Source: a virus
Reading direction: 5' to 3' (one strand)
Length of the DNA stretch: 64,000 nt
IMG/VR virus record: IMGVR_UViG_3300014914_000003
Coordinates: 96,024-160,023 of that record
The notes below the pieces were generated by a model. That model was not told where the DNA came from, did not search any database, and saw only the letters and a list, made by a program, of their open reading frames with translations. Made by a program: the position numbers and the translations under genes. Below, one piece after another: positions 1-64,000 of the stretch; positions within the stretch are counted from its first letter, which is position 1, and each line of letters opens with the position of its first letter.

Positions 1-110
1 GTCTTACACCAGTTGGTGTAGCTGTAGATGCGCATATCGCCCAGATCGTCGCACCGAAGCAATCGCTCAGCTACAAGCTTGTTTCGATCTTCTATGAAAT
101 CATACTTCAT
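1..110 (-). CDS. RNA ligase-like protein, N-terminal fragment (runs off left edge)
   Basis: This is a 36-codon open frame from ATG at 110 that leaves the window at base 1. It reads MKYDFIEDRNKLV..., then GDMRIYSYTNWCK. The 'YSYTNxC' stretch resembles the N-terminal beta strand (L/I-Y-N-Y-T) before the adenylation site of T4 RnlA-type phage RNA ligases. The catalytic KxDG lysine lies outside the window, so the family is a guess. Its ATG overlaps the upstream gene's stop (ATGA), so the two are probably translationally coupled. A role in tRNA repair would suit the nearby tRNA cluster. Confidence 0.4.
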   Translation of the reverse strand, partial: MKYDFIEDRNKLVAERLLRCDDLGDMRIYSYTNWCK

Positions 111-1087
111 ACCGTCACCTCAACTGGGTGTGCGGCACTGGCTGTATCATTATAAGCAACACACACATCAAGACAGTTTTTTGCACAGATTGGATCAGCA
201 CCGCTATCGTGCTCTAGAATCCAACGTAGCCGATCCGCTCTCATGTTCGGCCCAACCTCTCCGATTGGGTCTCCACCTTCGCGTAGGTGGATAATGCACG
301 GGAAGTGCCACTTGCCAGCGACAGCCATGTCGTCCAGGGCCAGCCAACACTTGCGACAGTTCCCGTCACAAATACCACGTACATTCTGACCAGCGTTGAG
401 ATTGCCAATCCGGTACTTCAGGATAGGATACTTGTCGAGAATCTCATTTGGCAAATCAGCAAGATTCGTCAGAGCCTTGTTGTACTGTGCTGCTGGGATG
501 ACGCGGATGTCAGAAACCCCTAGACTGTCTACGAACAGAACCGCCTCAACACACTGATCAACGTTGGCCTCCGTGAATACCATTCCAACCGTCACATAAG
601 TGATCTTGCTCAAAGTGCGAATCGATTCAACAGCTTTCGCCCATGCGCCCTTCACACCACCAGCCATGTCTGTGCCGACAGCGCAGCATCCACCGTCAAG
701 GCTAATAGAAAAGTCGTTTACACCGGCCCCTACCAATGCCAAGTATGTCTCAAGTTTTGCTGTTCCGTTGGTAGAGATTGCAATGCGTTCAACCCCGCCT
801 CCGCGGCATCGATCGACCAACTTGCCAAGCCCCTTGTATAGAGTAGGTTCTCCACCAGAGAACCGAACGTTCTTTAGCCCTTGGGCGATCCAGAGGTCAA
901 CTGTTTTGAGCGCCTGTTTGAACGGCATATCTCCACGAATCTCCGGTCTTACACCACGGCAATACGGGCACCGTAGGTTACAGCGATCAGTAAGGATCAA
1001 CTCACATCGCTGCAACGGAGAGGTGTCGCTAGCGTTCATCGCACGCTTGTCAGATAGCGTATAGAATCCAATGTCTTCAAGCTTCAT
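107..1087 (-). CDS. Radical SAM protein with extra C-terminal cysteines
   Basis: A 326-aa protein. The start at 1087 (MKLEDIGF) follows GGAGG by about 6 nt; the longer frame would read through a tRNA-Tyr gene. CNLRCPYC near residue 40 is the CxxxCxxC motif binding the [4Fe-4S] cluster that cleaves S-adenosylmethionine, and FSGGEPTLY is the SAM-binding GGE motif. The C-terminal third has cysteine clusters (GICDGNCRKCW and CAKNCLDVC) like SPASM/Twitch auxiliary Fe-S domains. The substrate is unknown. It overlaps the next gene by 4 nt. Confidence 0.85.
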   Translation of the reverse strand: MKLEDIGFYTLSDKRAMNASDTSPLQRCELILTDRCNLRCPYCRGVRPEIRGDMPFKQALKTVDLWIAQGLKNVRFSGGEPTLYKGLGKLVDRCRGGGVERIAISTNGTAKLETYLALVGAGVNDFSISLDGGCCAVGTDMAGGVKGAWAKAVESIRTLSKITYVTVGMVFTEANVDQCVEAVLFVDSLGVSDIRVIPAAQYNKALTNLADLPNEILDKYPILKYRIGNLNAGQNVRGICDGNCRKCWLALDDMAVAGKWHFPCIIHLREGGDPIGEVGPNMRADRLRWILEHDSGADPICAKNCLDVCVAYNDTASAAHPVEVTV

Positions 1088-1105
1088 GACAACCTCCTTC
1101 ACTAC

Positions 1106-1189
1106 TGGGCTGGGCGGGACTCGAACCTGCACGCCCCCGAAGGGAACCGCGTTTACAGCGCGGCGGGCCACCAATTGCCCAACCTACCC
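1106..1189 (-). tRNA. tRNA-Tyr(GUA)
   Basis: Class II tRNA with the long variable arm typical of bacterial tRNA-Tyr. Acceptor GGGTAGG pairs with CCAGCCC (one A-A mismatch and one G-U). The D stem is GGGC/GCCC. The anticodon stem CCGCG/CGCGG encloses loop CTGTAAA. The T arm is GCAGG-TTCGAGT-CCCGC. No CCA is encoded. It lies directly upstream of the radical SAM gene. Confidence 0.9.
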
Positions 1190-1242
1190 TACTGCAACTT
1201 CCTTTTTCTTCCGATCCTAGTTTACCCTGCCTATGTTTTCAA

Positions 1243-1326
1243 TGGCCTCGGCTGGATTCGAACCAGCACGCCCTTTCGGACACGGACATTTGAAATCCGC
1301 ACGTCTACCATTTCCGTCACGAGGCC
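1243..1326 (-). tRNA. tRNA-Leu(CAA)
   Basis: Class II tRNA. Acceptor GGCCTCG/CGAGGCC is a perfect 7-bp stem. Anticodon stem CGGAT/GTCCG encloses loop TTCAAAT. It has a long variable arm and T arm GCTGG-TTCGAAT-CCAGC, and reads UUG codons. Confidence 0.92.
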
Positions 1327-1328
1327 AA

Positions 1329-1401
1329 CGGGCTGGGAAGGATTCGAACCCTCAACTTTCGGCTTTGGAAACCGACGCTCTTCCAATTGAACTACCGACC
1401 C
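1329..1401 (-). tRNA. tRNA-Trp(CCA)
   Basis: A 73-nt class I tRNA with discriminator G. Anticodon arm is TCGGT-TTCCAAA-GCCGA, and T arm is GAGGG-TTCGAAT-CCTTC. Acceptor GGGTCGG/CCAGCCC has one C-A mismatch at pair 5-68, the same place as the mismatch in the neighbouring tRNA-Tyr. Only two bases separate it from the Leu(CAA) gene. Confidence 0.9.
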
Positions 1402-1405
1402 ACAA

Positions 1406-1487
1406 TGCCCCAGGCAGGAGTCGAACCTGCAACCCTTTCGAGACTGGTTTCTAGGACCAGCGCGTCTGCCAGTTCCGCCACTGGGGC
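1406..1487 (-). tRNA. tRNA-Leu(UAG) with C at position 33
   Basis: Class II tRNA with acceptor GCCCCAG/CTGGGGC, a long variable arm and T arm GCAGG-TTCGACT-CCTGC. The anticodon loop is CCTAGAA in stem CTGGT/ACCAG. Anticodon UAG reads CUN codons. Position 33 is C instead of the near-universal U. Confidence 0.88.
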
Positions 1488-1498
1488 TTTTGTCGAGA

Positions 1499-2053
1499 TT
1501 ATGGTGTTCGTACAGTACCACCCCCGCCGTGTCGCAAAATAAATCCCGCAAGCTCGTCAGAGAGTCTTCGTAGCTCGTTTGCCGTAGTAGAAAACGAGGT
1601 TGTGTGTCGCTTAGATCGTAGGATGATCGTCACATCCGAATCTGACGACAACACGGTAATCTCTCCATTGCCAATAGACATAGTATGTCCGAACCGAACA
1701 GTAGCCTGATCCATTCCAACAGCCAATGCCTCATGTAGCTCGGCAAACATCGCCGGGGAATCCAACATACGACAAAGGACAGGACCAACAACAGGGGAAG
1801 CCACAACGCCAGTCGATCGATCCCGAGACACAAGCAACACGAACATGTCGTTGATAGAATGGATGCTGAAAGTTGCACTCTTGGAATCAATGTGGCCTAT
1901 TTCTACCCCCTCTCCCGCAATTACGCTTTCTACATCCTGCGCAAGCGGTAAGAACCGGTCTACTGATTGTATGGCTGTTGGGCTAGCCAATACCACAAAC
2001 ATCAAACTCAAACTGATCCAAGATGCCCCACTGCCAATCTTTTCTTTCGACAT
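1499..2053 (-). CDS. Membrane-anchored or secreted hypothetical protein
   Basis: A 184-aa protein. After a short lysine-containing start (MSKEKIGS), a hydrophobic stretch of about 17 residues (SLSLMFVVLASPTA) looks like a signal peptide or anchor. The rest is soluble and strand-rich with no recognised domain. AAGGA precedes the ATG by 4 nt. It sits inside the tRNA cluster. Confidence 0.65.
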   Translation of the reverse strand: MSKEKIGSGASWISLSLMFVVLASPTAIQSVDRFLPLAQDVESVIAGEGVEIGHIDSKSATFSIHSINDMFVLLVSRDRSTGVVASPVVGPVLCRMLDSPAMFAELHEALAVGMDQATVRFGHTMSIGNGEITVLSSDSDVTIILRSKRHTTSFSTTANELRRLSDELAGFILRHGGGGTVRTP

Positions 2054-2067
2054 TTCCTTACCCCTAA

Positions 2068-2150
2068 TACCCCTGGTAGGATTCGAACCTACAAGCCCTT
2101 TCGGACAGCGGAGCTTAAACCCGCCACGTCGCCAGTTGCGTCACAGGGGC
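2068..2150 (-). tRNA. tRNA-Leu(UAA)
   Basis: Class II tRNA with anticodon stem GCGGG/TCCGC around loop TTTAAGC. T arm is GTAGG-TTCGAAT-CCTAC, and acceptor GCCCCTG pairs with CAGGGGT. This is the third leucine isoacceptor in the cluster. Confidence 0.9.
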
Positions 2151-2178
2151 TACAATCTCCCAAGCTGTTTTTCTAACT

Positions 2179-2251
2179 TACTCGAAGGGACTCAAACCCC
2201 CGACTTCCTGGTCCCAGGCCAGGCGCTCCGGCCAGACTGAGCTATACACTG
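2179..2251 (-). tRNA. Degenerate tRNA-Pro(UGG)-like gene
   Basis: The anticodon arm is perfect (CCTGG-CCTGGGA-CCAGG, anticodon UGG, C at 33) and the D stem is GCTC/GAGC. The T loop is TTTGAGT (U instead of the invariant C56), and the two acceptor strands barely pair. It may be a decaying tRNA gene or one needing RNA editing. Confidence 0.6.
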
Positions 2252-2280
2252 TTGCTTCGTTGTTCTGCTTAGTATATATC

Positions 2281-2919
2281 CTACGTAGAATGGCCTATCA
2301 CTTCAACTTCGATTCCACGCTTCCTTGCTTCACCGACTATATGCTTAGTACCCTTCGACTGGGATAGATCATCGTGGAAAGCAATAAGAAGGTGGGGCTT
2401 AGTATCTAGCATCTTGATGTTTCTTCTTATCCCTGCTGATTTCCCATACTTCCTCCATGCTGCCGGAAACTCAACCACCTCAAGGCCAAGGTCCAACGCC
2501 GTCTCCCGAGCTATCAAGTCAGCACCTTTACAGCCACCCTCGATGATTATGCTGTCAGATGGAAGATCGAACAATCGTTTGAAGATTGCTTGGCCATTAC
2601 TCCAATCCCGACCACCACAAACTAGCACCTTCATGGGTTTCTCCAAATACTCGACGATCACATCTCCATGACACGCCTTTGGCTTACAGAAACACCCCAG
2701 CCTCTTACCCCTCAACTCTTCCACTCGTGCGGCAAACTCCTGGTCAACCCGCAACCGCTTCAGGAAATACTCCCGGTACAACGCGATTGCCCGCTCACGA
2801 CCACCATCCCGCGTTACGCTATATGGGTTACCCCAATAGCCATCGTGGCCATGTCCCTCCCGACCGACGTACACATCGTATTCGTGTGTCCGAATGTTTA
2901 CTACTGTGGTCTCAGCCAT
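2281..2919 (-). CDS. DUF4326 - SLOG (DUF2493/YspA-like) fusion protein
   Basis: A 212-aa protein with two domains. Residues 1-92 match DUF4326 (WGNPYSVTRDGGRERAI; LGCFCKPKACHGDV). Residues 95-212 match the SLOG/DUF2493 Rossmann-like fold (KVLVCGGRDW; IIEGGCKGADLIA). SLOG domains are thought to bind nucleotide-derived ligands. The pairing suggests a nucleotide-sensing or nucleoside-processing enzyme, but the reaction is unknown. It overlaps the upstream small gene by 19 nt. Confidence 0.8.
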   Translation of the reverse strand: MAETTVVNIRTHEYDVYVGREGHGHDGYWGNPYSVTRDGGRERAIALYREYFLKRLRVDQEFAARVEELRGKRLGCFCKPKACHGDVIVEYLEKPMKVLVCGGRDWSNGQAIFKRLFDLPSDSIIIEGGCKGADLIARETALDLGLEVVEFPAAWRKYGKSAGIRRNIKMLDTKPHLLIAFHDDLSQSKGTKHIVGEARKRGIEVEVIGHST

Positions 2920-3065
2920 GTCTCAGCCTGTTCCTTAGCCTCATCCCACACTGGCTTAAACGCCTCAGCCGACCAATGGAACTCCCCGGTCTCTCGCCTC
3001 TCTTGGGTGACCATCACAGCCAGCATGTTCGAGATGACCTTCTTTGCGTCTGGCTTAACCTCCAT
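2901..3065 (-). CDS. Small hypothetical protein (54 aa)
   Basis: ATG at 3065, 54 codons: MEVKPDAKK... through a tryptophan-containing C-terminus (FHWSAEAFKPVWDEA). A GGAGC box sits upstream. Its end overlaps the SLOG-fusion start by 19 nt, the coupled pattern seen throughout the window. No known domain. Confidence 0.55.
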   Translation of the reverse strand: MEVKPDAKKVISNMLAVMVTQERRETGEFHWSAEAFKPVWDEAKEQAETWLRPQ

Positions 3066-3107
3066 CGGGGCTCCCGACCGAGCCTTATACGCTGATGCTG
3101 ATGCTTG

Positions 3108-3290
3108 CTATCCAGCAAGCTGAATCGCAACATGAGCCTCGGCTATATCATAATGCTGTGCCAATTCTGCTGCCCAGGCGGGTATCTCCCACATCCCTGT
3201 TTCGGAAAGCTGGATCAAGTTTCCACAAACCTGATCGGCCTCTTCTTCTGTCAACAGTTCCCGCTTGATGATCTTCTGCCCAGTCGTCAT
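3108..3290 (-). CDS. Small hypothetical protein (60 aa)
   Basis: The start is placed at ATG 3290 (MTTGQKII...) because GGAG lies 9 nt upstream; a GTG 15 nt earlier has no ribosome site. The sequence is acidic with helical character (LLTEEEADQVC). The bases between GGAG and ATG are TATCGGACC, matching the word repeated in the right arm. It is the first gene after a terminator. Confidence 0.55.
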   Translation of the reverse strand: MTTGQKIIKRELLTEEEADQVCGNLIQLSETGMWEIPAWAAELAQHYDIAEAHVAIQLAG

Positions 3291-3305
3291 GGTCCGATAC
3301 TCCAC

Positions 3306-3334
3306 AAAAAAAAGCCTGCGATTTCTCGCAGGCT
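3306..3334 (-). terminator. Rho-independent terminator (minus strand)
   Basis: Perfect 9-bp stem AGCCTGCGA/TCGCAGGCT with a 4-nt loop, followed on the minus strand by a run of T (plus-strand A at 3306-3312). It ends the transcript carrying the 27-aa ORF. Confidence 0.85.
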
Positions 3335-3363
3335 AAGGTCTCCATCAAAAAAACAGACAGACC

Positions 3364-3447
3364 CTAGCCCGCATCACCACCCAATGCGCGTGGATTGCGT
3401 GCGGCGACTAAATTGGCGGGCTTATACTGTCTATGTTTCATCTTCAT
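3364..3447 (-). CDS. Small basic peptide (27 aa)
   Basis: ATG at 3447 with a near-ideal AGGAGGA Shine-Dalgarno. It encodes MKMKHRQYKP... and lies alone between a promoter (3469-3496) and a terminator (3306-3334), which makes expression likely. No homology recognised. Confidence 0.55.
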   Translation of the reverse strand: MKMKHRQYKPANLVAARNPRALGGDAG

Positions 3448-3468
3448 CGTTCTTCCTCCTGCTATATC

Positions 3469-3496
3469 ATTATACCCCAAACTCCGGTGTTTGTTC
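3469..3496 (-). promoter_or_regulatory. Promoter, family RAACAR-N16-TATAAT
   Basis: On the minus strand, GAACAA, 16 bp, TATAAT, then about 18 bp to the AGGAGG of the 27-aa ORF. It shares the -35-like box and spacing with promoters at 7298, 9058, 26010, 41782, 58001 and 59066. Confidence 0.65.
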
Positions 3497-3510
3497 CACA
3501 AAAAGTGAAA

Positions 3511-3542
3511 AAATCTGGTGCCGCCCCTTATGGGACGACACC
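3511..3542 (-). terminator. Rho-independent terminator (minus strand)
   Basis: An 11-bp stem (GGTGTCGTCCC/GGGGCGGCACC with G-U pairs), loop ATAA, then AGATTTTTTC. It closes the operon upstream and directly precedes the next promoter. Confidence 0.85.
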
Positions 3543-3570
3543 GTTACTCCACCCACACATGGTGGGCAAG

Positions 3571-3687
3571 CTAGAGCAAAGCCAGCAACAACCACACAAG
3601 GCCGCCACCGACGCCAACGGCCACAATGTATCGCCACATAGCGACAACCCAAAAAATCGGCTTAAACCACCACGGAAAATCAAACAT
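3571..3687 (-). CDS. Small single-span membrane protein (38 aa)
   Basis: ATG at 3687 behind GGTGGAG. MFDFPWWFKPIFW..., then one hydrophobic segment ending WLLLALL. Its first 8 bases overlap the end of the preceding gene (ATGTTTGA). It could be holin-like, but a single short helix does not decide this. Confidence 0.55.
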   Translation of the reverse strand: MFDFPWWFKPIFWVVAMWRYIVAVGVGGGLVWLLLALL

Positions 3688-3901
3688 CTGTCTCTCCACC
3701 TTTCATGTGCTTGAACTTCTCCATCTGTCCAAGCCTTTTCTCAGCCTGCTTGCGAGTCGGATAGCATCCGAACTTGCGACCTGTCTTCTCGCTGTACACA
3801 CAGTAGGGCTTACTCTTCGGACCGTCCTTGCGAATCACAGCCGTCGCAGCCTCCATCGCACGTTCCGCTGCCCTCTTGACTTCTTTATCCCAGTCTGTCA
3901 T
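3680..3901 (-). CDS. Small phage protein (73 aa)
   Basis: Basic protein with the segment KPYCVYSEKTGRKFGCY then PTRKQAEKRLGQMEKFK, a type seen in many phage small proteins of unknown function. The 98-aa protein at 41815 has a comparable middle segment (a tag-like turn, then TRKLAEKACSGFEKYG). Coupled to the small membrane protein. Confidence 0.65.
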   Translation of the reverse strand: MTDWDKEVKRAAERAMEAATAVIRKDGPKSKPYCVYSEKTGRKFGCYPTRKQAEKRLGQMEKFKHMKGGETDV

Positions 3902-4053
3902 CCTGATCCTCGCCCCCCCCCACTCTCAATACAGCACGATCCAGCATGAAAATCACCTCGATGCCTAAAGCGTGCATACGGCGCCTCCTGGGTTTGGGGG
4001 TCTCACGACCCCAGCGAGACACGAAAAGGCAGCAGCGGCCACTACAGGCGTTT

Positions 4054-4530
4054 CTAGGCTACCTCTGGTCGTTCGTCACCAAATCCGTCAGCCGTATAAT
4101 ACTCACGCTCTCTTGCTGTCTTCTTCGCGTGACAATTGGCGCAACGGACTACACATTTGTCGATTTCTTTCAGCACAGACGCCCACGGGTGGGTGGTTAG
4201 CATTGTTGTTATGCCTCTCGTCTTTACCCCCCCCCGCACATGGTCAAATTCAAGCGTAGCTGGATGTTTTTCTTTGCAGTCAACTCACGGATGCGACTTC
4301 AAGTATTCCAGCATGAGTGGCCTATTGATAGCGGCGGTACGTTCGTAATTCGATCGAGACCTGCTGATAGCACGCCTCCGAATATCGGGTTGGTTGGCAT
4401 ATCGTTTCTTCTCGTATGCTCTGTGACACAATTTGCACCACGAACAATAGCCATCCTTCCGACTTTTCCGTTTGCGAAATTCGGATACTGGCTTTTCTAC
4501 TCTACATTGTGAGCACGTCTTTAATCTCAC
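4054..4530 (-). pseudogene. HNH endonuclease interrupted by one in-frame TGA
   Basis: GTG at 4530 (overlapping the lipoprotein stop, GTGA) opens a frame with an N-terminal CxxC zinc element (CSQCRVEKPVSEF...; WCKLC). At 4285-4287 a TGA occurs where the first cysteine of the HNH CxxC (x-V-D-C) is expected. The same frame then continues with VDCKEKHPATLEFDHVRGG and CANCHAKK to a stop at 4054. Apart from that codon the HNH endonuclease is complete, at about 158 codons. A Cys-to-opal nonsense mutation is likeliest; readthrough cannot be excluded. Confidence 0.75.
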
Positions 4531-4739
4531 GGCAAACTATCCATCGCTGCAACAAAGCCATCTTCGAACTTATCGGCGTTGTCGAAAAAAAGTTCCCAAC
4601 AGACTCCAAGGCCGTCCACACAAGCTGAGATATCCCACCCTTGAACATCGCTTGCAGCCCCCTCAAGGAGATTGCAACCACTACACATGACTAAACATGT
4701 AAGAAAAACCACCAAAGAAATCTTACTTCGCAACATCAT
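4527..4739 (-). CDS. Small lipoprotein
   Basis: A 70-aa protein starting at ATG 4739, 8 nt after GGAGG; the GTG at 4748 overlaps that box. N-terminus MMLRSKISLVVFLTCLVMCSGC is a lipoprotein signal with lipobox (CSGC), so it is probably lipidated and membrane-anchored. The mature part is acidic. One of four lipoprotein candidates in the window. A lysis-accessory role is possible but unproven. Confidence 0.65.
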   Translation of the reverse strand: MMLRSKISLVVFLTCLVMCSGCNLLEGAASDVQGWDISACVDGLGVCWELFFDNADKFEDGFVAAMDSLP

Positions 4740-5127
4740 TCCACACACCTCCGAGTTCGTCCCACTTTGATATCGGAAATTACCTTCCGCTGTACTCCAA
4801 ACATTACCGCGATCTCTTGTTGTGTTCTAGTCCCGAGTTTAAGCAATTGACGGATTACTGGTATGTCAAGGTTGGTCGACTTAGCGGCACCGCACTTTTC
4901 CCCATTATTGTCTGGCTGAAAGTGATTACCATGTCGCATTTTATCAGTCATATTGTTAGCATGGGTATCATATCTCAAGTTGATCAAACAATTATTGGCT
5001 TTGTCGCCGTCATTGTGACACACCTCAGTATTTTTGGGCTGATCTGGACGAGTCGTCTCACTCTACCATGTGTAGAAATCTGATACACGCTCTCAAAACC
5101 ATGGATATCTTTCCACTGTTCAAGCAT
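4736..5127 (-). pseudogene. NUMOD4-HNH homing endonuclease, frameshifted and internally deleted
   Basis: ATG at 5127 starts MLEQWKDIHGFESVYQIS..GRVRR, a NUMOD4 DNA-binding motif. The HNH core (TEVCHNDGDKANN; INLRYDTHANN) and a C-terminal HTH (TQQEIAVMFGVQRKVISDI) follow in another frame. The frames cross at an A5 run (plus 5031-5035), where CCA AAA ATA versus CCC AAA AAT gives PKNTEVCHND. About 50 residues normally lying between NUMOD4 and HNH are absent, so this is probably an inactive remnant. Its end overlaps the lipoprotein start (ATGA). Confidence 0.7.
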
Positions 5128-5377
5128 TGTCTCCCCATCCAGAACCACTACCCCTTTTTCCAACATTGGGGGGTTTCCGCATCGGCGGAAACCTACGATA
5201 GATTTCCCCAGCCGGTACTTTGCGGAGTTCTTGCAACCAAGCATCTTCGGCTTCTGGTGTCCAGGCGTTTGGACTACCTATAGAGTCAAGCACCTCTTGG
5301 TTTGGCGGGTCTCTTTTGACCCGCTCCCGCTCCTGAACTCGCCGTTGTTTCTTTTTCTTCTTGCTGCTCTGGCCCAT
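5120..5377 (-). CDS. Hypothetical protein, lysine-rich N-terminus (85 aa)
   Basis: MGQSSKKKKKQRRVQERERVKRD..., then WTPEAEDAWLQELRKVPAGEIYRRFP. It looks globular after a basic tail. The stop overlaps the NUMOD4 remnant's start (ATGCTTGA). No known family. Confidence 0.6.
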   Translation of the reverse strand: MGQSSKKKKKQRRVQERERVKRDPPNQEVLDSIGSPNAWTPEAEDAWLQELRKVPAGEIYRRFPPMRKPPNVGKRGSGSGWGDNA

Positions 5378-5380
5378 CGT

Positions 5381-5509
5381 TTATGTATCCTCGTTTCGGA
5401 GCATTTTCGCCAACATCTTTTGCCACATCGGCCCAATATCATTATGCGCACAACCCTTGATCCATCGTCCCATGACGAAAGCGGCATAGCATTGTGTGGC
5501 TACGCCCAT
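5381..5509 (-). CDS. Small hypothetical protein (42 aa)
   Basis: ATG at 5509 (MGVATQCYAAFVMG...) to TAA at 5381. It overlaps the upstream small gene by 10 nt and ends 3 nt before the next ATG. Gene-like packing supports it; the ribosome site is weak. Confidence 0.4.
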   Translation of the reverse strand: MGVATQCYAAFVMGRWIKGCAHNDIGPMWQKMLAKMLRNEDT

Positions 5510-5640
5510 CTCTTTTTGCAATGAGCACAGAATTTTGGATCAGCAGCATACGCAGTTAAAAACCGCTTTCTCTGTGTCTCATGCCCACGGCGAGCAGCGG
5601 CTCGCATCGCATCTTTACCAGTAAGCCCACTGTCAGACAT
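5500..5640 (-). CDS. Small zinc-finger-like protein (46 aa)
   Basis: ATG at 5640 behind GGAGAGG. MSDSGLTGKDAMRAAARRG..., ending FCAHCKKRWA, a CxxC half-site. Function unknown. Confidence 0.5.
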   Translation of the reverse strand: MSDSGLTGKDAMRAAARRGHETQRKRFLTAYAADPKFCAHCKKRWA

Positions 5641-5701
5641 GCACTGACCTCTCCTGTTTACAAGACAGGCGCATCGCTATCTATGCTTAGCGGGCGCAAA
5701 T

Positions 5702-5941
5702 TCATTTCGTCACCTCTTGTACAACTTCCGCTAAGTCATCAAGACCCCTACGGGATACCACCACAACCTGTTTTTCTTTGTTGTCTGGGTGTGTGTAATC
5801 ATTTGCGATCAATAGGTTCTTGGCCCAACCAATCAAATTCTCTCGTTCGTTCCAGATACACCGTGGACATCGCCAGCCATTCATATGCCGATAGAGGCCA
5901 ACGACCGCTCCACAACGATCACACTTTATTTTTTTTGACAT
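5702..5941 (-). CDS. Zinc-ribbon protein (79 aa)
   Basis: MSKKIKCDRCGAVVG...NGWRCPRCIW carries two CxxC pairs about 20 residues apart, a classic zinc ribbon. An acidic, probably helical C-terminus follows (LDDLAEVVQEV). Likely a nucleic-acid- or protein-binding accessory factor. Confidence 0.6.
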   Translation of the reverse strand: MSKKIKCDRCGAVVGLYRHMNGWRCPRCIWNERENLIGWAKNLLIANDYTHPDNKEKQVVVVSRRGLDDLAEVVQEVTK

Positions 5942-5965
5942 CTTCTGGATTCATACCATCGTATC

Positions 5966-6265
5966 CTAAAAGCCCATCTGAACTTCATACTCTCTCCATA
6001 CAGCCGCTCGAAATTCTTTCGAGAGTGGATGGACGGCGTAGGCCATCGCCTTCTTCCTACCCGTCGCACGGCAGAAGTTGTCGCCGGGATGACAAACTGC
6101 CAGTCCACGACCAACCATCTTTCCGTTCAGATTGACCGTAGCCAACGAACACCTACGATTTTCATCAACGCAGATACCTGTCAGACCCTCGATCTCGTCT
6201 GGCGCACAGAACTTGTGGTCAAACCGTACTTCAACTTCGTCGGAACCTAATGCTACTCTCAACAT
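5966..6265 (-). CDS. Hypothetical protein (99 aa)
   Basis: MLRVALGSDEVEVRFD..., with a cysteine/histidine-containing middle (GLAVCHPGDNFCRATGRKKAM). AGGAG lies 7 nt before the ATG. No recognised domain. It is the first protein gene downstream of the tRNA-Glu region. Confidence 0.6.
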   Translation of the reverse strand: MLRVALGSDEVEVRFDHKFCAPDEIEGLTGICVDENRRCSLATVNLNGKMVGRGLAVCHPGDNFCRATGRKKAMAYAVHPLSKEFRAAVWREYEVQMGF

Positions 6266-6297
6266 CTATTTTCTCCTTTTGTGTCGAACCTACTCAA

Positions 6298-6435
6298 TGG
6301 CGAGCGCTGGATTCGAACCAGCAGTCCTCTTCCTTCACCCCTTGGTCCCAGAAAATGGGGACGGTGGATTACAGGACGCCCCACCAAGCTTGCTCCAACA
6401 ATACACTCCCTAACAAGTAGTGCGTTAAACTCGCC
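6298..6435 (-). tRNA. tRNA-like element, 138 nt, with non-standard interior
   Basis: The ends are convincing: 5' GGCGAGT pairs with 3' GCTCGCC plus discriminator A, and the T arm GCTGG-TTCGAAT-CCAGC is perfect. Two bases separate it from tRNA-Glu. The interior is about 50 nt too long and shows no normal D or anticodon arm. CTTGG/CCAAG could flank a 38-nt insert, and GTCCC-N8-GGGAC is a strong internal hairpin. It could be a tRNA with an insertion or intron, or a decayed tRNA. Confidence 0.5.
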
Positions 6436-6437
6436 AC

Positions 6438-6510
6438 TACCCCCAGCGAGATTCGAACTCGCGTCATCGGACTGAGAATCCGATATCCTCTGCCACTAGA
6501 AGATGGGGGC
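6438..6510 (-). tRNA. tRNA-Glu(CUC)
   Basis: A 73-nt tRNA. Acceptor GCCCCCA/TGGGGGT, anticodon arm TCGGA-TTCTCAG-TCCGA, and T arm GCGAG-TTCGAAT-CTCGC. It reads GAG codons. Confidence 0.92.
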
Positions 6511-6743
6511 CTCATCGGGCCTCGCACCCGTTCGGCGGTCACTATTCCGGCGTTCACCGCTAACTACCGCGACATCGGTTTCGGCACAGTTTCTTGACCC
6601 GGAACAGCGTACAGTAGGTTGCCTTCGTTCGCATCTGACCCGGCAACGGCAGTGATGCTTACCCACCCGTAAGTGCTACTGTCCTCCGATTATCGCTGTC
6701 CACGACGGCCTCATGCTCTCTCTTGTGTCGCCAAGAGTTAGAT

Positions 6744-6932
6744 TCATGTCCGGGAACCAGTCCCGGCTACTCTCTTCTTTGCCGGATACTCGTTCATATA
6801 TAACCTCTGTGCATTACAGCAGTCGTCACACCTACATACCCAATGTGATCGATAACCACCACGATTTTCTGATCGTTCAACAACGAGCAGTTTTCCGAAA
6901 CGAATATTAGTAAGATCGATAAAGCTAGACAT
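6744..6932 (-). pseudogene. AP2/HNH endonuclease, N-terminal remnant
   Basis: ATG at 6932 gives MSSFIDLTNIRFGKLLVVERSE...HWVCRCD, the N-terminal zinc module of phage AP2/HNH homing endonucleases (compare 48501 and 51298). After WVCRCDDC the family pattern is lost and the frame ends. No AP2 or HNH core follows. The 233 bp between here and tRNA-Glu hold only short frame-broken protein-like fragments. Confidence 0.65.
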
Positions 6933-6934
6933 TG

Positions 6935-7252
6935 TTACTCTGCGTCTCCTGCATTCCCTTCTCTTCGTCTCGACGGCAATACGCTCGGGTTGGGCGATGG
7001 AAATTTCGGCTGGCCCGTTGGAGGCGGCGATATCGGCGGTAGCTCAAACGGCTCTGGCCGATCCGCATCAAGCTCTAGGTCTTCCGGTAATCGCTTCGGA
7101 AGTATGGTGACTGGCGGTGATTGGATTCGTTCGATCTCGTTGAGTAGAAACTGCACCACACCACACAACTCGCTGACCAACACCTTCGGGTGCTTGGTTG
7201 CTGTAGACCGACTAATGTCGGCAACTTTCGCTTTTGCTTGTTCGAGATTCAT
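6935..7252 (-). CDS. Hypothetical protein with proline-rich tail (105 aa)
   Basis: The start is placed at ATG 7252 (MNLEQAKAKVADIS...), behind GGAGAAAAAGAG. A helical N-terminal half (VLVSELCGVVQFLLNEIERIQ) is followed by a Pro-rich, low-complexity tail. A promoter of the RAACAR-N16-TATAAT family lies 46 bp upstream. Confidence 0.6.
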   Translation of the reverse strand: MNLEQAKAKVADISRSTATKHPKVLVSELCGVVQFLLNEIERIQSPPVTILPKRLPEDLELDADRPEPFELPPISPPPTGQPKFPSPNPSVLPSRRREGNAGDAE

Positions 7253-7297
7253 CTCTTTTTCTCCAAGGCCCAAAACTGAACTTATCTGCTACATACC

Positions 7298-7325
7298 ATT
7301 ATACATGCAACTCAGGAGATTGTTC
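7298..7325 (-). promoter_or_regulatory. Promoter, family RAACAR-N16-TATAAT
   Basis: Minus strand GAACAA-N16-TATAATGG. The spacer ends GAGTTGCATG, close to GAGTTGTACG at 9058 and 58001. Confidence 0.65.
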
Positions 7326-7489
7326 CCGAAAAAACAGAAAATCATATTTTATTTTTTATTTTGGCGTGAATACATCAAAGCCCTTTTGATCGACCATCCA
7401 TTGTTCAATCTCCATATTATAAGACTTGCAGCTATTCCGGTTTCTTCTGGCCAAGCAGCAATACACTTAGTTTGCCCATTTAACGTTCC

Positions 7490-7807
7490 CTACAACAGAT
7501 ACAAATACAATAACCACCAACCGACAAGAATCACACATCCGACAATTCCAAATACTGAAACGGCGACCCTCCAGGGCCGCTTCTTGTGCCGCAACACCCA
7601 ACCCATGGTGGTGCAAGACAGCAAAGTGATAGTCAGCTTGAATACGACCAAGCCGCCGTCTCCGAAATTCTCCCAGACATGCAGGGCTATGGGATTCGCT
7701 TCCTGGAAATCACTGCATGTTCGGTCGAAGTACAGTGTCGTTCCGAGATCACCACACGACACAAGGAACACGATAGTCGGCATGATTATGCGCCACCATT
7801 TGGCCAT
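7490..7807 (-). CDS. Multi-span membrane protein (DUF5658-like)
   Basis: ATG 7807 (MAKWWRIIMPTIVF...) lies 5 nt after GGAG; a longer frame would cross a terminator. Three hydrophobic segments flank the motif EANPIALHVWENFG, like the E-x-N-P motif of DUF5658 membrane proteins. Function unknown. Confidence 0.6.
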   Translation of the reverse strand: MAKWWRIIMPTIVFLVSCGDLGTTLYFDRTCSDFQEANPIALHVWENFGDGGLVVFKLTITLLSCTTMGWVLRHKKRPWRVAVSVFGIVGCVILVGWWLLYLYLL

Positions 7808-7821
7808 GTATTCTCCAATAG

Positions 7822-7850
7822 AAAAGCGGGGGCCATGTTGCAGGCCCCCG
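7822..7850 (-). terminator. Terminator-like hairpin upstream of the membrane protein
   Basis: CGGGGGCC/GGCCCCCG with an 8-nt loop, followed on the minus strand by GCTTTTCT. It ends the transcript from 8.3 kb before the membrane-protein gene. Confidence 0.7.
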
Positions 7851-7929
7851 GTCACTAAGGTAGCGAACGACGCGCAAGGATGGCATACTTTGACGCCTGC
7901 CCACCGTTCCGTTCATAGGTATTATACAC

Positions 7930-8307
7930 CTACGACCTCACTTTTGCTTTGGATTCCTTCAGAATTTGGTTTCTTGTTTTTGCTCTTGGCATGGTTCGCC
8001 GGGACTGAGAGCCAATATGGATGGTCCTATGGCGTGGCGCAACAGCAGCTTTTGGCTTGGGCGAAGCCTTCTTTGTCGCAACCTTCGGGGCTTGGACAAC
8101 GATGATGATCTGGCGTGGAGGATGCGGTATGTGGCTGTATCGTCTACTGTATCGCTTTAACCGGTAAGGGCGGCAGTGCGGATTGTGATGCCCCATATTT
8201 ACATGGACTGTTCGCTTTGGTTTGCTGCTGGGACCACGAAGTTTCTGGGTTCCGCCATATGGTGCGATTGTCAAGAAAAATGAAAGCAATACAACCGTTA
8301 TGTTCAT
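7930..8307 (-). CDS. Secreted, highly basic hypothetical protein (125 aa)
   Basis: MNITVVLLSFFLTIAPYGG is a likely signal peptide. The rest is rich in Arg, Lys, His and Pro (RPYRLKRYSRRYSHIPHP). GGAGG lies 6 nt before the ATG and overlaps the end of the HNH gene. A cationic secreted or inner-membrane role is plausible. Confidence 0.55.
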   Translation of the reverse strand: MNITVVLLSFFLTIAPYGGTQKLRGPSSKPKRTVHVNMGHHNPHCRPYRLKRYSRRYSHIPHPPRQIIIVVQAPKVATKKASPKPKAAVAPRHRTIHIGSQSRRTMPRAKTRNQILKESKAKVRS

Positions 8308-8308
8308 C

Positions 8309-9037
8309 TCAACCTCCAGTCAGATATTTTTTCATATTGCAGTTAAAACATAATACTTGAAATCCTTCAGGATAATTATTTTTGACCAACCAGCGATATA
8401 GGGTCGTCCCTTGTCTGAGAAGCTGGTTTCGATGTCGCGTTCCACCACCATCTATGTGGTCGATAGATAACACAGCCATATCCATCGCATCGCAAAGCTT
8501 ACATTTCCCACCATAATGCTGAAGAACTGTTAGTTTCTGTTTAATTCTATTATCCTTACCGACAATCGCATTTTTCTTTTTACAGACCAAACATAAAGTC
8601 TCATTTTCGATTGGTGGATACTTACGGCAATGGACACATAATCCATCATTTTTAACTTTGTGATAGTGTGCTTTATTTTTACTTTTCATGTATTCTGTGC
8701 AAGTATCGCAATGCACAGAAAAGTTATCGGTGGGCTTACTACATCTGACACATACTCCAGAGGATCGCCTTTGATAATAAATATCCATCTTTGCCGCATT
8801 ATATTGATCCTTATTGTCATCAACGCAAATGGAACACTGTGTTTTCCCTGGTCGTGGTGGTCTTTGGCCGCATCTAACACAAACATTTTTATTCTTTCGA
8901 CGTTCTCTCTTCTTTTTTTCTTTCAATCTAGTTTCTTCAAGATGTCGAACGCACATTTTTCTGTCTGGGACAACAGGTCCACCACATCTGGTACAGAGTT
9001 TATTGTCTATCCGATATTGTACGGTTTCCTTTTTCAT
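8309..9037 (-). CDS. HNH endonuclease with tandem zinc-ribbon repeats
   Basis: A 242-aa protein. Four N-terminal CxxC...CxxC knuckles (CTRCGG, CVRCGQRPP, CVRCSKPTD, CVHCRKYPP) are followed by an HNH core: CKLCDAMDMAVLSIDHIDGG, then a late CFNCN. A free-standing homing-type endonuclease. It is transcribed from the promoter at 9058 and has a GGAGG ribosome site. Confidence 0.8.
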   Translation of the reverse strand: MKKETVQYRIDNKLCTRCGGPVVPDRKMCVRHLEETRLKEKKKRERRKNKNVCVRCGQRPPRPGKTQCSICVDDNKDQYNAAKMDIYYQRRSSGVCVRCSKPTDNFSVHCDTCTEYMKSKNKAHYHKVKNDGLCVHCRKYPPIENETLCLVCKKKNAIVGKDNRIKQKLTVLQHYGGKCKLCDAMDMAVLSIDHIDGGGTRHRNQLLRQGTTLYRWLVKNNYPEGFQVLCFNCNMKKYLTGG

Positions 9038-9057
9038 ACATCAATTCCTCCAATGTT

Positions 9058-9085
9058 ATTATACGTACAACTCAAGAGTTTGTTG
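9058..9085 (-). promoter_or_regulatory. Promoter, family RAACAR-N16-TATAAT
   Basis: Minus strand CAACAA-N16-TATAATAAC, spacer ending GAGTTGTACG. It lies between the terminator at 9102 and the HNH gene. Confidence 0.7.
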
Positions 9086-9101
9086 CACGAAAAATAAAAA
9101 A

Positions 9102-9127
9102 AATCGGGTGATTTCCATCACCCGATT
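9102..9127 (-). terminator. Terminator of the virion operon
   Basis: AATCGGGTGAT/ATCACCCGATT perfect 11-bp stem with T-rich flanks on both sides, so it may act in both directions. It follows the tail-tube-like gene. Confidence 0.85.
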
Positions 9128-9151
9128 TATTTCTGATGTATTTAATGTTTG

Positions 9152-10249
9152 TTAAAGTGTCAATCCGGCAGGGTCTTGTGTATGAATTACAGTAAGACTG
9201 TTAAAGTTGCTATAGTTGAAAGTCACAACAACATTGCCACCACCAGCATCTCCACCGCCGTAAGTCACCGACGCCAACTTGTTCTTGGCACCAAGATTGA
9301 TCCGAGTACCTTCCTCAACCCAGACGAAAATCTTCTGGTCGGTGATGTTGCTACCACCCACAGGATCGGCCAGGGCGTCAATCAAGTCACCCTCAGACGA
9401 TGTAGTATCGATAGAACAGGTCACCTCAGTTGGGAACGATACGAACCGATGGTACGGACCACGCCGACCAAGCTCAAACAGTTCCTCACGACCCAGGTCA
9501 CTCGCAATAGTGACGGTCTGGAGGTGAGCGCTGTAAGAACCTGCCGATTCTAGGTTCCACCCATTTGCATCGATGCCGTCGATCTCTGTCGGCCACAAAC
9601 TGCCGCTCGTACCCGTAATGACACCAGCACCGTTCATCGTTACGCCAGACCCCATCAGGATGTTCTCCCGCTGTGCAACGCCACCAGATGCAGCAAGAGA
9701 CAGGGGCTCATCAGAACCGTCGAATACGGACGGGGCAAAGTGAGTCAATCCGCTCGCTACCCATTCCTTGTTGTTTCCGACGATCGTAACATCTTCTGTC
9801 GAACTGCCTTCGACGTTCAGCGTGTATGTCAACGCCGAAACGTACATTCCAGACATACCCACCGATTGCAGCGGTGTACCCGATGCGTTGTCAAACGTAT
9901 CTGGGTAGATGTTGAGGGCCGCGAAGCAGCGTTCGTTGGAACGTCCAACCAACGTCGCCGACGTAGCTGCTGGCGTAGCAAGGTGATACAGCAACGGATA
10001 ACCGTCGAGCACCTTCTGAGCCGTTAGCTCGATATCAGGAATACCCTCGATATTCTCGTAAAGCTCCAACTGACCTAGTTCGAACACCTGCTCAAGATTG
10101 AACGTAGTATTCAAACCCACACTCTGCACACCATGTGCAGTCCTAAATCCAGACGGCTCGAACAAACTGGTAGCACCAGACCCGGTTACCTCGTGCTCAG
10201 CGAACCCAAGCGCCTGAATGGCGTAGAAGATGCGCGCGTTATTGGACAT
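9152..10249 (-). CDS. Virion protein, tail-tube-like
   Basis: A 365-aa protein. It is beta-rich and acidic with the conserved-looking segment LGQLELYENIEGIPDIELT then VLDGYPLLYHLAT, of a kind found in tube/structural proteins of large phages. No enzymatic motif. It is the last gene of the virion operon, followed by a strong terminator. A minor capsid role is an alternative. Confidence 0.5.
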   Translation of the reverse strand: MSNNARIFYAIQALGFAEHEVTGSGATSLFEPSGFRTAHGVQSVGLNTTFNLEQVFELGQLELYENIEGIPDIELTAQKVLDGYPLLYHLATPAATSATLVGRSNERCFAALNIYPDTFDNASGTPLQSVGMSGMYVSALTYTLNVEGSSTEDVTIVGNNKEWVASGLTHFAPSVFDGSDEPLSLAASGGVAQRENILMGSGVTMNGAGVITGTSGSLWPTEIDGIDANGWNLESAGSYSAHLQTVTIASDLGREELFELGRRGPYHRFVSFPTEVTCSIDTTSSEGDLIDALADPVGGSNITDQKIFVWVEEGTRINLGAKNKLASVTYGGGDAGGGNVVVTFNYSNFNSLTVIHTQDPAGLTL

Positions 10250-10307
10250 TATGTTATCACCCTAACCTTTCTTTTTTGGACTACCCAAGTAACTATCCAC
10301 AACAGTA

Positions 10308-11087
10308 TTATACACCATAAATCAAAAATTTCTTTCGGTCCAAAGCAATATGACTATCCCTATAAAGAGTGCCAAAAATATATCGTACATACATTGCAGA
10401 ATAATTAATTTCCCAACAACATTCGGTTTTTTGATGTGGATTCACTTTTGAAACAACATGCGGTATTGAACAAACAAATTCGTTGAAACCCGATACAATA
10501 TCGAAGGTTCCACACAAACCTACTAGATTATGATTTACCCACCCATCCCCATCAATCATTCCTCGCCAAAAATGTCGATTATTTTTAAGCTGTTCTGGCA
10601 CTTTAGCGATTTTGCTTTTTCGAGGGACAATACCGTGTTCGGCAAGTTTCTCAACAATTCGATTAGAATAAAAACTGACAAAAACTCCACCTTTATTATA
10701 ATACAAAGACTTATCCGAACCAATAAATTTCTTAAATTTCTCTAGATGCTCCCAATCCTTTTCAGCCAATCCAATATTAAGTTGTTTCGATCTTTTGGGT
10801 GGGTAATACACATTTCCGTCAGCGAGCAAAAATCCAATCCAATAAGCACTCTCTTCTGTAATGGTGTCAAAAACATCTTCTTTAATCTGATTAGTTCTTT
10901 TAGCGTTACTGCGATTTCTTACGAAAACATCCCGTCTTTTTAATAAAGATGTGATTGTAACATCAGCAACTCCATATTCAAATCCCAATTGCCTAGCCGA
11001 CGTTCCTCCTTCATACTTTCCAACTATTTCCTTCGCAATAGCCTCTTCTGGATTCCATTGATCCGACCTTGCTTTTCTGTCCCGCAT
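10308..11087 (-). CDS. LAGLIDADG homing endonuclease
   Basis: A 259-aa protein from ATG 11087 behind GGAGG. Two LAGLIDADG-type helices occur, AYWIGFLLADGNV and FWRGMIDGDGWV, giving a single-chain two-motif enzyme. An N-terminal HTH (SARQLGFEYGVADVTITSLL) is present. Free-standing between two virion genes. Confidence 0.88.
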   Translation of the reverse strand: MRDRKARSDQWNPEEAIAKEIVGKYEGGTSARQLGFEYGVADVTITSLLKRRDVFVRNRSNAKRTNQIKEDVFDTITEESAYWIGFLLADGNVYYPPKRSKQLNIGLAEKDWEHLEKFKKFIGSDKSLYYNKGGVFVSFYSNRIVEKLAEHGIVPRKSKIAKVPEQLKNNRHFWRGMIDGDGWVNHNLVGLCGTFDIVSGFNEFVCSIPHVVSKVNPHQKTECCWEINYSAMYVRYIFGTLYRDSHIALDRKKFLIYGV

Positions 11088-11156
11088 AAGCTTCACCTCC
11101 CTGTATAACTTATACACCAATTCTATGCAATTCAGGCCCTAAATCTAACCAAAATA

Positions 11157-12086
11157 TTAAATGCCTGCCATATCTACTTCCACTTCCCAGGTCACACGAG
11201 CCCTAAACAACTGAGAATTTAATGAGTTGATTGTCGCTGGAGTGCTGTCTATGACCCTCAAACGCTTCCACGGATGGGCAGACACCATATTCGGCCAATT
11301 CGTCACGCCATCCACGATATCCCCATGTTCGTCGAACGGGAATGTGATATTGTTCAGATCAGCCATCCAGAACGTGCTGCGACTCTGGTAATCCACCCAG
11401 TCCATCAACAGGTTCCGGTCCGCTGGATTGTCTGCGAAAATGTGAAAAGTCACGTACCTTGTTTTTATCTGCCCGCCCCCAAGTTGCCAGCCACGCTGCT
11501 TGCCTGTCCCGACCTCGATGAAGATGCTAGGTAGCCAAATCTGGTGTTCCCTTGCAGGGGTGCCAGACGTAGAAGAGTCGGTCAAGAATTCCTCGACAGC
11601 GTTCAGCATCAGATTGCGGAAATCTGTGTCGTCTGCGAATCCAACGTGGACTGATCGACGGGTGTACTCGGCCCTGATATCGTCATCGGCGCTCTTCGGC
11701 TCATCGAATACGATCCGACCATTCAGGTAGTCGGTGTGATGCGCGTAGATACCTGCGGCATCGCTAGCGTAGAAGTCACCATCGATGTACACTCCCGAGA
11801 CACGGAATGGATCGACGGCTCCGCTACCTAACGAAACTCCACTCTCCCACACCCATTCGCGTCCTGCCCCTTCCCAGACACGACCTTGTTCGTACCTTTC
11901 ATCAGGGACAACATGTAGTCGAGCCTCGTCGTCGTCATACCAGCTTTCAGAGTCGTATTCGTAGATGCTGTAGGCACCACGATTCAAGAGGCCCCAATCA
12001 AGGAACCACTTCAAATTGTACTGAAGCTGATCGGTCAACTCATAGCCGCCAAAACCTCCTTCGTTTGTTCCTTTGAAGTTAAGCAT
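11157..12086 (-). CDS. Virion structural protein (309 aa)
   Basis: The start is placed at ATG 12086 (MLNFKGTNEGGFGG...). Rich in Trp, Tyr and Asp. The ending DWVDYQSRSTFWMADLNN... and RARVTWEVEVDMAG suggest a beta-sandwich tail or connector protein. The upstream HNH stop overlaps this start. No specific family recognised. Confidence 0.55.
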   Translation of the reverse strand: MLNFKGTNEGGFGGYELTDQLQYNLKWFLDWGLLNRGAYSIYEYDSESWYDDDEARLHVVPDERYEQGRVWEGAGREWVWESGVSLGSGAVDPFRVSGVYIDGDFYASDAAGIYAHHTDYLNGRIVFDEPKSADDDIRAEYTRRSVHVGFADDTDFRNLMLNAVEEFLTDSSTSGTPAREHQIWLPSIFIEVGTGKQRGWQLGGGQIKTRYVTFHIFADNPADRNLLMDWVDYQSRSTFWMADLNNITFPFDEHGDIVDGVTNWPNMVSAHPWKRLRVIDSTPATINSLNSQLFRARVTWEVEVDMAGI

Positions 12087-12768
12087 ATTGCACCCCAACT
12101 TTCGAACCCTTTTTCAAATTACATGTAGGGCATAGTAGTGACAAATTTTCCAAATCAAACAAATCCAAAATCTCTTGTTTATTCGTTGCTGTCGATAATG
12201 GAGTAATGTGGTCGATATGAAACCCTACTTTTTCGTATGATTGACCACATTTCGGACATCTATCATCCTGGATACAACGAATGAACTCCAAATGATCCCG
12301 TAACTGTTGTGGTGAATACGGCAAATGTCTAAAACAACCTTTATCTCGACCTAGAAATCCACGCAAATAGACACGTAATCTACTCGTATATCTACCCAAT
12401 GGAGTTAATCTATATCGCCGCTGTTTGTCTCTGTCATATTGTTGTCTTTTTTCTGTTTTGGGTTTGTGTTTATTTGACAGACGGACGCATTCTACGCATC
12501 CTGTAATTTTGCCCCTAGAGGTATAATGAGAATGCAGACCATGTAATTTACATTTGGCCAATACTTTTAGGCCATCTAATTGATCGATAGCCGCTTTTTG
12601 TGGTCTACCACTGGACGAAATACATGTAGAAATCCTCAGTCTGCTAGCTTTCTTTTTTATTGATTCGGCAGATCGATCCATAATGTCACAACAGTATTGA
12701 GCACCCTTTTGAGGATAATGTTTCCGAATCAAATTGCATTCATGGCGAGTCCAATGACGATTATTCAT
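12079..12768 (-). CDS. HNH endonuclease with SANT/Myb-like N-terminus
   Basis: A 229-aa protein. N-terminal HWTRHECNLIRKHYP resembles a SANT/Myb helix motif. The HNH core is CPKCGQSYEKVGFHIDHITP, then LENLSLLCPTCNLKK. Paralogue of 29179-29922 and, in degraded form, 36486-36890. Both ends overlap neighbouring virion genes by a few bases. Confidence 0.85.
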   Translation of the reverse strand: MNNRHWTRHECNLIRKHYPQKGAQYCCDIMDRSAESIKKKASRLRISTCISSSGRPQKAAIDQLDGLKVLAKCKLHGLHSHYTSRGKITGCVECVRLSNKHKPKTEKRQQYDRDKQRRYRLTPLGRYTSRLRVYLRGFLGRDKGCFRHLPYSPQQLRDHLEFIRCIQDDRCPKCGQSYEKVGFHIDHITPLSTATNKQEILDLFDLENLSLLCPTCNLKKGSKVGVQYA

Positions 12769-13466
12769 TATCTCACCTTCTTCATCAGTATTGTCGCAGC
12801 TTCCACAGCAACGTTTGGTTGTCTCAGTGCGTATTCAATAAAGTTCTGGCCACCTTGTCCAGATATGATACTCGGTAACACATAACCTCCGCTGCCACCC
12901 AATGCCTTCAAGGACACCATAATTGCTCGCCCACTACGAGATACCTTCTGTATCCTCACGTCGAACTTCTCGTCTTCCCCTTTGAACACAATATCATACG
13001 CTGCTTGACCAATATCGATACTTGGGTCTATCAGAAGCCATCTGGCTACTGGGATTGTGATATTGGATGGATGTGATACGTACTGAGCACCCGGCAGACC
13101 AAGGTAATCACTCCAGTTGTCTTCGACAGCTTGAATCTTGATTGACACAGAATCTCCAGCACCACGACTCAGAATATGGACGGACGACTGTATTAGCTTT
13201 GCCATTCCATCAGCCAAAGCGTGTGCTGTGCCGTCATCCAGTCCAAGGTGTGCTGGCAAATCATTCGCCCCTTGTCCCCTAAGAGCTTTTGCTACGTCTG
13301 TGTTGTCGAAAGTCTTAACCAGCATTGTACCTATCTCTTTACTAACACTAGACGCTCTGGCCAAAACACGCCTTGCCCACAGTCTAGACCCTTCTTGTTT
13401 GACACCCTTTATCAGTTGGGCCATAGTCTTGGCGGTTGGTTGTACGACGAACCTTATCTTTGCCAT
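12768..13466 (-). CDS. Virion protein (232 aa), neck/tail-completion-like
   Basis: MAKIRFVVQPTAKTMAQLI... with a helical N-terminal half and a beta-rich C-terminal half. Size and position among structural genes resemble head-tail completion proteins, but no motif settles this. Confidence 0.45.
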   Translation of the reverse strand: MAKIRFVVQPTAKTMAQLIKGVKQEGSRLWARRVLARASSVSKEIGTMLVKTFDNTDVAKALRGQGANDLPAHLGLDDGTAHALADGMAKLIQSSVHILSRGAGDSVSIKIQAVEDNWSDYLGLPGAQYVSHPSNITIPVARWLLIDPSIDIGQAAYDIVFKGEDEKFDVRIQKVSRSGRAIMVSLKALGGSGGYVLPSIISGQGGQNFIEYALRQPNVAVEAATILMKKVR

Positions 13467-13467
13467 C

Positions 13468-14652
13468 TTAGATTCTCACCCCATCAGCATTCCAGCTTGT
13501 TGCGAACTTCGCAAAAGGACGCCCAATGACCAAATCACAAGTACCAAATGTTGATCCAGTCCCTAACGGTGGGTCTAGATCAACGACAACGGCTTTTCCG
13601 TAATTGCTATCGTCCGTATCTTCGTAAGCCACCATGCAATAACGATCGTTGAAAAGTTGGGCCTTGTGTACGAATGCCGTACCGCCACCATGTATGACAA
13701 GTGGGCTGTCGGGGAACGAGAACACTGTTCCACTCACCGTACCCTGCAAGATTTTCAACTTGGAGGCGTCGTCTGTATCGATATACACAATGTCGATGTT
13801 GTTGTCGCCGTACACGACAGAGCTAACGCATTTGACAGTTCCGCTATTCCATATTTGAATATCCCCATAAGCGGCTGTATCACCACTTCTTGAAGCATGA
13901 ACGATTTGTCCAGTATAGCCGTCGTCCTGATCGACAAAAGTGACTACGAACTCTTCTGCGTCGTGAAGCGGTGTTACGTTGAGATAATAGGGATCAACCG
14001 GACTGGCGACAAAGTTGCTCTCAGTCTTGTTTGTCATCGAATCGCCAACAACTGTCATGTTTCTAGTTTTGCCTTCCGGTGTATTCTTTCTAGCAAAGAT
14101 TAAAACCCGTCCACTATCACAAACGCCAATCGAATGGAAAGCATAGCTTCCCCAAAAAGTACGGAACCTAGCTGTCTGACTGTCTATTGTTGTCCCGGTC
14201 ACATTCGTCACCCTGCTATACTCTCTTTGTGAACAGAAAATCCTAGAGCCAGATGTTAGGGTAGCTGGGTCACCATAGCAATCATCACCAGCTTGGGCGT
14301 ATTGTTCTACGTCACCAAGCGAGACCGTTGTACCCGAGATAGAAGCCAAACCCAACCAGCCAAATGGGCCAGTATCATCGTTGAACTTAACACACACTTG
14401 GTCAGTATCGTATTGACATATACCCAATGCACTGTAATTGTCATTATTCTGATAGTTGCCACTTCTAACCAAAACACCACTGCCCAAAGTCAGATCAGTG
14501 CCATCTCTTGTTGCTGCCAATAGGTACACAGGGTATCCGCTGTCATCCTTCTGATAGAAAACAGCACATGTATTTTCATCAACAGGCATAACCACTTGGC
14601 CACGAACGTCGCCAGTGCAGAATGTATGCTCTTCTCCAACAAGAATAGACAT
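13468..14652 (-). CDS. Beta-propeller-like virion surface protein (394 aa)
   Basis: Start ATG 14652 (MSILVGEEHTF). Repeated units of the kind AVFYQKDDSGYPVYLLA..., DLTLGSGVLV, and VAYEDTDDSNYGKAVVV recur about every 50 residues, as in beta propellers. The same unit fills the N-terminal halves of the genes at 15251 and 17090, so the three are paralogues. Likely a tail or appendage protein involved in host contact. The ATG overlaps the stop of the upstream gene. Confidence 0.6.
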   Translation of the reverse strand: MSILVGEEHTFCTGDVRGQVVMPVDENTCAVFYQKDDSGYPVYLLAATRDGTDLTLGSGVLVRSGNYQNNDNYSALGICQYDTDQVCVKFNDDTGPFGWLGLASISGTTVSLGDVEQYAQAGDDCYGDPATLTSGSRIFCSQREYSRVTNVTGTTIDSQTARFRTFWGSYAFHSIGVCDSGRVLIFARKNTPEGKTRNMTVVGDSMTNKTESNFVASPVDPYYLNVTPLHDAEEFVVTFVDQDDGYTGQIVHASRSGDTAAYGDIQIWNSGTVKCVSSVVYGDNNIDIVYIDTDDASKLKILQGTVSGTVFSFPDSPLVIHGGGTAFVHKAQLFNDRYCMVAYEDTDDSNYGKAVVVDLDPPLGTGSTFGTCDLVIGRPFAKFATSWNADGVRI

Positions 14653-15242
14653 TAGATCAACTCCCAAAAACTGATACAGTACCGATCTTCTCGCAACCCA
14701 ACGGGGATCGGCCCCTGGACCAACTTCACCGTTAGCTTCATCTGACCAACGATATCGTGATTGACTATCACCGTCTTTGCCCTCGACAGATCATCCGCCT
14801 CGGTCAGATATGTCTTGAGCCGCACAATTCCACCAACCTTGGAAACAGCGATGCCGAAATTCTTGGCATCTTCTGGATTCCACTTGATAAGACACTTGAT
14901 ACACTTGTTGACTGGTGTCTCGGTGAAACCACGCCCCTTGCAATACGGACACTTTCGACCACGAGCGAACGGTCTCGGTCCACCTGCTTTATACACCCCT
15001 GTCGAACGCTTACGCATAGTGTCGTATTCACAGTTTGGGCACGGCTCACGAATCGGATTGAACTCCAAGTAGACGTTTTTCCCAAGCTGATTGATCAAGG
15101 CGTCGATCCTCTGCTGATAGATGGTAATCAGCGAGTCTTTAATCTGTATCGACGCGGTGGGATCGAGCGTAGGACAAGCAAGCGATGGCTTCGGCTCGTA
15201 GCCATTGATGAAGAATCCAAGATTTCCACTTTCACTTGTCAT
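14652..15242 (-). CDS. Virion-associated zinc-ribbon protein (196 aa)
   Basis: Contains CPNCEYD, GGPRPFARGRKCPYCKGRGF and CIKCL: CxxC pairs arranged like a DnaJ-type zinc domain, a family found in structural operons of several large phages. Probably an assembly or connector protein. Confidence 0.55.
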   Translation of the reverse strand: MTSESGNLGFFINGYEPKPSLACPTLDPTASIQIKDSLITIYQQRIDALINQLGKNVYLEFNPIREPCPNCEYDTMRKRSTGVYKAGGPRPFARGRKCPYCKGRGFTETPVNKCIKCLIKWNPEDAKNFGIAVSKVGGIVRLKTYLTEADDLSRAKTVIVNHDIVGQMKLTVKLVQGPIPVGLREDRYCISFWELI

Positions 15243-15250
15243 GACTACTC

Positions 15251-17086
15251 CTAACGAATGTACGTGCTTCTATCATCTGGATGCTTCCATCTTTGATCCT
15301 CTGTGACAAACATAGCCTGCCCCCAGAAGATTTCTCCCGCATCTGAGTTCATCTGGTAGTAGAGGTGCCCACTGTAATGCGTTGGCAGGTGTTCTGTTGA
15401 CCAACCCCAGTAGTTGGTGTCACCGATCTGGTAGCAACCACTCGACGCTAACGCAAGGGCTGTGTTTACCCCGTTGGTGATGTCCCACACCTGAACCGTA
15501 ACGAGTGTCGCTGCCGTATCAAACGATCCGACGAACTGTGGATCATAATCTGGTGTCTTCTCTAGCCAATCAAACGCCTGTCCCGACGCCGCCGCTCCAC
15601 CCGATGCCGCCACTGTACCTCTGGTGAATAGGTCGCACGAACCTGTTGTCGCCCCTGTCGCACCATTGGTGTACAGATCACCGGAAGCCCCGATGTCTGT
15701 TAGCCCCTTGATAAATAGGTCTCCAGAACCAAGGTGATTATCATATCCACCCACAAACATGTCACTAGATGCTTGTGTGGTTTTCAGGCCGTTGACAAAC
15801 AGATCGCCGGAAGCCGACCACGGTGTCGATGACAAACCTTCGATGAACAAATCGCCGGAAGCAGATATCTCACCAATGTTCGCAATATACAGTGGACTCG
15901 TACCAGAGAATGGGATCGGACCCTGAATGTAGAGACCGATCTGGGCGTCAACGGGTAGTTGGATAATACGAGCAGTACCGTAGTTACTATTCGCCGTATC
16001 CCTATAAGCAACCACAGCGAATGGATATGTTAGAAGCGTAGCGTGGTGATCAGCCGAACTAGCCTCATGCCATATTTCGGCATCACTGTATGCCTGTGTA
16101 TCGCCTGTAATCTTACCACGAGCAATCTTGCCATAACTACTATCGCTTCGGTCTACATAGAGAATATCAAATTCATCCTCGTCTTTGGCCACAGAGGCCC
16201 CGAGATAGATACTATTCGTAGTAAGCAGAGCATTATCCTCAACGGCAATGACACGCGATGCACCACTGGTCGAGATGTATGTGGCACGAAGATCATCTGC
16301 CCAGTTGTGTGCTATAGCCAGTTTCGCAACTGTACCAGAAGACAACAAAACTGGTTCGTTTTCTCGCGGCTCCCATGCCGCAGCAGGAGCAGTGTATATA
16401 TTTTTAGACGCACCACGAGTAAGAACCGTGCCGCTTCTTGTGTATATGGCACCTCTTAGATATTTGGTGGCCCAAAGTCGTTGGCGACTCCAGGTCATCA
16501 AAGCGCGGTCTTCGTCAATAATGGTGACTCTTGGATGATCTACATAACTTTCATTTATGGCCGATTCCACCCCGAGAGATATTGTTGTGCCAGTAATACT
16601 AGCAATCTTAGACCTTAAATATTGACCATTCCAGGTATTCTCATAGTCTAGAGTCCACATCACCTTATCGTTTGTGAAAGCAGCACAAGCAACACTTTTT
16701 GTCTTATTTGCCAATCCGGCGCTGTGGTGATACGTGGCACCAGATGTCAGCACGTCGCCACTTACGGTACACACAAGACCATAGGAGTAAAAATCTGTTA
16801 GAACATATGCCACAAAAATACTGTCTTCATCAAGAACAGCAACATCATGTGTTTGGCGAGCATAATCGTAGTGCGCCCCCGCATTCAACACGCCTGGAGT
16901 AAAAGTAAGAGTTGGCCCATATGTGATATCGGTGCCACTCCTGGTACCAACACATATCTTACCCTTATCGCTATCTGCGGCATCTCTCCAGGCGACTACG
17001 AATTTGTCGTCGGAAAGTGCGCGGACAACGGGGACTTCCGTTGAACCACTCGCAAAAACAAATTCACTCCCAAGTGTTATAGCCAC
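15251..17086 (-). CDS. Large modular virion surface protein (611 aa)
   Basis: Residues 1-370 are propeller-type repeats (DDKFVVAWRDAADSDKGKI). Then come tandem 15-20-residue units around SGDLFI-x-G (SGDLFIEGL, SGDLFVNGL, SGDLFIKGL). A C-terminal module (VQVWDITNG; ASSGCYQIGD; GWSTEHLPT) follows, ending WKHPDDRSTYIR. The module order matches 17090-19840, suggesting duplication. Likely a receptor-binding or decorating fibre. Confidence 0.6.
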   Translation of the reverse strand: MAITLGSEFVFASGSTEVPVVRALSDDKFVVAWRDAADSDKGKICVGTRSGTDITYGPTLTFTPGVLNAGAHYDYARQTHDVAVLDEDSIFVAYVLTDFYSYGLVCTVSGDVLTSGATYHHSAGLANKTKSVACAAFTNDKVMWTLDYENTWNGQYLRSKIASITGTTISLGVESAINESYVDHPRVTIIDEDRALMTWSRQRLWATKYLRGAIYTRSGTVLTRGASKNIYTAPAAAWEPRENEPVLLSSGTVAKLAIAHNWADDLRATYISTSGASRVIAVEDNALLTTNSIYLGASVAKDEDEFDILYVDRSDSSYGKIARGKITGDTQAYSDAEIWHEASSADHHATLLTYPFAVVAYRDTANSNYGTARIIQLPVDAQIGLYIQGPIPFSGTSPLYIANIGEISASGDLFIEGLSSTPWSASGDLFVNGLKTTQASSDMFVGGYDNHLGSGDLFIKGLTDIGASGDLYTNGATGATTGSCDLFTRGTVAASGGAAASGQAFDWLEKTPDYDPQFVGSFDTAATLVTVQVWDITNGVNTALALASSGCYQIGDTNYWGWSTEHLPTHYSGHLYYQMNSDAGEIFWGQAMFVTEDQRWKHPDDRSTYIR

Positions 17087-17089
17087 AGC

Positions 17090-19840
17090 TTACACCAAAT
17101 AATCCCCTCTATCGCTAGGGTGAATCCATTTTGCACCTTCTGGTACATCCATGATGAATTGTCCGTCAAACGTTTCGCTCGCGTCGGAAGTCATGAGATA
17201 GAAATATTGCCCTGCATGTCCATCGGGTGTTGGTAGATTGGCGGTAGACCAGCCCCATCTGCCAGTATCACCTATTTGGTAACAACCACTGCTTGCCAAA
17301 ACCATCGCTGTGTTTGATCCGTCCGTCACATCCCATACTTGAATATTCACGAAGTTGGCCGCTGTCTCGAACGTACCAATGATCTGCGGATGATGATCTG
17401 ATGCCCTTAGAAGCCAATCAATTGGTCGTGCCAAATCGCCAGACTCAGGTGGGGCGGTTGTGATACCACGGATAAAAATGTCTGCATCACCAGATGATGG
17501 TCGTGGGCTGCTCATGAACAGATCGACGTTGTCGGACGCTGCGTAGATACCATGGGTGAACAGGTCGCCAGACGCAACAGAGTCGTTGTCAGCCAGTACG
17601 AACATGTCGCATGAATCAGATGATACCGCATGTCCCTGGATGTACAACCGTAGATTGTCGTGGCCATAGATGAACAGGTTACACTGCCCTGTTTGGTCTG
17701 TGTGCCCACGAGTAGATAGGTCGCCGGATGCCTCTGTGTTTTCATGTCCATCGATAAACAAATCACCGGAGGCAGCGAATTCTGTGACGAGTTCGACTCC
17801 ACAAATGTACAACGGCAGATTCTTGCCACCGGCTATGAAGCAATCACACGTCCCCGTGTCTTCTGCATAGCCTTGTATGAAGAGATTACACGAACCAGAA
17901 TCAGTGCCACCATATTGGTCGTACTGATCCATCGTAGCACCATGATTCTTACCTAGCTCGTATAGCCTGCTGACCTGGAAGTCATCAAATGGGCCAGCCA
18001 GTTCTGTCCAACAAACCACTTCGTCCACAACAAGTGGCGGTGAAAATCCGTTCAAATCTGTCATGTAGACCGAATTGTATCGTTGACCAGACATCGCCGT
18101 AGTCATGGCAGAATCATCTAGTAGATAGGTCAGCGGTTCACCATCGATGCTTCCATAGACATGCCAGTTGCCGCCAGACATTTCAGCATACAGCACCACA
18201 AAATGCCAGTCTTCGTCGTCTGGCACTGAACCAAACGTGGCATCATCACCTTGAACATCATCAACAGCAAGAGTCGCTTTGCCAGCAGTACCCCACAATG
18301 TGAATCCGTTGAAATCATTCGGAGATGTGCTGGTCAAACTATTGCCAATGTATAGAACGGAATCTCGGCTGCTAGAAAAGAATCCCTTGGTCCAACAGGC
18401 GACGGCTATGCTAGTAGCATTTTCAAATGAAGGATAACTACCAGCTTGATTGTCGTAAGATATTTCAGCTTCAGTATCGACATCAATAATGGCACCATTA
18501 GCTAATATCCCACCAGAAAATGGGAAATATTGTTCGTCCCAATCAGCTTGTAATGTGTGCTCTGTCACGTCATCAAGGGGGTGATAGAAAACAACACTCT
18601 CGGGATGCTTCATTCCGAACGTATCTCGGGCTTCCAAGAAGAGGTTGCCAGAACCAGAGAATTCCGTTGGTGTTGGAGCACCTCCCTCTCCCAAATCAAC
18701 AATCATCGTGTATCCACTGGCACTATCGAACACGTTGTAGGAGATAGCAATGGCATCATCTGTTAGGGCGGCACACTGGGCACTACCGAGAGTATCATTG
18801 TGTACCTCGTCGTCACAGAAAACCCCCGACTGGGTGTAGGTAATGGCCGTCCCCGAAACTTCCCCGACCATCCACGTTCCCTTGCCTGAATTGCCCTGAT
18901 CGGAGAAGGTGAACACAAATTTGTTGTCGCCAATTCGCTGTTGACTAATATATGGGACACTGTTGCCAGAAGCAAAACCATATCTTTGGCCGAAGGTAAT
19001 CGTTGTTCCACTAACTTCACCAACAACCATATACCCACTCGGAGTACCTTCGTTGGTGCTGTACCCGAGCACAAACTTTTCTGTATTCAACACACATGTT
19101 CGTAGGCCATATGCGTATATTGAAGCGACACCAGGATCATGAAAGGTTGTGGCGATACCAGCGCTCGGCGCTCCAGAATCATTGTAGTCGAGGATGCGAG
19201 CTTTGGCTCGGTATATCCCCCCAGTCAAGTGGCGATAAGTCACAACTGCATGGCCAGCGGCGGGGTTGATGACCTGACATTGATTGTACGTCATATCTGG
19301 CGTACTTTCAGAGACTACTTCGGCTCTAACGGAGATACTTTTGTCTCCAGCGACATCAGCCGAGAAACTTCTCATCCGGTTACCAGACAAATAACGGAAG
19401 TTACATCCGACGTGACCCGAACTCAGAGCAGAAACACTCATCAGGTTTTGATTAGAGCTATCCGACCATTCTGTCGCTGTTCCCCATGAAATGGTTTGTC
19501 CACTGACACTACCGCATTTGTGGATACCCTCAGCGGTAGATACTTCTACACCGTCCACGTCTTTAGAATAGACATAGATGCGATCGGCGTCACCGGAAGG
19601 CCACAACTCTCCACTCGGGAGAGCATCCATATCCAGCCACCAACCAGCACCGTCGAAAACATTATAGCCAGACCCAACAGATACCTCAGTTCCGATGCGA
19701 TCACAAATCACAACACGGCATCTGTCGGTACCAGTGGTGGTTCTGTATCCAATGGCATATTTGTCATCGGTCAACCGGCACATAGCGCCATTGTTGTGAC
19801 GACCATCATTGAACAGGACCGGTGTTCCGCTGGTAGCCAT
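17090..19840 (-). CDS. Large modular virion surface protein with LamG-like domain (916 aa)
   Basis: The longest virion gene here. Modules: propeller-type repeats (1-390), a concanavalin/LamG-like domain beginning VVFYHPLDDVTEHTLQ (about 415-640), SGDLFIDG/SCNLFI-type repeats, then the C-terminal module (VQVWDVTDG; ASSGCYQIGD; GWSTANLPT) ending WIHPSDRGDYLV. LamG-like folds often bind glycans, so host recognition is a reasonable inference. Confidence 0.6.
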   Translation of the reverse strand: MATSGTPVLFNDGRHNNGAMCRLTDDKYAIGYRTTTGTDRCRVVICDRIGTEVSVGSGYNVFDGAGWWLDMDALPSGELWPSGDADRIYVYSKDVDGVEVSTAEGIHKCGSVSGQTISWGTATEWSDSSNQNLMSVSALSSGHVGCNFRYLSGNRMRSFSADVAGDKSISVRAEVVSESTPDMTYNQCQVINPAAGHAVVTYRHLTGGIYRAKARILDYNDSGAPSAGIATTFHDPGVASIYAYGLRTCVLNTEKFVLGYSTNEGTPSGYMVVGEVSGTTITFGQRYGFASGNSVPYISQQRIGDNKFVFTFSDQGNSGKGTWMVGEVSGTAITYTQSGVFCDDEVHNDTLGSAQCAALTDDAIAISYNVFDSASGYTMIVDLGEGGAPTPTEFSGSGNLFLEARDTFGMKHPESVVFYHPLDDVTEHTLQADWDEQYFPFSGGILANGAIIDVDTEAEISYDNQAGSYPSFENATSIAVACWTKGFFSSSRDSVLYIGNSLTSTSPNDFNGFTLWGTAGKATLAVDDVQGDDATFGSVPDDEDWHFVVLYAEMSGGNWHVYGSIDGEPLTYLLDDSAMTTAMSGQRYNSVYMTDLNGFSPPLVVDEVVCWTELAGPFDDFQVSRLYELGKNHGATMDQYDQYGGTDSGSCNLFIQGYAEDTGTCDCFIAGGKNLPLYICGVELVTEFAASGDLFIDGHENTEASGDLSTRGHTDQTGQCNLFIYGHDNLRLYIQGHAVSSDSCDMFVLADNDSVASGDLFTHGIYAASDNVDLFMSSPRPSSGDADIFIRGITTAPPESGDLARPIDWLLRASDHHPQIIGTFETAANFVNIQVWDVTDGSNTAMVLASSGCYQIGDTGRWGWSTANLPTPDGHAGQYFYLMTSDASETFDGQFIMDVPEGAKWIHPSDRGDYLV

Positions 19841-20298
19841 TAGCCCTCTATCTCCTTACGAAGAGCGTCTATGCCGACAGTATCTTTAGCCACATCCACG
19901 GTTGGATCGCCGATTAGATTCATACCCTCGTTCAGTGTTTCGGCAGAATGGTTCTTCATAGTCACACCCTGTTCAGCAAAGTGAATAAAGCACGCCATAC
20001 TAATATGTCCACCACCCCACTCAATGAGACCGCAATCGTTGGTGTCAGCAATTTCAACAGTCTCAGCACAAACACTTGGTTCATCTGGGCAAAGAATCTT
20101 ATTCTTCTCGGCCAAAAGACGAGCCATTTCCGCTTTTGTTCTGTCTGTCAATTCTTTGGAAACTATCTGACTGGCTGACAAGTCATTGAATGCGTCTAGA
20201 AGTTCCCCGCATAGAGTACCTTGTAGGTACCCTTCATACGTCCACTTTTCGGTGTAACCGAGGTCGCTAGCTTGAGTTTCGAAGTCTTGTTGTTCCAT
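19840..20298 (-). CDS. Hypothetical protein in virion operon (152 aa)
   Basis: MEQQDFETQASDLGYTEKW...; acidic, with a Cys-containing middle (CPDEPSVCAETVEI). Stop and next start share one base (19840). No family recognised. Confidence 0.5.
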   Translation of the reverse strand: MEQQDFETQASDLGYTEKWTYEGYLQGTLCGELLDAFNDLSASQIVSKELTDRTKAEMARLLAEKNKILCPDEPSVCAETVEIADTNDCGLIEWGGGHISMACFIHFAEQGVTMKNHSAETLNEGMNLIGDPTVDVAKDTVGIDALRKEIEG

Positions 20299-20343
20299 AT
20301 TCGCCTACCTCTCACGCGGATGGACGGGGAAAACAACCAATGT

Positions 20344-20649
20344 CTACTCGCCATCTGGTTCGACCACCACCGCACATGGTGCATCGATGCGAAAACGATC
20401 CCCCTCAATTCCAATCGGCATCGCCGAGAGAATCCAGCCAATAGATGCAAACGGAACGGTCATTGATAGCTCTTGATCCTTACTATTTGTCCAGACAAAG
20501 ATGTGATCTTGATCTCGTGTCCAGGTGCGAAAACTCTGAACCGCATCCGTCATAATCTGAGATGGAACAGGATGGTTTTCGTTCACCTTAATCTTTATAT
20601 TGGTGCCAGAAGCTCCAATTTGTGCCACAGTAATGATCGTTGCTGCCAT
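20344..20649 (-). CDS. Hypothetical virion-operon protein (101 aa)
   Basis: MAATIITVAQIGASGTNIKIKV..., a compact, probably all-beta protein of unknown role. The spacing of about 15 bp to its neighbours is typical of this operon. Confidence 0.55.
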   Translation of the reverse strand: MAATIITVAQIGASGTNIKIKVNENHPVPSQIMTDAVQSFRTWTRDQDHIFVWTNSKDQELSMTVPFASIGWILSAMPIGIEGDRFRIDAPCAVVVEPDGE

Positions 20650-20664
20650 TTCTCTTACCCCCTT

Positions 20665-21213
20665 CTAAGAACGGTCTCTTCGACCTGTTTCGCCCGTGGC
20701 AAACTGATCGTAATACCACGAGATAGTGTCCAACGCATTGCCTCCCGGTGTCCTATACGGACCCAGAACAGCCTTACCAACCCCAGCACCGCCTTCGGCA
20801 GCGCCAGACGCCAACAGGGACCACTTCAGCTTCTCATACGCTGCACACGGCCCCATCTCCAGAATGTCACGGTAGCCCCTGAAACTGACACTCGTGTCAA
20901 TCGCACTGTCTCCGTCCCGCACCTTGATCCCCTGCCCCAACGCCTGCTTGAACTCACCCTGCGTCAAAATACACGCAGCCTTCAGTGGCACTAGGGCCAT
21001 GAAGATGTTGTCCGAGCTTGTCACGGGGTCGGGAGCAATCGTCAGGACACTGATATCGTAGGCGTAGTCATAGCTGAACGGGAACTCGGCGTCAACCATG
21101 ATCCCAGCGGTAATCAGCACCCGCTCAAGATACTCATCGGTGTAGGTCTGTGGCAACGAGATGTCGCTCACCAGAACCCTCACCATCAAAACCAAATCAG
21201 TGTCCCAAGCCAT
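20665..21213 (-). CDS. Head-tail connector-like protein (182 aa)
   Basis: Helical, with DEYLERVLITAGIMVDAEF and IFMALVPLKAACILTQGEF, a pattern like phage adaptor/neck proteins of the gp6 type (weak). GGAGGA lies before the ATG. Confidence 0.4.
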   Translation of the reverse strand: MAWDTDLVLMVRVLVSDISLPQTYTDEYLERVLITAGIMVDAEFPFSYDYAYDISVLTIAPDPVTSSDNIFMALVPLKAACILTQGEFKQALGQGIKVRDGDSAIDTSVSFRGYRDILEMGPCAAYEKLKWSLLASGAAEGGAGVGKAVLGPYRTPGGNALDTISWYYDQFATGETGRRDRS

Positions 21214-21222
21214 TTTTTCCTC

Positions 21223-21306
21223 CTAATCGGGGGACGACCATCGTCCACGTTCCGGTACAACAATGAAGAACTCACCGTAATCATATTCACCTTCATTTGA
21301 AGTCAT
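21223..21306 (-). CDS. Detached C-terminal module of a surface protein (27 aa)
   Basis: ATG 21306: MTSNEGEYDYGEFFIVVPERG..., similar to the C-terminal ends of the large surface proteins (MNSDAGEIFWGQAMFV; MTSDASETFDGQFIM). Upstream bases in a third frame read HSYRTYQWKSG, part of the same module. It looks like a remnant left by frameshifts at the end of the 21293-21781 gene rather than an independent gene. Confidence 0.4.
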   Translation of the reverse strand: MTSNEGEYDYGEFFIVVPERGRWSSPD

Positions 21307-21781
21307 CCCGACTTCCACTGATATGTACGGTAGCTATGTCAGACGAGAGATTGGATCGCCACATGGTGTAGGTCATATCGCCGGCACTATCGTAGGCGCC
21401 AAGCGTCATGTTGCCAGCATCGTCGTCTACAGTTACAACCCTACCAAGCACCTTGCCGTTGGTGGATGCAAAAACAGTAATGAAACGGTTGTCATCACCA
21501 GATATCGGCAAATATTCCAATACCATTTGTCCATTGTGATTCAAGTCTGTATGTTCGTTTGCAACGGCAGCAACCGTTGGTCCACCAAGCGTAGCAGAAC
21601 CAATACCACTACTGATAATGGCATTATCAAAACCAGCAGAACCAAGCCATGCGTCACTCTGGACACCTTCGTCATAATTGTCAAGTGGATGATAGTAAAT
21701 TACGTCACCAGAACGCAAGAATCCACTAGCCGCCATGGTCCCGGCAATGAATATATTTCCACTTCCAAAAAACGAAGCCAT
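21293..21781 (-). CDS. LamG-like virion surface protein, truncated (162 aa)
   Basis: Begins with a GSGNIFIAG unit and the LamG-type entry motif VIYYHPLDNYDEG, like the genes at 17090, 22153 and 23077. It ends early (HISGSRDDFK) while module sequence continues in other frames to 21223. Probably a shortened paralogue. Confidence 0.55.
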   Translation of the reverse strand: MASFFGSGNIFIAGTMAASGFLRSGDVIYYHPLDNYDEGVQSDAWLGSAGFDNAIISSGIGSATLGGPTVAAVANEHTDLNHNGQMVLEYLPISGDDNRFITVFASTNGKVLGRVVTVDDDAGNMTLGAYDSAGDMTYTMWRSNLSSDIATVHISGSRDDFK

Positions 21782-21793
21782 GGCTCTTTCCCC

Positions 21794-22141
21794 TTAGTTC
21801 CGTATGATGTACGAGTCTTTGTCATTCAACGACGGCATACCACCATCGCGGTTTTCATGAGAGATGAGGGCAAAGTCTCCCTCATCGGTGTTGGTCCCAT
21901 CCGACATGCGCCAGTGGAATTGCTGTCGACTGGCTGTCAGCGTTGGGATACCACTCGTAGACCAACTGTACCGCCCGGTAGTGTTGATCTCAGTGCAACC
22001 ACTCGCTGTAACTGCAACCCCAGAACCATCTTCCCACAATTCGATATTGACGGTTTGACCCGTCACCAGTTCGCCCACTATGGCAGGTGGCGAATCTGGA
22101 AAGAAATCAAATTCAGCAATTGTTTGACCTATCAGAGCCAT
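21794..22141 (-). CDS. Stand-alone C-terminal surface module (115 aa)
   Basis: VNIELWEDGSGVAVTASGC, EINTTGRYSWSTSGIPTL and DEGDFALIS align by eye with the last 110 residues of the 611- and 916-aa surface proteins. Here the module is a separate gene. Likely an all-beta virion component. Confidence 0.55.
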   Translation of the reverse strand: MALIGQTIAEFDFFPDSPPAIVGELVTGQTVNIELWEDGSGVAVTASGCTEINTTGRYSWSTSGIPTLTASRQQFHWRMSDGTNTDEGDFALISHENRDGGMPSLNDKDSYIIRN

Positions 22142-22152
22142 TTCGTTCCCCC

Positions 22153-23073
22153 TTACTTTATTCGCTTATCCCAGTTACCAGAATGCCACATTGTGGACAT
22201 CGCCTGATGACCACCAATGGTTGACAACAACAACGGCCTATTTGGTATACCATATTGATCGTTATAGGCATCCAATGGCCGACCGTAACCACTACCCAAA
22301 TCGTATATCTTTGTCAAGACCCCAGACGGGAAAGATGTATCGCCCCAAAAGCCAACCTCATCAACGGCTGGACAAAATCCAGACCCCTCTACTGTTGGCC
22401 GCACGTATATCTGCGGATACAGATTCGTCGTAATTACAGGACATCCAGTTGGGGCCATTGATCCTGAATACACGATCGGATACAATGGTAGCCACTCTCC
22501 ACCATCATAATTAACTTGACACTGCCAATGGCCAGAAGCATTACCGCTTTCAACATGATGCGATACAGCAATAGAAGAAAGATGCCAATCATTCAAATCG
22601 CCCTCGCCAGACGGCAAAGGAAAGTCAGAAGCATCGCCAAACACATCAGAGCCACTACTCCAAACAGCTTCCACTTGTCCAGAAACCAATAGCCTAACTT
22701 CATCATTACCAAACAGAATACCATTCTGCTCGTCACCAGAAGCGTCTGACAGGCCAACCCATCCACTAACCCCACCAGCATCTACACCATAGAAGCCACT
22801 GGTCCAAAATACTGTGGACAGACACAATACACTATCTGCCCCTGGAGAAATCGCTCCGCTCGCCCGAATGTGATCGCCCAAACTGCTCCCATAAATACCA
22901 CTGCCAACAACCCCATCACCAAAGGACATTCCGTAATTGACCCAACTGTCACCAGTTGTATGTTCTTCTAGATCGTCAACCGGATGATAGAAAAGTACGA
23001 ACTCTTCTCCTGGCAATCCACTTGGGACTACGTCGCGTAACCAATAACTAGGACATGTGCTGATAAAACTCAT
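22153..23073 (-). CDS. LamG-like virion surface protein (306 aa)
   Basis: Entry motif VLFYHPVDDLEEHTTGDSW, then a Gly/Ser/Trp-rich jelly-roll-like sequence (TVFWTSGFYGV; WHLSSIAVSHHVE). Same family as the neighbouring LamG-like proteins. Confidence 0.6.
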   Translation of the reverse strand: MSFISTCPSYWLRDVVPSGLPGEEFVLFYHPVDDLEEHTTGDSWVNYGMSFGDGVVGSGIYGSSLGDHIRASGAISPGADSVLCLSTVFWTSGFYGVDAGGVSGWVGLSDASGDEQNGILFGNDEVRLLVSGQVEAVWSSGSDVFGDASDFPLPSGEGDLNDWHLSSIAVSHHVESGNASGHWQCQVNYDGGEWLPLYPIVYSGSMAPTGCPVITTNLYPQIYVRPTVEGSGFCPAVDEVGFWGDTSFPSGVLTKIYDLGSGYGRPLDAYNDQYGIPNRPLLLSTIGGHQAMSTMWHSGNWDKRIK

Positions 23074-23076
23074 AAC

Positions 23077-24228
23077 CTACCCACCTACAGGTGTCTCGTT
23101 CTCCAGGCCACGACGGTAAAGTGCCTGCGTTTCTGCATGATTGAACAAACCATTCCCAAGCGAATGTTGGTGGCCCCATTTCTGCATGACCCAATCATTT
23201 GTACGACCAGACCATAATGCAACCTGTCTGATAGATGGTGGTGTCTTAGACTCATCCGCATTCCACAAATGAATTTGAAGATATGATCCTATAGTTTGTG
23301 GAGTAAAACGACCGCAAAATGCCTCGACTCTTCTCATTGGACCACCATCAATGCTATAAGCAATCCAACATCTGCCAGACAATTTTTCTTCATCAATGCA
23401 AGACTGGTCAAAATAGGCATCAAGAATTACAAAATGCCAACACTTCCCATCCTGAGCATCATTCAATACCGTGTGTATATCAGATAATCCTGTAGGACTA
23501 TGAACCCATCCGAAGCCATCAGAACCGTTGACGGAACCATGGATGCACCACTGATTCTCACCCCATGTCATACCAAGACCATCGGTAAGCCCCAGACCAG
23601 AACCACCACCCCATCCAATAGCAATCGCCGAACCAGGATTTCCAAAAAAATCCTTAATCCAAAATGCAGTAGTGTAATGCACGCGACCATAACCTGGACA
23701 CCATCGGCTATTCCATCGATCAGACGAACCACCCATCTCGTAGTATCGGCTTCCATAAGTCTGCAAACAAATCCCAGAAGCCGATCGAACATCTCCCAGT
23801 TCTTCTTCTGGAGAACCTCTATCTATAAAGTCCGCAGCGTATGCTACAAGTTCTGGCCCCGTAATGCTAAAATCTCCGTTCGAATCAGCGGGATGAGTTA
23901 TCTGTCCATCATGAATCCCTTGTGCTCCACCATCATACAACCTGTCTCTTTCGCCCGCCCCTGGCGGATCATAGTATTGCAAACCGGTCCACATTTCATG
24001 AGTACCTCGAAGTGCGTATAGTCCGATGAACCGAGGAAACGACGGAGACTGTGGAACAGAGTTTACGCCATCTAGCTGCGCACCGCCAGTAAGGGTCCAC
24101 TCGGCACCATGTAATCCTTCTTCCGTAGTAACAGGGAACGGTCCTAGAGTTTCATGGTCCCAAAACAGCGGGACACCATTGAGCTTCTGGTAGAAAGCTA
24201 AAAAATGTTGTTCCCACAATTGACTCAT
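23077..24228 (-). CDS. LamG-like virion surface protein with EF-hand-like loop (383 aa)
   Basis: A probable jelly-roll domain (HYTTAFWIKDFFGNPGS; CWHFVILDAYFD) preceded by DSNGDFSITGPEL, a dockerin/EF-hand-type calcium loop. Most distal of the four LamG-like paralogues. It shares one base with the HTH gene upstream. Confidence 0.6.
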   Translation of the reverse strand: MSQLWEQHFLAFYQKLNGVPLFWDHETLGPFPVTTEEGLHGAEWTLTGGAQLDGVNSVPQSPSFPRFIGLYALRGTHEMWTGLQYYDPPGAGERDRLYDGGAQGIHDGQITHPADSNGDFSITGPELVAYAADFIDRGSPEEELGDVRSASGICLQTYGSRYYEMGGSSDRWNSRWCPGYGRVHYTTAFWIKDFFGNPGSAIAIGWGGGSGLGLTDGLGMTWGENQWCIHGSVNGSDGFGWVHSPTGLSDIHTVLNDAQDGKCWHFVILDAYFDQSCIDEEKLSGRCWIAYSIDGGPMRRVEAFCGRFTPQTIGSYLQIHLWNADESKTPPSIRQVALWSGRTNDWVMQKWGHQHSLGNGLFNHAETQALYRRGLENETPVGG

Positions 24229-24614
24229 TATTCACCCACCATTTCCATCAAGCGATCTAGGACATCCGGTACCATGAAATGTCGTCTAAACTCTTTATCA
24301 CTGTAACGAATCCGACAGGCTACGCCGCGAGGCCGCAAAGGGAACTTGACGGTGTGTAATCGTTTCATGACAGTTGAAGGGTCAACCCCCAAAAGCCTCC
24401 CGATCTGAGAAGCGGAGAGACCCAGGTTGTAAAGTGATATGAAAATAGAGTCGGGGAAAATCTGGTTTGCTTCCGACCGACTCCGTATGGCAACCCCGAG
24501 CGATTTAAGCCGATTATACATGGCTGTTTCGCTGCATCCGTCAAGGCGGGCAACATCTGCGCAACTTTTCCCCTGATTGTATAATTGTGTAACTTGTGTG
24601 TCAGGCAGAGACAT
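24228..24614 (-). CDS. HTH protein, probable endonuclease remnant (128 aa)
   Basis: Two resolvase-type HTH units (SCADVARLDGCSETAMYNRLK; SASQIGRLLGVDPSTVMKRLH) resembling those of the adjacent 416-aa HNH protein, but without a nuclease core. It may be a DNA-binding remnant of a duplicated homing endonuclease or a retained regulator. Confidence 0.55.
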   Translation of the reverse strand: MSLPDTQVTQLYNQGKSCADVARLDGCSETAMYNRLKSLGVAIRSRSEANQIFPDSIFISLYNLGLSASQIGRLLGVDPSTVMKRLHTVKFPLRPRGVACRIRYSDKEFRRHFMVPDVLDRLMEMVGE

Positions 24615-24669
24615 AGCACCCCCAGGAAAAAAGACCTTTCATCAGCTACTAGATTATACACCAGAATGT

Positions 24670-24706
24670 AAAATAAAAGGCTGGGAACCACAATGTGCCC
24701 CAGCCT
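24670..24706 (-). terminator. Rho-independent terminator (minus strand)
   Basis: GGCTGGG/CCCAGCC stem with a 13-nt loop, followed on the minus strand by TTTTATTTTA. It separates the 416-aa HNH gene from the LamG block. Confidence 0.8.
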
Positions 24707-24738
24707 AGCTGAATATTGTTCTGTAAACGACGTGTTGG

Positions 24739-25989
24739 TTATTTAAGGATATTCCGTATAGTGGTATCGCTGACCTCGTACATTCTAGACAGTTCGGAAA
24801 CGGTCACCCCAACAGTAGCCAACCTTCGTACCCTATCCCTTTCTTGTCTAGCCTTACTCTCAACAGATTTCTTCCGGTTGCCTGGCGTAACGTTATTCTC
24901 TCGCAGGATTTTGTATAAAGTGCTACTGGCAATTCCATATCTATCGCATATTACCCTAATTGTTTCTCCACGTATATATGCCCCCAAAACACCGGACTTA
25001 GTTTCCTCGGGAATTTCAAATCTCTCTTTGTTGTAGAAGCTCGTGCTCCTCCTAGCTTGACCTATTGCCAGAAACCTAGCACGGACAAAGGACAACGATT
25101 TACCGAAATGCTTGGAAATGCGTTGACATGACCACCCCCGATCGTGTAGGGCTAATAATTCCTCATCCCTAATCCCGTTATGCATATGTAACCTCTTGTG
25201 TATGTCTGCTGTTACGGTCATCCCGTTGTCAATGTCCCAAAACTGCTCGAACGATTGCGACAGTTCGAACAATTGATCACAATCAACTATAGGATTAAGT
25301 TCCGAATATCCCTTTAAGAATGTGTTGAAAATCTTGGAAAAACCAGCAGGATAATGGTGTACTTCCAGCCTTCCAGTATCTCCGGTAACCCTACACTTAT
25401 AATCGTCTCTCTCCATACACGCCCTGCGCCAATATTCAGCCTTCTCACAATGGCGAATTCTCTCGTGCAACCTAGTAATACCACCCTTATATGATTTAAC
25501 CCTTGCACCCTTATGCTCCGGGGCGATGCCATTTTTCTTCAGGATGTCGGCTATCGTAGTTTTATGCACCCTATAATCCCTAGCAATATCTGCACAACTC
25601 TCGTTTTTATTAGCCTGGTAGCGGTCGCAAATGACTTGATGATCTGATACAGGAATCTTACGGACAGCCTTGGCTACTTCAGTTTTTCTGTCTCGCATTT
25701 GAACACCATTCTTAGACAATCTTCCCCACACCGATGGCGAACTCATTCCGTGTTTTTGGGCGATATCGGAAATAGACATTTCCAAGTCTTCGTATTCGTG
25801 TCGTATCGTTTCAAAATCGATTTTTTGATGAGATTCCCCACACGACCTAATAATCACTCCAGCTTCTCTTAGACGAGTTATTAGTGTTTGAACTGAACAC
25901 CCTACTGCTTTAGACACTTCTGGAGTTCCTTTGCTTTCGTCCCTATAAAGTCTGATAGCCTTTTCTATGTCAATTTGCTTCTTCGCCAT
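24739..25989 (-). CDS. HNH homing endonuclease flanked by multiple HTH units
   Basis: A 416-aa protein. Three HTH units lie before a central nuclease core (RDDYKCRVTGDTGRLEVHHY...), and three more follow (SCQRISKHFGKSLSFVRARFL; TIRVICDRYGIASSTLYKIL; TVSELSRMYEVSDTTIRNIL). It has its own promoter (26010) and terminator (24670), so it is an independent mobile cassette between the capsid and surface-protein genes. Confidence 0.8.
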   Translation of the reverse strand: MAKKQIDIEKAIRLYRDESKGTPEVSKAVGCSVQTLITRLREAGVIIRSCGESHQKIDFETIRHEYEDLEMSISDIAQKHGMSSPSVWGRLSKNGVQMRDRKTEVAKAVRKIPVSDHQVICDRYQANKNESCADIARDYRVHKTTIADILKKNGIAPEHKGARVKSYKGGITRLHERIRHCEKAEYWRRACMERDDYKCRVTGDTGRLEVHHYPAGFSKIFNTFLKGYSELNPIVDCDQLFELSQSFEQFWDIDNGMTVTADIHKRLHMHNGIRDEELLALHDRGWSCQRISKHFGKSLSFVRARFLAIGQARRSTSFYNKERFEIPEETKSGVLGAYIRGETIRVICDRYGIASSTLYKILRENNVTPGNRKKSVESKARQERDRVRRLATVGVTVSELSRMYEVSDTTIRNILK

Positions 25990-26009
25990 GGTTCGTCTCC
26001 TTCTATTTT

Positions 26010-26037
26010 ATTATACGTCGCAAAGGATGTTTTGTTT
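26010..26037 (-). promoter_or_regulatory. Promoter, family RAACAR-N16-TATAAT
   Basis: Minus strand AAACAA-N16-TATAATAAAA, 20 bp upstream of the 416-aa endonuclease ATG. Spacer ends GCGACG. Confidence 0.65.
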
Positions 26038-26072
26038 CATGGAAAAAATAATTTTCTTTAGTCCAAGAAAAA

Positions 26073-26098
26073 CAGGGCTGACAAATTGCCAACCCTGA
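26073..26098 (-). terminator. Terminator after the major capsid gene
   Basis: CAGGGTTGGCA/TGTCAGCCCTG, an 11-bp stem with two G-U pairs, loop ATT, then TTTTTC on the minus strand. Confidence 0.85.
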
Positions 26099-26117
26099 TT
26101 TTGTTATTAGAAACTTC

Positions 26118-27143
26118 CTAAAAGCTCGCCAAAAGTACGCGGCGGCCATCTAACGCAGCAAAACCATGTTCTTGCCACCCGTAAAAACCGGCTTTCTGCC
26201 GCCTGTGGAGCATGTCATCTTCGAAGATGGCAAGTTCCCGCTTGACCGGCATCACAAACGAGTCGCCGTGCGACAGATCGAGACCCACGACGATTTCCTC
26301 GTCGCTCGCGCCCATGCTGACACCCAGCGTTGCGAAGTACGTCTGGAACTCCTGGCCCACGCCAAGCTCGTCCAGCGGATGCAGATTGACGCCGTAGATG
26401 CGAGCCATCGGGCCACCATCGTCACCAGCGGTGAAGATTTCCCGACGAGTCAGGTCGTCAACCTCATCACTATCCCACTCACGAATGTCTTCGAGAGCCT
26501 CTGGACTGATGAACAGGTCAGTCAGACGACCGCGATTGGCCGTTGCACTGTTGCCACCAGCAAGACGAGCCATAGTCGTCTTCATCAGAGACACGAGACG
26601 CTTTGTGAACTGACCAGCAGTTGCAGCACTGTCGTACACCAGCGGAGCCCCGCCAGAGTAGTCGGTACGCCCTGCACCAGCCGCGATGATGACACGCCAA
26701 CCGTCCGTGTTCATCTTCTTCACGAAACCGGCCTCAAGCACTTCCATCGCACGAGCAACAATGTTCCAACGTGCAGATGTAGCATACTTCAGCGGCCAGT
26801 CGATCGCGTTACCCACGTCGTAGGTGTTGATCGTCACTGCGTCACCTGTGATGGTACGCTGTGGCAAAGCACCCTCGGATGGGATCATATACGCCACATA
26901 GTCATTTTCCTGTGCAGTCTGGTAGAAATCCAGCGGATACTCGGCAGTTGCACTTGGGTCCAGAACTTCAGGTGCGAAGATTCCGCCCAAGATGTCGCCG
27001 TCAAGCAGCGCTGAACGTAGAGGAACTTGTAGAGCCTGAGCGAGAGAATGCATCGCCTCCAGGGCCTCGGTCTTGTTTGCCGACCCAGTGCGCCGTAGAA
27101 GTTCAACCTGCTCAGGTGTTGGTTTTCTGATATTACGCTTCAT
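26118..27143 (-). CDS. Major capsid protein (probable HK97 fold)
   Basis: A 341-aa protein, directly downstream of the protease/scaffold and decoration genes. Features typical of HK97-type capsids: a helical N-terminal arm, the segment AIDWPLKYATSARWNIVARAMEV (E-loop/spine region), and a P-domain with LFISPEALEDIREW. Followed by a strong terminator, as expected for a highly expressed gene. Identification rests mainly on context. Confidence 0.75.
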   Translation of the reverse strand: MKRNIRKPTPEQVELLRRTGSANKTEALEAMHSLAQALQVPLRSALLDGDILGGIFAPEVLDPSATAEYPLDFYQTAQENDYVAYMIPSEGALPQRTITGDAVTINTYDVGNAIDWPLKYATSARWNIVARAMEVLEAGFVKKMNTDGWRVIIAAGAGRTDYSGGAPLVYDSAATAGQFTKRLVSLMKTTMARLAGGNSATANRGRLTDLFISPEALEDIREWDSDEVDDLTRREIFTAGDDGGPMARIYGVNLHPLDELGVGQEFQTYFATLGVSMGASDEEIVVGLDLSHGDSFVMPVKRELAIFEDDMLHRRQKAGFYGWQEHGFAALDGRRVLLASF

Positions 27144-27157
27144 TCTTCTTCACCCCC

Positions 27158-27634
27158 TTACGTTATGTCAATCGAGACCCGCGCAAAGCCAGCCGCATCG
27201 ACAGTCGTCTCGAAACGACCAATCTGCGGAGCACCAGCAGCCTGCGTCTTACTGATTAGTCCACTTGCAGCCAGATAAGCAGCGTCCCCAACACTTGGTG
27301 TAGTGCCGGTGATCATATCTGTAACCACAAACCCCTTCTTGACTAGAGTACACTTGTCCCCAGGACGAATCTCCCCGTTCTCAAAGTTCGGGAAGTCCCG
27401 AGTTGCACTCATAGCCGCTGCTACCGTCTGGAGCAAGACGCCCTTGGCAATCACGCCGGATGGGTCTGCCACATAGCCCACAACGTTTGGCTCATCGACG
27501 ATGTTCACGCCGATAGCCGCGCCAGAACCTTGTGTGACGACACCAGCGCAGCCACCCCTCTCAGCCGCAACTGTAGTCCAGAAGTTGGTAATGTCGGTAA
27601 CCTCATTGTACTCACGATCTGGTTTCAAAGCCAT
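27158..27634 (-). CDS. Capsid decoration-like protein (158 aa)
   Basis: Beta-rich with PGDKCTLVKKGFVVTDMITG and VGDAAYLAASGLISKT, similar to DUF2190/head-decoration proteins that sit between protease and capsid genes. Probably stabilises the capsid. Confidence 0.6.
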   Translation of the reverse strand: MALKPDREYNEVTDITNFWTTVAAERGGCAGVVTQGSGAAIGVNIVDEPNVVGYVADPSGVIAKGVLLQTVAAAMSATRDFPNFENGEIRPGDKCTLVKKGFVVTDMITGTTPSVGDAAYLAASGLISKTQAAGAPQIGRFETTVDAAGFARVSIDIT

Positions 27635-27636
27635 CC

Positions 27637-29157
27637 CTATTCACCCCCTTCGTCTTTCTCATCTTTGCGCCCACATAGCGCGCCTGCCACTGACAACCAT
27701 TGATCAGCCTCCGTCTTCGCCACATCCTCCGATGCGTTGAACTCGGCGCTATCGTCTTCTTCTACGTCGTTTAGAGCAGCCTCCGCTTGCTCTGCTTCCT
27801 TCTCCCGTGCCGTTGCGTCATCCGTCTTGGTCTCTGTTGCGTCAGTCTTCTCTTCCGACTCTCCGTCAACAACCTCTTCGGACTTGGCTTCGCCAGCATA
27901 CTTCAGAACCGCTTCGAATGTCTCGTCGGTCATACCACGAAGTTCGGCTAGCGTTGCCTCTTCGTCATCAACCTTCTTAACCTCCGATAGCTTCACCAGG
28001 CGATCACGAGCCGTCTCGTTCTGGCGGATTTCGTCTAGCTCCGCATCACTCTTCTCGGCACGCTGTGTCACCTCATCGAGTTGCTTCTGAAGCTCGGCCT
28101 TTGCAGCCTCAACAGCTTCCATCTTCTCAGACGCCTCCGTCACACTGGCAGTCAGTTCCTCGACCTTGGTATTCAGAGCAGCAAGCTGCCCCTCGTAGTC
28201 CTTAGCCTGAACCTCTTCCGCTGCCTTCTGCAACTCAGCGACCTCCTTGGCTTTGCTCTCTAGACCCGCCTGAGCCTCTTCAAGCTTCGCCTGAAGTTCC
28301 TGCAATTGTTTTTCATCCACGTCTTCTACACCCCCTTCCGACAAGTCACTCAATTCAGCAGTTACAAAACTCCGCGAAGCGGCCATTTTACCTGCCGCGA
28401 CCTTAATCACCGATTCGGGATTCGCTGGGGTATCAACAAACCCCTGCGCACCGAAAATAATGTCCTTCAACACACGACCGACCTTGTAGCCCTGGTATTC
28501 CCCGCTGCCACCGTAAATCCGCAAGTGCTTAGTGAGAAACGCGGTTTTCTCAGTACGCTCGATCAATTTGACCTCACCGGTCGCGGAATCGATCAAGCCA
28601 TAACCGAAATCAGGGAACCAAGCCTCCATCGAAACGAACATCTCGCCAGCTTTCGCTTTTGTGATAATTTCGTCGATTCGCTCGGACAACTCTGGGAATG
28701 CCCGGTATAGCACACCGGCCACTTCAATATCAAACTCGGTTGGGGGAGAGTCGCCTTCAGCTACCTCAACCTCATCACCAGATTTATCCAATGCCCTAGT
28801 CTGAACGATATGGCCCAGGATTCTCTCGGCTTGGTGGTTGTCGTTCATTGGCTTGTGAAGCGGCGACGACCGAGCCTTCCAGACCTCTTCTGGTGTGAAA
28901 ACATCATCGTTCAAATTCCAGCCTGTGCTGACCAGAATTGCGACAACCAGGGCTAAATCCGGTTGTTCCTGACCGAGAAGCTCTTCCACGCTCTGTACAG
29001 TAGGGGTGGCTTTCACCAAATCGGCGACAGACATGCCATCGAAATGCTTTTCGATATTGCCAACCTGTACCCGTGCCGTGACAAATGAAGAAGAACTTCC
29101 GGCTTTGTTCATCTGGAAATCGATTCCAGCATCTTTTTCAGCTTGATAAACGCGCAC
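27637..29157 (-). CDS. Prohead protease - scaffold fusion (about 506 aa)
   Basis: Residues 1-270 resemble phage capsid maturation proteases (GWNLNDDVFTPEEVW...KPMNDNHQAERILGHI, with a conserved histidine). Residues 285-410 are a long coiled coil (LQELQAKLEEAQAGLE...) and the tail is very acidic, as in scaffolding cores removed by proteolysis. GTG at 29157 is favoured because GGGAGG lies 5 nt before it; GTG at 29163 overlaps that box. Confidence 0.7.
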   Translation of the reverse strand: MRVYQAEKDAGIDFQMNKAGSSSSFVTARVQVGNIEKHFDGMSVADLVKATPTVQSVEELLGQEQPDLALVVAILVSTGWNLNDDVFTPEEVWKARSSPLHKPMNDNHQAERILGHIVQTRALDKSGDEVEVAEGDSPPTEFDIEVAGVLYRAFPELSERIDEIITKAKAGEMFVSMEAWFPDFGYGLIDSATGEVKLIERTEKTAFLTKHLRIYGGSGEYQGYKVGRVLKDIIFGAQGFVDTPANPESVIKVAAGKMAASRSFVTAELSDLSEGGVEDVDEKQLQELQAKLEEAQAGLESKAKEVAELQKAAEEVQAKDYEGQLAALNTKVEELTASVTEASEKMEAVEAAKAELQKQLDEVTQRAEKSDAELDEIRQNETARDRLVKLSEVKKVDDEEATLAELRGMTDETFEAVLKYAGEAKSEEVVDGESEEKTDATETKTDDATAREKEAEQAEAALNDVEEDDSAEFNASEDVAKTEADQWLSVAGALCGRKDEKDEGGE

Positions 29158-29178
29158 GAGCACCTCCCGTCATATGGC

Positions 29179-29922
29179 TTATACACAACCATCGATCGAA
29201 AGTACACTACAACTCACCGGATAAAAAGACCTTTCACCGACAGAGTCGCCTTTATCACCATTGCACCGTGGGCACAACAAGGATAAATTCGACAAATTAA
29301 AGAGAGACCACACCTCTTCGTCGGATTTGGCAATAGCCAATGGTTGCACATGGTCAATCTGATAGCCTACCTCATCGTAATCCGAACTACACACAGGGCA
29401 CCTATTCTGTTGGACAAAACGTATATGCTCAAGATGGTCGTGTAGCTCAATTGGCGAAAATGGAAGATATCGAAAACAACCAGAAGGTGTAACCGAAGCC
29501 CCAATTTTTTTGTAGTAATTCAACCGACTTCGCAAACGATTAGCATAGTTGACTACCATGCTTTGTCGTCGCATCGTGTCATATCGCCTACGAACGACCT
29601 TCCCGCCTGTCGATTGTCTCCACTTTTGAGTGCTGACTCTTGTACATTCAGCACATTGAAGCGATTGCCCACTGTATCCATAATAATGCAGTACATCTCC
29701 GCGAGACGGACATTCAGCTATCACCTTGTTTTTGCCGAGATGAGCAACAATACGTCTCCGTAATTTGGGCCGAGGATTGGAAGTAGTAAGACCAAGGGTA
29801 TATGCCTTGCGAGTCACACTCATCCTGGAACGATCCAGACGTTGCATACAAAAGGCGATGCCATCACAATCATAATGATTGCGCAAAACGTCTGTTTCAT
29901 CTATAGTCCATCGTTTGCCCAT
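29179..29922 (-). CDS. HNH endonuclease with SANT/Myb-like N-terminus
   Basis: A 247-aa paralogue of 12079-12768: RWTIDETDVLRNHYD, ECPSRGDVLHYYGYSGQ, then CPVCSSDYDEVGYQIDHVQP and LSLLCPRCN. The cysteines and DH dyad expected for an active enzyme are present. Inserted between the protease/scaffold gene and a 107-aa gene. Confidence 0.85.
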   Translation of the reverse strand: MGKRWTIDETDVLRNHYDCDGIAFCMQRLDRSRMSVTRKAYTLGLTTSNPRPKLRRRIVAHLGKNKVIAECPSRGDVLHYYGYSGQSLQCAECTRVSTQKWRQSTGGKVVRRRYDTMRRQSMVVNYANRLRSRLNYYKKIGASVTPSGCFRYLPFSPIELHDHLEHIRFVQQNRCPVCSSDYDEVGYQIDHVQPLAIAKSDEEVWSLFNLSNLSLLCPRCNGDKGDSVGERSFYPVSCSVLSIDGCV

Positions 29923-29927
29923 TATTG

Positions 29928-30251
29928 CTATTTACGGTCACGCTTGAAGAAATCAATCACATCAGCCTTGGCCTTCTCGTCATCGTGAAGAATCTTGGAC
30001 GCGAATCCTTCCTCGTCAAGCCCGGCGTGTGCTTCTGTCGCAAGCCCTTCGGGGGGCGGAAGATAAAACTGCCGCCTTTCCTTCATGCCATTGGCATTCA
30101 CAGATTCGATCGTATAACCGAATCTAACCATAGCCTCGCCACCGTAGACATACCTCTCCACGAAAATGTCATCCGCAAGGACCAGCACGCCGTTGACAGT
30201 AAGAACCACCTGCCGACTACCGGTATCCAATGAAACGTTCACAATCGCCAT
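29928..30251 (-). CDS. Hypothetical head-operon protein (107 aa)
   Basis: MAIVNVSLDTGSRQVVLTV... is beta-rich with a charged C-terminal helix (DVIDFFKRDRK). It sits between portal/FkbM and protease genes. Function unknown. Confidence 0.55.
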   Translation of the reverse strand: MAIVNVSLDTGSRQVVLTVNGVLVLADDIFVERYVYGGEAMVRFGYTIESVNANGMKERRQFYLPPPEGLATEAHAGLDEEGFASKILHDDEKAKADVIDFFKRDRK

Positions 30252-30253
30252 AA

Positions 30254-30913
30254 CTACCTCCCAGTAGGTTCGAGACCCTTATTCACAAACAGATGGCAGG
30301 GCCAATCATTCTGTTCCTCCACCACCCAGAAAAACTCAGACATCCTTCGCACCATCTCCACAGTTTCATCCTGTGGATAAATACGACCACCATGAAAAGA
30401 GACACAAAGTTGACCCAATCTATCCCGCAATTCGGGTTTGGCCAAGACCTCGTTCAGTATGGGGATTTCTGCCCCCTCACAGTTCAAGAAAAGCAGATCG
30501 ATACGTTGGCAATCATTCTCGTCCATGATGGTATCCAGGCTAACAGACCGGATATTGCTAGTACGACGTAGACGCCTTCCCTCACCCTGATGTCGTGGAT
30601 AAACACTATTAGACGACTCTTCCACAAACTCGTAGAACTCCGCAGTACCATCAAACCCGGTAACCACAGCACGGTGAGCAGTGATAGGAGCACCTGCCTT
30701 TTCAATCCCAACGACCAAACTGTCGTGATTTTCCTTGCCAGCCTCGTAGGCTATCATGGTCAAGGCATTATCGAGTTTCTTGCACAGCTTGATACCATGC
30801 GCACCATGGATAGAACCCACTTCAACTATCACCGGGTCCGCTGGCAACATGTTAGATGCAAAGTACATGTACGTGTCACAACGATCAAACGTGAATGGAG
30901 GTGACTCCACCAT
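30254..30913 (-). CDS. FkbM-type SAM-dependent methyltransferase
   Basis: A 219-aa protein from ATG 30913 behind AGGAG. Rossmann motif IVEVGSIHGAHGI, acidic strand YEAG, and the FkbM-style region SVSLDTIMDE..RIDLLFLNCEGAEIPIL. FkbM enzymes O-methylate sugars and other small groups. With the GDP-mannose dehydratase and glycosyltransferase in this operon, it suggests glycan modification. Overlaps the portal stop. Confidence 0.75.
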   Translation of the reverse strand: MVESPPFTFDRCDTYMYFASNMLPADPVIVEVGSIHGAHGIKLCKKLDNALTMIAYEAGKENHDSLVVGIEKAGAPITAHRAVVTGFDGTAEFYEFVEESSNSVYPRHQGEGRRLRRTSNIRSVSLDTIMDENDCQRIDLLFLNCEGAEIPILNEVLAKPELRDRLGQLCVSFHGGRIYPQDETVEMVRRMSEFFWVVEEQNDWPCHLFVNKGLEPTGR

Positions 30914-30915
30914 AC

Positions 30916-33060
30916 CTAGTCTCCTGTGGGCAACACAGCCGCCCAAGCCAAAGATGCCAGTGTTCTTCGTTCCTTAGAGTTGGGCGCCTTTTTGGTTGAC
31001 AGGGTAAAGTCGGCCACCAAGTCGCAGAAACGAGCCTCCATACGACGAGCACCCTTTCCTGCGGTGGGTAATCTATCTGCGATAAGTTCCTTGGTCACAG
31101 TGTCCCCTGGACGCAAGACGGACAAGATACCACGCTTGGTTCTCTCCAACTCGGTACGCTGAGCCTTGGTGAGAGATCGCAGGTTCTTGACCTCCTGTTG
31201 TTCCAAATAGGTGCTATCCACCAATTGATCAATACGATCCATAAGCCCATCGGCTACGACACTCAGAACTGAGAGCGTCTTTGGTGTTCGTTCGTCCCTT
31301 GGCGCAGTATCCTTCGTTGACGGTGGTCGCCCAGGCGAATTGTCCCCATCGTCTTTCGGCTGATCACCACTCGGATTATCCCCGCCACCATTGTCGTCTG
31401 TGCTGGTCGGTAGCTGGCTGTTCCTATTCAAACCCTGTTTGACTTTTTCTACCTGGATAGAAAGGTCTGTTTGCTTCTCCATGACGGAGAACGGACGGTT
31501 GTATGGACCTGCCTTTTCTAGCACGCCTGGGTTTTCCTCTCTGATCTCTTGCTCCGACTTGATTCTCTCAAGTTCGATCATGTAGTTGACACCGAAGACC
31601 TCGGTAGCCTTCTCGGATGAGATGATACCACGGTCGAGTAATTGAATCATCAACTGCTTCTCTGCTGCTTCGTCACGCAAAGACATGATACCGAAGTTGA
31701 TGGCCGGAATCTTTTTGAAGCCCATCGCATCAGCGACGAGGCGTAGTTCGCCTTCCATCCAGCGGATAGCGCGACTTCGCACGTATTCAAGACGTTCGAC
31801 AAGAGTCTTTAGCTGAACGAAAGCTGACTGTGCGTTACGTGTACCCAGATCGGCCCCACCAACCAAAGAGTCGGGAATACCGATACCACGAACGATATCA
31901 CCATTGACACCAATATACTTCTCCGCTCCTAGAATCTTATCTGTCGGTGGGTACTCTACAGTGAGATCGATCATATCGTCCCACACTAGGTCCATGACCC
32001 CGCCACCAACATTGTGTTGCAGGATGTCGATGAGTTTGTCTACAGCCGCTCCAGTAGGTAGGATTTGCTGGTCTGATTTGCCAAGCTTCCATAGGCGGAT
32101 AACGTTGATCACACCGTCAAGAGCCGCCATGTCTGCTAAACGCATTTTCTCTTTGAACATCACATCTTCGAGGACACCGTAGAGGAAGGGGGTGCCCCAA
32201 TCCTCCCAGTCGTCTTTCTTGTAGTAGTCGACGAAGATTTTGTCCATATCCAATGCGACCAGCGTGCCACTCTTCTTTGCCGCCTTCACGACTTCCTTGG
32301 GTAGCTTGGCTACAAATGCCTTCTCGGCATCGGTCTTTGGTCTTTTGATGGCATTGGCAAGAGAGTGTGGAATGCGCATCCCGAGTGCATCGGAACCGAA
32401 AAATCGACCCACTTCACCACCGATTTTCTCGACAACGACAGGTGACAAAAAGGTGTATCGCCACGGGATTTCTCTTCGGTTGGTTTTCTTCTTGGTGGTT
32501 TTGACCTTCTCGGGTGGCTCAGCGACTTTACTCTCATCGATTAGATCAAGACCGCTGACCCCGCCCCTTGTCATCTCTTTGACAGCAGGCTTGGTAATAA
32601 ACGCATTCTTGCGACGAACGATTACGTTGGCATCGCGCATAAGAAGCTTCATGAAGTCGTGGGCTCTTCCTTGCAGATTCACACGTCTGGCCCACTCACG
32701 GAAAAATCGTTCTTGTGTCTTGGTGGTGTGCTGTAGCTCAAGTCCTTCTGCGGCAAAGTCGGTCATCAGATCGATGATGTTGCGAACCATACCAACCCTG
32801 CGGTAGATAGCCTGACAAGCTACGAGGATTTCGGCGTGTTTTGTAGGCAACTTATCGTTTGGGCGCTTGCCGTCGTAGTCGTGGCGGTTATTTCCAGTGC
32901 GAAGGTTGACATCGGACGCAATGGTCCTGTGGGCGACACCATGCGTTAGGTGACATGTGTCGGGGAGTACGTGTCCTGTGATACTTTTTACACCCTTGGT
33001 GTACAACTGCCCCTTTGCTGGAGTCTTCGGCTTACTGGTGCCGGTTGTCTTCGCTGCCAT
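30916..33060 (-). CDS. Portal protein (714 aa)
   Basis: Directly downstream of the large terminase. Portal-like features: QAIYRRVGMVRNIIDLMTDF (clip/wing helix region), helical stem segments, an RSRAIRWMEGELRLVADAMGF helix, and a disordered Pro/Asp-rich C-terminus. It forms the dodecameric ring through which DNA is packaged. Confidence 0.75.
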   Translation of the reverse strand: MAAKTTGTSKPKTPAKGQLYTKGVKSITGHVLPDTCHLTHGVAHRTIASDVNLRTGNNRHDYDGKRPNDKLPTKHAEILVACQAIYRRVGMVRNIIDLMTDFAAEGLELQHTTKTQERFFREWARRVNLQGRAHDFMKLLMRDANVIVRRKNAFITKPAVKEMTRGGVSGLDLIDESKVAEPPEKVKTTKKKTNRREIPWRYTFLSPVVVEKIGGEVGRFFGSDALGMRIPHSLANAIKRPKTDAEKAFVAKLPKEVVKAAKKSGTLVALDMDKIFVDYYKKDDWEDWGTPFLYGVLEDVMFKEKMRLADMAALDGVINVIRLWKLGKSDQQILPTGAAVDKLIDILQHNVGGGVMDLVWDDMIDLTVEYPPTDKILGAEKYIGVNGDIVRGIGIPDSLVGGADLGTRNAQSAFVQLKTLVERLEYVRSRAIRWMEGELRLVADAMGFKKIPAINFGIMSLRDEAAEKQLMIQLLDRGIISSEKATEVFGVNYMIELERIKSEQEIREENPGVLEKAGPYNRPFSVMEKQTDLSIQVEKVKQGLNRNSQLPTSTDDNGGGDNPSGDQPKDDGDNSPGRPPSTKDTAPRDERTPKTLSVLSVVADGLMDRIDQLVDSTYLEQQEVKNLRSLTKAQRTELERTKRGILSVLRPGDTVTKELIADRLPTAGKGARRMEARFCDLVADFTLSTKKAPNSKERRTLASLAWAAVLPTGD

Positions 33061-33129
33061 TCTTGCCCCCTTACAGAATCAATAGCATTGCAATACGAAC
33101 TCGATCTGATTGATTATACACCACACGCT

Positions 33130-34140
33130 CTAGATTCGCTTGCCCTTCTTCACAGCCTTGAAAACCCCGCCCTGACGTGTTTCGTGGGCGTTCCTCATAC
33201 GGCCAACTCCAGCCCCACGGTACATTGCTTCGTTTTTCGGTGATTTCTTCCTTTTCTCGATATTCCCTGCCACGTCTTCATAGTCGATATCATCAGGGGT
33301 GGCGATTTCAGTGTTGTAGATGTACTTGTGAGACAGCAGGAGGGCTGTGTAGCGATCCTTGAGAAGTCTACCCTTACGGGCACGACCCTCGACGGCTCCG
33401 ACCTTGACAACCTGTGGGGTGTCGAATCTCTCTCTGCCTGTCGCAGTTTCGCTCATCTGGATGGTACAAAGCTCATTCTTTAATTCTTCAAGATTGAACA
33501 CATTTTCCTCGAAGGTGTCGAAAATGACACCAGCCGACTTTTCAGCCTCTATGGCGGCATACATTTTCACGCTATCGAAGGCGGGGAACAATAGGGTACG
33601 TGTCTCCAGGCTCTTGTGCAGGGCAATGTTGGCATCCTGGTTGTACTCAGTGCTTTGCTTGACGAGATGGAGGATGTGGCGTCCATCTGTCTCGCCATCG
33701 GTTTCCTTCGGTTCGTCGAAGTCGATTACCTCATAGATCGGGAAATCGCCCTCATCCATATTCATCAGTTTCTTGTTTCGCAACATCTCCGCTACGGCGT
33801 AGCCACCACCCTGACTATCCATCTCGATGCGCACAGGACTGAATAGCCGAACCACTTCACGAATCCTCGCACAACAATATGCGTAGTAGTCATCGTCGGT
33901 AATCAACCCGCGCTTCTTGCGCTTCATGAATTCCTTTTTGTTCACAGCCCAACAATAGACTACGCGATAGTGGTTGGGCCAAACTTCGGTCATAGTGATC
34001 GCAAGATTGTCTCGTTCGGCAGCGGGGTCAACACCCATCACATACTTCCGCTTCGACTGGGCTCTCATAAGTGGAGTGAATGTTACAGCACCGTCTGGTG
34101 TTGTTATCGGCTTATTGGGGTCCGACAGTACATGCCTCAA
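33130..34140 (-). CDS. Large terminase, nuclease domain (separate frame)
   Basis: RNase H-fold nuclease of TerL: first Asp in KYVMGVDPAAERDNLAI, second in RIEMDSQGGG, later acidic residues near the end (KGRLLKDRYTALLL). It begins at a TTG (34140) without a ribosome site and overlaps the ATPase ORF by 29 nt in the +1 frame. Normally both domains are one protein. Either +1 frameshifting at CCC-C (34117-34120) joins them, or the subunit is truly split. Confidence 0.8.
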   Translation of the reverse strand: MRHVLSDPNKPITTPDGAVTFTPLMRAQSKRKYVMGVDPAAERDNLAITMTEVWPNHYRVVYCWAVNKKEFMKRKKRGLITDDDYYAYCCARIREVVRLFSPVRIEMDSQGGGYAVAEMLRNKKLMNMDEGDFPIYEVIDFDEPKETDGETDGRHILHLVKQSTEYNQDANIALHKSLETRTLLFPAFDSVKMYAAIEAEKSAGVIFDTFEENVFNLEELKNELCTIQMSETATGRERFDTPQVVKVGAVEGRARKGRLLKDRYTALLLSHKYIYNTEIATPDDIDYEDVAGNIEKRKKSPKNEAMYRGAGVGRMRNAHETRQGGVFKAVKKGKRI

Positions 34141-36493
34141 TCAAGCTACGTGGATAGAACCCATCTGAGTCTTTGACGAAAACAGCCCCATACTCCATGA
34201 GGTAGATGTTGCGAGGGAGTGTCGCCTTGGCGTGAGCCAACTGTCTTTGGTCCAGTAGGCCTTCGGGTAGATGTGTATGCGGGATACGAATGATAGAATA
34301 GTCCCTATGGTTGAAGCCATCGGGGACGAGGTTCTCGCCTCCGAAAATCTGAGCCACCTTCTCTGGATCACCTTTGCTGGCAATGATCTCTTTCCACATC
34401 TGATATCTCTTGGCAAAATGATTGAAAGCATAGTATGCTGTACCAGAATACACGATTTGGTTACCGCGCATCTTATCATCGTCGGTTGTCAGTCTCTTCT
34501 TCTCCCCTGCTGGCAGATCGAGTTTTGCCAACTGTTTCTCAAATGCTAGTTTCTTCGCTTCCTCCACAGGAGTTTTTGCCGTCGCGGCAAAACCACGCAC
34601 AACCACATCGAATACATCCTCTGGGATGGATGCGAACTCGTCGGCGATAACGACGTTAGCGCGGAAACCTCTGATTTTCGTGTTGTGACTGTAAAAGCCA
34701 TTGGCACAATATTCATGGCCATCTGGAACATGAACATCGAATGCAACACACTCATCATCTTCTATTGAAACGATTTCGTCATAATAAACATCTGGATCAG
34801 CAAGACAACGAACAGTATCAATGCGTGAATCATCTATGTGTCCATAAACTCGTAGAAAATTATCAACCAATGGCCTACTAACGGATTTTTTAACTTTTAG
34901 TCCACCCGCACAAACAGAAACACAATTGCTAGTACCGTGTTCAGCTCGATTGTTCTCTGAAATATCTATCATATCATCTAATACATCTGGAATGTTATCG
35001 TTCTGATCCATCCATCGTTTTTTCTTCTCGATTCCAGCCAGTAATTTATCTTGTTTCCTCTTCAGACGAAAACCTATTTCAGTAGCGAAAATCAACACGT
35101 CCCTACCAGTTATTGAAAGCTCATAGCATTCTTCCCATTTTTCGTCACGTTTACGAGATTTGACATGTGCTACGATTCCATAATGCAATAATATATACTG
35201 AAGTTGTCTAACTAGTTCTCTGCTGGTGTTATAAAATGTGACACCTATCTGGGTGCCACCTCGCTCTGTTGTAACCTGAACATGGCCATCCGTGTCGAAC
35301 AAACCGGAAATAAAAGCGGATGTTATATTACGTGGTGATTTGAGAATGGTGGACGGGAATTGTTTGTCTTTTGTTTTGAGATGATCAACGTCTATATCAA
35401 ATCTTCTGAATATAGCATCAATCTTTTTGTGTCCATACATATTCCAATGCACTATATCGGAAGATTGCTTGAAAGGACCAACAGCCTGAATGGCCTCGGC
35501 TAATTCTGTATCTTGTGTAGCAAAACCCAATCTGTATCCATTTTGGGCAATGAAACATCCACCCCCAGTAAGCAAACCGATACCATAAGCTTCGCTTTCT
35601 GAAATCTCACCATTTCCATTATGCCAGCGGACAGAACGATCTAATAAAATACGATCACCAATTTTTATTTCATCCATCTGTACCCACACAACACACTTGT
35701 TTCTAACAACTTTTAATCGATGATTATGAGTTGCGTTAAATTCGAATCCATGATGTGTCTTGATTTTTTTGGTTTTGGATGTTCCATTGCAATAAGATTC
35801 ATCACTCAATCTGAATTCTTTATTACCCCATACCAGTCTTTCTCTGTCTACGATATTTTTAGCAGATTGAAATAATGGCTGATCATCTGCGAGGGTTCCG
35901 AAACCATCTCCATAAAGTGTAAGCGTATCTTTTGAAGCACAGCCGTCCCCCATAGGCAGTGCGTAGATAATCGAATCGCCAATGCGAAAATAGCAAAGGT
36001 CCACATTCTGTCTGGGGCCAGCCTTCTTCCCGCCACCGACAATGTTGCGAAGAACAGGAGCATTTGTCCAGATGGTATCTATGTAGTTGAACACCAATCG
36101 AGCTTGACGTAAACCAGCACCAACGATAACGATCTTGGCACCTGGGTCCAACAACGCCCTTAGAACTGCATACACGGCCAGCATAAAGGACTTACTACCA
36201 CCACGACAGGCGATCAGCATTGGGAACGGAGTGTTCCACATCATCTGAAGCGTAGCGATCTGGATAGGAAACAGATCAAGCCCTAAGACCACCTTCGCTG
36301 TCCAGCCAATGTAGTTGATATCGAGCATCCTGCTGACGACTACCTGATCCAGCGGGTCTTTGGATTGCTTCAAATCCGTGAAAATGTGTTTGCGCACTGT
36401 TGGCACACGATCACGGTATGGGAACAGATACCCATATCGGCCTTGATCTGAATGCAATAAATCGTGTAATATTGTTTGTTGTTTTTTATTCAT
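34112..36493 (-). CDS. Large terminase, ATPase domain with intein (793 aa precursor)
   Basis: ATG 36493 overlaps the HNH stop (ATGAATAA). Walker A-like ACRGGSKS at residues 95-102 and Walker B NVVIADE after the intein. Residues 185-604 are an intein, so the spliced ATPase part is about 373 aa. It ends YPRSLIEACTVGPQ-stop, just where other TerL proteins continue into the nuclease. The last codons are GGA CCC CAA TAA. Drives ATP-dependent DNA packaging through the portal. Confidence 0.88.
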   Translation of the reverse strand: MNKKQQTILHDLLHSDQGRYGYLFPYRDRVPTVRKHIFTDLKQSKDPLDQVVVSRMLDINYIGWTAKVVLGLDLFPIQIATLQMMWNTPFPMLIACRGGSKSFMLAVYAVLRALLDPGAKIVIVGAGLRQARLVFNYIDTIWTNAPVLRNIVGGGKKAGPRQNVDLCYFRIGDSIIYALPMGDGCASKDTLTLYGDGFGTLADDQPLFQSAKNIVDRERLVWGNKEFRLSDESYCNGTSKTKKIKTHHGFEFNATHNHRLKVVRNKCVVWVQMDEIKIGDRILLDRSVRWHNGNGEISESEAYGIGLLTGGGCFIAQNGYRLGFATQDTELAEAIQAVGPFKQSSDIVHWNMYGHKKIDAIFRRFDIDVDHLKTKDKQFPSTILKSPRNITSAFISGLFDTDGHVQVTTERGGTQIGVTFYNTSRELVRQLQYILLHYGIVAHVKSRKRDEKWEECYELSITGRDVLIFATEIGFRLKRKQDKLLAGIEKKKRWMDQNDNIPDVLDDMIDISENNRAEHGTSNCVSVCAGGLKVKKSVSRPLVDNFLRVYGHIDDSRIDTVRCLADPDVYYDEIVSIEDDECVAFDVHVPDGHEYCANGFYSHNTKIRGFRANVVIADEFASIPEDVFDVVVRGFAATAKTPVEEAKKLAFEKQLAKLDLPAGEKKRLTTDDDKMRGNQIVYSGTAYYAFNHFAKRYQMWKEIIASKGDPEKVAQIFGGENLVPDGFNHRDYSIIRIPHTHLPEGLLDQRQLAHAKATLPRNIYLMEYGAVFVKDSDGFYPRSLIEACTVGPQ
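34682..35941 (-). mobile_element. Intein with LAGLIDADG endonuclease, in TerL
   Basis: 420 residues from Cys (CASKDTLTLYGDG) to His-Asn, followed by extein Thr. Splicing blocks visible: A (Cys1), B (ATHNHRL), F/G (AFDVHVPDGHEYCANGFYSHN). Two LAGLIDADG helices, AYGIGLLTGGGCF and AFISGLFDTDGHV, form the homing endonuclease. The first has GGG in place of the usual acidic residue, so nuclease activity is doubtful. Inserted between Walker A and B, a common TerL site. Confidence 0.9.
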
Positions 36494-36890
36494 ATCGAAT
36501 ATCCAACCTATCTTTTTTAACATACCTGTTACACGCCAGACACAAAAGAGATAAATTGTTGAGATCAAAAAGCGTTGCCAACTGTTCACGAGATAATGCT
36601 GACGAAATTGGTATAAACCGATGTTCGTAGTTACCTAATTTTGTAGACCGCCTCTTTCTAACCCATTCGTTTTTCTTCTTCTTATATGAATCTGTCGAAT
36701 GATTGATTTTCTGATGTTGTCGCCGACACAGCAAACATTCCGGTTTCCCAGAAGGGTTGATATAAAATTCTGTTATCCCATGATGTCTACAAAGCATTAA
36801 AGCTCTCTTGTCATCAATCTTACGAATGATCGCTTTTTTGGGTTGACCAGGGGTAATATTCGTACTGAGATCATATCTCTTAGCACCCAA
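36486..36890 (-). CDS. HNH endonuclease, truncated form (134 aa)
   Basis: TTG start at 36890 overlapping the ERCC4 gene. It shares ALMLCRHHGITEFYINPSG and LFDLNNLSLLCLACN with the 12079/29179 paralogues, but the central CxxC...DH core is missing; RFIPISSALS remains. Probably inactive. Both ends overlap neighbours, so the operon reads through it. Confidence 0.65.
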   Translation of the reverse strand: MGAKRYDLSTNITPGQPKKAIIRKIDDKRALMLCRHHGITEFYINPSGKPECLLCRRQHQKINHSTDSYKKKKNEWVRKRRSTKLGNYEHRFIPISSALSREQLATLFDLNNLSLLCLACNRYVKKDRLDIRYE

Positions 36891-37425
36891 GGCAATCCCC
36901 TCCCGACTTCGGTTTGGGTTCCTGGTGGACCCAACGGTCCTTCTCTACTCTAACAACTTCTTCGAAAATCATCTGAGCCACCTTGCGACCACACTGTCCT
37001 GCTGGTATGATGTTGACACCATACTTGGCTGTCAGATACATCAACCATCGTACCAACGATTTGCCTGGAACACCTTTGGCAAACTGTGGTGGAGATAGCT
37101 CAAGAATATCAGGGGTCAACGACGATTCCACAATAATGTACGCATGTTTGAGTTCCGACATACGTTCCATCTCTGCCTCAAAAGCTGGCCGCTTTTTGGC
37201 GCTGTAGTTTCCCCACAATTCTGAAAATGCAAACTTGCGTTCCACGGCTAGGATGTCAGTATACCCAACCAGACTATAGTCCCCCGTTTGCACCGTGTCG
37301 ACAATTGTTCCCGCGCATTTTGGGGGACGACGATCGGGCACATGCGCATCAAAGAACCACCCATGACCCTCCTGTTCACGGGTGTCTCTGATCACTGTGT
37401 ATGTGGGAAGAACTAGGCGCGGCAT
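36880..37425 (-). CDS. ERCC4-family nuclease (181 aa)
   Basis: IRDTREQEGHGW...GDYSLVGYTDILAVERKFAFSEL carries the GDY...D...VERK catalytic signature of the XPF/ERCC4 nuclease fold. Small single-domain phage versions probably cut branched DNA during replication or packaging. Starts inside the end of the dehydratase gene. Confidence 0.85.
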   Translation of the reverse strand: MPRLVLPTYTVIRDTREQEGHGWFFDAHVPDRRPPKCAGTIVDTVQTGDYSLVGYTDILAVERKFAFSELWGNYSAKKRPAFEAEMERMSELKHAYIIVESSLTPDILELSPPQFAKGVPGKSLVRWLMYLTAKYGVNIIPAGQCGRKVAQMIFEEVVRVEKDRWVHQEPKPKSGGDCLGC

Positions 37426-38426
37426 TCGATCCTCTCTCTGTGGTCACTCTGAACCATGCGATCCACCAGTTCTCCGAAGCAAATGGTTGGTTCCCAACCA
37501 AGTATCCGCTGCGCCTTACTCGGATCAGCATGAAGCAGATTCACGTCAACGGGACGATAGAACTTTGGGTCGATAGTGATGTAGTCGTTATAATCAAGGC
37601 CGATGGAACCAAAGGCCAACTGAAGGAATTCCTTGACGGTGTGTGTTTCGCCAGACCCCAACACATAATCATCTGGTTCTGGGTGTTGCATCATCAACCA
37701 CATACCACGTACCATGTCTTCAGCATGGGACCAGTCCCGCTTTGCTTCGATATTGCCCAGCGCGAGCGGACGAACATCAATATCTTTCTTCGGGAATCCG
37801 TCGTGGGTGTCCATCCAGTCCTGGATCATGGCAACATATTTGGTGATTTTCCGTGTAACGAATGCTTCGCCACGACGCTCAGATTCATGATTGAACAGAA
37901 TCCCTGCACATGCAAAGACATTGTAGGCACGACGATAAAGGCCAACCAGTTGATGTGCGTAGAGCTTGGCAACAGCATATGGCGAGTTTGGTGTCATAAC
38001 CGATGTCTCACTCTGTGGGGAAACAATGGTGTCTCCAAAGAGTTCTGATGTGCTGGCCTGATAGAACTTGCTCTGCGGAGACGATTGGCGGATTGCCTCC
38101 AGAATGTTCAAAGGCCCCATGGCGTCAATATGACACGTAGCGATCGGTTGATCGAACGACACGCCAACATGACTCATGGCAGCAAGGTTGTACACCTCGT
38201 CGGGCTGAATCCCCGATATCAACCTGTGCATACATGCCGCATCTGTAATATCACCCTCCACTAGTTCAAAGTGTGGATGATTCTGGAAATGGGCAATTCG
38301 CTCTGTCGTATCAACAGAGGCTCGCCGAATCAACCCATGAACTTGATACCCCTTGTCGAGCAACAGTTCTGACAAATAACTCCCATCCTGCCCGGTCGTT
38401 CCGGTGATAAACGCTGTTTTACCCAT
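37413..38426 (-). CDS. gmd: GDP-mannose 4,6-dehydratase
   Basis: A 337-aa extended SDR enzyme. NAD(P)-binding TGTTGQDGSYLSE, catalytic TSELFG and YAVAKLYAHQ (YxxxK), and substrate region LFNHESERRGEAFVTRKI, all diagnostic of GMD. It makes GDP-4-keto-6-deoxymannose, precursor of fucose, rhamnose and perosamine sugars. Full length, so probably active. Confidence 0.93.
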   Translation of the reverse strand: MGKTAFITGTTGQDGSYLSELLLDKGYQVHGLIRRASVDTTERIAHFQNHPHFELVEGDITDAACMHRLISGIQPDEVYNLAAMSHVGVSFDQPIATCHIDAMGPLNILEAIRQSSPQSKFYQASTSELFGDTIVSPQSETSVMTPNSPYAVAKLYAHQLVGLYRRAYNVFACAGILFNHESERRGEAFVTRKITKYVAMIQDWMDTHDGFPKKDIDVRPLALGNIEAKRDWSHAEDMVRGMWLMMQHPEPDDYVLGSGETHTVKEFLQLAFGSIGLDYNDYITIDPKFYRPVDVNLLHADPSKAQRILGWEPTICFGELVDRMVQSDHRERIECRA

Positions 38427-38706
38427 TGATCTTCCTACCTCCCTCTAGTTTGCCCTTCGCCTCTTCTTCTGCCTTGCGATGAGCGTCAATCATCTTCTGA
38501 ATGTCCTCTGGTAGCTTAGTGACATCGGCATTACCGTCTGATGCAGTAAGAGCATCAATATCGCCGATACAACAGTGCTTGTACTTCTTCCCGCTACCAC
38601 ACAAACATGGCCAGTTGCGGCCCCACCTCGTCCGCTTACGACCAATCGGCATCGTAACGCCCTGGATTCTTCTCCGCAAGTTTCGTCTTTCTGTTTTTTT
38701 TGTCAT
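38419..38706 (-). CDS. SEC-C motif protein (95 aa)
   Basis: Start ATG 38706 (MTKKTERRN...). NWPCLCGSGKKYKHCC is a textbook SEC-C zinc motif, as at the SecA C-terminus, followed by a charged helix (EDIQKMIDAHRKAEEE). Role in phage unknown. The 5' part overlaps a decayed AP2/HNH remnant. Confidence 0.7.
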   Translation of the reverse strand: MTKKTERRNLRRRIQGVTMPIGRKRTRWGRNWPCLCGSGKKYKHCCIGDIDALTASDGNADVTKLPEDIQKMIDAHRKAEEEAKGKLEGGRKING

Positions 38707-38960
38707 CCATTTTTCCTTTTTTAACAGGAGTTGCCAATGCCTTTTCTTGTGACCACCCATATAGGCAAAGCCTTGCCCATAAAGTGCTTCGCTTGATATT
38801 CAACTCATTTGCCCAATCAATTAGACATTGAGTTTTTCCATGATAGGTAAGCAAATGATTATTGCGTCGATTTCTGCTGTTCACCTTAGCGGTAACCCAC
38901 CTACAATTCTTTTGATGATATTCTTGATTATTATCAATTCTGTCAAGCGACCAAGACTAC
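38636..38960 (-). pseudogene. AP2/HNH endonuclease, C-terminal remnant
   Basis: Across a frame lacking an early start one reads SLDRIDNNQEYHQKNCRWVT, then NSRNRRNNHLLTYHGKTQC and a C-terminal HTH (LNIKRSTLWARLCLYGWSQEKAL). These match the second half of the AP2/HNH endonuclease at 48501. The N-terminal zinc module and AP2 core are gone. It lies between the glycosyltransferase end and the SEC-C gene. Confidence 0.75.
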
Positions 38961-40063
38961 GCTGCTCCGATCGCGTTTTGCTCATAAGGTATGCCTCTTT
39001 CCTCGGCACTGAGTCTGGCATCGATTTCCCAACAATGCCTGACCGCTGCCCTTTGTCCTTCTTCTGCCACCTCGGTCGCCTGATCATCCCATCCGACGAT
39101 CCCGAACAAGTCCACCAATCTATTGAAGTATGTGTGCTGATGAGCTACGTGCTCAACACCAGCACGAATCTGCTCAAAACGTTCTGGTCGATCACCTACC
39201 AGTTCCACCACCTGGGACATGAAATCGGTCACGTTGTAAGCTATTCGACAATGTGGCCCCAGGTATCTTGTGACCAACGGATTGTCAGATACTTGTACGC
39301 CACCACATAGCGGGATCATAAACGATCTTTCATTGACATACGCCTGAAGTCCGACCTGCTGTTCCGTATGTACATTCGGACACACACGGGCTGTCGCGTA
39401 AACATGGGATAGTTTGCTGTAGTCATCCAACGGACCATTGTAATTCAGCCCTGCTCTTGCCCAGATGTCGTCGCCAAAAGCTTGATACGAATGACCGAGC
39501 AAATCCAGTCGTTTGAATAGTGGTTCGATCAGTTGCTTCATGATCCCCTGACGGTGGGCGAAGTTGGCCACCATAGCAACGTCAGTCAGGGCGGTACATG
39601 TCGGCGGTAACGCCCTGATTAGGTTACCCGCTGCGGGAATATGTGATAGATCGACGCCCTGCTCTCCCCAGGCAGACATATAGTTGCCCCACAGGTGGGG
39701 CTCCAGACGGGTATGGACAACAACCGACTCGATGGCTCTGACAACATCTGCCTCATCCTCGTGAGCCAATTCATATGGACCATCGATTGTCAGTTCGCCA
39801 GTGTTGAACGGCAAGGCTTCTACGAAAACCATCACCTGATTGGCATTGATAGTATCAATCGGCAACTGTCTCATCCCGTATCTTGAATGTGTCATGATCA
39901 ACCCGATACCGTGTTTTTCGATCAGTTGGGCACACCCCAATTTCGTCTTGGGGTCTCCGACGTATACCTTCCAGCCAAGATGTCGCAACGCATCGACATA
40001 TCCATTCTGGATCATCCTTGAGGTTCCACCTGGGCGAGGAATACACAAAGCACATTTATTCAT
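38957..40063 (-). CDS. Glycosyltransferase (GT-B-like, CgeB type)
   Basis: A 368-aa protein from ATG 40063 (MNKCALC) behind GGAG. The C-terminal half has the GT-B pattern (LDLLGHSYQAFGDD; ARVCPNVHTEQQVGLQAYVNERSFMIPLCGGVQVSDN), as in CgeB/Glyco_trans_1_2 proteins. It may transfer the sugar made via the neighbouring dehydratase to virion protein, DNA or host surface. Confidence 0.7.
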   Translation of the reverse strand: MNKCALCIPRPGGTSRMIQNGYVDALRHLGWKVYVGDPKTKLGCAQLIEKHGIGLIMTHSRYGMRQLPIDTINANQVMVFVEALPFNTGELTIDGPYELAHEDEADVVRAIESVVVHTRLEPHLWGNYMSAWGEQGVDLSHIPAAGNLIRALPPTCTALTDVAMVANFAHRQGIMKQLIEPLFKRLDLLGHSYQAFGDDIWARAGLNYNGPLDDYSKLSHVYATARVCPNVHTEQQVGLQAYVNERSFMIPLCGGVQVSDNPLVTRYLGPHCRIAYNVTDFMSQVVELVGDRPERFEQIRAGVEHVAHQHTYFNRLVDLFGIVGWDDQATEVAEEGQRAAVRHCWEIDARLSAEERGIPYEQNAIGAA

Positions 40064-40967
40064 CAGTGTCTTCTCCAAAGTCTGTATCTGCATCCATTAT
40101 GATCGGCTCAACACTACCATCCGGGAATTCGACCGGTTGACGAAACTCTTCCTTGATATCATCGGCAGCTAGTTTGGTCAACTCGGCAAATCGCCCCTGC
40201 TTATCTCTTTCGTCTTGCGAGTGTTGCAATTTGCCAACCAACTCTATGAAGCTCTCCTTACCGCCTTTCAGTTCATCCAAGCGATCTTTACGAGTCGCAG
40301 CCAAGCTACTGTAGATTTTCTGTCGCTCCTTCACCAAAGCGTCATAACGATCATTGACACCCTTGAGGTATCTATGCTTGTCATCCAGTTGTCTTTGCTG
40401 CAAAATGCGGAACTTGGTGGTATCCTTGTCTTCGTCTTCCTGTTTGGGATTCGATACAAACCACATCTGTAAATCTGCTATCTCCCTCTGTAGAGAACGA
40501 CCAAGAATCAGTTGCCTATCCACCAGAATTCTATGTTTCAGAAAGTCATCAATCTGCATGAACTCACTGATGACGATATCTTCGAACTGACAACACAAAA
40601 GACCGAAATCCTCGATGTACATATCGACTTCTTCTGTTTCAAATTGTCTTTGAATGGTTTTGTACAGATGGGTCTTTTTGAATTGATCCCTGAACCAATA
40701 AGCCTTCTCTGTCTCCGAAAGTCCAGGCGGTGGTGTTGTCAACACAGGACCGTCCAGGACATCTGTATTAGTCGGTTCGCCAGATTTCTTTGTAACACCC
40801 ATAGCACGACGGCGTCTACCGATTGTGTCGAGGGTCCACTTGTACCCACACTCTTGCGCTAGTCGCTGTTGAATCTTCTTGTCTGTAAGCCCTTGTCGAA
40901 CACAGTCGGCAAGAATCTTCAGAGCCTTCGGGTTGGATGATAGTTTCTGGTTCTTAGTGTCCGACAT
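40056..40967 (-). CDS. Putative terminase small subunit
   Basis: ATG 40967 (MSDTKNQK). 303 aa. N-terminal HTH-like region (LADCVRQGLTDKKIQQRLAQEC), then long helices (DRYDALVKERQKIYSSLAATRKDRLDEL). Size, domain order and position upstream of TerL fit a DNA-recognising small terminase, but motif evidence is weak. Confidence 0.5.
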   Translation of the reverse strand: MSDTKNQKLSSNPKALKILADCVRQGLTDKKIQQRLAQECGYKWTLDTIGRRRRAMGVTKKSGEPTNTDVLDGPVLTTPPPGLSETEKAYWFRDQFKKTHLYKTIQRQFETEEVDMYIEDFGLLCCQFEDIVISEFMQIDDFLKHRILVDRQLILGRSLQREIADLQMWFVSNPKQEDEDKDTTKFRILQQRQLDDKHRYLKGVNDRYDALVKERQKIYSSLAATRKDRLDELKGGKESFIELVGKLQHSQDERDKQGRFAELTKLAADDIKEEFRQPVEFPDGSVEPIIMDADTDFGEDTDE

Positions 40968-41505
40968 CGCGGTCCCTTTCTTCCAAAATCTCAGCAACCT
41001 TCTGTCGTATCTCTTCAACGATGGGACTACGAACTCGATTGTTCCCAATCAGGGCTTCAAACGGTTCTGATAAGTCATCTGGCAACCGCTCCCTGATGTA
41101 TGCAAGAGTCTCGTCACACAAAAGATGATCGATCGGATCGATGTTTACTGGCGTCGAACCCAGAAGCACGCCCTGTTCTGCTGTGTCTCCACCACCCAGA
41201 GGAAGTGCATTCACCAAATTCATCCTGGTGCGAGCAAGACCAGAACTCGGAGCGTCCGAGCCTGGACGAAAATAGTTGTCCCGCTTCAGGTTCTTGAGAC
41301 GATTGGTGACATGTCGAACCAAGTAGTTCTCGATCGGTCCTATCTCGGGATTATATCGCCCCAGGGCCTCAAGACACATCCTCCACACCTCTTGAGAGAC
41401 ATCGCCGTTCTCGTAATATGCAAACGCACCGTTGGCGCTACGGGAACTGGCTAGCCGCTCAATGATCGGATATGCCTCATCAAGAATTGCTTTACTTACT
41501 GTCAT
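40954..41505 (-). CDS. Sigma factor-like protein (183 aa)
   Basis: The region EVWRMCLEALGRYNPEIGPIENYLVRHVTNRLKNLKRDNYF resembles sigma70 region 2 (A-x-x-K/R-Y-D/N-P...F/L...R-N-R). A C-terminal helical part (IVEEIRQKVAEIL) could be region 4-like. If real, it may direct RNA polymerase to the phage-specific promoter family. Some phage proteins of this type are called sigma-like without proof. Confidence 0.45.
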   Translation of the reverse strand: MTVSKAILDEAYPIIERLASSRSANGAFAYYENGDVSQEVWRMCLEALGRYNPEIGPIENYLVRHVTNRLKNLKRDNYFRPGSDAPSSGLARTRMNLVNALPLGGGDTAEQGVLLGSTPVNIDPIDHLLCDETLAYIRERLPDDLSEPFEALIGNNRVRSPIVEEIRQKVAEILEERDRDVGH

Positions 41506-41659
41506 CCTCTGTTTCCTCTTCCGTGGCTTCCTTGATTGCCCGTGCTCCCTCAGTCGGTTCTGGATCGGGAATCTTCAGATCATCAACAGCCTTGGCGTTG
41601 GCCTTGCTGGTCCCCTGGGTTGTAAGACGGCACTCAATCTTAGTTTTCTTGTCACTCAT
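41492..41659 (-). CDS. Small acidic protein, first gene of the virion operon (55 aa)
   Basis: ATG 41659 (MSDKKTKIEC...), ending in an acidic run (KEATEEETEDDSK). GAGGG precedes it, and it overlaps the sigma-like gene by 14 nt. No family. Confidence 0.5.
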   Translation of the reverse strand: MSDKKTKIECRLTTQGTSKANAKAVDDLKIPDPEPTEGARAIKEATEEETEDDSK

Positions 41660-41814
41660 TTCTATCACCCTCAAAATTATACACAATTGCGTCCGACACC
41701 TAACGTCCGATAAAAACGTCCCTCCATATATATAGAGAGTCCATTTTCGGAAAAGCGCTCCAACTTTTTTTCTTTTTTTTCGAACAGACCCCCTAGCTAG
41801 ACGTATAATGGGGT
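41660..41814 (+). promoter_or_regulatory. Divergent promoter region between virion and methyltransferase operons
   Basis: 155 bp with no gene. Plus strand: GAACAG (41782-41787), 16 bp, TATAAT (41804-41809), then GGGGT and the ATG of the 98-aa gene, so the plus transcript is probably leaderless. Minus strand: a TATAAT at 41676-41681 in GTGTATAATTTTG for the virion operon. Just upstream of it, minus-strand TTATCGGACG (41704-41713) and TGTCGGACG (41690-41698) match the right-arm repeat, a candidate operator. Confidence 0.6.
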
Positions 41815-42111
41815 ATGTCAAAATTCGTTGTACGGAAAAACACGCTACCCTATGTCCACCAGTGGGCAATGATCGATACAGACACAGGGGGTAAGGTCGG
41901 TGAGTACAAAACCAGGAAACTCGCTGAGAAGGCTTGTAGTGGCTTTGAGAAGTACGGAATACCGGAGGATGCCCACGGCACCCCACCGGGCTTTGAGAAC
42001 GCCTGGAACGCTGTGAGCAAGCGTATGAAGCGTCCTGGGGGCGATCCTCTACCGAAACCGCCCAAGCGTAAGCGAAAACACTCAGACAAGCGGCGAGTGG
42101 AGCTAGACTGA
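41815..42111 (+). CDS. Small basic phage protein (98 aa)
   Basis: MSKFVVRKNTLPYVHQW..., middle TRKLAEKACSGFEKYG like the 73-aa protein at 3680, and a strongly basic tail (KPPKRKRKHSDKRR) suggesting nucleic-acid binding. The ATG lies 6 nt after the -10 box, with no ribosome site. It overlaps the methyltransferase start by one base. Confidence 0.65.
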   Translation: MSKFVVRKNTLPYVHQWAMIDTDTGGKVGEYKTRKLAEKACSGFEKYGIPEDAHGTPPGFENAWNAVSKRMKRPGGDPLPKPPKRKRKHSDKRRVELD

Positions 42112-42824
42112 TGATCAAACTGATCCATGGACGATTCGAGCAAATTCCATCCGTCAACCTCGGAAGGGTCGATCTGATTATGGCCGATCCGCCAGATTGC
42201 ATAGGAATGAAGTATGCCGAATTCATTGATCGCCAACCAGCCCAGGAATACGAAAACAATCTGCGACTTTGGCTCGGAATGATGGCCAATTTGACCAAAG
42301 GTCCAATTTTTTTCACCTTTAATGAAAAATGGACGCAAGCCGTCGAAAACGCCATCGTATCTGTCGGTATCCCGTTGATTCAAAGATTACAGTGGTACTA
42401 CACATTCGGACAGGACCAAACCACCAGAGGAAAGTACGCTTTGTGCTATCGACCAATCTATTGGCTCAATTCGGAATATGTCCGACCCGACAAAATCAAG
42501 GTGCCTAGTGCCAGACAAGAAAAATACAATGACAAACGAGCGGCCAAGGGTGGAAAGATGCCCCCCAACGTATGGGAAATCCCTCGGGTCTGCGGTACGT
42601 TCAAGGAAAAGAGAAAATGGTTGCCAACTCAACTGCCCGAGTCGCTTGTGGAGCGTATCGTCAAAGGCCACTGCCGCCCGTGTGGTCGCGTGCTCGATCC
42701 ATTCATAGGAAGCGGAACCACCGCAATCGTGTGTCAACGGCTGGGACTAGATTGTGTCGGTATCGACATAGACAAAAAAACAATTCAAAAAACATCCGAA
42801 TACCTAGGGGTTGATTATGAGTAA
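42111..42824 (+). CDS. DNA methyltransferase (N6-A or N4-C type)
   Basis: A 237-aa protein. Catalytic motif IV is ADPPD (DPPD in place of DPPY), near the N-terminus. The SAM-binding motif DPFIGSGTT is near the C-terminus, followed by VGIDIDKK. This order is that of the beta class. Likely protects phage DNA from host restriction or marks it for regulation; no cognate nuclease is adjacent. Confidence 0.85.
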   Translation: MIKLIHGRFEQIPSVNLGRVDLIMADPPDCIGMKYAEFIDRQPAQEYENNLRLWLGMMANLTKGPIFFTFNEKWTQAVENAIVSVGIPLIQRLQWYYTFGQDQTTRGKYALCYRPIYWLNSEYVRPDKIKVPSARQEKYNDKRAAKGGKMPPNVWEIPRVCGTFKEKRKWLPTQLPESLVERIVKGHCRPCGRVLDPFIGSGTTAIVCQRLGLDCVGIDIDKKTIQKTSEYLGVDYE

Positions 42825-43355
42825 ATACAAAACTATGCTAATGCCATTAGTAATCTTGCAGCAATATCAAAACTTATTTTGGTCAAAAGCCAACCGATTA
42901 AATAATTGTTGGAATTGGCGACCAGCCCCAGCCAGCGGAAAGTACGGACTATTTGCAATAGTACACAATAAGATACGATATCACATAAGAGCCCATCGTG
43001 CGGCATGGATGTTACAACATCACTGTCAAATTCCGCCAAAACTTTTAATATGTCATCATTGCGATAATCCAGTCTGTGTCAATCCAGATCATCTCTTTTC
43101 GGGAACGAATGCTGACAACCCATCGGATATGTCGCAAAAGGAAGATCACCCAAGGGGCGAAAAAGAATACTAGAAAACTGCGCCAGAGGCGAAAATAACG
43201 GATGGTCCAAACTAACAACCACAAAAGTCCAAAAAATCAAGACAATTTTGTCAAAACCAGATAGACCATCATATAGACAAATGGCAAAACAATTTAGTGT
43301 CGGCTATACCACTGTTTGGCACATTGCGAAAGGAGATACTTGGAAACATGTGTGA
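42817..43355 (+). pseudogene. HNH endonuclease, C-terminal HTH out of frame
   Basis: ATG 42817 overlaps the methyltransferase stop. Intact part to TAG at 43171: CWNWRPAPASGKYGLF, ICHHCDNPVCVNPDHLFSGT, a standard HNH_3 core. Beyond the stop, another frame continues GENNGWSKLTTTKV...YRQMAKQFSVGYTTVWHIAKG, the DNA-binding tail normally attached. A small indel therefore truncates the protein at about 119 aa. Two similar stretches near the break (GGGGCGAAAA, AGAGGCGAAAA) may have caused it. Confidence 0.65.
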
Positions 43356-44145
43356 CGTAGCAGAAAACGGCATACATCTGACAAAGGAATACTACAAGGA
43401 CTTCCTACCAACCGACCTACAATGGACGGTGACCAAAGTCGATAATGACTTCACGCTCTACGACTTGTTCCGATTGGTCTATCATGCTGATCACATGATC
43501 CCAGGCATCTTCACCACTATGGGTGTGTTGGAATTCAAAACGTTTTGGGATCAGATTCAACGCGACCGCGACCCAGACGATGTGGATGATGTTGAATATC
43601 TGGAACTCTACTGGCATCTCGGTTACGATACTCGCAAGGTCAAGCAGACCGGCAAACCGACTGATCAACCGAAGGGTAATTGCGCCCTACTCGACGATGG
43701 GCACAACTACTGGGATGACCCCAAGATCGCAGAACTGCCCAACCTCATGGCTTTTCATGGTATCGGCCCAGGTTGCCCAGCGAAGGGTCTCGACTTCCAC
43801 GAGTGCGGCGACGATTGCCCAGAAGACACCGGATACGCAATCGAGTTCACCCCTGTCAACAATCTCGCCCACCTGCCTATTCGTGTCTCGCCAGAGGTGG
43901 AATGCTTCCCGCCGTATGTCGAGTCTGATCGTGACTTCCATCGTACCGGATTCAAACTCACCATCCGGCCAACACTGTGGTGCTTCATTACTAGCATCTT
44001 CTGGGAATTGACCTTTGCTGGTTCCAATCCCAACGAAGTCGCCGACCACATAGAAGAGATTTCCAACCGTGTCGATAAAGCCAAGGAACATTTCAAGGAA
44101 AACTTCGATGAAGAAGATGGTGGTGATAACCCCCTTGTCGGTTGA
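43348..44145 (+). CDS. Hypothetical protein (265 aa)
   Basis: The start is placed at ATG 43348 (MCDVAENGIHLTKEYY...). It is acidic, with a Cys/His-rich patch (GCPAKGLDFHECGDDC). No family recognised. First full gene after the HNH remnant; its start overlaps the remnant's end. Confidence 0.6.
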   Translation: MCDVAENGIHLTKEYYKDFLPTDLQWTVTKVDNDFTLYDLFRLVYHADHMIPGIFTTMGVLEFKTFWDQIQRDRDPDDVDDVEYLELYWHLGYDTRKVKQTGKPTDQPKGNCALLDDGHNYWDDPKIAELPNLMAFHGIGPGCPAKGLDFHECGDDCPEDTGYAIEFTPVNNLAHLPIRVSPEVECFPPYVESDRDFHRTGFKLTIRPTLWCFITSIFWELTFAGSNPNEVADHIEEISNRVDKAKEHFKENFDEEDGGDNPLVG

Positions 44146-44410
44146 GCCCAATACATTCAAGCAGGTTCTCGAACTGCCTCCAGAAACCATGCTGGAGTTG
44201 ATTGAGACTGTTAGTGTTGGTGCCATGATGAGTGCCAAACTGGCTCTGGCCCCACACGATAAGATAGCCATCGCATGTACCATGCTGGCAAACGCGAATA
44301 CTCTGCTAGAACAGTGTGGATGTCAGATAGATACTACTATCAAGAACAAGACGTGGACTCAGGATGCCACGTACAAAACTGAGGTGGATGGTATGGAGGG
44401 AATCTCGTGA
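44111..44410 (+). CDS. Hypothetical protein (99 aa)
   Basis: ATG 44111 behind AAGGA. MKKMVVITPLSVEP..., with a helical core (PETMLELIETVSVGAMMSAKLAL). It overlaps both neighbours, consistent with a coupled operon. Confidence 0.55.
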   Translation, partial: KKMVVITPLSVEPNTFKQVLELPPETMLELIETVSVGAMMSAKLALAPHDKIAIACTMLANANTLLEQCGCQIDTTIKNKTWTQDATYKTEVDGMEGIS

Positions 44411-44760
44411 ACGAGGTTAGAGTACAACAGTTGCTTGACCGATGGAGCACCGTACTAGAAATGGGCGAACAAGCATCGCGGACCAAGGCTAGCAAAAACC
44501 AAAATGGGTTAGAGGGGCGGATTACAAGGACAACAGGTACACCGGTCATTTTCGATTTCGATGCTTTCGGGAACCAAAACGCTGTGCAGTCTTCGCTATG
44601 TCAAGAAATACCACAATATGCCGACCTGATTCGCAGCAAACCGGAGATAATGGATGGACATGCGTGGACTCGTGGTGATTTTATTGAGCTTTATTTCGGG
44701 CACTTCCGTTTGGTCGTGGATAAACTCCGACGACTCACCGGCCAAACGACTGACGTGTGA
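44407..44760 (+). CDS. Hypothetical protein (117 aa)
   Basis: GTG start overlapping the previous stop. MNEVRVQQLLDRWSTVLEMG..., a compact mixed sequence with no recognised domain. Confidence 0.55.
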   Translation: MNEVRVQQLLDRWSTVLEMGEQASRTKASKNQNGLEGRITRTTGTPVIFDFDAFGNQNAVQSSLCQEIPQYADLIRSKPEIMDGHAWTRGDFIELYFGHFRLVVDKLRRLTGQTTDV

Positions 44761-44977
44761 CACCTGTGGTAAGCTCAAACCAACAGCCAACATGCACAAA
44801 GTGTGGGGGGGTATCTGTCTCTGCGAACAGTGTGTGAAAATCATCCTTGCTGTTCATGTGGCCACCAATCCATTGAAAACTCTTTGTCCACACTGTTATG
44901 GCAAAGAGGGAAATACTGGAACGTGTATTTACTGCGATCTGCCATTGCAATCGGAGAAGACAAACGGTGACAATTGA
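44654..44977 (+). CDS. Zinc-finger protein with hydrophobic N-terminus (107 aa)
   Basis: Contains CDTCGKLKP, CEQC, CPHC and CIYC, four CxxC pairs, so two zinc sites. The proposed ATG 44654 (GGAGATA before it) gives a hydrophobic leader and overlaps the previous gene by 107 nt. A shorter start near 44755 is possible but lacks a clear codon. Confidence 0.5.
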   Translation: MDMRGLVVILLSFISGTSVWSWINSDDSPAKRLTCDTCGKLKPTANMHKVWGGICLCEQCVKIILAVHVATNPLKTLCPHCYGKEGNTGTCIYCDLPLQSEKTNGDN

Positions 44978-45356
44978 ACTTGAACGATCATACATCTTTC
45001 CTCACGAGAGTATCCCCCACATTGTCGATTTTCTCGGGGCCACTATCGAAGAATTACCTCTTGATCTGCGAGACTATTATCTCAACCCGAATTTGCGTGT
45101 CCGCTCCACAACACTCAAGAAGCACGACCAAAGCGACTTCAGCACAATACAGCTAACCCGCAAGGACGGTGACAAGGGTAGTGGACGACGCACTGAAGAA
45201 AATCGCACCGGAGAGATACATGATATAGCAGAGCGAATATACGCTTTTCTACAATGGCACGGCATTCCCCATGTCGTGGCCGAGCAGGGTGACGCCCGGA
45301 GAATACTTGGCAGTCTGTTCTACATGAACGAGACTGGTAAAGAAAGGTGGGAGTAG
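44967..45356 (+). CDS. Hypothetical protein (129 aa)
   Basis: GTG 44967 (GGAG 10 nt upstream) gives VTIELERSYIFPHESIPH.... Charged, helical C-terminus (IAERIYAFLQWHGIPHVV). Unknown function. Its TAG stop overlaps the protease GTG. Confidence 0.55.
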   Translation: MTIELERSYIFPHESIPHIVDFLGATIEELPLDLRDYYLNPNLRVRSTTLKKHDQSDFSTIQLTRKDGDKGSGRRTEENRTGEIHDIAERIYAFLQWHGIPHVVAEQGDARRILGSLFYMNETGKERWE

Positions 45357-46069
45357 TGAGCAACTACGTAAAGGAAGACATAGACAGATGGTTTGATTAC
45401 AGCTACCTCTCATCTAAGCGGATGATCCATGTCGGATCACACGACGCAGAGATGACACATGAGACTGGTGAATCTGGAACAGATTGTGCGATGTCTGAAT
45501 TTTTCATCAAAGCCATCACACATCTAAACCGCATCTCATCACAACCTATTGTTATCCACATGAACAACCTCGGTGGTGATTGGTATCATGGGATGTCAAT
45601 GTACGATGCCATCCGGGCGTCAACTGCACATGTCTACGGTATCTGCTGGGGGCACGCAATGAGTATGGGGTCAATCATCATTCAAGCGTGCGACTCACGC
45701 ATTGTCGCTCCACATTGCACCTTCATGATTCATGACGGATTCGAAGGACTAAGTGGTACCTGCAAGAGTGTCGAAGCGTGGGCGAAATACACTGCTAAGA
45801 TGCGAAAGAGGATGTACGAAATCTACTTCAGCCGCATGAAGCCAGCCAAGTCTCGTATCACCATGAAGAAGATCGAAGAACTATGTTCTCACGATACTGT
45901 CTACACAGCAGAAGAAGCCGTCAACCAAGGACTAGCAGATTGGGTACTCGAAACACTCGACGACCCATACAAGTTTTTCGCAACCGATGATCAGGACTCC
46001 AAATGGCAACCGACCATGAAGCTCGGTAAGCACGAGGTTGAGGACGAAGAAAAGAACGAAGACGAATGA
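45356..46069 (+). CDS. ClpP-like serine protease
   Basis: A 237-aa ClpP-fold protein. HMNNLGGDWYHGMSMYDAI matches the oligomerisation/oxyanion region. The nucleophile Ser is in GHAMSMGSII, His in FMIHDGF, and the Asp is probably in HDTVYTAEEAVNQG. Phage ClpP-like enzymes can process capsid or regulatory proteins; this one is far from the head genes. Confidence 0.85.
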   Translation: MSNYVKEDIDRWFDYSYLSSKRMIHVGSHDAEMTHETGESGTDCAMSEFFIKAITHLNRISSQPIVIHMNNLGGDWYHGMSMYDAIRASTAHVYGICWGHAMSMGSIIIQACDSRIVAPHCTFMIHDGFEGLSGTCKSVEAWAKYTAKMRKRMYEIYFSRMKPAKSRITMKKIEELCSHDTVYTAEEAVNQGLADWVLETLDDPYKFFATDDQDSKWQPTMKLGKHEVEDEEKNEDE

Positions 46070-46584
46070 TGAATTTGCGAGAATACCAAGCAAAAGCAAG
46101 AAGCACGGCTATCTATCTGAAGGTTGAGAATAACCGCATGTTATATCCTGCTCTTGGCATCATAGGTGAGTGTGGCGAAGTCGCAGAAAAAATCAAGAAA
46201 CTCATCCGCGATGCAAATGGAGAAATGACACCAGAGCGAGTAGCAGCCATCGCGAAAGAACTGGGTGACTGCTGTTGGTATGTCGCCAATATCTGTTGCG
46301 ACACAGACCACGATCTTGCAATGATGTATGAAATGCGTGGGTCTTCTATCCTCCACCAAGTTCGCAAACTTTCCCTTCCTCGTCTAGCCTTGCACATGAA
46401 TCGCCACGCAACTGCTGTTGCAACGTTACTGGAACGGTGGTACAAAATATTCGAACCCATGGTGTATAAATACTATGGAAGTCCTCGATTCGTAGCGAAA
46501 GGGGGCAACTACGATGATCGAAGTTGCTTGGATTGTTCTGAGGGACGAAAATCGATTTCTGCTAACTCAAAGGTCGCTAACTGA
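46066..46584 (+). CDS. mazG: MazG-type nucleotide pyrophosphohydrolase
   Basis: YPALGIIGECGEVAEKIKK and IAKELGDCCWYVANI provide the ExxE...ExxD metal-binding pattern of MazG. It hydrolyses NTPs or alarmones and may keep the host in a growth-like state, as proposed for phage MazG. The C-terminal 70 bp overlap the Nudix gene. Confidence 0.85.
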   Translation: MMNLREYQAKARSTAIYLKVENNRMLYPALGIIGECGEVAEKIKKLIRDANGEMTPERVAAIAKELGDCCWYVANICCDTDHDLAMMYEMRGSSILHQVRKLSLPRLALHMNRHATAVATLLERWYKIFEPMVYKYYGSPRFVAKGGNYDDRSCLDCSEGRKSISANSKVAN

Positions 46585-46963
46585 CACAGCTAGTGGAACA
46601 TGGGTCTTTCCGGGAGGAAAGATGGACCCAGAAGACCGTACTCTTGTTGATACAGCAGCAAGGGAGCTAAAAGAAAAAGTGGGAATTGAAGGAGAACAAT
46701 TCAAACTACTATGTGACACACACCTGGACAAGTATCGCGTCCAGGTTTTTTGTTGTAAAAAATGGTCCGGCAAACCCCGACCGGCATGTGACGACACAAT
46801 CGGAGTGGGCTGGTTCTCGCTAGCAGAAATGTATGCACTCGGCCAAAGCCTTGCCCCGTTTGTTGATGATAGCCTGATGTATCTGTCGTACTTGATACAG
46901 CATTATGATAGTCATCCCGGTGAGTGGCGAGAAGGATGGAGGAAATGTAGCGAAAATGTCTAA
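46514..46963 (+). CDS. Nudix hydrolase
   Basis: Nudix box from GGKMDPED to ARELKEKVGI (149-aa protein). The last acidic position of the box (REUxEExGU) is Lys here, so metal binding may be altered. It probably hydrolyses a nucleoside diphosphate derivative, paired functionally with MazG. Overlaps MazG by 71 nt. Confidence 0.8.
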   Translation: MIEVAWIVLRDENRFLLTQRSLTDTASGTWVFPGGKMDPEDRTLVDTAARELKEKVGIEGEQFKLLCDTHLDKYRVQVFCCKKWSGKPRPACDDTIGVGWFSLAEMYALGQSLAPFVDDSLMYLSYLIQHYDSHPGEWREGWRKCSENV

Positions 46964-47216
46964 AACGTCCAAACCTGAGTTAATGCAGCAATTCGAACAC
47001 ATGTTGTGGGTCAATTCTCCCAAGGACTGGATACTAAAGACTACTTACTTCCAAGGTACACTATTTGTATCCATGTTGATAGAAGCTCCTGCCGGGAGAG
47101 AATATCAAAAGATACGTCGAAATTTCGGCTTTGACTTGATAACAGAACGTGCGTTCGACTTATGGGGTCTTGCCTCCGATTGTGTAGACGAGATGAAAAC
47201 CGAAGTAAAAAATTAG
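46956..47216 (+). CDS. Hypothetical protein (86 aa)
   Basis: ATG 46956 (MSKTSKPELMQQF...), overlapping the Nudix stop. Tryptophan-containing, mixed alpha/beta. No family. Confidence 0.55.
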   Translation: MSKTSKPELMQQFEHMLWVNSPKDWILKTTYFQGTLFVSMLIEAPAGREYQKIRRNFGFDLITERAFDLWGLASDCVDEMKTEVKN

Positions 47217-47228
47217 CGGAGACACAAA

Positions 47229-47585
47229 TTGATCACCCAAGGAAATGACCGCAAACAGCTACTCGAATTCCTGATTCAAAGATGGCTCCTTATAACAGGA
47301 CTAGCCGCAATAGAAAGGGTGTATAAGGCAATGTGTCAATTCGCCCAAGAAAATGGCAAGGAAATACCCCCCAAGCCACTTGCCATTAATGTAAATCCAT
47401 GTCTCCAGATAGAGATCATCAAACAGCACATCATCGAAATTCTCCCCGAAGCCCACTTCATAGACTACCTATATGAATCGCCAGCCCCATTAAACCCCGA
47501 CGACTTCGTGGAAATGTACATTGCGGATCATCATCAATGCGCAAGCAAAGTCATAGACCTTATGCAACGGATGAAAATCACATGA
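47229..47585 (+). CDS. Hypothetical protein (118 aa)
   Basis: TTG start at 47229 with GGAG 7 nt upstream. Helical (LLEFLIQRWLLITGLAAIERVY). The end overlaps the next ATG (ATGA). Confidence 0.5.
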   Translation: MITQGNDRKQLLEFLIQRWLLITGLAAIERVYKAMCQFAQENGKEIPPKPLAINVNPCLQIEIIKQHIIEILPEAHFIDYLYESPAPLNPDDFVEMYIADHHQCASKVIDLMQRMKIT

Positions 47586-48499
47586 CTCAGGAAAACGAAC
47601 TGAATCACGCACTCGATAACCCAGACCTTCTTATCATAGCTGGGTCTCGACTGTACGGAACAAGCACCCCAGAGAGCGACCACGATTATCGTGGTTTCGT
47701 AGTCCCCCCTTTTGAATATCTCGCTGGCCTTGGTAGATTCGAGCACCGAGTCATCCGAGAACCCGACACAGTAATCTACTCACTCCAGCGATTCATTGAG
47801 CTACTCATCATGGGAGACCCTGTTTGTTACGAAATCCTATTCGCCCCCGAAGCCAATATCATCGAGCGTACCGCAATAGGTGTCGCTTTGCTTCGCAGCC
47901 GAGAACTGTTCGCCTGCAAACGGTTCGCCCGTCGCATAAGTGGATATGCCCAATCAGAATGGCGCAAGGTCGCTGGAACGCAACTGGTCCCGGTCAAACG
48001 CACCCCAAACGAAAGCGAAGTTGTGGAGGATATCCGTGCAGTCTTCCATCCGCAGAAAGAAGAAATGGATGAGGTCATCCGCCTACTCTTCCTACAGCAT
48101 CCAAGGGAGACCCGACCGGCCAGACGCAAACTGGGAGCGAAGCGTAAGGCTCAGATTGAACGCTATGGCTATTGTACGTCTAGCGCGTGTCATACCATCC
48201 GCCTTCTGGGACAGCTAAGAGAACTCATGCAAACAGGCAAACTCACGTTCCCTCGACCCCAGGCAAAGCTACTCTCGATGATCAAGCGTGGAGAGCTATC
48301 ATTAGACCGGGTGGTAGAGCTATATGAAGATGCCAAAACGAGAGCGGATCGGGCAATAGAAAATACTGATCTACCAACGAACGCACCCATCAAACAGATA
48401 CGAACCATATACCACGAGATTGTAGCCCACTCCATACGTTGCGACCAACGCTTCGTGGACTACGCTGAAGGGTATGGGGAACGATGGGAAAGGTGGTAG
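47582..48499 (+). CDS. Nucleotidyltransferase (DNA polymerase beta superfamily)
   Basis: A 305-aa protein. IAGSRLYGTSTPESDHDYRGF is the GS...D-x-D catalytic signature of the pol-beta NTase fold, as in YcgL-type phage proteins. Substrate unknown; could nucleotidylate RNA or protein. Confidence 0.8.
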   Translation: MTQENELNHALDNPDLLIIAGSRLYGTSTPESDHDYRGFVVPPFEYLAGLGRFEHRVIREPDTVIYSLQRFIELLIMGDPVCYEILFAPEANIIERTAIGVALLRSRELFACKRFARRISGYAQSEWRKVAGTQLVPVKRTPNESEVVEDIRAVFHPQKEEMDEVIRLLFLQHPRETRPARRKLGAKRKAQIERYGYCTSSACHTIRLLGQLRELMQTGKLTFPRPQAKLLSMIKRGELSLDRVVELYEDAKTRADRAIENTDLPTNAPIKQIRTIYHEIVAHSIRCDQRFVDYAEGYGERWERW

Positions 48500-48500
48500 T

Positions 48501-49559
48501 ATGGCTGATCTAGTGAACCAAAAATTTGGTAAATTAACAGTTATCAAATCATCAGGACGCAACAAACATGGGAATAAACTGTGGTTATGTAAATGTGACT
48601 GTGGCGAGACCATAGTTGTTCGTGGCTCCAGTTTACTAGCAGGCCAAAAGGGTTGTAAGTGTCTTATGAGAGAAGCTGGTAAACGCACCAGTCAGATAAA
48701 TGTCCGACACGGACATAGCCGTCGTGATCACAAGTCCAGGGTATATGGTATTTGGGAAGAAATGACTGCAAGATGCAACAACCCAGACAGAAAAGCCTAT
48801 GATCATTATGGTGGACGTGGAATATCTATTTGTGAACGATGGAAAAAATTCGAAAATTTCTTGACCGACATGGGCGAACCACCCAGCGATAAACATACAT
48901 TAGAACGGATTGACAATAATAGGGACTATCAACCAGACAATTGCATCTGGGCAACTCGGAAACAACAGGCGAGAAATACTTCAAGAAACAGATTGATTAC
49001 TTTCAACAACAAGACTCAGTGCTTATCGGCTTGGGCCGAAGAATATGGTCTATCACCAGCCACTTTGTACAAACGAATAGTTGCACTGGATTGGCCGATA
49101 AAAGAGGCTTTTACTGCACCACCAAACAGCACGAAATCACTTGTACAATGTGCTTGGTGTGGCACTAAATTCCTGAAACCACGCAAAAGAATAACACAAA
49201 CACTCAAACAACAAAGACAGCACGCCTGCTCTCGCTCCTGCGCATCCAAACTGACCAACGAGGAACGCCGCTGTGAACCGACCACGGTCAACGCAGCCCA
49301 CACTCGCAAGGACAAGGAAAAGTTCCCTGAGAAAGCCCACGCACGCTACCTTGTGCGTCAGGCTGTGAAAACGGGCAAACTCGTTCCATTAGAAGAATGC
49401 GAGTTCTGCGACTCTGACAACCATGTTGAGGCCCACCACCCGGATCATTCTCGACCGTTTTTTTTACTGTATCTCTGTAAGGACTGCCACTCGGACGCAG
49501 ATGACTCAATCGACAAGTGGGAGAACCTAGCTACCGACTACTCAGGGTGTATAACATGA
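48501..49559 (+). CDS. AP2/HNH endonuclease fused to a second HNH-like zinc domain
   Basis: A 352-aa protein. Residues 1-62 are the zinc module (NQKFGKLTVI...CKCDCG...CKCL). About 70-150 is the AP2/HNH core (IWEEMTARCNNP, YGGRGISICERWKKFENF, IDNNRDYQPDNC), then a DNA-binding tail (LSAWAEEYGLSPATLYKRI). The C-terminal 130 aa add CAWCGTKF and EECEFCDSDNHVEAHHPDHS..CKDC, an HNH-like zinc site. Either a two-nuclease fusion, or a homing gene inserted in frame into a resident HNH gene. Confidence 0.8.
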   Translation: MADLVNQKFGKLTVIKSSGRNKHGNKLWLCKCDCGETIVVRGSSLLAGQKGCKCLMREAGKRTSQINVRHGHSRRDHKSRVYGIWEEMTARCNNPDRKAYDHYGGRGISICERWKKFENFLTDMGEPPSDKHTLERIDNNRDYQPDNCIWATRKQQARNTSRNRLITFNNKTQCLSAWAEEYGLSPATLYKRIVALDWPIKEAFTAPPNSTKSLVQCAWCGTKFLKPRKRITQTLKQQRQHACSRSCASKLTNEERRCEPTTVNAAHTRKDKEKFPEKAHARYLVRQAVKTGKLVPLEECEFCDSDNHVEAHHPDHSRPFFLLYLCKDCHSDADDSIDKWENLATDYSGCIT

Positions 49560-49598
49560 TGGTGAGGCTAGGTTTTGAGTATCGAAAAGGGGGTCGTC

Positions 49599-50192
49599 AT
49601 GAAAGAGTCATTGCTGTTCAAGCTGGAAAAGGTGGTATTCCGCTTTATCGGGGATATCAAGTGGGCTGGAGTCTTGCATCCGTTTTGGTTCATCATCAAT
49701 GGTGTGTCGTTCCGTCTGAAAGGAAAACACTACCGCGATCTGGAAAAAGTGATCCAACCTGGAGACATCCTCATCCGTCGATTCGAAGGATATATCGACA
49801 AGTGGTTGATTCCGGGCTGGTGGAATCACGCAGGCATGTACGTGGGGGAACTTGATGGCAAGGACCACAAGGTTGTCCATGCTATCAGCGACGGGGTCGT
49901 TGTAGACGATCTGATTGACTTCATGCGTACCGACCATATGATTGTCCTGAGAGCCCCAGAGGCGGGCCGTGAAGAGGCTATCAAGCGAGCCAAGGCCGCG
50001 ATAGGTAGCGATTACGACTTCGCCTTCGATTTCAACGAGACACTGAGGTTCAGTTGTACTGAACTGGTAAGTCACTGTTATCCAGGGATCATCACCGGTA
50101 AGAGGCGATTCGGTCGCATTACGGTGGTTGCTGACGACATCGTTGGTGCTCCTGCCCTGGAGGTGGTGTGGGACTCAAGAAAGGACGGCTAA
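49599..50192 (+). CDS. Permuted papain-like cysteine peptidase/amidase (YiiX type)
   Basis: A 197-aa protein. PGDILIRRFEG..GWWNHAGMYVG (His), VVHAISDGVV, and a later Cys in RFSCTELVSH form the circularly permuted NlpC/P60 pattern. Probable thiol hydrolase acting on lipid, peptide or amide bonds. Start ATG 49599 behind GGGGG. Confidence 0.75.
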   Translation: MKESLLFKLEKVVFRFIGDIKWAGVLHPFWFIINGVSFRLKGKHYRDLEKVIQPGDILIRRFEGYIDKWLIPGWWNHAGMYVGELDGKDHKVVHAISDGVVVDDLIDFMRTDHMIVLRAPEAGREEAIKRAKAAIGSDYDFAFDFNETLRFSCTELVSHCYPGIITGKRRFGRITVVADDIVGAPALEVVWDSRKDG

Positions 50193-50195
50193 GCC

Positions 50196-50501
50196 ATGGA
50201 CGAGGACACGTTCAACAAGAAACTAAGGGAATTGATCCGTGAGATCGCAAGTCCACCGGCAGACAAACAAAAGCAGCTAGCTCCGCTGGTGGAAGAAACA
50301 AAATCGCGTCACAATGAGATCAAAGAAAACGTTGACAAGGTTACGAAGTCGCTTAGCGACCTGCGAATCTGTATCAAGTATCTGTTGTTTGATCTTGAGG
50401 CTACAAGGCGAGAACGAGATCGGCTGAAGAATATCGTGGACAATCAACCACCGAAAGACGCCGACGACGACGAGCCAAACAAGGCAGAGGGTGAGATGTA
50501 G
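50196..50501 (+). CDS. Coiled-coil protein (101 aa)
   Basis: MDEDTFNKKLRELIREIA..., a continuous charged helix region (NEIKENVDKVTKSLSDLRI), and an acidic tail. Together with the following short ORFs it could be a spanin-like or scaffold unit, but there is no proof. Confidence 0.55.
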   Translation: MDEDTFNKKLRELIREIASPPADKQKQLAPLVEETKSRHNEIKENVDKVTKSLSDLRICIKYLLFDLEATRRERDRLKNIVDNQPPKDADDDEPNKAEGEM

Positions 50502-50569
50502 TGGTTGAAGATTGGCTTAGGCTATTCTGGCAAGAAGTGAAGAAGATGTTCTGTTTCTGGCGGAAGTAA
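50501..50569 (+). CDS. Very small ORF (22 aa)
   Basis: GTG 50501 shares a base with the preceding TAG. VVEDWLRLFWQEVKKMFCFWRK is an amphipathic helix, ending 4 nt before the next ATG. Operon packing favours translation. Confidence 0.35.
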   Translation: MVEDWLRLFWQEVKKMFCFWRK

Positions 50570-50573
50570 CATC

Positions 50574-50876
50574 ATGAACAACAGACGGTGGGTTATCGTA
50601 GGCATCCTTGCCTTTCTCGCTTTGTGTGTAGCGTTTGGCAACAAACAACGTTTACACTATCTGTACGAGACCCATATCTCCCCCATGATTACTCCGGTTC
50701 AAACGAATTCAAACCACACTGATGGGGATCGAACTGACGAGTCTCCCCTTCCTTATACGGCAATCGGTATTGAGCAAGATTCAAGGGGGCAAGATCAAGC
50801 TCTTTCCCGTTTGTGTCTAGGATTATTTCATATGCTTGATTTCCTATTGCAAACGACACAAACACTTCTACATTAG
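50574..50876 (+). CDS. Single-span membrane protein, C-terminus antisense to DUF4406
   Basis: MNNRRWVIVGILAFLALCVAF is a good transmembrane segment. From 50689 onwards the frame lies antisense to a real minus-strand gene and reads like its shadow. The gene was probably truncated when the minus-strand cluster joined here, and its tail is acquired antisense sequence. Confidence 0.45.
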   Translation: MNNRRWVIVGILAFLALCVAFGNKQRLHYLYETHISPMITPVQTNSNHTDGDRTDESPLPYTAIGIEQDSRGQDQALSRLCLGLFHMLDFLLQTTQTLLH

Positions 50877-51117
50877 CACCCAATGAGTCTCTCCATCCTG
50901 GTAGTAAAACAATACCTTTGCATGAACTAATAATTGCTGTCAAATCTAAAACCATACAATCAGCAAATGACGACAGAGAAGAGGTTTCTTCACTTTCTGC
51001 CGGATTCCATACAGTAAAACCATTTTTTCTCAATATTTTTGCAGCTAACATAAACATTGGTCTATTCAAATCTTTATACCCCCTCATACCCCCAGCCAAA
51101 TAAAAGTCATAAACCAT
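50689..51117 (-). CDS. DUF4406 nucleoside 2-deoxyribosyltransferase-like protein
   Basis: YLAGGMRGYKDLNRPMFMLAA, CMVLDLTAIISSCKGIVLLPGW and LGANVEVFVSFAIG are hallmarks of the DUF4406/NDT-like fold. Likely acts on nucleosides or nucleotides. ATG overlaps the stop of the AP2 fragment. Confidence 0.8.
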   Translation of the reverse strand: MVYDFYLAGGMRGYKDLNRPMFMLAAKILRKNGFTVWNPAESEETSSLSSFADCMVLDLTAIISSCKGIVLLPGWRDSLGANVEVFVSFAIGNQAYEIILDTNGKELDLAPLNLAQYRLPYKEGETRQFDPHQCGLNSFEPE

Positions 51118-51298
51118 GTTTCATACATCCACAACTTCTTGTATGACCATTTTTGATGTTATAACCCAAAGCCTCTATCTTTTTGCCACATTCACAAGAG
51201 CATAACCACCTAACTCTTTTGCCAGACATGGTTTTGGCCCTAGACAAAACAGTAAGTAACCCGAATCTTTTACCAGTTAAATCTATCAAACTAGACAT
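51107..51298 (-). CDS. AP2/HNH endonuclease N-terminal zinc module only (63 aa)
   Basis: MSSLIDLTGKRFGLLTVLSRA, WLCSCECGKKIEALGYNIKNG, CGCMKHG: the complete zinc module of the AP2/HNH family, with no AP2 or nuclease domain. It could be a truncated remnant or a retained DNA-binding miniprotein. The stop overlaps the DUF4406 start. Confidence 0.6.
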   Translation of the reverse strand: MSSLIDLTGKRFGLLTVLSRAKTMSGKRVRWLCSCECGKKIEALGYNIKNGHTRSCGCMKHGL

Positions 51299-51309
51299 GC
51301 AGAATCCCC

Positions 51310-52107
51310 CTATTGATATTCTTGCCATTCCTTCTCGGCCACGACGCTAGCGCACCGAACAATAGTTCCCATGTCGCAGTCGTACAAACCAGCGCAACTA
51401 AAACTGTTAATCTCAAGCAGATACATTTTGCCATCCGACTCAGCAATGTCTACTGTATAACACAGATCAGGTTGCCACTCTTGCGATGCTACTAACTCGG
51501 CTAGACGAAAAGATGAGGGCGGGTAATTGGGTGACTCATCTGGGAGATACCTGCACCCAGCTACAACCTCTCTGTCGCAGATAACGAAACGCCACTCGGC
51601 ACCGACGGGCTTCTCTGGAGCGACAACAATTAGCATTTCTGGACCAACCGCTCGTACTAGCGTTTGGATTTTGTGCTTCTCATCTGGTGCGACTACATAT
51701 CCAGTGAAGGGTTTGGCACCACTGTCTGGTCGCAAGAACCATGATTGACCTGGCGATTGTTTCGTGAGCTTGTCCCATTTTCTCAATAGGTCGCCGACTG
51801 GCATCATGCTATATTGCTGGTTAAGTAAGTGCCCACCGAGATATGCGTAATAAGTGCTACATTTCATGTTGTTGAAATTACACCAAGCACCCGGAATGAA
51901 TGGTGCCCGTTGATAGACTTGTCGCACAAAATCGATGTCGCCATAACAGACAATGCAATCATGGGGATCATACCCGTCGAAGTCAACCTGAGACCCAAGC
52001 TTGTGTTCGATCTCCCGGACCTTCATGTCTTGCTTAAAAACTTCGGCAATCATTGGCCCAGTGTTTACACCTTCCATGTCTATTTGTATCATCCAGTCTG
52101 GTCTCAT
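51310..52107 (-). CDS. ATP-grasp protein (DUF4343-like)
   Basis: A 265-aa protein. SWFLRPDSGAKPFTGYVV (ATP-binding loop), EWRFVICDREVVAGCRYL, and YTVDIAESDGKMYLLEINSFSCAG (the D...E-x-N metal site) define an ATP-grasp ligase. It would couple a carboxylate to an amine; substrate unknown. A second, divergent relative lies at 58203. Confidence 0.8.
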   Translation of the reverse strand: MRPDWMIQIDMEGVNTGPMIAEVFKQDMKVREIEHKLGSQVDFDGYDPHDCIVCYGDIDFVRQVYQRAPFIPGAWCNFNNMKCSTYYAYLGGHLLNQQYSMMPVGDLLRKWDKLTKQSPGQSWFLRPDSGAKPFTGYVVAPDEKHKIQTLVRAVGPEMLIVVAPEKPVGAEWRFVICDREVVAGCRYLPDESPNYPPSSFRLAELVASQEWQPDLCYTVDIAESDGKMYLLEINSFSCAGLYDCDMGTIVRCASVVAEKEWQEYQ

Positions 52108-52355
52108 GCAAACACCTCATCCAGTATTAGTCGAATCGCATTAGCTCGTGCGTTCCTGGCGGCAGTCTCTTGGTCGTCGCCCCTGCTACGATAGAAATAA
52201 TACAGATCAAATACGATGTTCCTATCCTTCATTGATTGTTCACACACCTCTTTTCCGTCCAGCGGCGAATACCGACACATTCGCTCAACTCGAAAACACA
52301 AGTCCATCACAATCTGGTTTGCTTTACGCCTTGGGTCTACATCTTCTGGAGCCAT
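52104..52355 (-). CDS. Hypothetical protein (83 aa)
   Basis: MAPEDVDPRRKANQIVMDLC..., helical with conserved-looking RNARANAIRLILDEVF. Overlaps the ATP-grasp ATG by 4 nt, so probably coupled. No family. Confidence 0.55.
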   Translation of the reverse strand: MAPEDVDPRRKANQIVMDLCFRVERMCRYSPLDGKEVCEQSMKDRNIVFDLYYFYRSRGDDQETAARNARANAIRLILDEVFA

Positions 52356-52356
52356 G

Positions 52357-52464
52357 TCAAAAGTCGTCCCTGTATATCCACCGTATCAACATCACGACCA
52401 GCACATCCGGGATGGTAAACGGCATAATGCAGATCAACAGCAAGAGAATGGGCAGATCACTCAT
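52357..52464 (-). CDS. Small membrane protein (35 aa)
   Basis: ATG 52464: MSDLPILLLLICIMPFTIPDVLVVMLIRWIYRDDF, one or two hydrophobic helices. It ends one base before the next ATG. The ribosome site is weak. Confidence 0.45.
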   Translation of the reverse strand: MSDLPILLLLICIMPFTIPDVLVVMLIRWIYRDDF

Positions 52465-52490
52465 TATAACTCATGCCCCCATCTAGATTG

Positions 52491-53372
52491 CTACTCCCCT
52501 TTGACTTCACCGTTTTCGATGATCACCTGACACTCCTTCCCCTTCGATACCCGCTCCAGCCAAATCTGGGCGTCAGCATCTTCGGCCATCTTAGCACTCG
52601 GCGACCTCGATTGTTCGCATAACCCAATCAACTCTAAGTTGATCGCATCGTATGCCTTGTTCTCTCTGACCTTGAGATTGAGACCCTCGGCGTCAGACAT
52701 CTGAGCATGAATAGCTTCCGCATCAACTTCTTCAACTCCATCAAGAGCTTTTTGCTTCTGCTTTACACTCTTCTTCAGTGTAGCAACAAGCTTCTCCAAT
52801 CGTTGAAGTTCTGTCACCTCAGATAACAGCGCATCGCGATCGCGCATGATTCGTTGATTGTGCTCAATAGCTTCGGCATATTTGGCACCTAGCCCTTGAA
52901 TTGATACTTCCTTGTCTGGTACGCCATCATGCTTGGCCATAGAATCAAGCTTAGCCTTGGTTTCTTTGCCGCAACGATTGACACCAGTTCTGGCACTGAA
53001 CAGGTGTTTGTATCGGGCATTAACTTCGTCGAAGTTCAAGCCAACTAATTGCTTGAGAACTTCGGCTTGTAGCTTGGCATTCATCTTAGGAAATTCTAAT
53101 GGATCAAAAGTCAATTCACCTACTAGTTTATCCAGCATGGCCTGGGGAGAAGCAAATGTTGCACCATCTTTGTTTTTGACAACGAGATTAGTACCGTTAG
53201 CAGTAAAGGTACGTGTTACTATAATGTCACCCATGTCTAGGACAACGCGAGCCTTCTCCTGTCCGGTCCTAATAGGTTTGGCGGGGATAGCACCAGCACC
53301 ATTCAGAGCATACTCGATAGAATCCAACACACAAGTTTTGCCCTGAGCATTATCTCCACCGATAACGATCAA
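52491..53372 (-). CDS. Rad50/SbcC-like AAA ATPase (N-terminal start unclear)
   Basis: Walker A IGGDNAQGKTCVLDSI, then a coiled-coil arm (RLEKLVATLKKSVKQKQKALDGVEE) and a short C-terminus. It lacks the usual signature/Walker B half, so it may work with a partner or be a truncated form. The conserved first strand (KIVALESENVKHLQAV) lies upstream in the same frame to 53459, but no ATG, GTG or TTG exists there before the TTG at 53372. An ATG (53460 region) is one base out of frame. Confidence 0.65.
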   Translation of the reverse strand: MIVIGGDNAQGKTCVLDSIEYALNGAGAIPAKPIRTGQEKARVVLDMGDIIVTRTFTANGTNLVVKNKDGATFASPQAMLDKLVGELTFDPLEFPKMNAKLQAEVLKQLVGLNFDEVNARYKHLFSARTGVNRCGKETKAKLDSMAKHDGVPDKEVSIQGLGAKYAEAIEHNQRIMRDRDALLSEVTELQRLEKLVATLKKSVKQKQKALDGVEEVDAEAIHAQMSDAEGLNLKVRENKAYDAINLELIGLCEQSRSPSAKMAEDADAQIWLERVSKGKECQVIIENGEVKGE

Positions 53373-53459
53373 CGAACCATCAGGTTTGATACAGACGGCT
53401 TGTAGATGCTTTACGTTTTCTGACTCAAGTGCGACTATCTTCGTCGGACCTGCCTTCCA

Positions 53460-53696
53460 TCATTCGTCATCTGGGTCTCCATCTATGTCTGCTGGTACAT
53501 CTCCGTCCAGAATCACCAACTTCTGATCCAGGTCGTCCTCGACATATGTGATGCAACCGCCAAAGTGCCGTATGCCTTCGATTATCTGGTAGATGCCATC
53601 TATGGTGTCCAGATGAAGCATGAAGGCTTCGGCGTTCTCAGAGGCATCCCTGCCCCTGAAAACGAAACTCACTTCGACCACTTGCGGTTTAGGCAC
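53460..53696 (-). CDS. Hypothetical protein (78 aa)
   Basis: GTG start overlapping the collagen-like gene's end. VPKPQVVEVSFVFRGRDAS..., ending in an acidic tail (DVPADIDGDPDDE). Unknown. Confidence 0.55.
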   Translation of the reverse strand: MPKPQVVEVSFVFRGRDASENAEAFMLHLDTIDGIYQIIEGIRHFGGCITYVEDDLDQKLVILDGDVPADIDGDPDDE

Positions 53697-55467
53697 TGTA
53701 TCGCCTCGAACGGAACCGCATCAAACCCAGTGGGAGCAACATGCCAACGACTGTCAGACCGCCGAAAGCACCACATGGACCAGCGCCGCCACCGGGTGCC
53801 TCTTCGACAACCTCTTCCTCTTCAGGGAAGAAACCTGTCAGGATGTCCTCAATCGAATCAGCGCCGCTTCCACAGTTGTAGACCAACACCTCAGAGTCGC
53901 CACAGGCAACGAGACAAGTGGCATCCAGGTTGTCAATGACATCACAGCCCTCTCCGTCAAGGCCGTCGATACCGTCAACACCGTCTAAACCATCCTGTCC
54001 CGGAGGCCCCTGCGGACCATCCTGGCCGTCTACACCATCGATCCCGTCAGCGCCATCAGCACCATCAGAACCATTTGATCCGTTAGAACCATTGGCACCA
54101 TCGGTCCCATCGGAGCCGTCTGCGCCGCTACCACCATCGCTGCCATCATTGCCGTCACTACCGTCGTCACCCTGGCAGTCGAGAGCGTCGAACTCTCCGT
54201 CGCCGTTGGGGTCTTCGGTATAGCCACAGATGAGAGCAATAGCGTCCGAATCGAACTCTGTGAAGGTGGTCAGATATTCCGAACAGGTGACCACAGCACC
54301 ACACTCACCGTCGTAGGTCTTAGCGGCCCGCATCGCCTTGCTCGTAGCGGGCGGGAACTCACACTCGTAATCGATGAAGAAGTCTTCTGCTACCGGACAG
54401 ACATCGTCAAACATGCTGGCCAATTGCGGGTGGCAAGCATCCTGTTCGCCATTCCCGTTCAAGTCCCAGCAGTTCAAACCATCCGCACCATCAACTCCAT
54501 CTTCACCATCGGCTCCGTCCTCACCATCGGCCCCATCCTGGCCATCTGCCCCGTCTTCGCCGTCTTCACCATCTTCGCCGCGACAGTCATAAACATCAAC
54601 CTCTCCGTCGCCATTGGTATCCTCGGTAAAGCCGTCACCCCGACAAGCTTCTGCCCACGGGAAGAAACAGCACCAGAAAGGCTTCTCGGCGTAAAAGTCC
54701 TTCTCACCGTTGCCATTCAAGTCCCAACAACTCAGACCGTCTTCACCGTCTTCGCCGTCAACGCCGTCTTCGCCATCGTGAACGATGACACTCGTGCCGT
54801 CGCCGCACTCAATTTTGTAACCACCGCAACGACGCTCACGAACCGTACAGCCTTCTCCATCCTGGCCGTCTGCGCCATCTTGACCATCGGCTCCATCCTC
54901 TCCGTTCTCACCATCGGCTCCGTCGAAGATCGAGGTGCATGTCTCACCACAGCAGATTTCGGCACCGTCTTTGATCTGGGTCACGACACAGTCGTCGCCA
55001 TCTTCGCCATCCTCACCGTCTTCTCCGTCTTCACCGGGCGGGCCTTGAGGACCAGGGATACCACAGGATACAATTTCAAGATTCACATTCTTCGTGTCCT
55101 TGTTGTTGTCGCACCCTTCCCTCTCGAATATCTTGACCTGCACATTACCGACACCCTGAGTACCAGGGGCGATAATCGTGAAGACCTCAGTGAAGGTCTT
55201 CGCTCCGTAGCCCGTATAGTGACAATCATGCTCGTAACACACACCATCGATGCTAGTGCTATTCCACTTCTGCTTGCTGTGCTGGCTGTACGAGCGGTCG
55301 CGCATCTTGACAACAACAGTGACCTCTACCTCGTCACCCGCACACGCCGTAGCGGGGTCGAGTGTTACCGACTCGATGTTGTTGTAGCTAGAACCAGATG
55401 CCTGCGCTGCATTCGGCACCATAGCTGTACAAAGACAAATCAGCAAACCTACAAGTAACTTCTTCAT
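53689..55467 (-). CDS. Collagen-like surface protein with signal peptide and C-terminal anchor
   Basis: A 592-aa protein. Signal peptide MKKLLVGLLICLCTAMVPNAAQA; beta domain (about 30-130). Then several Gly-X-Y collagen blocks (GEDGEDGEDG; GPQGPPGQDG) separated by EF-hand/dockerin-like calcium loops (DLNGNGEKD, DTNGDGEVD, DLNGNGEQD, DPNGDGEFD) and Cys-rich segments. The C-terminus has PGGGAGPCGAFGG, a hydrophobic helix and RFRSRR, resembling bacterial GlyGly/MYXO-CTERM sorting tails. Such tails are typical of host exported proteins and rare in phages. Confidence 0.8.
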   Translation of the reverse strand: MKKLLVGLLICLCTAMVPNAAQASGSSYNNIESVTLDPATACAGDEVEVTVVVKMRDRSYSQHSKQKWNSTSIDGVCYEHDCHYTGYGAKTFTEVFTIIAPGTQGVGNVQVKIFEREGCDNNKDTKNVNLEIVSCGIPGPQGPPGEDGEDGEDGEDGDDCVVTQIKDGAEICCGETCTSIFDGADGENGEDGADGQDGADGQDGEGCTVRERRCGGYKIECGDGTSVIVHDGEDGVDGEDGEDGLSCWDLNGNGEKDFYAEKPFWCCFFPWAEACRGDGFTEDTNGDGEVDVYDCRGEDGEDGEDGADGQDGADGEDGADGEDGVDGADGLNCWDLNGNGEQDACHPQLASMFDDVCPVAEDFFIDYECEFPPATSKAMRAAKTYDGECGAVVTCSEYLTTFTEFDSDAIALICGYTEDPNGDGEFDALDCQGDDGSDGNDGSDGGSGADGSDGTDGANGSNGSNGSDGADGADGIDGVDGQDGPQGPPGQDGLDGVDGIDGLDGEGCDVIDNLDATCLVACGDSEVLVYNCGSGADSIEDILTGFFPEEEEVVEEAPGGGAGPCGAFGGLTVVGMLLPLGLMRFRSRRYSA

Positions 55468-55479
55468 AGTCCGTGTCTC

Positions 55480-55659
55480 CTAGTTCTCCATCGGGATCAA
55501 TGGGAGAACCAAATCCAGATTGCCGAAATCCAATTCCACACCAATGAACGACTCCCTGTCGCCCAACCCAGGATCAACCGCCACGCTCCACTCTTGGATA
55601 GCGCACGACCCAGCGGCCAATACGGTTGAACATGCCAAAATAGACAACCACCTCCGCAT
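55480..55659 (-). CDS. Small lipoprotein (59 aa)
   Basis: ATG 55659 behind GGAG. MRRWLSILACSTVLAAGSC has a lipobox (AAGSC), then a short acidic mature part. It lies immediately upstream of the collagen-like gene (spacing 12 bp). Confidence 0.6.
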   Translation of the reverse strand: MRRWLSILACSTVLAAGSCAIQEWSVAVDPGLGDRESFIGVELDFGNLDLVLPLIPMEN

Positions 55660-55664
55660 CGCTA

Positions 55665-55859
55665 CTACTCCTTCACCAGAGAGATATCGTCCACGTTCAC
55701 GAAACTGGGACGATTGGTTTGTGGCCTACCACGGCCAAAATTCAATGTCGCAGCATTGTATCCGGGATCAGCAGTGAAACCCGTGATCTTTGCTGTCTTG
55801 CCCACGATTGCCGGGCAGGCGTCACACTTGTTGATCTTAACCTTCGATCCTACGTCCAT
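55665..55859 (-). CDS. Small KOW/SH3-like protein (64 aa)
   Basis: MDVGSKVKINKCDACPAIVGKTAKITGF resembles the G-x-x-V-x-I opening of small SH3-like barrels. Role unknown. Confidence 0.55.
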   Translation of the reverse strand: MDVGSKVKINKCDACPAIVGKTAKITGFTADPGYNAATLNFGRGRPQTNRPSFVNVDDISLVKE

Positions 55860-55868
55860 TTCAAATCC

Positions 55869-56084
55869 TCACTTCCTCAGTTCTTCCAAGGCATCACTCA
55901 ATTCCTGAGCGATCTCACCATTGACCCCAAATCCACGTTGCAATACCGCTTCAGAGGCAGCGGCTACCTTCTCATATCGGTTAAGAAGCTTGGCCATACA
56001 CCTAAAGCATGGAGCGTGAACGCTGGTATGTTGTGCCACGCACTGTCTCCTGACTTCGAGGTATATGTTTCCGCCTAGCTTCAT
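55869..56084 (-). CDS. Hypothetical protein (71 aa)
   Basis: ATG 56084 (MKLGGNIYLEVRRQCVAQH...) overlaps the previous stop (ATGA). CxxC in APCFRCMAKLL and a C-terminal helix (AQELSDALEELR). Confidence 0.55.
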   Translation of the reverse strand: MKLGGNIYLEVRRQCVAQHTSVHAPCFRCMAKLLNRYEKVAAASEAVLQRGFGVNGEIAQELSDALEELRK

Positions 56085-56344
56085 GACTCTGTTACATCCT
56101 CCGTGACCGGAATCTCCAATTCGACGATCTTCACCTGGAAGCACAAGAGTAGCCAGCCAAAGCCGAAACCCAAACATGCTCCGTCATCGCCTTTGCCCAG
56201 TAACCGTGGCTTCCACCACACAGGTCTGCCGTAGCCGAGCCATCCCAGGTACCCATGATGACCCAATCGCAATCCCACGGCGAAACCATGCTCGTGGTTC
56301 CTAATATGCCTGAAGATGAATCGCTTCACGGCAAGTGCCCCCAC
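56081..56344 (-). CDS. Hypothetical phage protein (87 aa)
   Basis: MGALAVKRFIFRHIRNHEHGFAV...YLGWLGYGRPVWWKP; Gly/Trp-rich with a hydrophobic segment (LGFGFGWLLLCFQV). Possibly membrane-associated. Its start overlaps the HNH stop. Confidence 0.55.
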   Translation of the reverse strand: MGALAVKRFIFRHIRNHEHGFAVGLRLGHHGYLGWLGYGRPVWWKPRLLGKGDDGACLGFGFGWLLLCFQVKIVELEIPVTEDVTES

Positions 56345-56835
56345 GACTTGCCAAGTTTTATAGCACCGATCGTCGTATGGTCTACACCGAATCGTTTACC
56401 AAGACTACGTAGACTGTGGCCAGTAGCCAACAGCTTCTTGATCGTTATTACTTGACTTTCTGTCAATTTAGACCTACCATTCGTCTCACCCCTAACCTGT
56501 GTGCCGTGGCGTATAGCGTCGGCTGCATTTTCTCGTTGCGTACCCCACCGGAGGTTGTTGAATCGGACATTCTGTCGATCACCGTCACGATGGAGACATT
56601 GATGACCTTTGGGTCTGGGACCACAGAAAGAAAGCAGCACCAAATAATGAACACGGTAATAAGCCGTAACTCCATTCTTGACCAATCGCATTTGCGGATA
56701 TCCTTCACCATCAAGATACGTCTTCCGTATGTATCCTCTGGCTTCTGGTCTGCGATACCTACTCATAACGCGACCTTCAGATAATATCCGGTACAATCCC
56801 TCATGCCCAACAATATCTCGCCAAGTTTCTATCAT
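56326..56835 (-). CDS. NUMOD4-HNH homing endonuclease (169 aa, apparently intact)
   Basis: ATG 56835: ETWRDIVGHEGLYRILSEGRV (NUMOD4), YYRVHYLVLLSFCGPRPKGHQCLHRDGDRQNVRFNNL (HNH_3), and a C-terminal HTH (SLRSLGKRFGVDHTTIGAI). This is the intact counterpart of the decayed copy at 4736-5127. It overlaps genes on both sides. Confidence 0.85.
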   Translation of the reverse strand: MIETWRDIVGHEGLYRILSEGRVMSRYRRPEARGYIRKTYLDGEGYPQMRLVKNGVTAYYRVHYLVLLSFCGPRPKGHQCLHRDGDRQNVRFNNLRWGTQRENAADAIRHGTQVRGETNGRSKLTESQVITIKKLLATGHSLRSLGKRFGVDHTTIGAIKLGKSWGHLP

Positions 56836-56842
56836 AACGACA

Positions 56843-57076
56843 CTACCATCCCTTGAGGGATTTGATGGCCCTAGCAATGGCAATCACCCTATCAGCCTCT
56901 ATACCACGTTGTAGTTTACTCACACCGAAACCGACTTTCGCTTGACCCTTCGTTATCGGGATGGTGGCTTTCATCTGAATCGTCAATTGTTCCACAGCCG
57001 CCTCAAGCTGATCCAACAATTCAGGATTGCCGATCACGCCCTCTTCTTTGAAAATCGGTGCCTTAGCCGCAGCCAT
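56843..57076 (-). CDS. Hypothetical protein (77 aa)
   Basis: MAAAKAPIFKEEGVIGNPELLDQLEAAVEQL..., helical. The stop of the upstream lipoprotein overlaps this ATG. Unknown. Confidence 0.55.
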   Translation of the reverse strand: MAAAKAPIFKEEGVIGNPELLDQLEAAVEQLTIQMKATIPITKGQAKVGFGVSKLQRGIEADRVIAIARAIKSLKGW

Positions 57077-57207
57077 TACTCCGTCTCCCCTTCAAGAATC
57101 CTGAGCATCTTGGCCCCGTAGTAGAAATCGAAATCATCGAAGCAGCCACCCTGATACATGACGATACCAGCCAGAATGAGAATCACAAGGAGCATCAGTT
57201 TCTTCAT
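57076..57207 (-). CDS. Small lipoprotein or membrane peptide (43 aa)
   Basis: ATG 57207 (overlap ATGA with the previous stop). MKKLMLLVILILAGIVMYQGGC has a signal sequence ending in a cysteine, then an acidic aromatic tail (FDDFDFYYGAK). The lipobox is imperfect. Confidence 0.55.
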   Translation of the reverse strand: MKKLMLLVILILAGIVMYQGGCFDDFDFYYGAKMLRILEGETE

Positions 57208-57404
57208 TTCCCCGACCCATACCTTTCAGCCCTTTGGCGTCTAGCCATTTCTCTAACAGCCTCACTATCCGGCAACTTGAGGCTGTGGTCACAAACACTA
57301 CATTGCATTTTCAAATCATCTCCAGACAAGACCATTGGCTTCAACCGGTCTGGTTCTAGCCGGTGCAAATGACAACACCGGACACATGTCTCAAAGCATC
57401 TCAT
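57204..57404 (-). CDS. Zinc-finger-like protein (66 aa)
   Basis: CVRCCHLHRLEP...CSVCDHSL contains two CxxC pairs; the C-terminus is basic (RRQRAERYGSGK). Overlaps both neighbours by 4 nt. Confidence 0.55.
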   Translation of the reverse strand: MRCFETCVRCCHLHRLEPDRLKPMVLSGDDLKMQCSVCDHSLKLPDSEAVREMARRQRAERYGSGK

Positions 57405-57676
57405 GGAGTAAATTCCTCGACATCAGAAACAACAACGTGCTTAATGTTGTATATCCGTGTCACCCGCTTCAAATTCCGCTTCACGCAGTCATCGCAGATA
57501 ATCACTTGCAGATACTCTTCCTGGCCAATAGGCATGGGGTCAAATATCGTGGACCCGTAATTACCCGAAGCCCGGAAGATCAGGCCGTCGTAGACGGGAC
57601 TGAGAGTGAGGGGGTCATCACCGAGAGACTCAACACTCAACCAGTTGCCACAACAAATACACTGTGCCTTTTCCAT
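57401..57676 (-). CDS. Zinc-binding hypothetical protein (91 aa)
   Basis: ATG 57676 (MEKAQCICCGNWLSVE...) and a later CDDC give two Cys pairs. The HHVVVSDVEEF-like C-terminus is acidic. Role unknown. Confidence 0.55.
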   Translation of the reverse strand: MEKAQCICCGNWLSVESLGDDPLTLSPVYDGLIFRASGNYGSTIFDPMPIGQEEYLQVIICDDCVKRNLKRVTRIYNIKHVVVSDVEEFTP

Positions 57677-57744
57677 ATCAGCCGATCTCCAGCCAAATCT
57701 CGTACCGTCCATGCTAAATACGCTTCCCGTTCTTCATCGCCCAC
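57637..57744 (-). CDS. Small ORF (35 aa)
   Basis: GTG 57744: VGDEEREAYLAWTVRDLAG..., protein-like in composition and overlapping the next start by 40 nt, but with no clear ribosome site. The same frame is open further upstream (QRLAWI). Confidence 0.3.
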   Translation of the reverse strand: MGDEEREAYLAWTVRDLAGDRLIWKRHSVFVVATG

Positions 57745-57752
57745 GATCCATG

Positions 57753-57995
57753 CTAGTCGTTGGCACGATTGTACCCCCATCCGAAATCTGGTTCCATGAG
57801 ACGGACCGGAGGGGGTGCTGGTTTGTCGGTGATCTGCCATAAAGCGATGCCAGACGACAAAGTGAGCAGCCATCCAAACAGAGCAATCCAGAGGCAAGCT
57901 CGTAGACCCTTGATGGTCTTACGTTGTGTCTCGACAAGAGCCCGTGCCTCTTTGAGTTCTTCCCTCAATCCCGAAGTCCAATGCATACTTTCCAT
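57753..57995 (-). CDS. Coiled-coil plus membrane-span protein (80 aa)
   Basis: LREELKEARALVETQRKTIKGL (coiled coil), then LWIALFGWLLTLSSGIALW (membrane span). The ATG is 6 nt after the -10 box in TATAATGGGGTATG, so the mRNA is probably leaderless. i-spanin-like architecture reversed; function open. Confidence 0.6.
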   Translation of the reverse strand: MESMHWTSGLREELKEARALVETQRKTIKGLRACLWIALFGWLLTLSSGIALWQITDKPAPPPVRLMEPDFGWGYNRAND

Positions 57996-58000
57996 ACCCC

Positions 58001-58028
58001 ATTATACGTACAACTCGACCCTGTGTTG
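58001..58028 (-). promoter_or_regulatory. Promoter, family RAACAR-N16-TATAAT (leaderless type)
   Basis: Minus strand CAACAC-N16-TATAAT, immediately followed by GGGGTATG. Spacer ends GAGTTGTACG, as at 9058. The 14 bp from -10 to ATG are identical to the promoter at 41804. Confidence 0.7.
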
Positions 58029-58048
58029 CCAACAAATCCAATTTATTC

Positions 58049-58213
58049 CTACTTGCACTGGTCAGGATGATCCTGCTTGTACTGTTCCCACTCACGCTGT
58101 TTGTAGTTCGCCGGGGTATGCGGGTCTTCCGGCCACCACCATGAGAACGGGCGCGGAGGGGCACATCCGGTCAGGAGCAGGACGACAATCAGACCGATAA
58201 TCCTACTTCGCAT
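58049..58213 (-). CDS. Small lipoprotein (54 aa)
   Basis: ATG 58213: MRSRIIGLIVVLLLTGC with a clear lipobox (LTGC), then Pro/Trp-rich PFSWWWPEDP and a charged tail. Size and Pro content are Rz1-like, but no partner is proven. It overlaps the ATP-grasp-like stop. Confidence 0.65.
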   Translation of the reverse strand: MRSRIIGLIVVLLLTGCAPPRPFSWWWPEDPHTPANYKQREWEQYKQDHPDQCK

Positions 58214-58922
58214 TGGGACACCCCGGCCAGTGATAGCTTTGCGCGGCAGCGGCCATGTCTATGAGATACCACTTACCCTCTTTCTCAGACCAGAGCCAGT
58301 CGATGGACCATTCTTCACCAAGCTCTCCCCCGACTTCGCTGCTGAGTCCCGATAACAGACTGACTTCATCTTCATCCTCGACGTTGATTGCAGCCAGAAG
58401 CTCTTCCCAGTTGAAGGGCTCGTTGCCTCGCAAGAATGCTTCTCGTGGCCAGTAAGGGTGATGACACACCACTGTTGCGTCACGCACGAAATACCGACGC
58501 TCTTTGACAATCGGCATATCACCCGGAAAGGCAATGAACGCAGCCAGGGTCGGCAGAAGATTCCTTACAACCCAACAGTCGGTCGGGAAGCCCATCATGT
58601 CTGCCATAGCACTCTCTTCAACCAGACGAAAGACGTGGTCGCTGACATCGGTCGATGCGGGTATGTGGCAGGTGTTCTTCCAGTTGTGCTTACCACTCAG
58701 GTAGTCCGTTCGCAGAAACATCGGCCATCCAAGTTTGTAGCCAGCCTGGGTGATGTCCGCAATCAGAATGTCGAAGCCCTCTGGGATTTTGCCGTCCAGG
58801 AGGTTGATCAGGTCTTCCCCGGTATACGGAATGATCGTGGTCTCTGGTGTCGAGATATGCGACGGCAGCTTCGGGTACCAGTACGAAAGCCGGTTGCGGT
58901 CTTCAGGGCGTCCTCTGTTCAT
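58203..58922 (-). CDS. ATP-grasp-like protein (239 aa)
   Basis: The start is placed at ATG 58922 (MNRGRPEDR) behind GGAAG; the longer frame reads through a tRNA-like gene. YKLGWPMFLRTDYLSGKHNWKNT, CWVVRNLLP, and EEWSIDWLWSEKEGKWYLIDMA resemble the ATP-binding and metal-binding regions of ATP-grasp folds. Divergent from 51310. Confidence 0.55.
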   Translation of the reverse strand: MNRGRPEDRNRLSYWYPKLPSHISTPETTIIPYTGEDLINLLDGKIPEGFDILIADITQAGYKLGWPMFLRTDYLSGKHNWKNTCHIPASTDVSDHVFRLVEESAMADMMGFPTDCWVVRNLLPTLAAFIAFPGDMPIVKERRYFVRDATVVCHHPYWPREAFLRGNEPFNWEELLAAINVEDEDEVSLLSGLSSEVGGELGEEWSIDWLWSEKEGKWYLIDMAAAAQSYHWPGCPNAK

Positions 58923-58934
58923 GTTTTCTTCCAA

Positions 58935-59005
58935 AGCCGGGAGCGGGTATCGAACCCATTGGGTATCAGCGTCCTGACCCCTAGCCGCCAGTTGGTTCTC
59001 CCGGC
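58935..59005 (-). tRNA. tRNA-like gene, anticodon uncertain
   Basis: 71 nt. Acceptor GCCGGGA/TCCCGGC is a perfect 7-bp stem. T arm is ATGGG-TTCGATA-CCCGC (one mismatch), and the D loop contains TGG. The anticodon arm does not fold normally: GGT-CAG-GACG-CTG-AT-ACC has a 4-nt loop and a bulge. It lies between a promoter and the ATP-grasp-like gene, so it is co-transcribed. Confidence 0.5.
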
Positions 59006-59065
59006 AAGACACAAAAGGGCAATGGTTGTGCATCGCTCATGAGAGCAGACGTAGACTGCTATCTT

Positions 59066-59093
59066 ATTATACGTGCAACTGCCCTCCGCATTC
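59066..59093 (-). promoter_or_regulatory. Promoter, family RAACAR-N16-TATAAT
   Basis: Minus strand GAATGC-N16-TATAATAAG, spacer ending CAGTTGCACG. The -35-like box is weak, but spacing and -10 context match. It drives the tRNA-like and ATP-grasp-like genes. Confidence 0.5.
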
Positions 59094-59320
59094 CACCCAT
59101 CTCCGATTTTTTTTCAGGTGAAGGGCTGTCCGATAAGGCGGTTGATGCAGGTGCTCAGAAAAGGGGGGACCCCTGTTGTTGCCTAAAAGGCGGGGGTTGA
59201 AGTGGGTGTCAACTGTGCGGCATAAGGGTGAAGGACAAGGCGAGTGGTGCAAAGAAGAGTGTACACGAAAAGTGGGAACCAGTTGATTTTTCGAGCCTAC
59301 TATGACTAAGCCCCCATGCG
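59094..59320 (+). other. Intergenic region between divergent arms
   Basis: 227 bp with no supported gene. Contains a T8 run, GGGGGGACCCC, and at 59258 GTGTACACGAAA, the word that also follows the right-arm promoter at 60290. One GTCCGATAA occurs in reverse orientation near 59130. Confidence 0.5.
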
Positions 59321-59530
59321 TTATCGGACCCACCCCAGTTATCGGACCATTCTATTTATCGGGCGTAGCCCTCCAGGCCGAGTTATCGGACCTCCCACCC
59401 ACCAAACTTATCGGACCAACACACCTGATCCAATCCTGAAAAAATTATCGGATGCATGTGTTATAGGTCTATGCTCTTGCATGACATGCAAGGCAAGTTA
59501 TCGGACCCAAAAGATTCCTGTGCTTCCCCC

Positions 59531-59559
59531 TTGCTATCGTGTCGAACGTATCCTATACT
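59531..59559 (+). promoter_or_regulatory. Sigma70-type promoter P1
   Basis: TTGCTA, 17 bp, TATACT, followed by repeated GAACGAACGAAAC. Weakest of the four right-arm promoters. Confidence 0.6.
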
Positions 59560-59601
59560 CTATTAGAACGAACGAACGAAACACAACGAAAGGAACGAAC
59601 G

Positions 59602-59763
59602 ATGAATTATCAGACGCTACTCGACAATACGATGCACTGGCTGTTCTCCGACCCTATGCACGCGGTGTGTGTTGTGGCTGGAATTGCTGTGCTAGGTGCG
59701 ATAAACGGGGTCCGCCTCAGCTTGAAACGTTGCAAAGGTCCGTATAACGGACGCATCCTGTAG
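59602..59763 (+). CDS. Small membrane protein (53 aa)
   Basis: ATG 59602 behind AGGAACGAACG. MNYQTLLDNTMHWLFSD..., membrane span (HAVCVVAGIAVLGAI), and a basic end. The first codons contain the array variant TTATCAGAC. Confidence 0.55.
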   Translation: MNYQTLLDNTMHWLFSDPMHAVCVVAGIAVLGAINGVRLSLKRCKGPYNGRIL

Positions 59764-59796
59764 GGTACGATAACCACCAGAACAAGGGGCGATAAC

Positions 59797-60033
59797 ATGA
59801 ACATGACACTCATCAAGTATCGGACCACCGAAACGCCCCATAATCAGTACGCTGTAGTGCCAACGATATGGGTATCGGACCTACTCCACTGGCTCACGTT
59901 ATCGGAATTAGCAGAGATTATCTCGACCGATAATAACTGTGACGATGGAGCTATCCTTCCGATAACATGGCCGAGTTATGAGACGTGCCGTGAGTGTATG
60001 AGAATATCGGACGTAGTGGCCTTGTGCCGATAA
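59797..60033 (+). CDS. Hypothetical early protein (78 aa)
   Basis: ATG 59797 behind AAGGGG. MNMTLIKYRTTETPH.... Peptides YRT, VSD and ISD are encoded by the array motif in different frames. No family. Confidence 0.5.
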   Translation: MNMTLIKYRTTETPHNQYAVVPTIWVSDLLHWLTLSELAEIISTDNNCDDGAILPITWPSYETCRECMRISDVVALCR

Positions 60034-60046
60034 TAAGGAGAACGCC

Positions 60047-60217
60047 ATGTATGGTAAAGCTACGCTTGACATCCCAGCGGTTGGAGATATCGGACACTCA
60101 CACACAGAAGGACTATCGGACCTACCAAGACCAACAACGATACGGATAATATCGGACCATGCTCGGCTCGTTATCGGACCTTGGGCCGTGAGGCGTGTTA
60201 TGGGACGTGCGAGGTGA
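60047..60217 (+). CDS. Hypothetical early protein (56 aa)
   Basis: ATG 60047 behind a strong AAGGAG. MYGKATLDIPAVGDIGHS.... Four array copies give DIG, LSD, ISD and VIGP; the TATGGGAC variant gives VMGR. Confidence 0.55.
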   Translation: MYGKATLDIPAVGDIGHSHTEGLSDLPRPTTIRIISDHARLVIGPWAVRRVMGRAR

Positions 60218-60266
60218 GTTTGTTATAGGGCGTTCCTTTTTTTCTGAAGATTGTTGGTTATGGGAC

Positions 60267-60295
60267 TTGACTTCTGGTCGCATGTATGCTATAAT
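60267..60295 (+). promoter_or_regulatory. Sigma70-type promoter P2
   Basis: TTGACT, 17 bp, TATAAT, then ATAGTGTACACGAAAGGAG. A TATGGGAC array variant (60259-60266) abuts the -35 box. Confidence 0.85.
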
Positions 60296-60320
60296 ATAGT
60301 GTACACGAAAGGAGACAATT

Positions 60321-60665
60321 ATGGGACCATTCGATGATCTCGGACCATACGCCGAAACTACGATAACGACAAGGAAAACGGACGCTGACAAGGCGACCGA
60401 TAATGAATCCCATTTCGGTCATCTTGTTATCGGAACCTTGTTGCTTGGTCCAGCATTATGGGTCGTTGTGTTTATGGGACTATTCTGCTGGAAGTATATC
60501 GGACCTCTCTCCGCTGCCGGTCTTATCGGACTAGGCTTCTGGGCGTGCGGACATTATGGGACTAACAGGTCGGTTCTGGACCGCTTCCGTTATCGGACCA
60601 CCAAGGCGCAGCGAGAGACAATCCAGCGCAGATTATCGGACATCAAAGATTCTGGAAGAAAGTAG
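60321..60665 (+). CDS. Two-span membrane protein (114 aa)
   Basis: ATG 60321 lies inside a TATGGGACC array variant, behind AGGAG. Hydrophobic segments LVIGTLLLGPALWVVVFMGLF and AAGLIGLGFWACG. The array is read as YIGP, LIGL, HYGT, YRT and LSD, that is, in all three frames. Confidence 0.6.
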   Translation: MGPFDDLGPYAETTITTRKTDADKATDNESHFGHLVIGTLLLGPALWVVVFMGLFCWKYIGPLSAAGLIGLGFWACGHYGTNRSVLDRFRYRTTKAQRETIQRRLSDIKDSGRK

Positions 60666-60675
60666 GTTATCGGGT

Positions 60676-60704
60676 TTGACTTTTGGTCGTGCCGATGGTA
60701 TAAT
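60676..60704 (+). promoter_or_regulatory. Sigma70-type promoter P3
   Basis: TTGACT, 17 bp, TATAAT, then ATAGTGTAGGCGAAAACG. TATCGGGT (60668-60675) abuts the -35 box exactly as in P2. Confidence 0.85.
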
Positions 60705-60754
60705 ATAGTGTAGGCGAAAACGAACGATTCTCGAACCTTTATGGGAGATTCACG

Positions 60755-61120
60755 ATGCAGAAAGTTATCGGACAGACGGGCACGAGTGTGCTATCGGACG
60801 AGAAAATCCAGTATAAGCTGGCGAGAAAGCGGACGGTCCGATATTGGTACATGAAGTGCCAGCATGGTTATCGGGCCGAGGTGGTTGGGCCATTTCACAG
60901 CGAACTTTATGGGGCGTGTGGTTTTGGGACCAAGAAGACTTCGGCTAAAGCCGCACTTGAACGGAACCTTGCCAACAACCAAGGTTATATCGGACGCTTG
61001 TTGTTCACGACCGTAGATGAAGCCGATAATGTTGGTCGTGTCGATCCAAGGTTATTGGACGAGAATGCGACATCACGACCGATAAGCAACGGCGAACTTA
61101 TCGGAAGCGCTGGGCAGTAG
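60755..61120 (+). CDS. Hypothetical early protein (121 aa)
   Basis: ATG 60755 behind GGGAG. MQKVIGQTGTSVLSDEK..., basic N-terminal half with KRTVRYWYMKCQHGYRAEVVG, and KKTSAKAALERNLAN like a small nucleic-acid-binding fold. Array copies encode VIG, LSD and YIGR. Confidence 0.6.
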   Translation: MQKVIGQTGTSVLSDEKIQYKLARKRTVRYWYMKCQHGYRAEVVGPFHSELYGACGFGTKKTSAKAALERNLANNQGYIGRLLFTTVDEADNVGRVDPRLLDENATSRPISNGELIGSAGQ

Positions 61121-61182
61121 GTTCTCGGACGTAGGGCGGGGTGGGGTTTTCGGACCTTGCCCCGCTCGGTGGAGTGTGAGTT

Positions 61183-61269
61183 ATGAGACTCTGGCGACTA
61201 TCGGACGAACAATGGTTTTGGCGCAAGACTGTATTTCTTGCGGTTCTGATAACCATAGCAATATGGTAG
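61183..61269 (+). CDS. Small membrane peptide (28 aa)
   Basis: ATG 61183 behind GGAGTG. MRLWRLSDEQWFWRKTVFLAVLITIAIW, a single hydrophobic helix. An alternative GTG at 61176 opens a longer, less convincing frame. Confidence 0.4.
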   Translation: MRLWRLSDEQWFWRKTVFLAVLITIAIW

Positions 61270-61279
61270 GAGTGATAAC

Positions 61280-61363
61280 ATGGCACGTTACCGGACCACA
61301 GCCAGGACCATCTGCCGTTATCGGACCTTGGGCCGTGAGGATATTATGGGACTTGTGCGATAA
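61280..61363 (+). CDS. Small Arg/Thr-rich ORF (27 aa)
   Basis: ATG 61280 behind AGGAG. MARYRTTARTICRYRTLG..., almost wholly composed of array words read as YRT. Translation is plausible; function unlikely to rest on a conserved fold. Confidence 0.35.
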   Translation: MARYRTTARTICRYRTLGREDIMGLVR

Positions 61364-61886
61364 CGTTTACCCTGTGTGTGTTCTAGTACATGGATTATCA
61401 CTCTGGTCCGGGAATATCGAATGTGAGTTTTTTGCGTGACATTATGGGACGTTATCGGACCTTCACCTCGGTCGGACGTTCCGAATTATCGGACGTTCCG
61501 CCGTGGGCGATTATGGGACGGGTCCGGGAACTAGTTTGGTGCGTGTGATAATATGGCCGTTTTTGAGCACGAGAACGCGGTTTTCGGGTTCTGGGACGTG
61601 CAGATTATCGGAAAGGGTAGATAATATCCCGGTTTTCGGCGTTTTCGCGGGTTATCGGACCAAAAGCGGCGCGAGTTATGAGACTCGCGTAACGTGTTTT
61701 ATCGGAACATCCGGTAATGTAGCGGTTTGGGGCGGATTGTGCGAGTTTTTATCGGCGAACGACCGATATGTGATCTCAGAAAACGGACGTAATCGCGACT
61801 TCGATATTATCGGGCGTTGCCTATAATATGTGCGTTTTTGGGCGATCAGGCGGGAAGTTATCGGCAAAAAATTCTGAGAATGAGTG
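61364..61886 (+). other. Array-rich region without convincing genes
   Basis: Several short plus-strand frames exist (for example MAVFEHENAVFG at 61553-61624 and MDYHSGPGISN from 61392) but none has a clear ribosome site or recognisable protein. Contains three array copies, two TATGGGAC copies and many GATAA/TTATC words. Confidence 0.5.
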
Positions 61887-61915
61887 TTGACGACTTGTAT
61901 AACTAACGGTATAAT
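61887..61915 (+). promoter_or_regulatory. Sigma70-type promoter P4
   Basis: TTGACG, 17 bp, TATAAT, then CTAATGTAGGACGAAAC. No array copy at the -35, unlike P2 and P3. Confidence 0.85.
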
Positions 61916-62140
61916 CTAATGTAGGACGAAACGATAACACAACGAAAAGAACGGACCGAAACGGTCCGCGTGTGTTATTGGACGCAAACCGACGCGGTTA
62001 TCACAACCGCCGATAATTAGTGGCCTGCGCAATGTAGGTCCGAATATGAGTTTCAGTACGAGTTCACTACTTGTCCGTCCGATAGTCTGGACGGTGTAGT
62101 CGTGGATTATCGGGCGGGCTTTGTCTCTGGGGAGATGATT
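61916..62140 (+). other. Long 5' leader of the 104-aa gene
   Basis: About 220 nt between P4 and the ATG. Holds a perfect hairpin (CGGACCG-AAA-CGGTCCG, about 61951-61967). Near 62077 GTCCGATAGTCTGGAC combines the reversed array word with the GTCTG word of the next region. Could be a regulatory leader. Confidence 0.45.
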
Positions 62141-62455
62141 ATGAGTCAGTCTGATAATGCTGGAACGTCGGTCGAGTTTGGTGCGAAGCAACTCCAGGCC
62201 AATGCTGCTGTCTACCATGGCGCGAAGCGGATCGTCGATGCCGCGTCTGGTTTCGACAGTCTCGATGACGCCGTCGCTGCGCTCACGGAAGCGTGGGAAG
62301 TCTTGGAGGCGCAGGTCGAGTCGGGCGCGGGATACACGCCCGATAGGGAGTTGGGCTTCGGGTCTGATAACGCCGCCGTGATTGCCGAGTCGATTCTCGG
62401 TCGTCGCAACAGCGTCGGCGCTACTCGCAGGGCGTTCAACAACATGGGCAAGTAG
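62141..62455 (+). CDS. Hypothetical early protein (104 aa)
   Basis: ATG 62141 behind GGGGAGATGATT. MSQSDNAGTSVEFGAKQLQ..., Ala-rich and helical (DSLDDAVAALTEAWEVLEAQV). Different in style from the array-coded ORFs and more clearly a normal protein. No family. Confidence 0.6.
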   Translation: MSQSDNAGTSVEFGAKQLQANAAVYHGAKRIVDAASGFDSLDDAVAALTEAWEVLEAQVESGAGYTPDRELGFGSDNAAVIAESILGRRNSVGATRRAFNNMGK

Positions 62456-63878
62456 TCTGCGGAGTGTCTGCCGCACCGCGCCCCTATCTTATGGGGCGTG
62501 GACCGATGGACATTCAGATGTAAAGTCTGGATTGAACCGCTTGGCTAGGACAACCTAGTCGTTATAGGCACCCAATATAGTGTCAGCGGTTCCCATAACC
62601 AATCACAGCGGGTGGTCCGTTAATCGCGCGACTATTCCCGGACGGGATTGGGTAGTAGTCCGATAGTCTGCCCAAGTAGGGTCTGTCGAGCGCGCAGGAT
62701 GTGCGTCTAGGGTCTGAACGGGGGTAACAGTTATCGGTCGAACTCCAGTCTTAGAGGCGACAAAACGCAGAGCCCCAGTCGTGGGCTCGGTCTGCGCCGT
62801 CAAAGCGTGGGCGGGATAAGTGGCGAATCGTCTGCACGATTCCTTGTATGTCTGGCAGGAACCCGATTCAGTGTCGGGTCGCAAGACAGAAAGGGCAGGT
62901 CGTGTTGACTATTCTACGGTTCGTCATGGTAATCCGTCTTCGTTGGTGTAGGCTCAAAAGGTTATTGTCGTGGGATAGGCATTTCCAGTAGCAAGTCTAG
63001 TTGATTTCGTCGCAACGATTTCTTTCGTAAAGGTCTGAAACGTCATTGCTGGTGGCGCTAGGGTCGGCGGGTTGGATAGCGGCGCGATCCCGATTTGCTG
63101 GTTAGGTCTTAGTCTGAGGCGCGCAACGGGTATTGCAGTCTCGGTCTTTGCTACCATATTGCTGAACGACACGACAGAACGGACGGGTTGAATAAACGGA
63201 ACAATTGCGCTGGCGCAACCGTCTCGACTCGATCAGTTCTAAAACAAAGGACCCAAGAAACTGTCCTGGAATCACAAACAGCCAGATTTTGTTTGCTAGG
63301 GCATGGTTCAATCGTTTTGTGGGCGCTGGTGCATAAGTCGTATGGGACCAGCAGGATTAGATTTGGTGGGGAATCTTGTCCACTCTTTTTTGAATGTGGC
63401 GACAATGGCAAAAAGTCCCTGATATGGCGCATGGGTCCAAGCCTCTATGGCATCGACTGTGTCGTCCTGTCGGGGATTTCTTGCTGCGCTGTTATCGACC
63501 CCTCTCAACTACAGTCGTCACCGAGAAACTATCCGGGGGTTTTTCAGAGACTTCCGGGGTTTTTTGTGGTAGTCTGGGCGAATCTCTGGCACTGGTACAA
63601 AATCCAGGTTCAAGAAACGCTGGCTCGCGTTGGCTTGGGGTTTGCTTGTTATGGGGGTTAGGTACCTGACTGGCACAAAACAGGGCTCACGGGTCCGAAA
63701 ACGGGGATTTCCCCGGCTGCACAGTCGGCGTCGGATCGAGACTAGTTTGGCCTGTGTGTGTCCCTATATGCGATTCTGTAGTGATCAGTGGGGGTCGGTG
63801 GTGGCGAGTGGGGCAGAGTGGGTGAAGGTGGCGCTAGGTACAAAAAGCGTACCTGATTCCTTGAATCTTGTAGGCTAA
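62456..63878 (+). other. Long stretch without supported genes; GTCTG-rich first half
   Basis: 1.4 kb. From about 62450 to 63250, words AGTCTG, GGTCTG and GTCTAG recur roughly 20 times on the plus strand. Hairpins include CGCCCC-TATCTTAT-GGGGCG (about 62484) and GAGCCC-CAGTCGT-GGGCTC (about 62771). The second half has G-rich runs (CCGGGGGTTTTT, CCGGGGTTTTTT, ATGGGGG). Frames of up to 157 aa exist but lack ribosome sites and coherent protein sequence. Confidence 0.55.
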
Positions 63879-63913
63879 CGTCTTGTAGTGGCGATAGCTA
63901 TCGTCTTGTAGTG
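63879..63913 (+). promoter_or_regulatory. Operator-like direct repeats around a palindrome
   Basis: CGTCTTGTAGTG occurs at 63879-63890 and 63902-63913, with a partial copy (TCTTGTAGGC) at 63866. Between the two full copies lies the palindrome CGATAGCTATCG (63892-63903). It is 15 bp upstream of the next ATG. Confidence 0.6.
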
Positions 63914-63927
63914 CAAAGGGGTACAAA

Positions 63928-64000
63928 ATGGCAAAGAAACAGCCTTGCAAGTGCTGTAAGCACGAAAAGCCCGGTGCTGCACTCGGCGGCGAAGGGTACG
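63928..64000 (+). CDS. Small cysteine-rich protein, N-terminus (runs off right edge)
   Basis: ATG 63928 behind AAAGGGG. MAKKQPCKCCKHEKPGA..., CxCC cluster suggesting zinc binding. Open to the window end. Confidence 0.5.
   Translation, partial: MAKKQPCKCCKHEKPGAALGGEGY

Follow-up and report, generated by a model that had tools for sequence, protein, structure and literature searches.

What function could a short word have that recurs dozens of times, in one orientation, across the early genes of a phage? The window, which is the whole 64,000-nucleotide stretch analysed here, comprises the final 64 kb of a viral record of 160,023 bp from an uncultured phage. The original prediction described 24 exact copies of an 8-mer in 2.3 kb, all on the plus strand. 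Indeed, 24 plus-strand copies of TATCGGAC lie at window positions 59322-61660, although one minus-strand copy (60836) also falls inside this range, and the eight variants described with them were recovered as 8 plus-strand copies of TATGGGAC in the same 59.3-61.7 kb. The chance expectation for TATCGGAC is 1.5 copies for the whole 64 kb and both strands, with a maximum of 5 in 100 dinucleotide shuffles, and the copy number is thus far above chance, as had been claimed. However, the true unit is the 9-mer TTATCGGAC, since the T preceding TATCGGAC belongs to the motif; it has 14 exact copies in the array, frequently with a C directly 3' of it. The array is also larger than first described: including close variants, about 57 sites lie on the plus strand within 3.1 kb (genome 155200-158300; window about 59.2-62.3 kb). 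These variants are abundant and mostly forward (TTATGGGAC, TTATCGGAA, TTATAGGAC, TTATCAGAC, ATATCGGAC and TTATCGGGC). In the rest of the 160,023-bp record, the motif is at background level. The array and its left border are arranged as follows.

58622-59321, no strand: cumulative GC-skew minimum (58622) and transcription divergence point, predicted origin region at the array's left edge
59128-59136, minus strand: lone full site between the divergent genes, oriented toward the leftward one
59321-62115, plus strand: array of TTATCGGAC and close variants, densest at 59321-61660 and thinning toward about 62.1 kb

The spacing of neighbouring sites is irregular, with clusters near 18, 24-27 and 33-36 bp that do not fall at whole helical turns, and the flanks are unrelated, which rules out a simple tandem repeat, as originally stated. 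A complete palindrome (TTATCGG[AT]CCGATAA) was not found. Five array segments from group A, that is, this phage and its relatives, contain 103 exact 9-mers in forward and 2 in reverse orientation; in these segments, single-base changes in TTATCGGAC are tolerated at certain positions and not at others, as would be expected for a protein site. Since independent contigs from other metagenomes carry the array, an assembly artefact, a possibility raised at the outset, was ruled out. A literature search for the 9-mer gave nothing relevant among the matches listed. On the sense strand, there is a further excess of the word CCGATAA, which reverses the first half of the motif and frequently takes the form GACCGATAA (window 59.7-62.1 kb, L088, L103, L109 and L068), and CGATAA forms the spacer within AAGGAGCGATAAnATG start sites.

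The array lies just to the right of the point where transcription diverges: the leftward set begins with the gene at 58203-59033, and the rightward small open reading frames (ORFs) begin at 59602. Two ATP-grasp (R2K) proteins are encoded in the window (51310-52107 and 58203-58934), one of them adjoining the array; the second match is under the curated cut-off. The genes in and next to the array are listed below.

59602-59763, plus strand: small early ORF, 53 aa, conserved in L103, L094 and L034
59797-60033, plus strand: small early ORF, 78 aa, with embedded sites (YRT, LSD and YET residues), conserved in 6 relatives
60321-60665, plus strand: 114-aa ORF, apparently a membrane protein (by eye), with sites in several frames
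60755-61120, plus strand: 121-aa ORF with 6 sites inside, site positions conserved, conserved in 10 relatives
62141-62455, plus strand: gene for a 104-aa all-helical protein (A1 family), nearly site-free, candidate regulator

The family of the 121-aa protein has ten members, which are 25-60% identical to the window protein, and contains 40 sites, distributed over the three frames as 16/17/7 and encoding VIG, LSD or YRT. Among them, 63 site pairs share alignment column and frame, a number to which shared ancestry contributes, compared with 1.8 under random shifts. Since the sites occur in all three frames at conserved columns, it is the DNA word that constrains the proteins. The adjacent 104-aa gene (nine members) has 2 sites altogether, and from the difference between the two families we conclude that the constraint acts on the DNA or RNA sequence and not on the peptide. 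The array genes had no family match. For the 104-aa protein, structure and fold searches gave no match, and a single-sequence search returned two loci, both within already known records.

The relatives of this phage were collected via the major capsid protein (MCP). In the complete ones, whose array genes have 25-60% protein identity, the array is preserved with the same orientation and at the same location: the GC-skew minimum at the transcription divergence, just upstream of the conserved 104-aa gene. In nearly every array-bearing MCP relative, the sites have one orientation, with transcription (whole-record counts are, for example, 36/3, 20/2, 4/36, 3/23 and 0/9; control about 1). Wherever a group-A record contains the complete array, the 104-aa gene follows downstream; G016 and G017, which may be fragments, have neither the motif nor the 104-aa gene.

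Is the word restricted to these phages? We scanned viral contigs for three copies of TATCGGAC and obtained 99 loci, which fall into two classes, dispersed TTATCGGAC arrays and ordinary tandem repeats. In the control scan with the reversed word, most of the hits were tandem repeats; the few remaining loci had exactly three sites each, and several of these were identical in sequence. Besides group A, there are four or more further groups of phages with arrays of this 9-mer.

group A: this phage, 160-180 kb
group B: siphovirus-like, with both site orientations though the local genes run one way
groups C, D and F: T7-like terminase and polymerase, 35-39% to known phages
groups E, I and others: further dispersed-array groups

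The groups with dispersed loci do not share most of their proteins, and whole records hold up to dozens of sites, compared with near zero for the control. We found neither a DNA-binding protein or regulator common to the groups nor close cultured relatives of the array-bearing groups. One word across several unrelated uncultured phages points to a shared control signal and suggests either a host factor that they have in common or a gene exchanged widely and diverged beyond detection.

The array contains strong sigma70-type promoters, three of which are given here.

60258-60295, plus strand: TTATGGGAC (60258-60266) abutting the promoter TTGACT (60267-60272) N17 TATAAT (60290-60295)
60667-60704, plus strand: TTATCGGGT abutting the promoter TTGACT (60676) N17 TATAAT (60699)
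61887-61915, plus strand: promoter TTGACG-N17-TATAAT with GTATAACTA in the spacer, at the array's downstream end, preceding the 104-aa gene

The next site after the first of these promoters, at 60319 (+52 from the -35 start), carries the ATG of the ORF at 60321. The type of promoter found at 61887 is conserved in relatives and has no abutting site. We compared site positions with 22 promoters in 15 array segments, using a promoter definition independent of the motif. A site abuts the -35 element in 5 of the 22 strong promoters (0.85 expected, P=0.002), and in 7 of the 22 a site lies 50-55 nt downstream of the -35 start, at about +17 (1.8 expected, P=0.0015). Only 1 site overlaps a core of these 22 promoters, compared with 8.2 expected, a depletion that promoter constraint alone may explain. 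Five promoters in group E have forward sites 31-66 bp upstream of -35, and in four phages of group B a reversed site lies inside the -35/-10 spacer of the promoter of a 306-aa gene. This group-B promoter is located in a long inverted repeat whose arms covary (L351-L355 in G032, L359-L361 in G036, L331-L334 in G031 and L347-L348 in G029).

Our preferred explanation, to which we assign a probability of roughly 0.45, is that the array, in the early/origin region, is a set of DNA sites to which a transcription regulator binds and which work like stoperators. A sequence-specific regulator, encoded by phage or host, would bind the double-stranded sites in this origin-proximal early-control region, beside early promoters and repeatedly along the early genes, with all sites facing one way; the bound protein would hold back or time early transcription, both at initiation and at elongation, in the manner of the L5 stoperators. 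A stoperator-like array is the best among the options of the original prediction. It agrees with what is directly observed, namely the word with its orientation, density, conservation and independence of reading frame, the promoter-flanking positions, the span over early genes and the location at the skew minimum; protein binding to the sites, an action on transcription and repression as its effect are what we infer. The proposal has fared less well in two respects: the 9-mer occurs in unrelated phages, and no cognate monomeric repressor (HTH plus stoperator domain) was found among about 50 of about 177 proteins compared with PHROGs and some compared with Pfam. Further points against a regulator are the group-B arrays in both orientations, the promoter cores that are avoided and not overlapped, and the position at the skew minimum, which also fits replication. 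Classic stoperators are tied to temperate phages; in this phage, only a XerC/D-like recombinase was found.

The genomes of L5 and Bxb1 contain more than 20 asymmetric, transcription-oriented operators and stoperators each, some at promoters and most not (PMC6550527, PMC9283540). The sites described here are likewise asymmetric and predominantly oriented with transcription in group A (the group-B arrays have both orientations), and some are operator-like, standing beside early promoters more often than by chance and without core overlap. However, the site is 9 bp long here and 13 bp in L5 and Bxb1; about 57 sites are packed into 3 kb inside genes, whereas theirs are spread genome-wide over short intergenic spaces; and one word serves unrelated phages, whereas their motifs are clade-specific and diverge with the repressors. 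An L5-type system is further characterized by a bound protein that blocks elongation and by inverted sites that fail to do so. Since the array has neither the genome-wide intergenic placement nor a clade-specific motif, we did not file it as a member of the L5 family. The SRL and SRR of T7 are short-repeat regions. As in group C, they are short repeats near TerL or the early end of T7-like genomes, but the word studied here lies in early genes and is shared by T7-like phages with others. The start-associated sequences of cluster K mycobacteriophages resemble the CGATAA in Shine-Dalgarno (SD) spacers as a recurring short word at start codons, whereas TTATCGGAC itself is not tied to start codons. 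If the regulator explanation is true, this is dense, gene-embedded stoperator-type control outside actinobacterial phages.

Somewhat unlikely, in our estimate, is a second explanation, in which an uncultured host lineage uses TTATCGGAC as a control signal and unrelated phages (group A, T7-like, siphovirus-like and others) independently built dense arrays of it across their early/origin regions, running through coding sequence in all three frames, that exploit or titrate one host DNA-binding factor. If true, the phages would have converged on a signal that a common host factor reads. Either way, the word could serve as a 9-bp bait with which to isolate the regulator and to trace the host of several phage groups without close cultured relatives. 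We consider it unlikely that the array serves as a decoy or for recruitment, either by titrating a host regulator or a defence-linked protein with its many copies or by hijacking a factor to drive early promoters. The recurrence of one 9-mer in groups with neither a common regulator gene nor close cultured relatives would fit such a role, as would the origin of groups A and B from one metagenome (3300028610) and, in groups A and E, the placement of sites upstream of -35, which suits activation; a pure decoy, however, requires neither orientation nor promoter-linked positions. Among 294 Planctomycetota genomes, we found 12 paired sites, more than by chance and compared with 1 for the reversed control. 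In 5 of these pairs the distance is exactly 22 bp, but three of the five are one related locus, and genomes of Phycisphaerales show no enrichment. None of 148 Pseudomonadota genomes has a paired site, two tandem-repeat seeds excepted.

The Planctomycetota direct repeats of TTATCGGAC are 22-23 bp apart (L161, L222, L386-L388 and L391); that of L161 lies beside an integrase-like gene at a tRNA-Ser, that of L222 at a tmRNA, and others upstream of other genes. A circular complete group-B phage of 64 kb (JADLBU010000011.1, L406-L409) was binned with a Phycisphaerales metagenome-assembled genome (MAG), a weak host link. We treat the Planctomycetota and Phycisphaerales observations as host leads. The only long array in the genome collections was in a 'Heimdallarchaeota' MAG, which we rejected as the host because phage contigs had been joined into it with Ns: in the chromosome CP070695.1 (L320-L329), a chimeric scaffold, contigs of a relative of this phage (MCP 86%) are joined by N runs. 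Bacillaceae chromosomes have arrays of TTTATCGGACA with an exact 21-bp spacing and diverged flanks (L153, L162, L187, L188, L194, L200, L203, L224 and L227).

The sites could also bind or titrate a replication initiator, either a host DnaA-like or a phage protein, at an origin overlain by early genes, and replication proteins had been named in the original prediction. In 5 of 5 long genomes (G000, G005, G012, G013 and G014), the centre of the densest 3-kb stretch is 1.2-2.3 kb from the circular GC-skew minimum, and since four of these five records have overlapping ends, this location is not a contig-end effect. A host initiator would explain why unrelated phages share the word. GC skew also tracks gene direction, however, so the minimum is suggestive of an origin and need not be one. 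DnaA boxes have the consensus TTATNCACA, and iterons have regular tandem spacing. Like DnaA boxes, TTATCGGAC is an asymmetric 9-mer that begins with TTATC and lies near a predicted origin, but its second half differs from that of TTATNCACA (GGAC in place of CACA). In contrast to compact DnaA-box or iteron clusters, the sites span 3-4 kb of genes at irregular spacing, in strict orientation and linked to promoters. The position at the skew minimum lent the replication-protein option unexpected support, but we regard this explanation as improbable.

A signal at the RNA level, the second option of the original prediction, would mean that a protein or small RNA binds UUAUCGGAC on the early mRNA. 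The strict sense orientation in group A and the same-strand enrichment of the partly complementary CCGATAA words, some of which are SD-to-ATG spacers, would fit it. However, the motif is unpaired with a probability of 0.40, no different from the values with shuffled flanks (0.43) or for the antisense strand (0.44), the RNA windows around the sites fold only weakly better than their shuffles, and sites occur upstream of promoters, beyond -35, and in both orientations in group B. We therefore consider it very unlikely.

We see hardly any chance that the sites are Chi-like recombination hotspots shielding the genome from a RecBCD/AddAB-type nuclease: the word is short, asymmetric and in a single orientation, as Chi is, but the array is internal in circular-mapping genomes, degenerate variants are abundant, and 32 bacterial genomes, among which the phage's host may not be, show no Chi-like genome-wide excess. 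A DNA uptake sequence, also suggested originally, needs high density over the whole genome, and this option fails on the background level of the motif outside the array.

The capsid and terminase of this phage had no match among 50,697 phage records. The phage encodes its own DNA polymerase, primase, helicase, ribonucleotide reductase (RNR), UvsX and thymidylate synthase, as well as a sigma-factor-like protein of 169 aa (L009:18412-18921). The XerC/D-like tyrosine recombinase (genome, L009:16335-17225) is present in 6 of 7 long group-A genomes. A collagen-like (Gly-X-Y) surface-type protein of 592 aa is encoded at window 53689-55467. Intein-like insertions, recognized by eye and by interrupted family matches, are present in the terminase, RNR, UvsX, DnaB-like and DNA polymerase genes, at the following locations.

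window 34112-36589: intein-like insertion, terminase region
L010:1360-5268, 11514-13787 and 15691-18396: intein-like insertions
L011:802-4395: intein-like insertion
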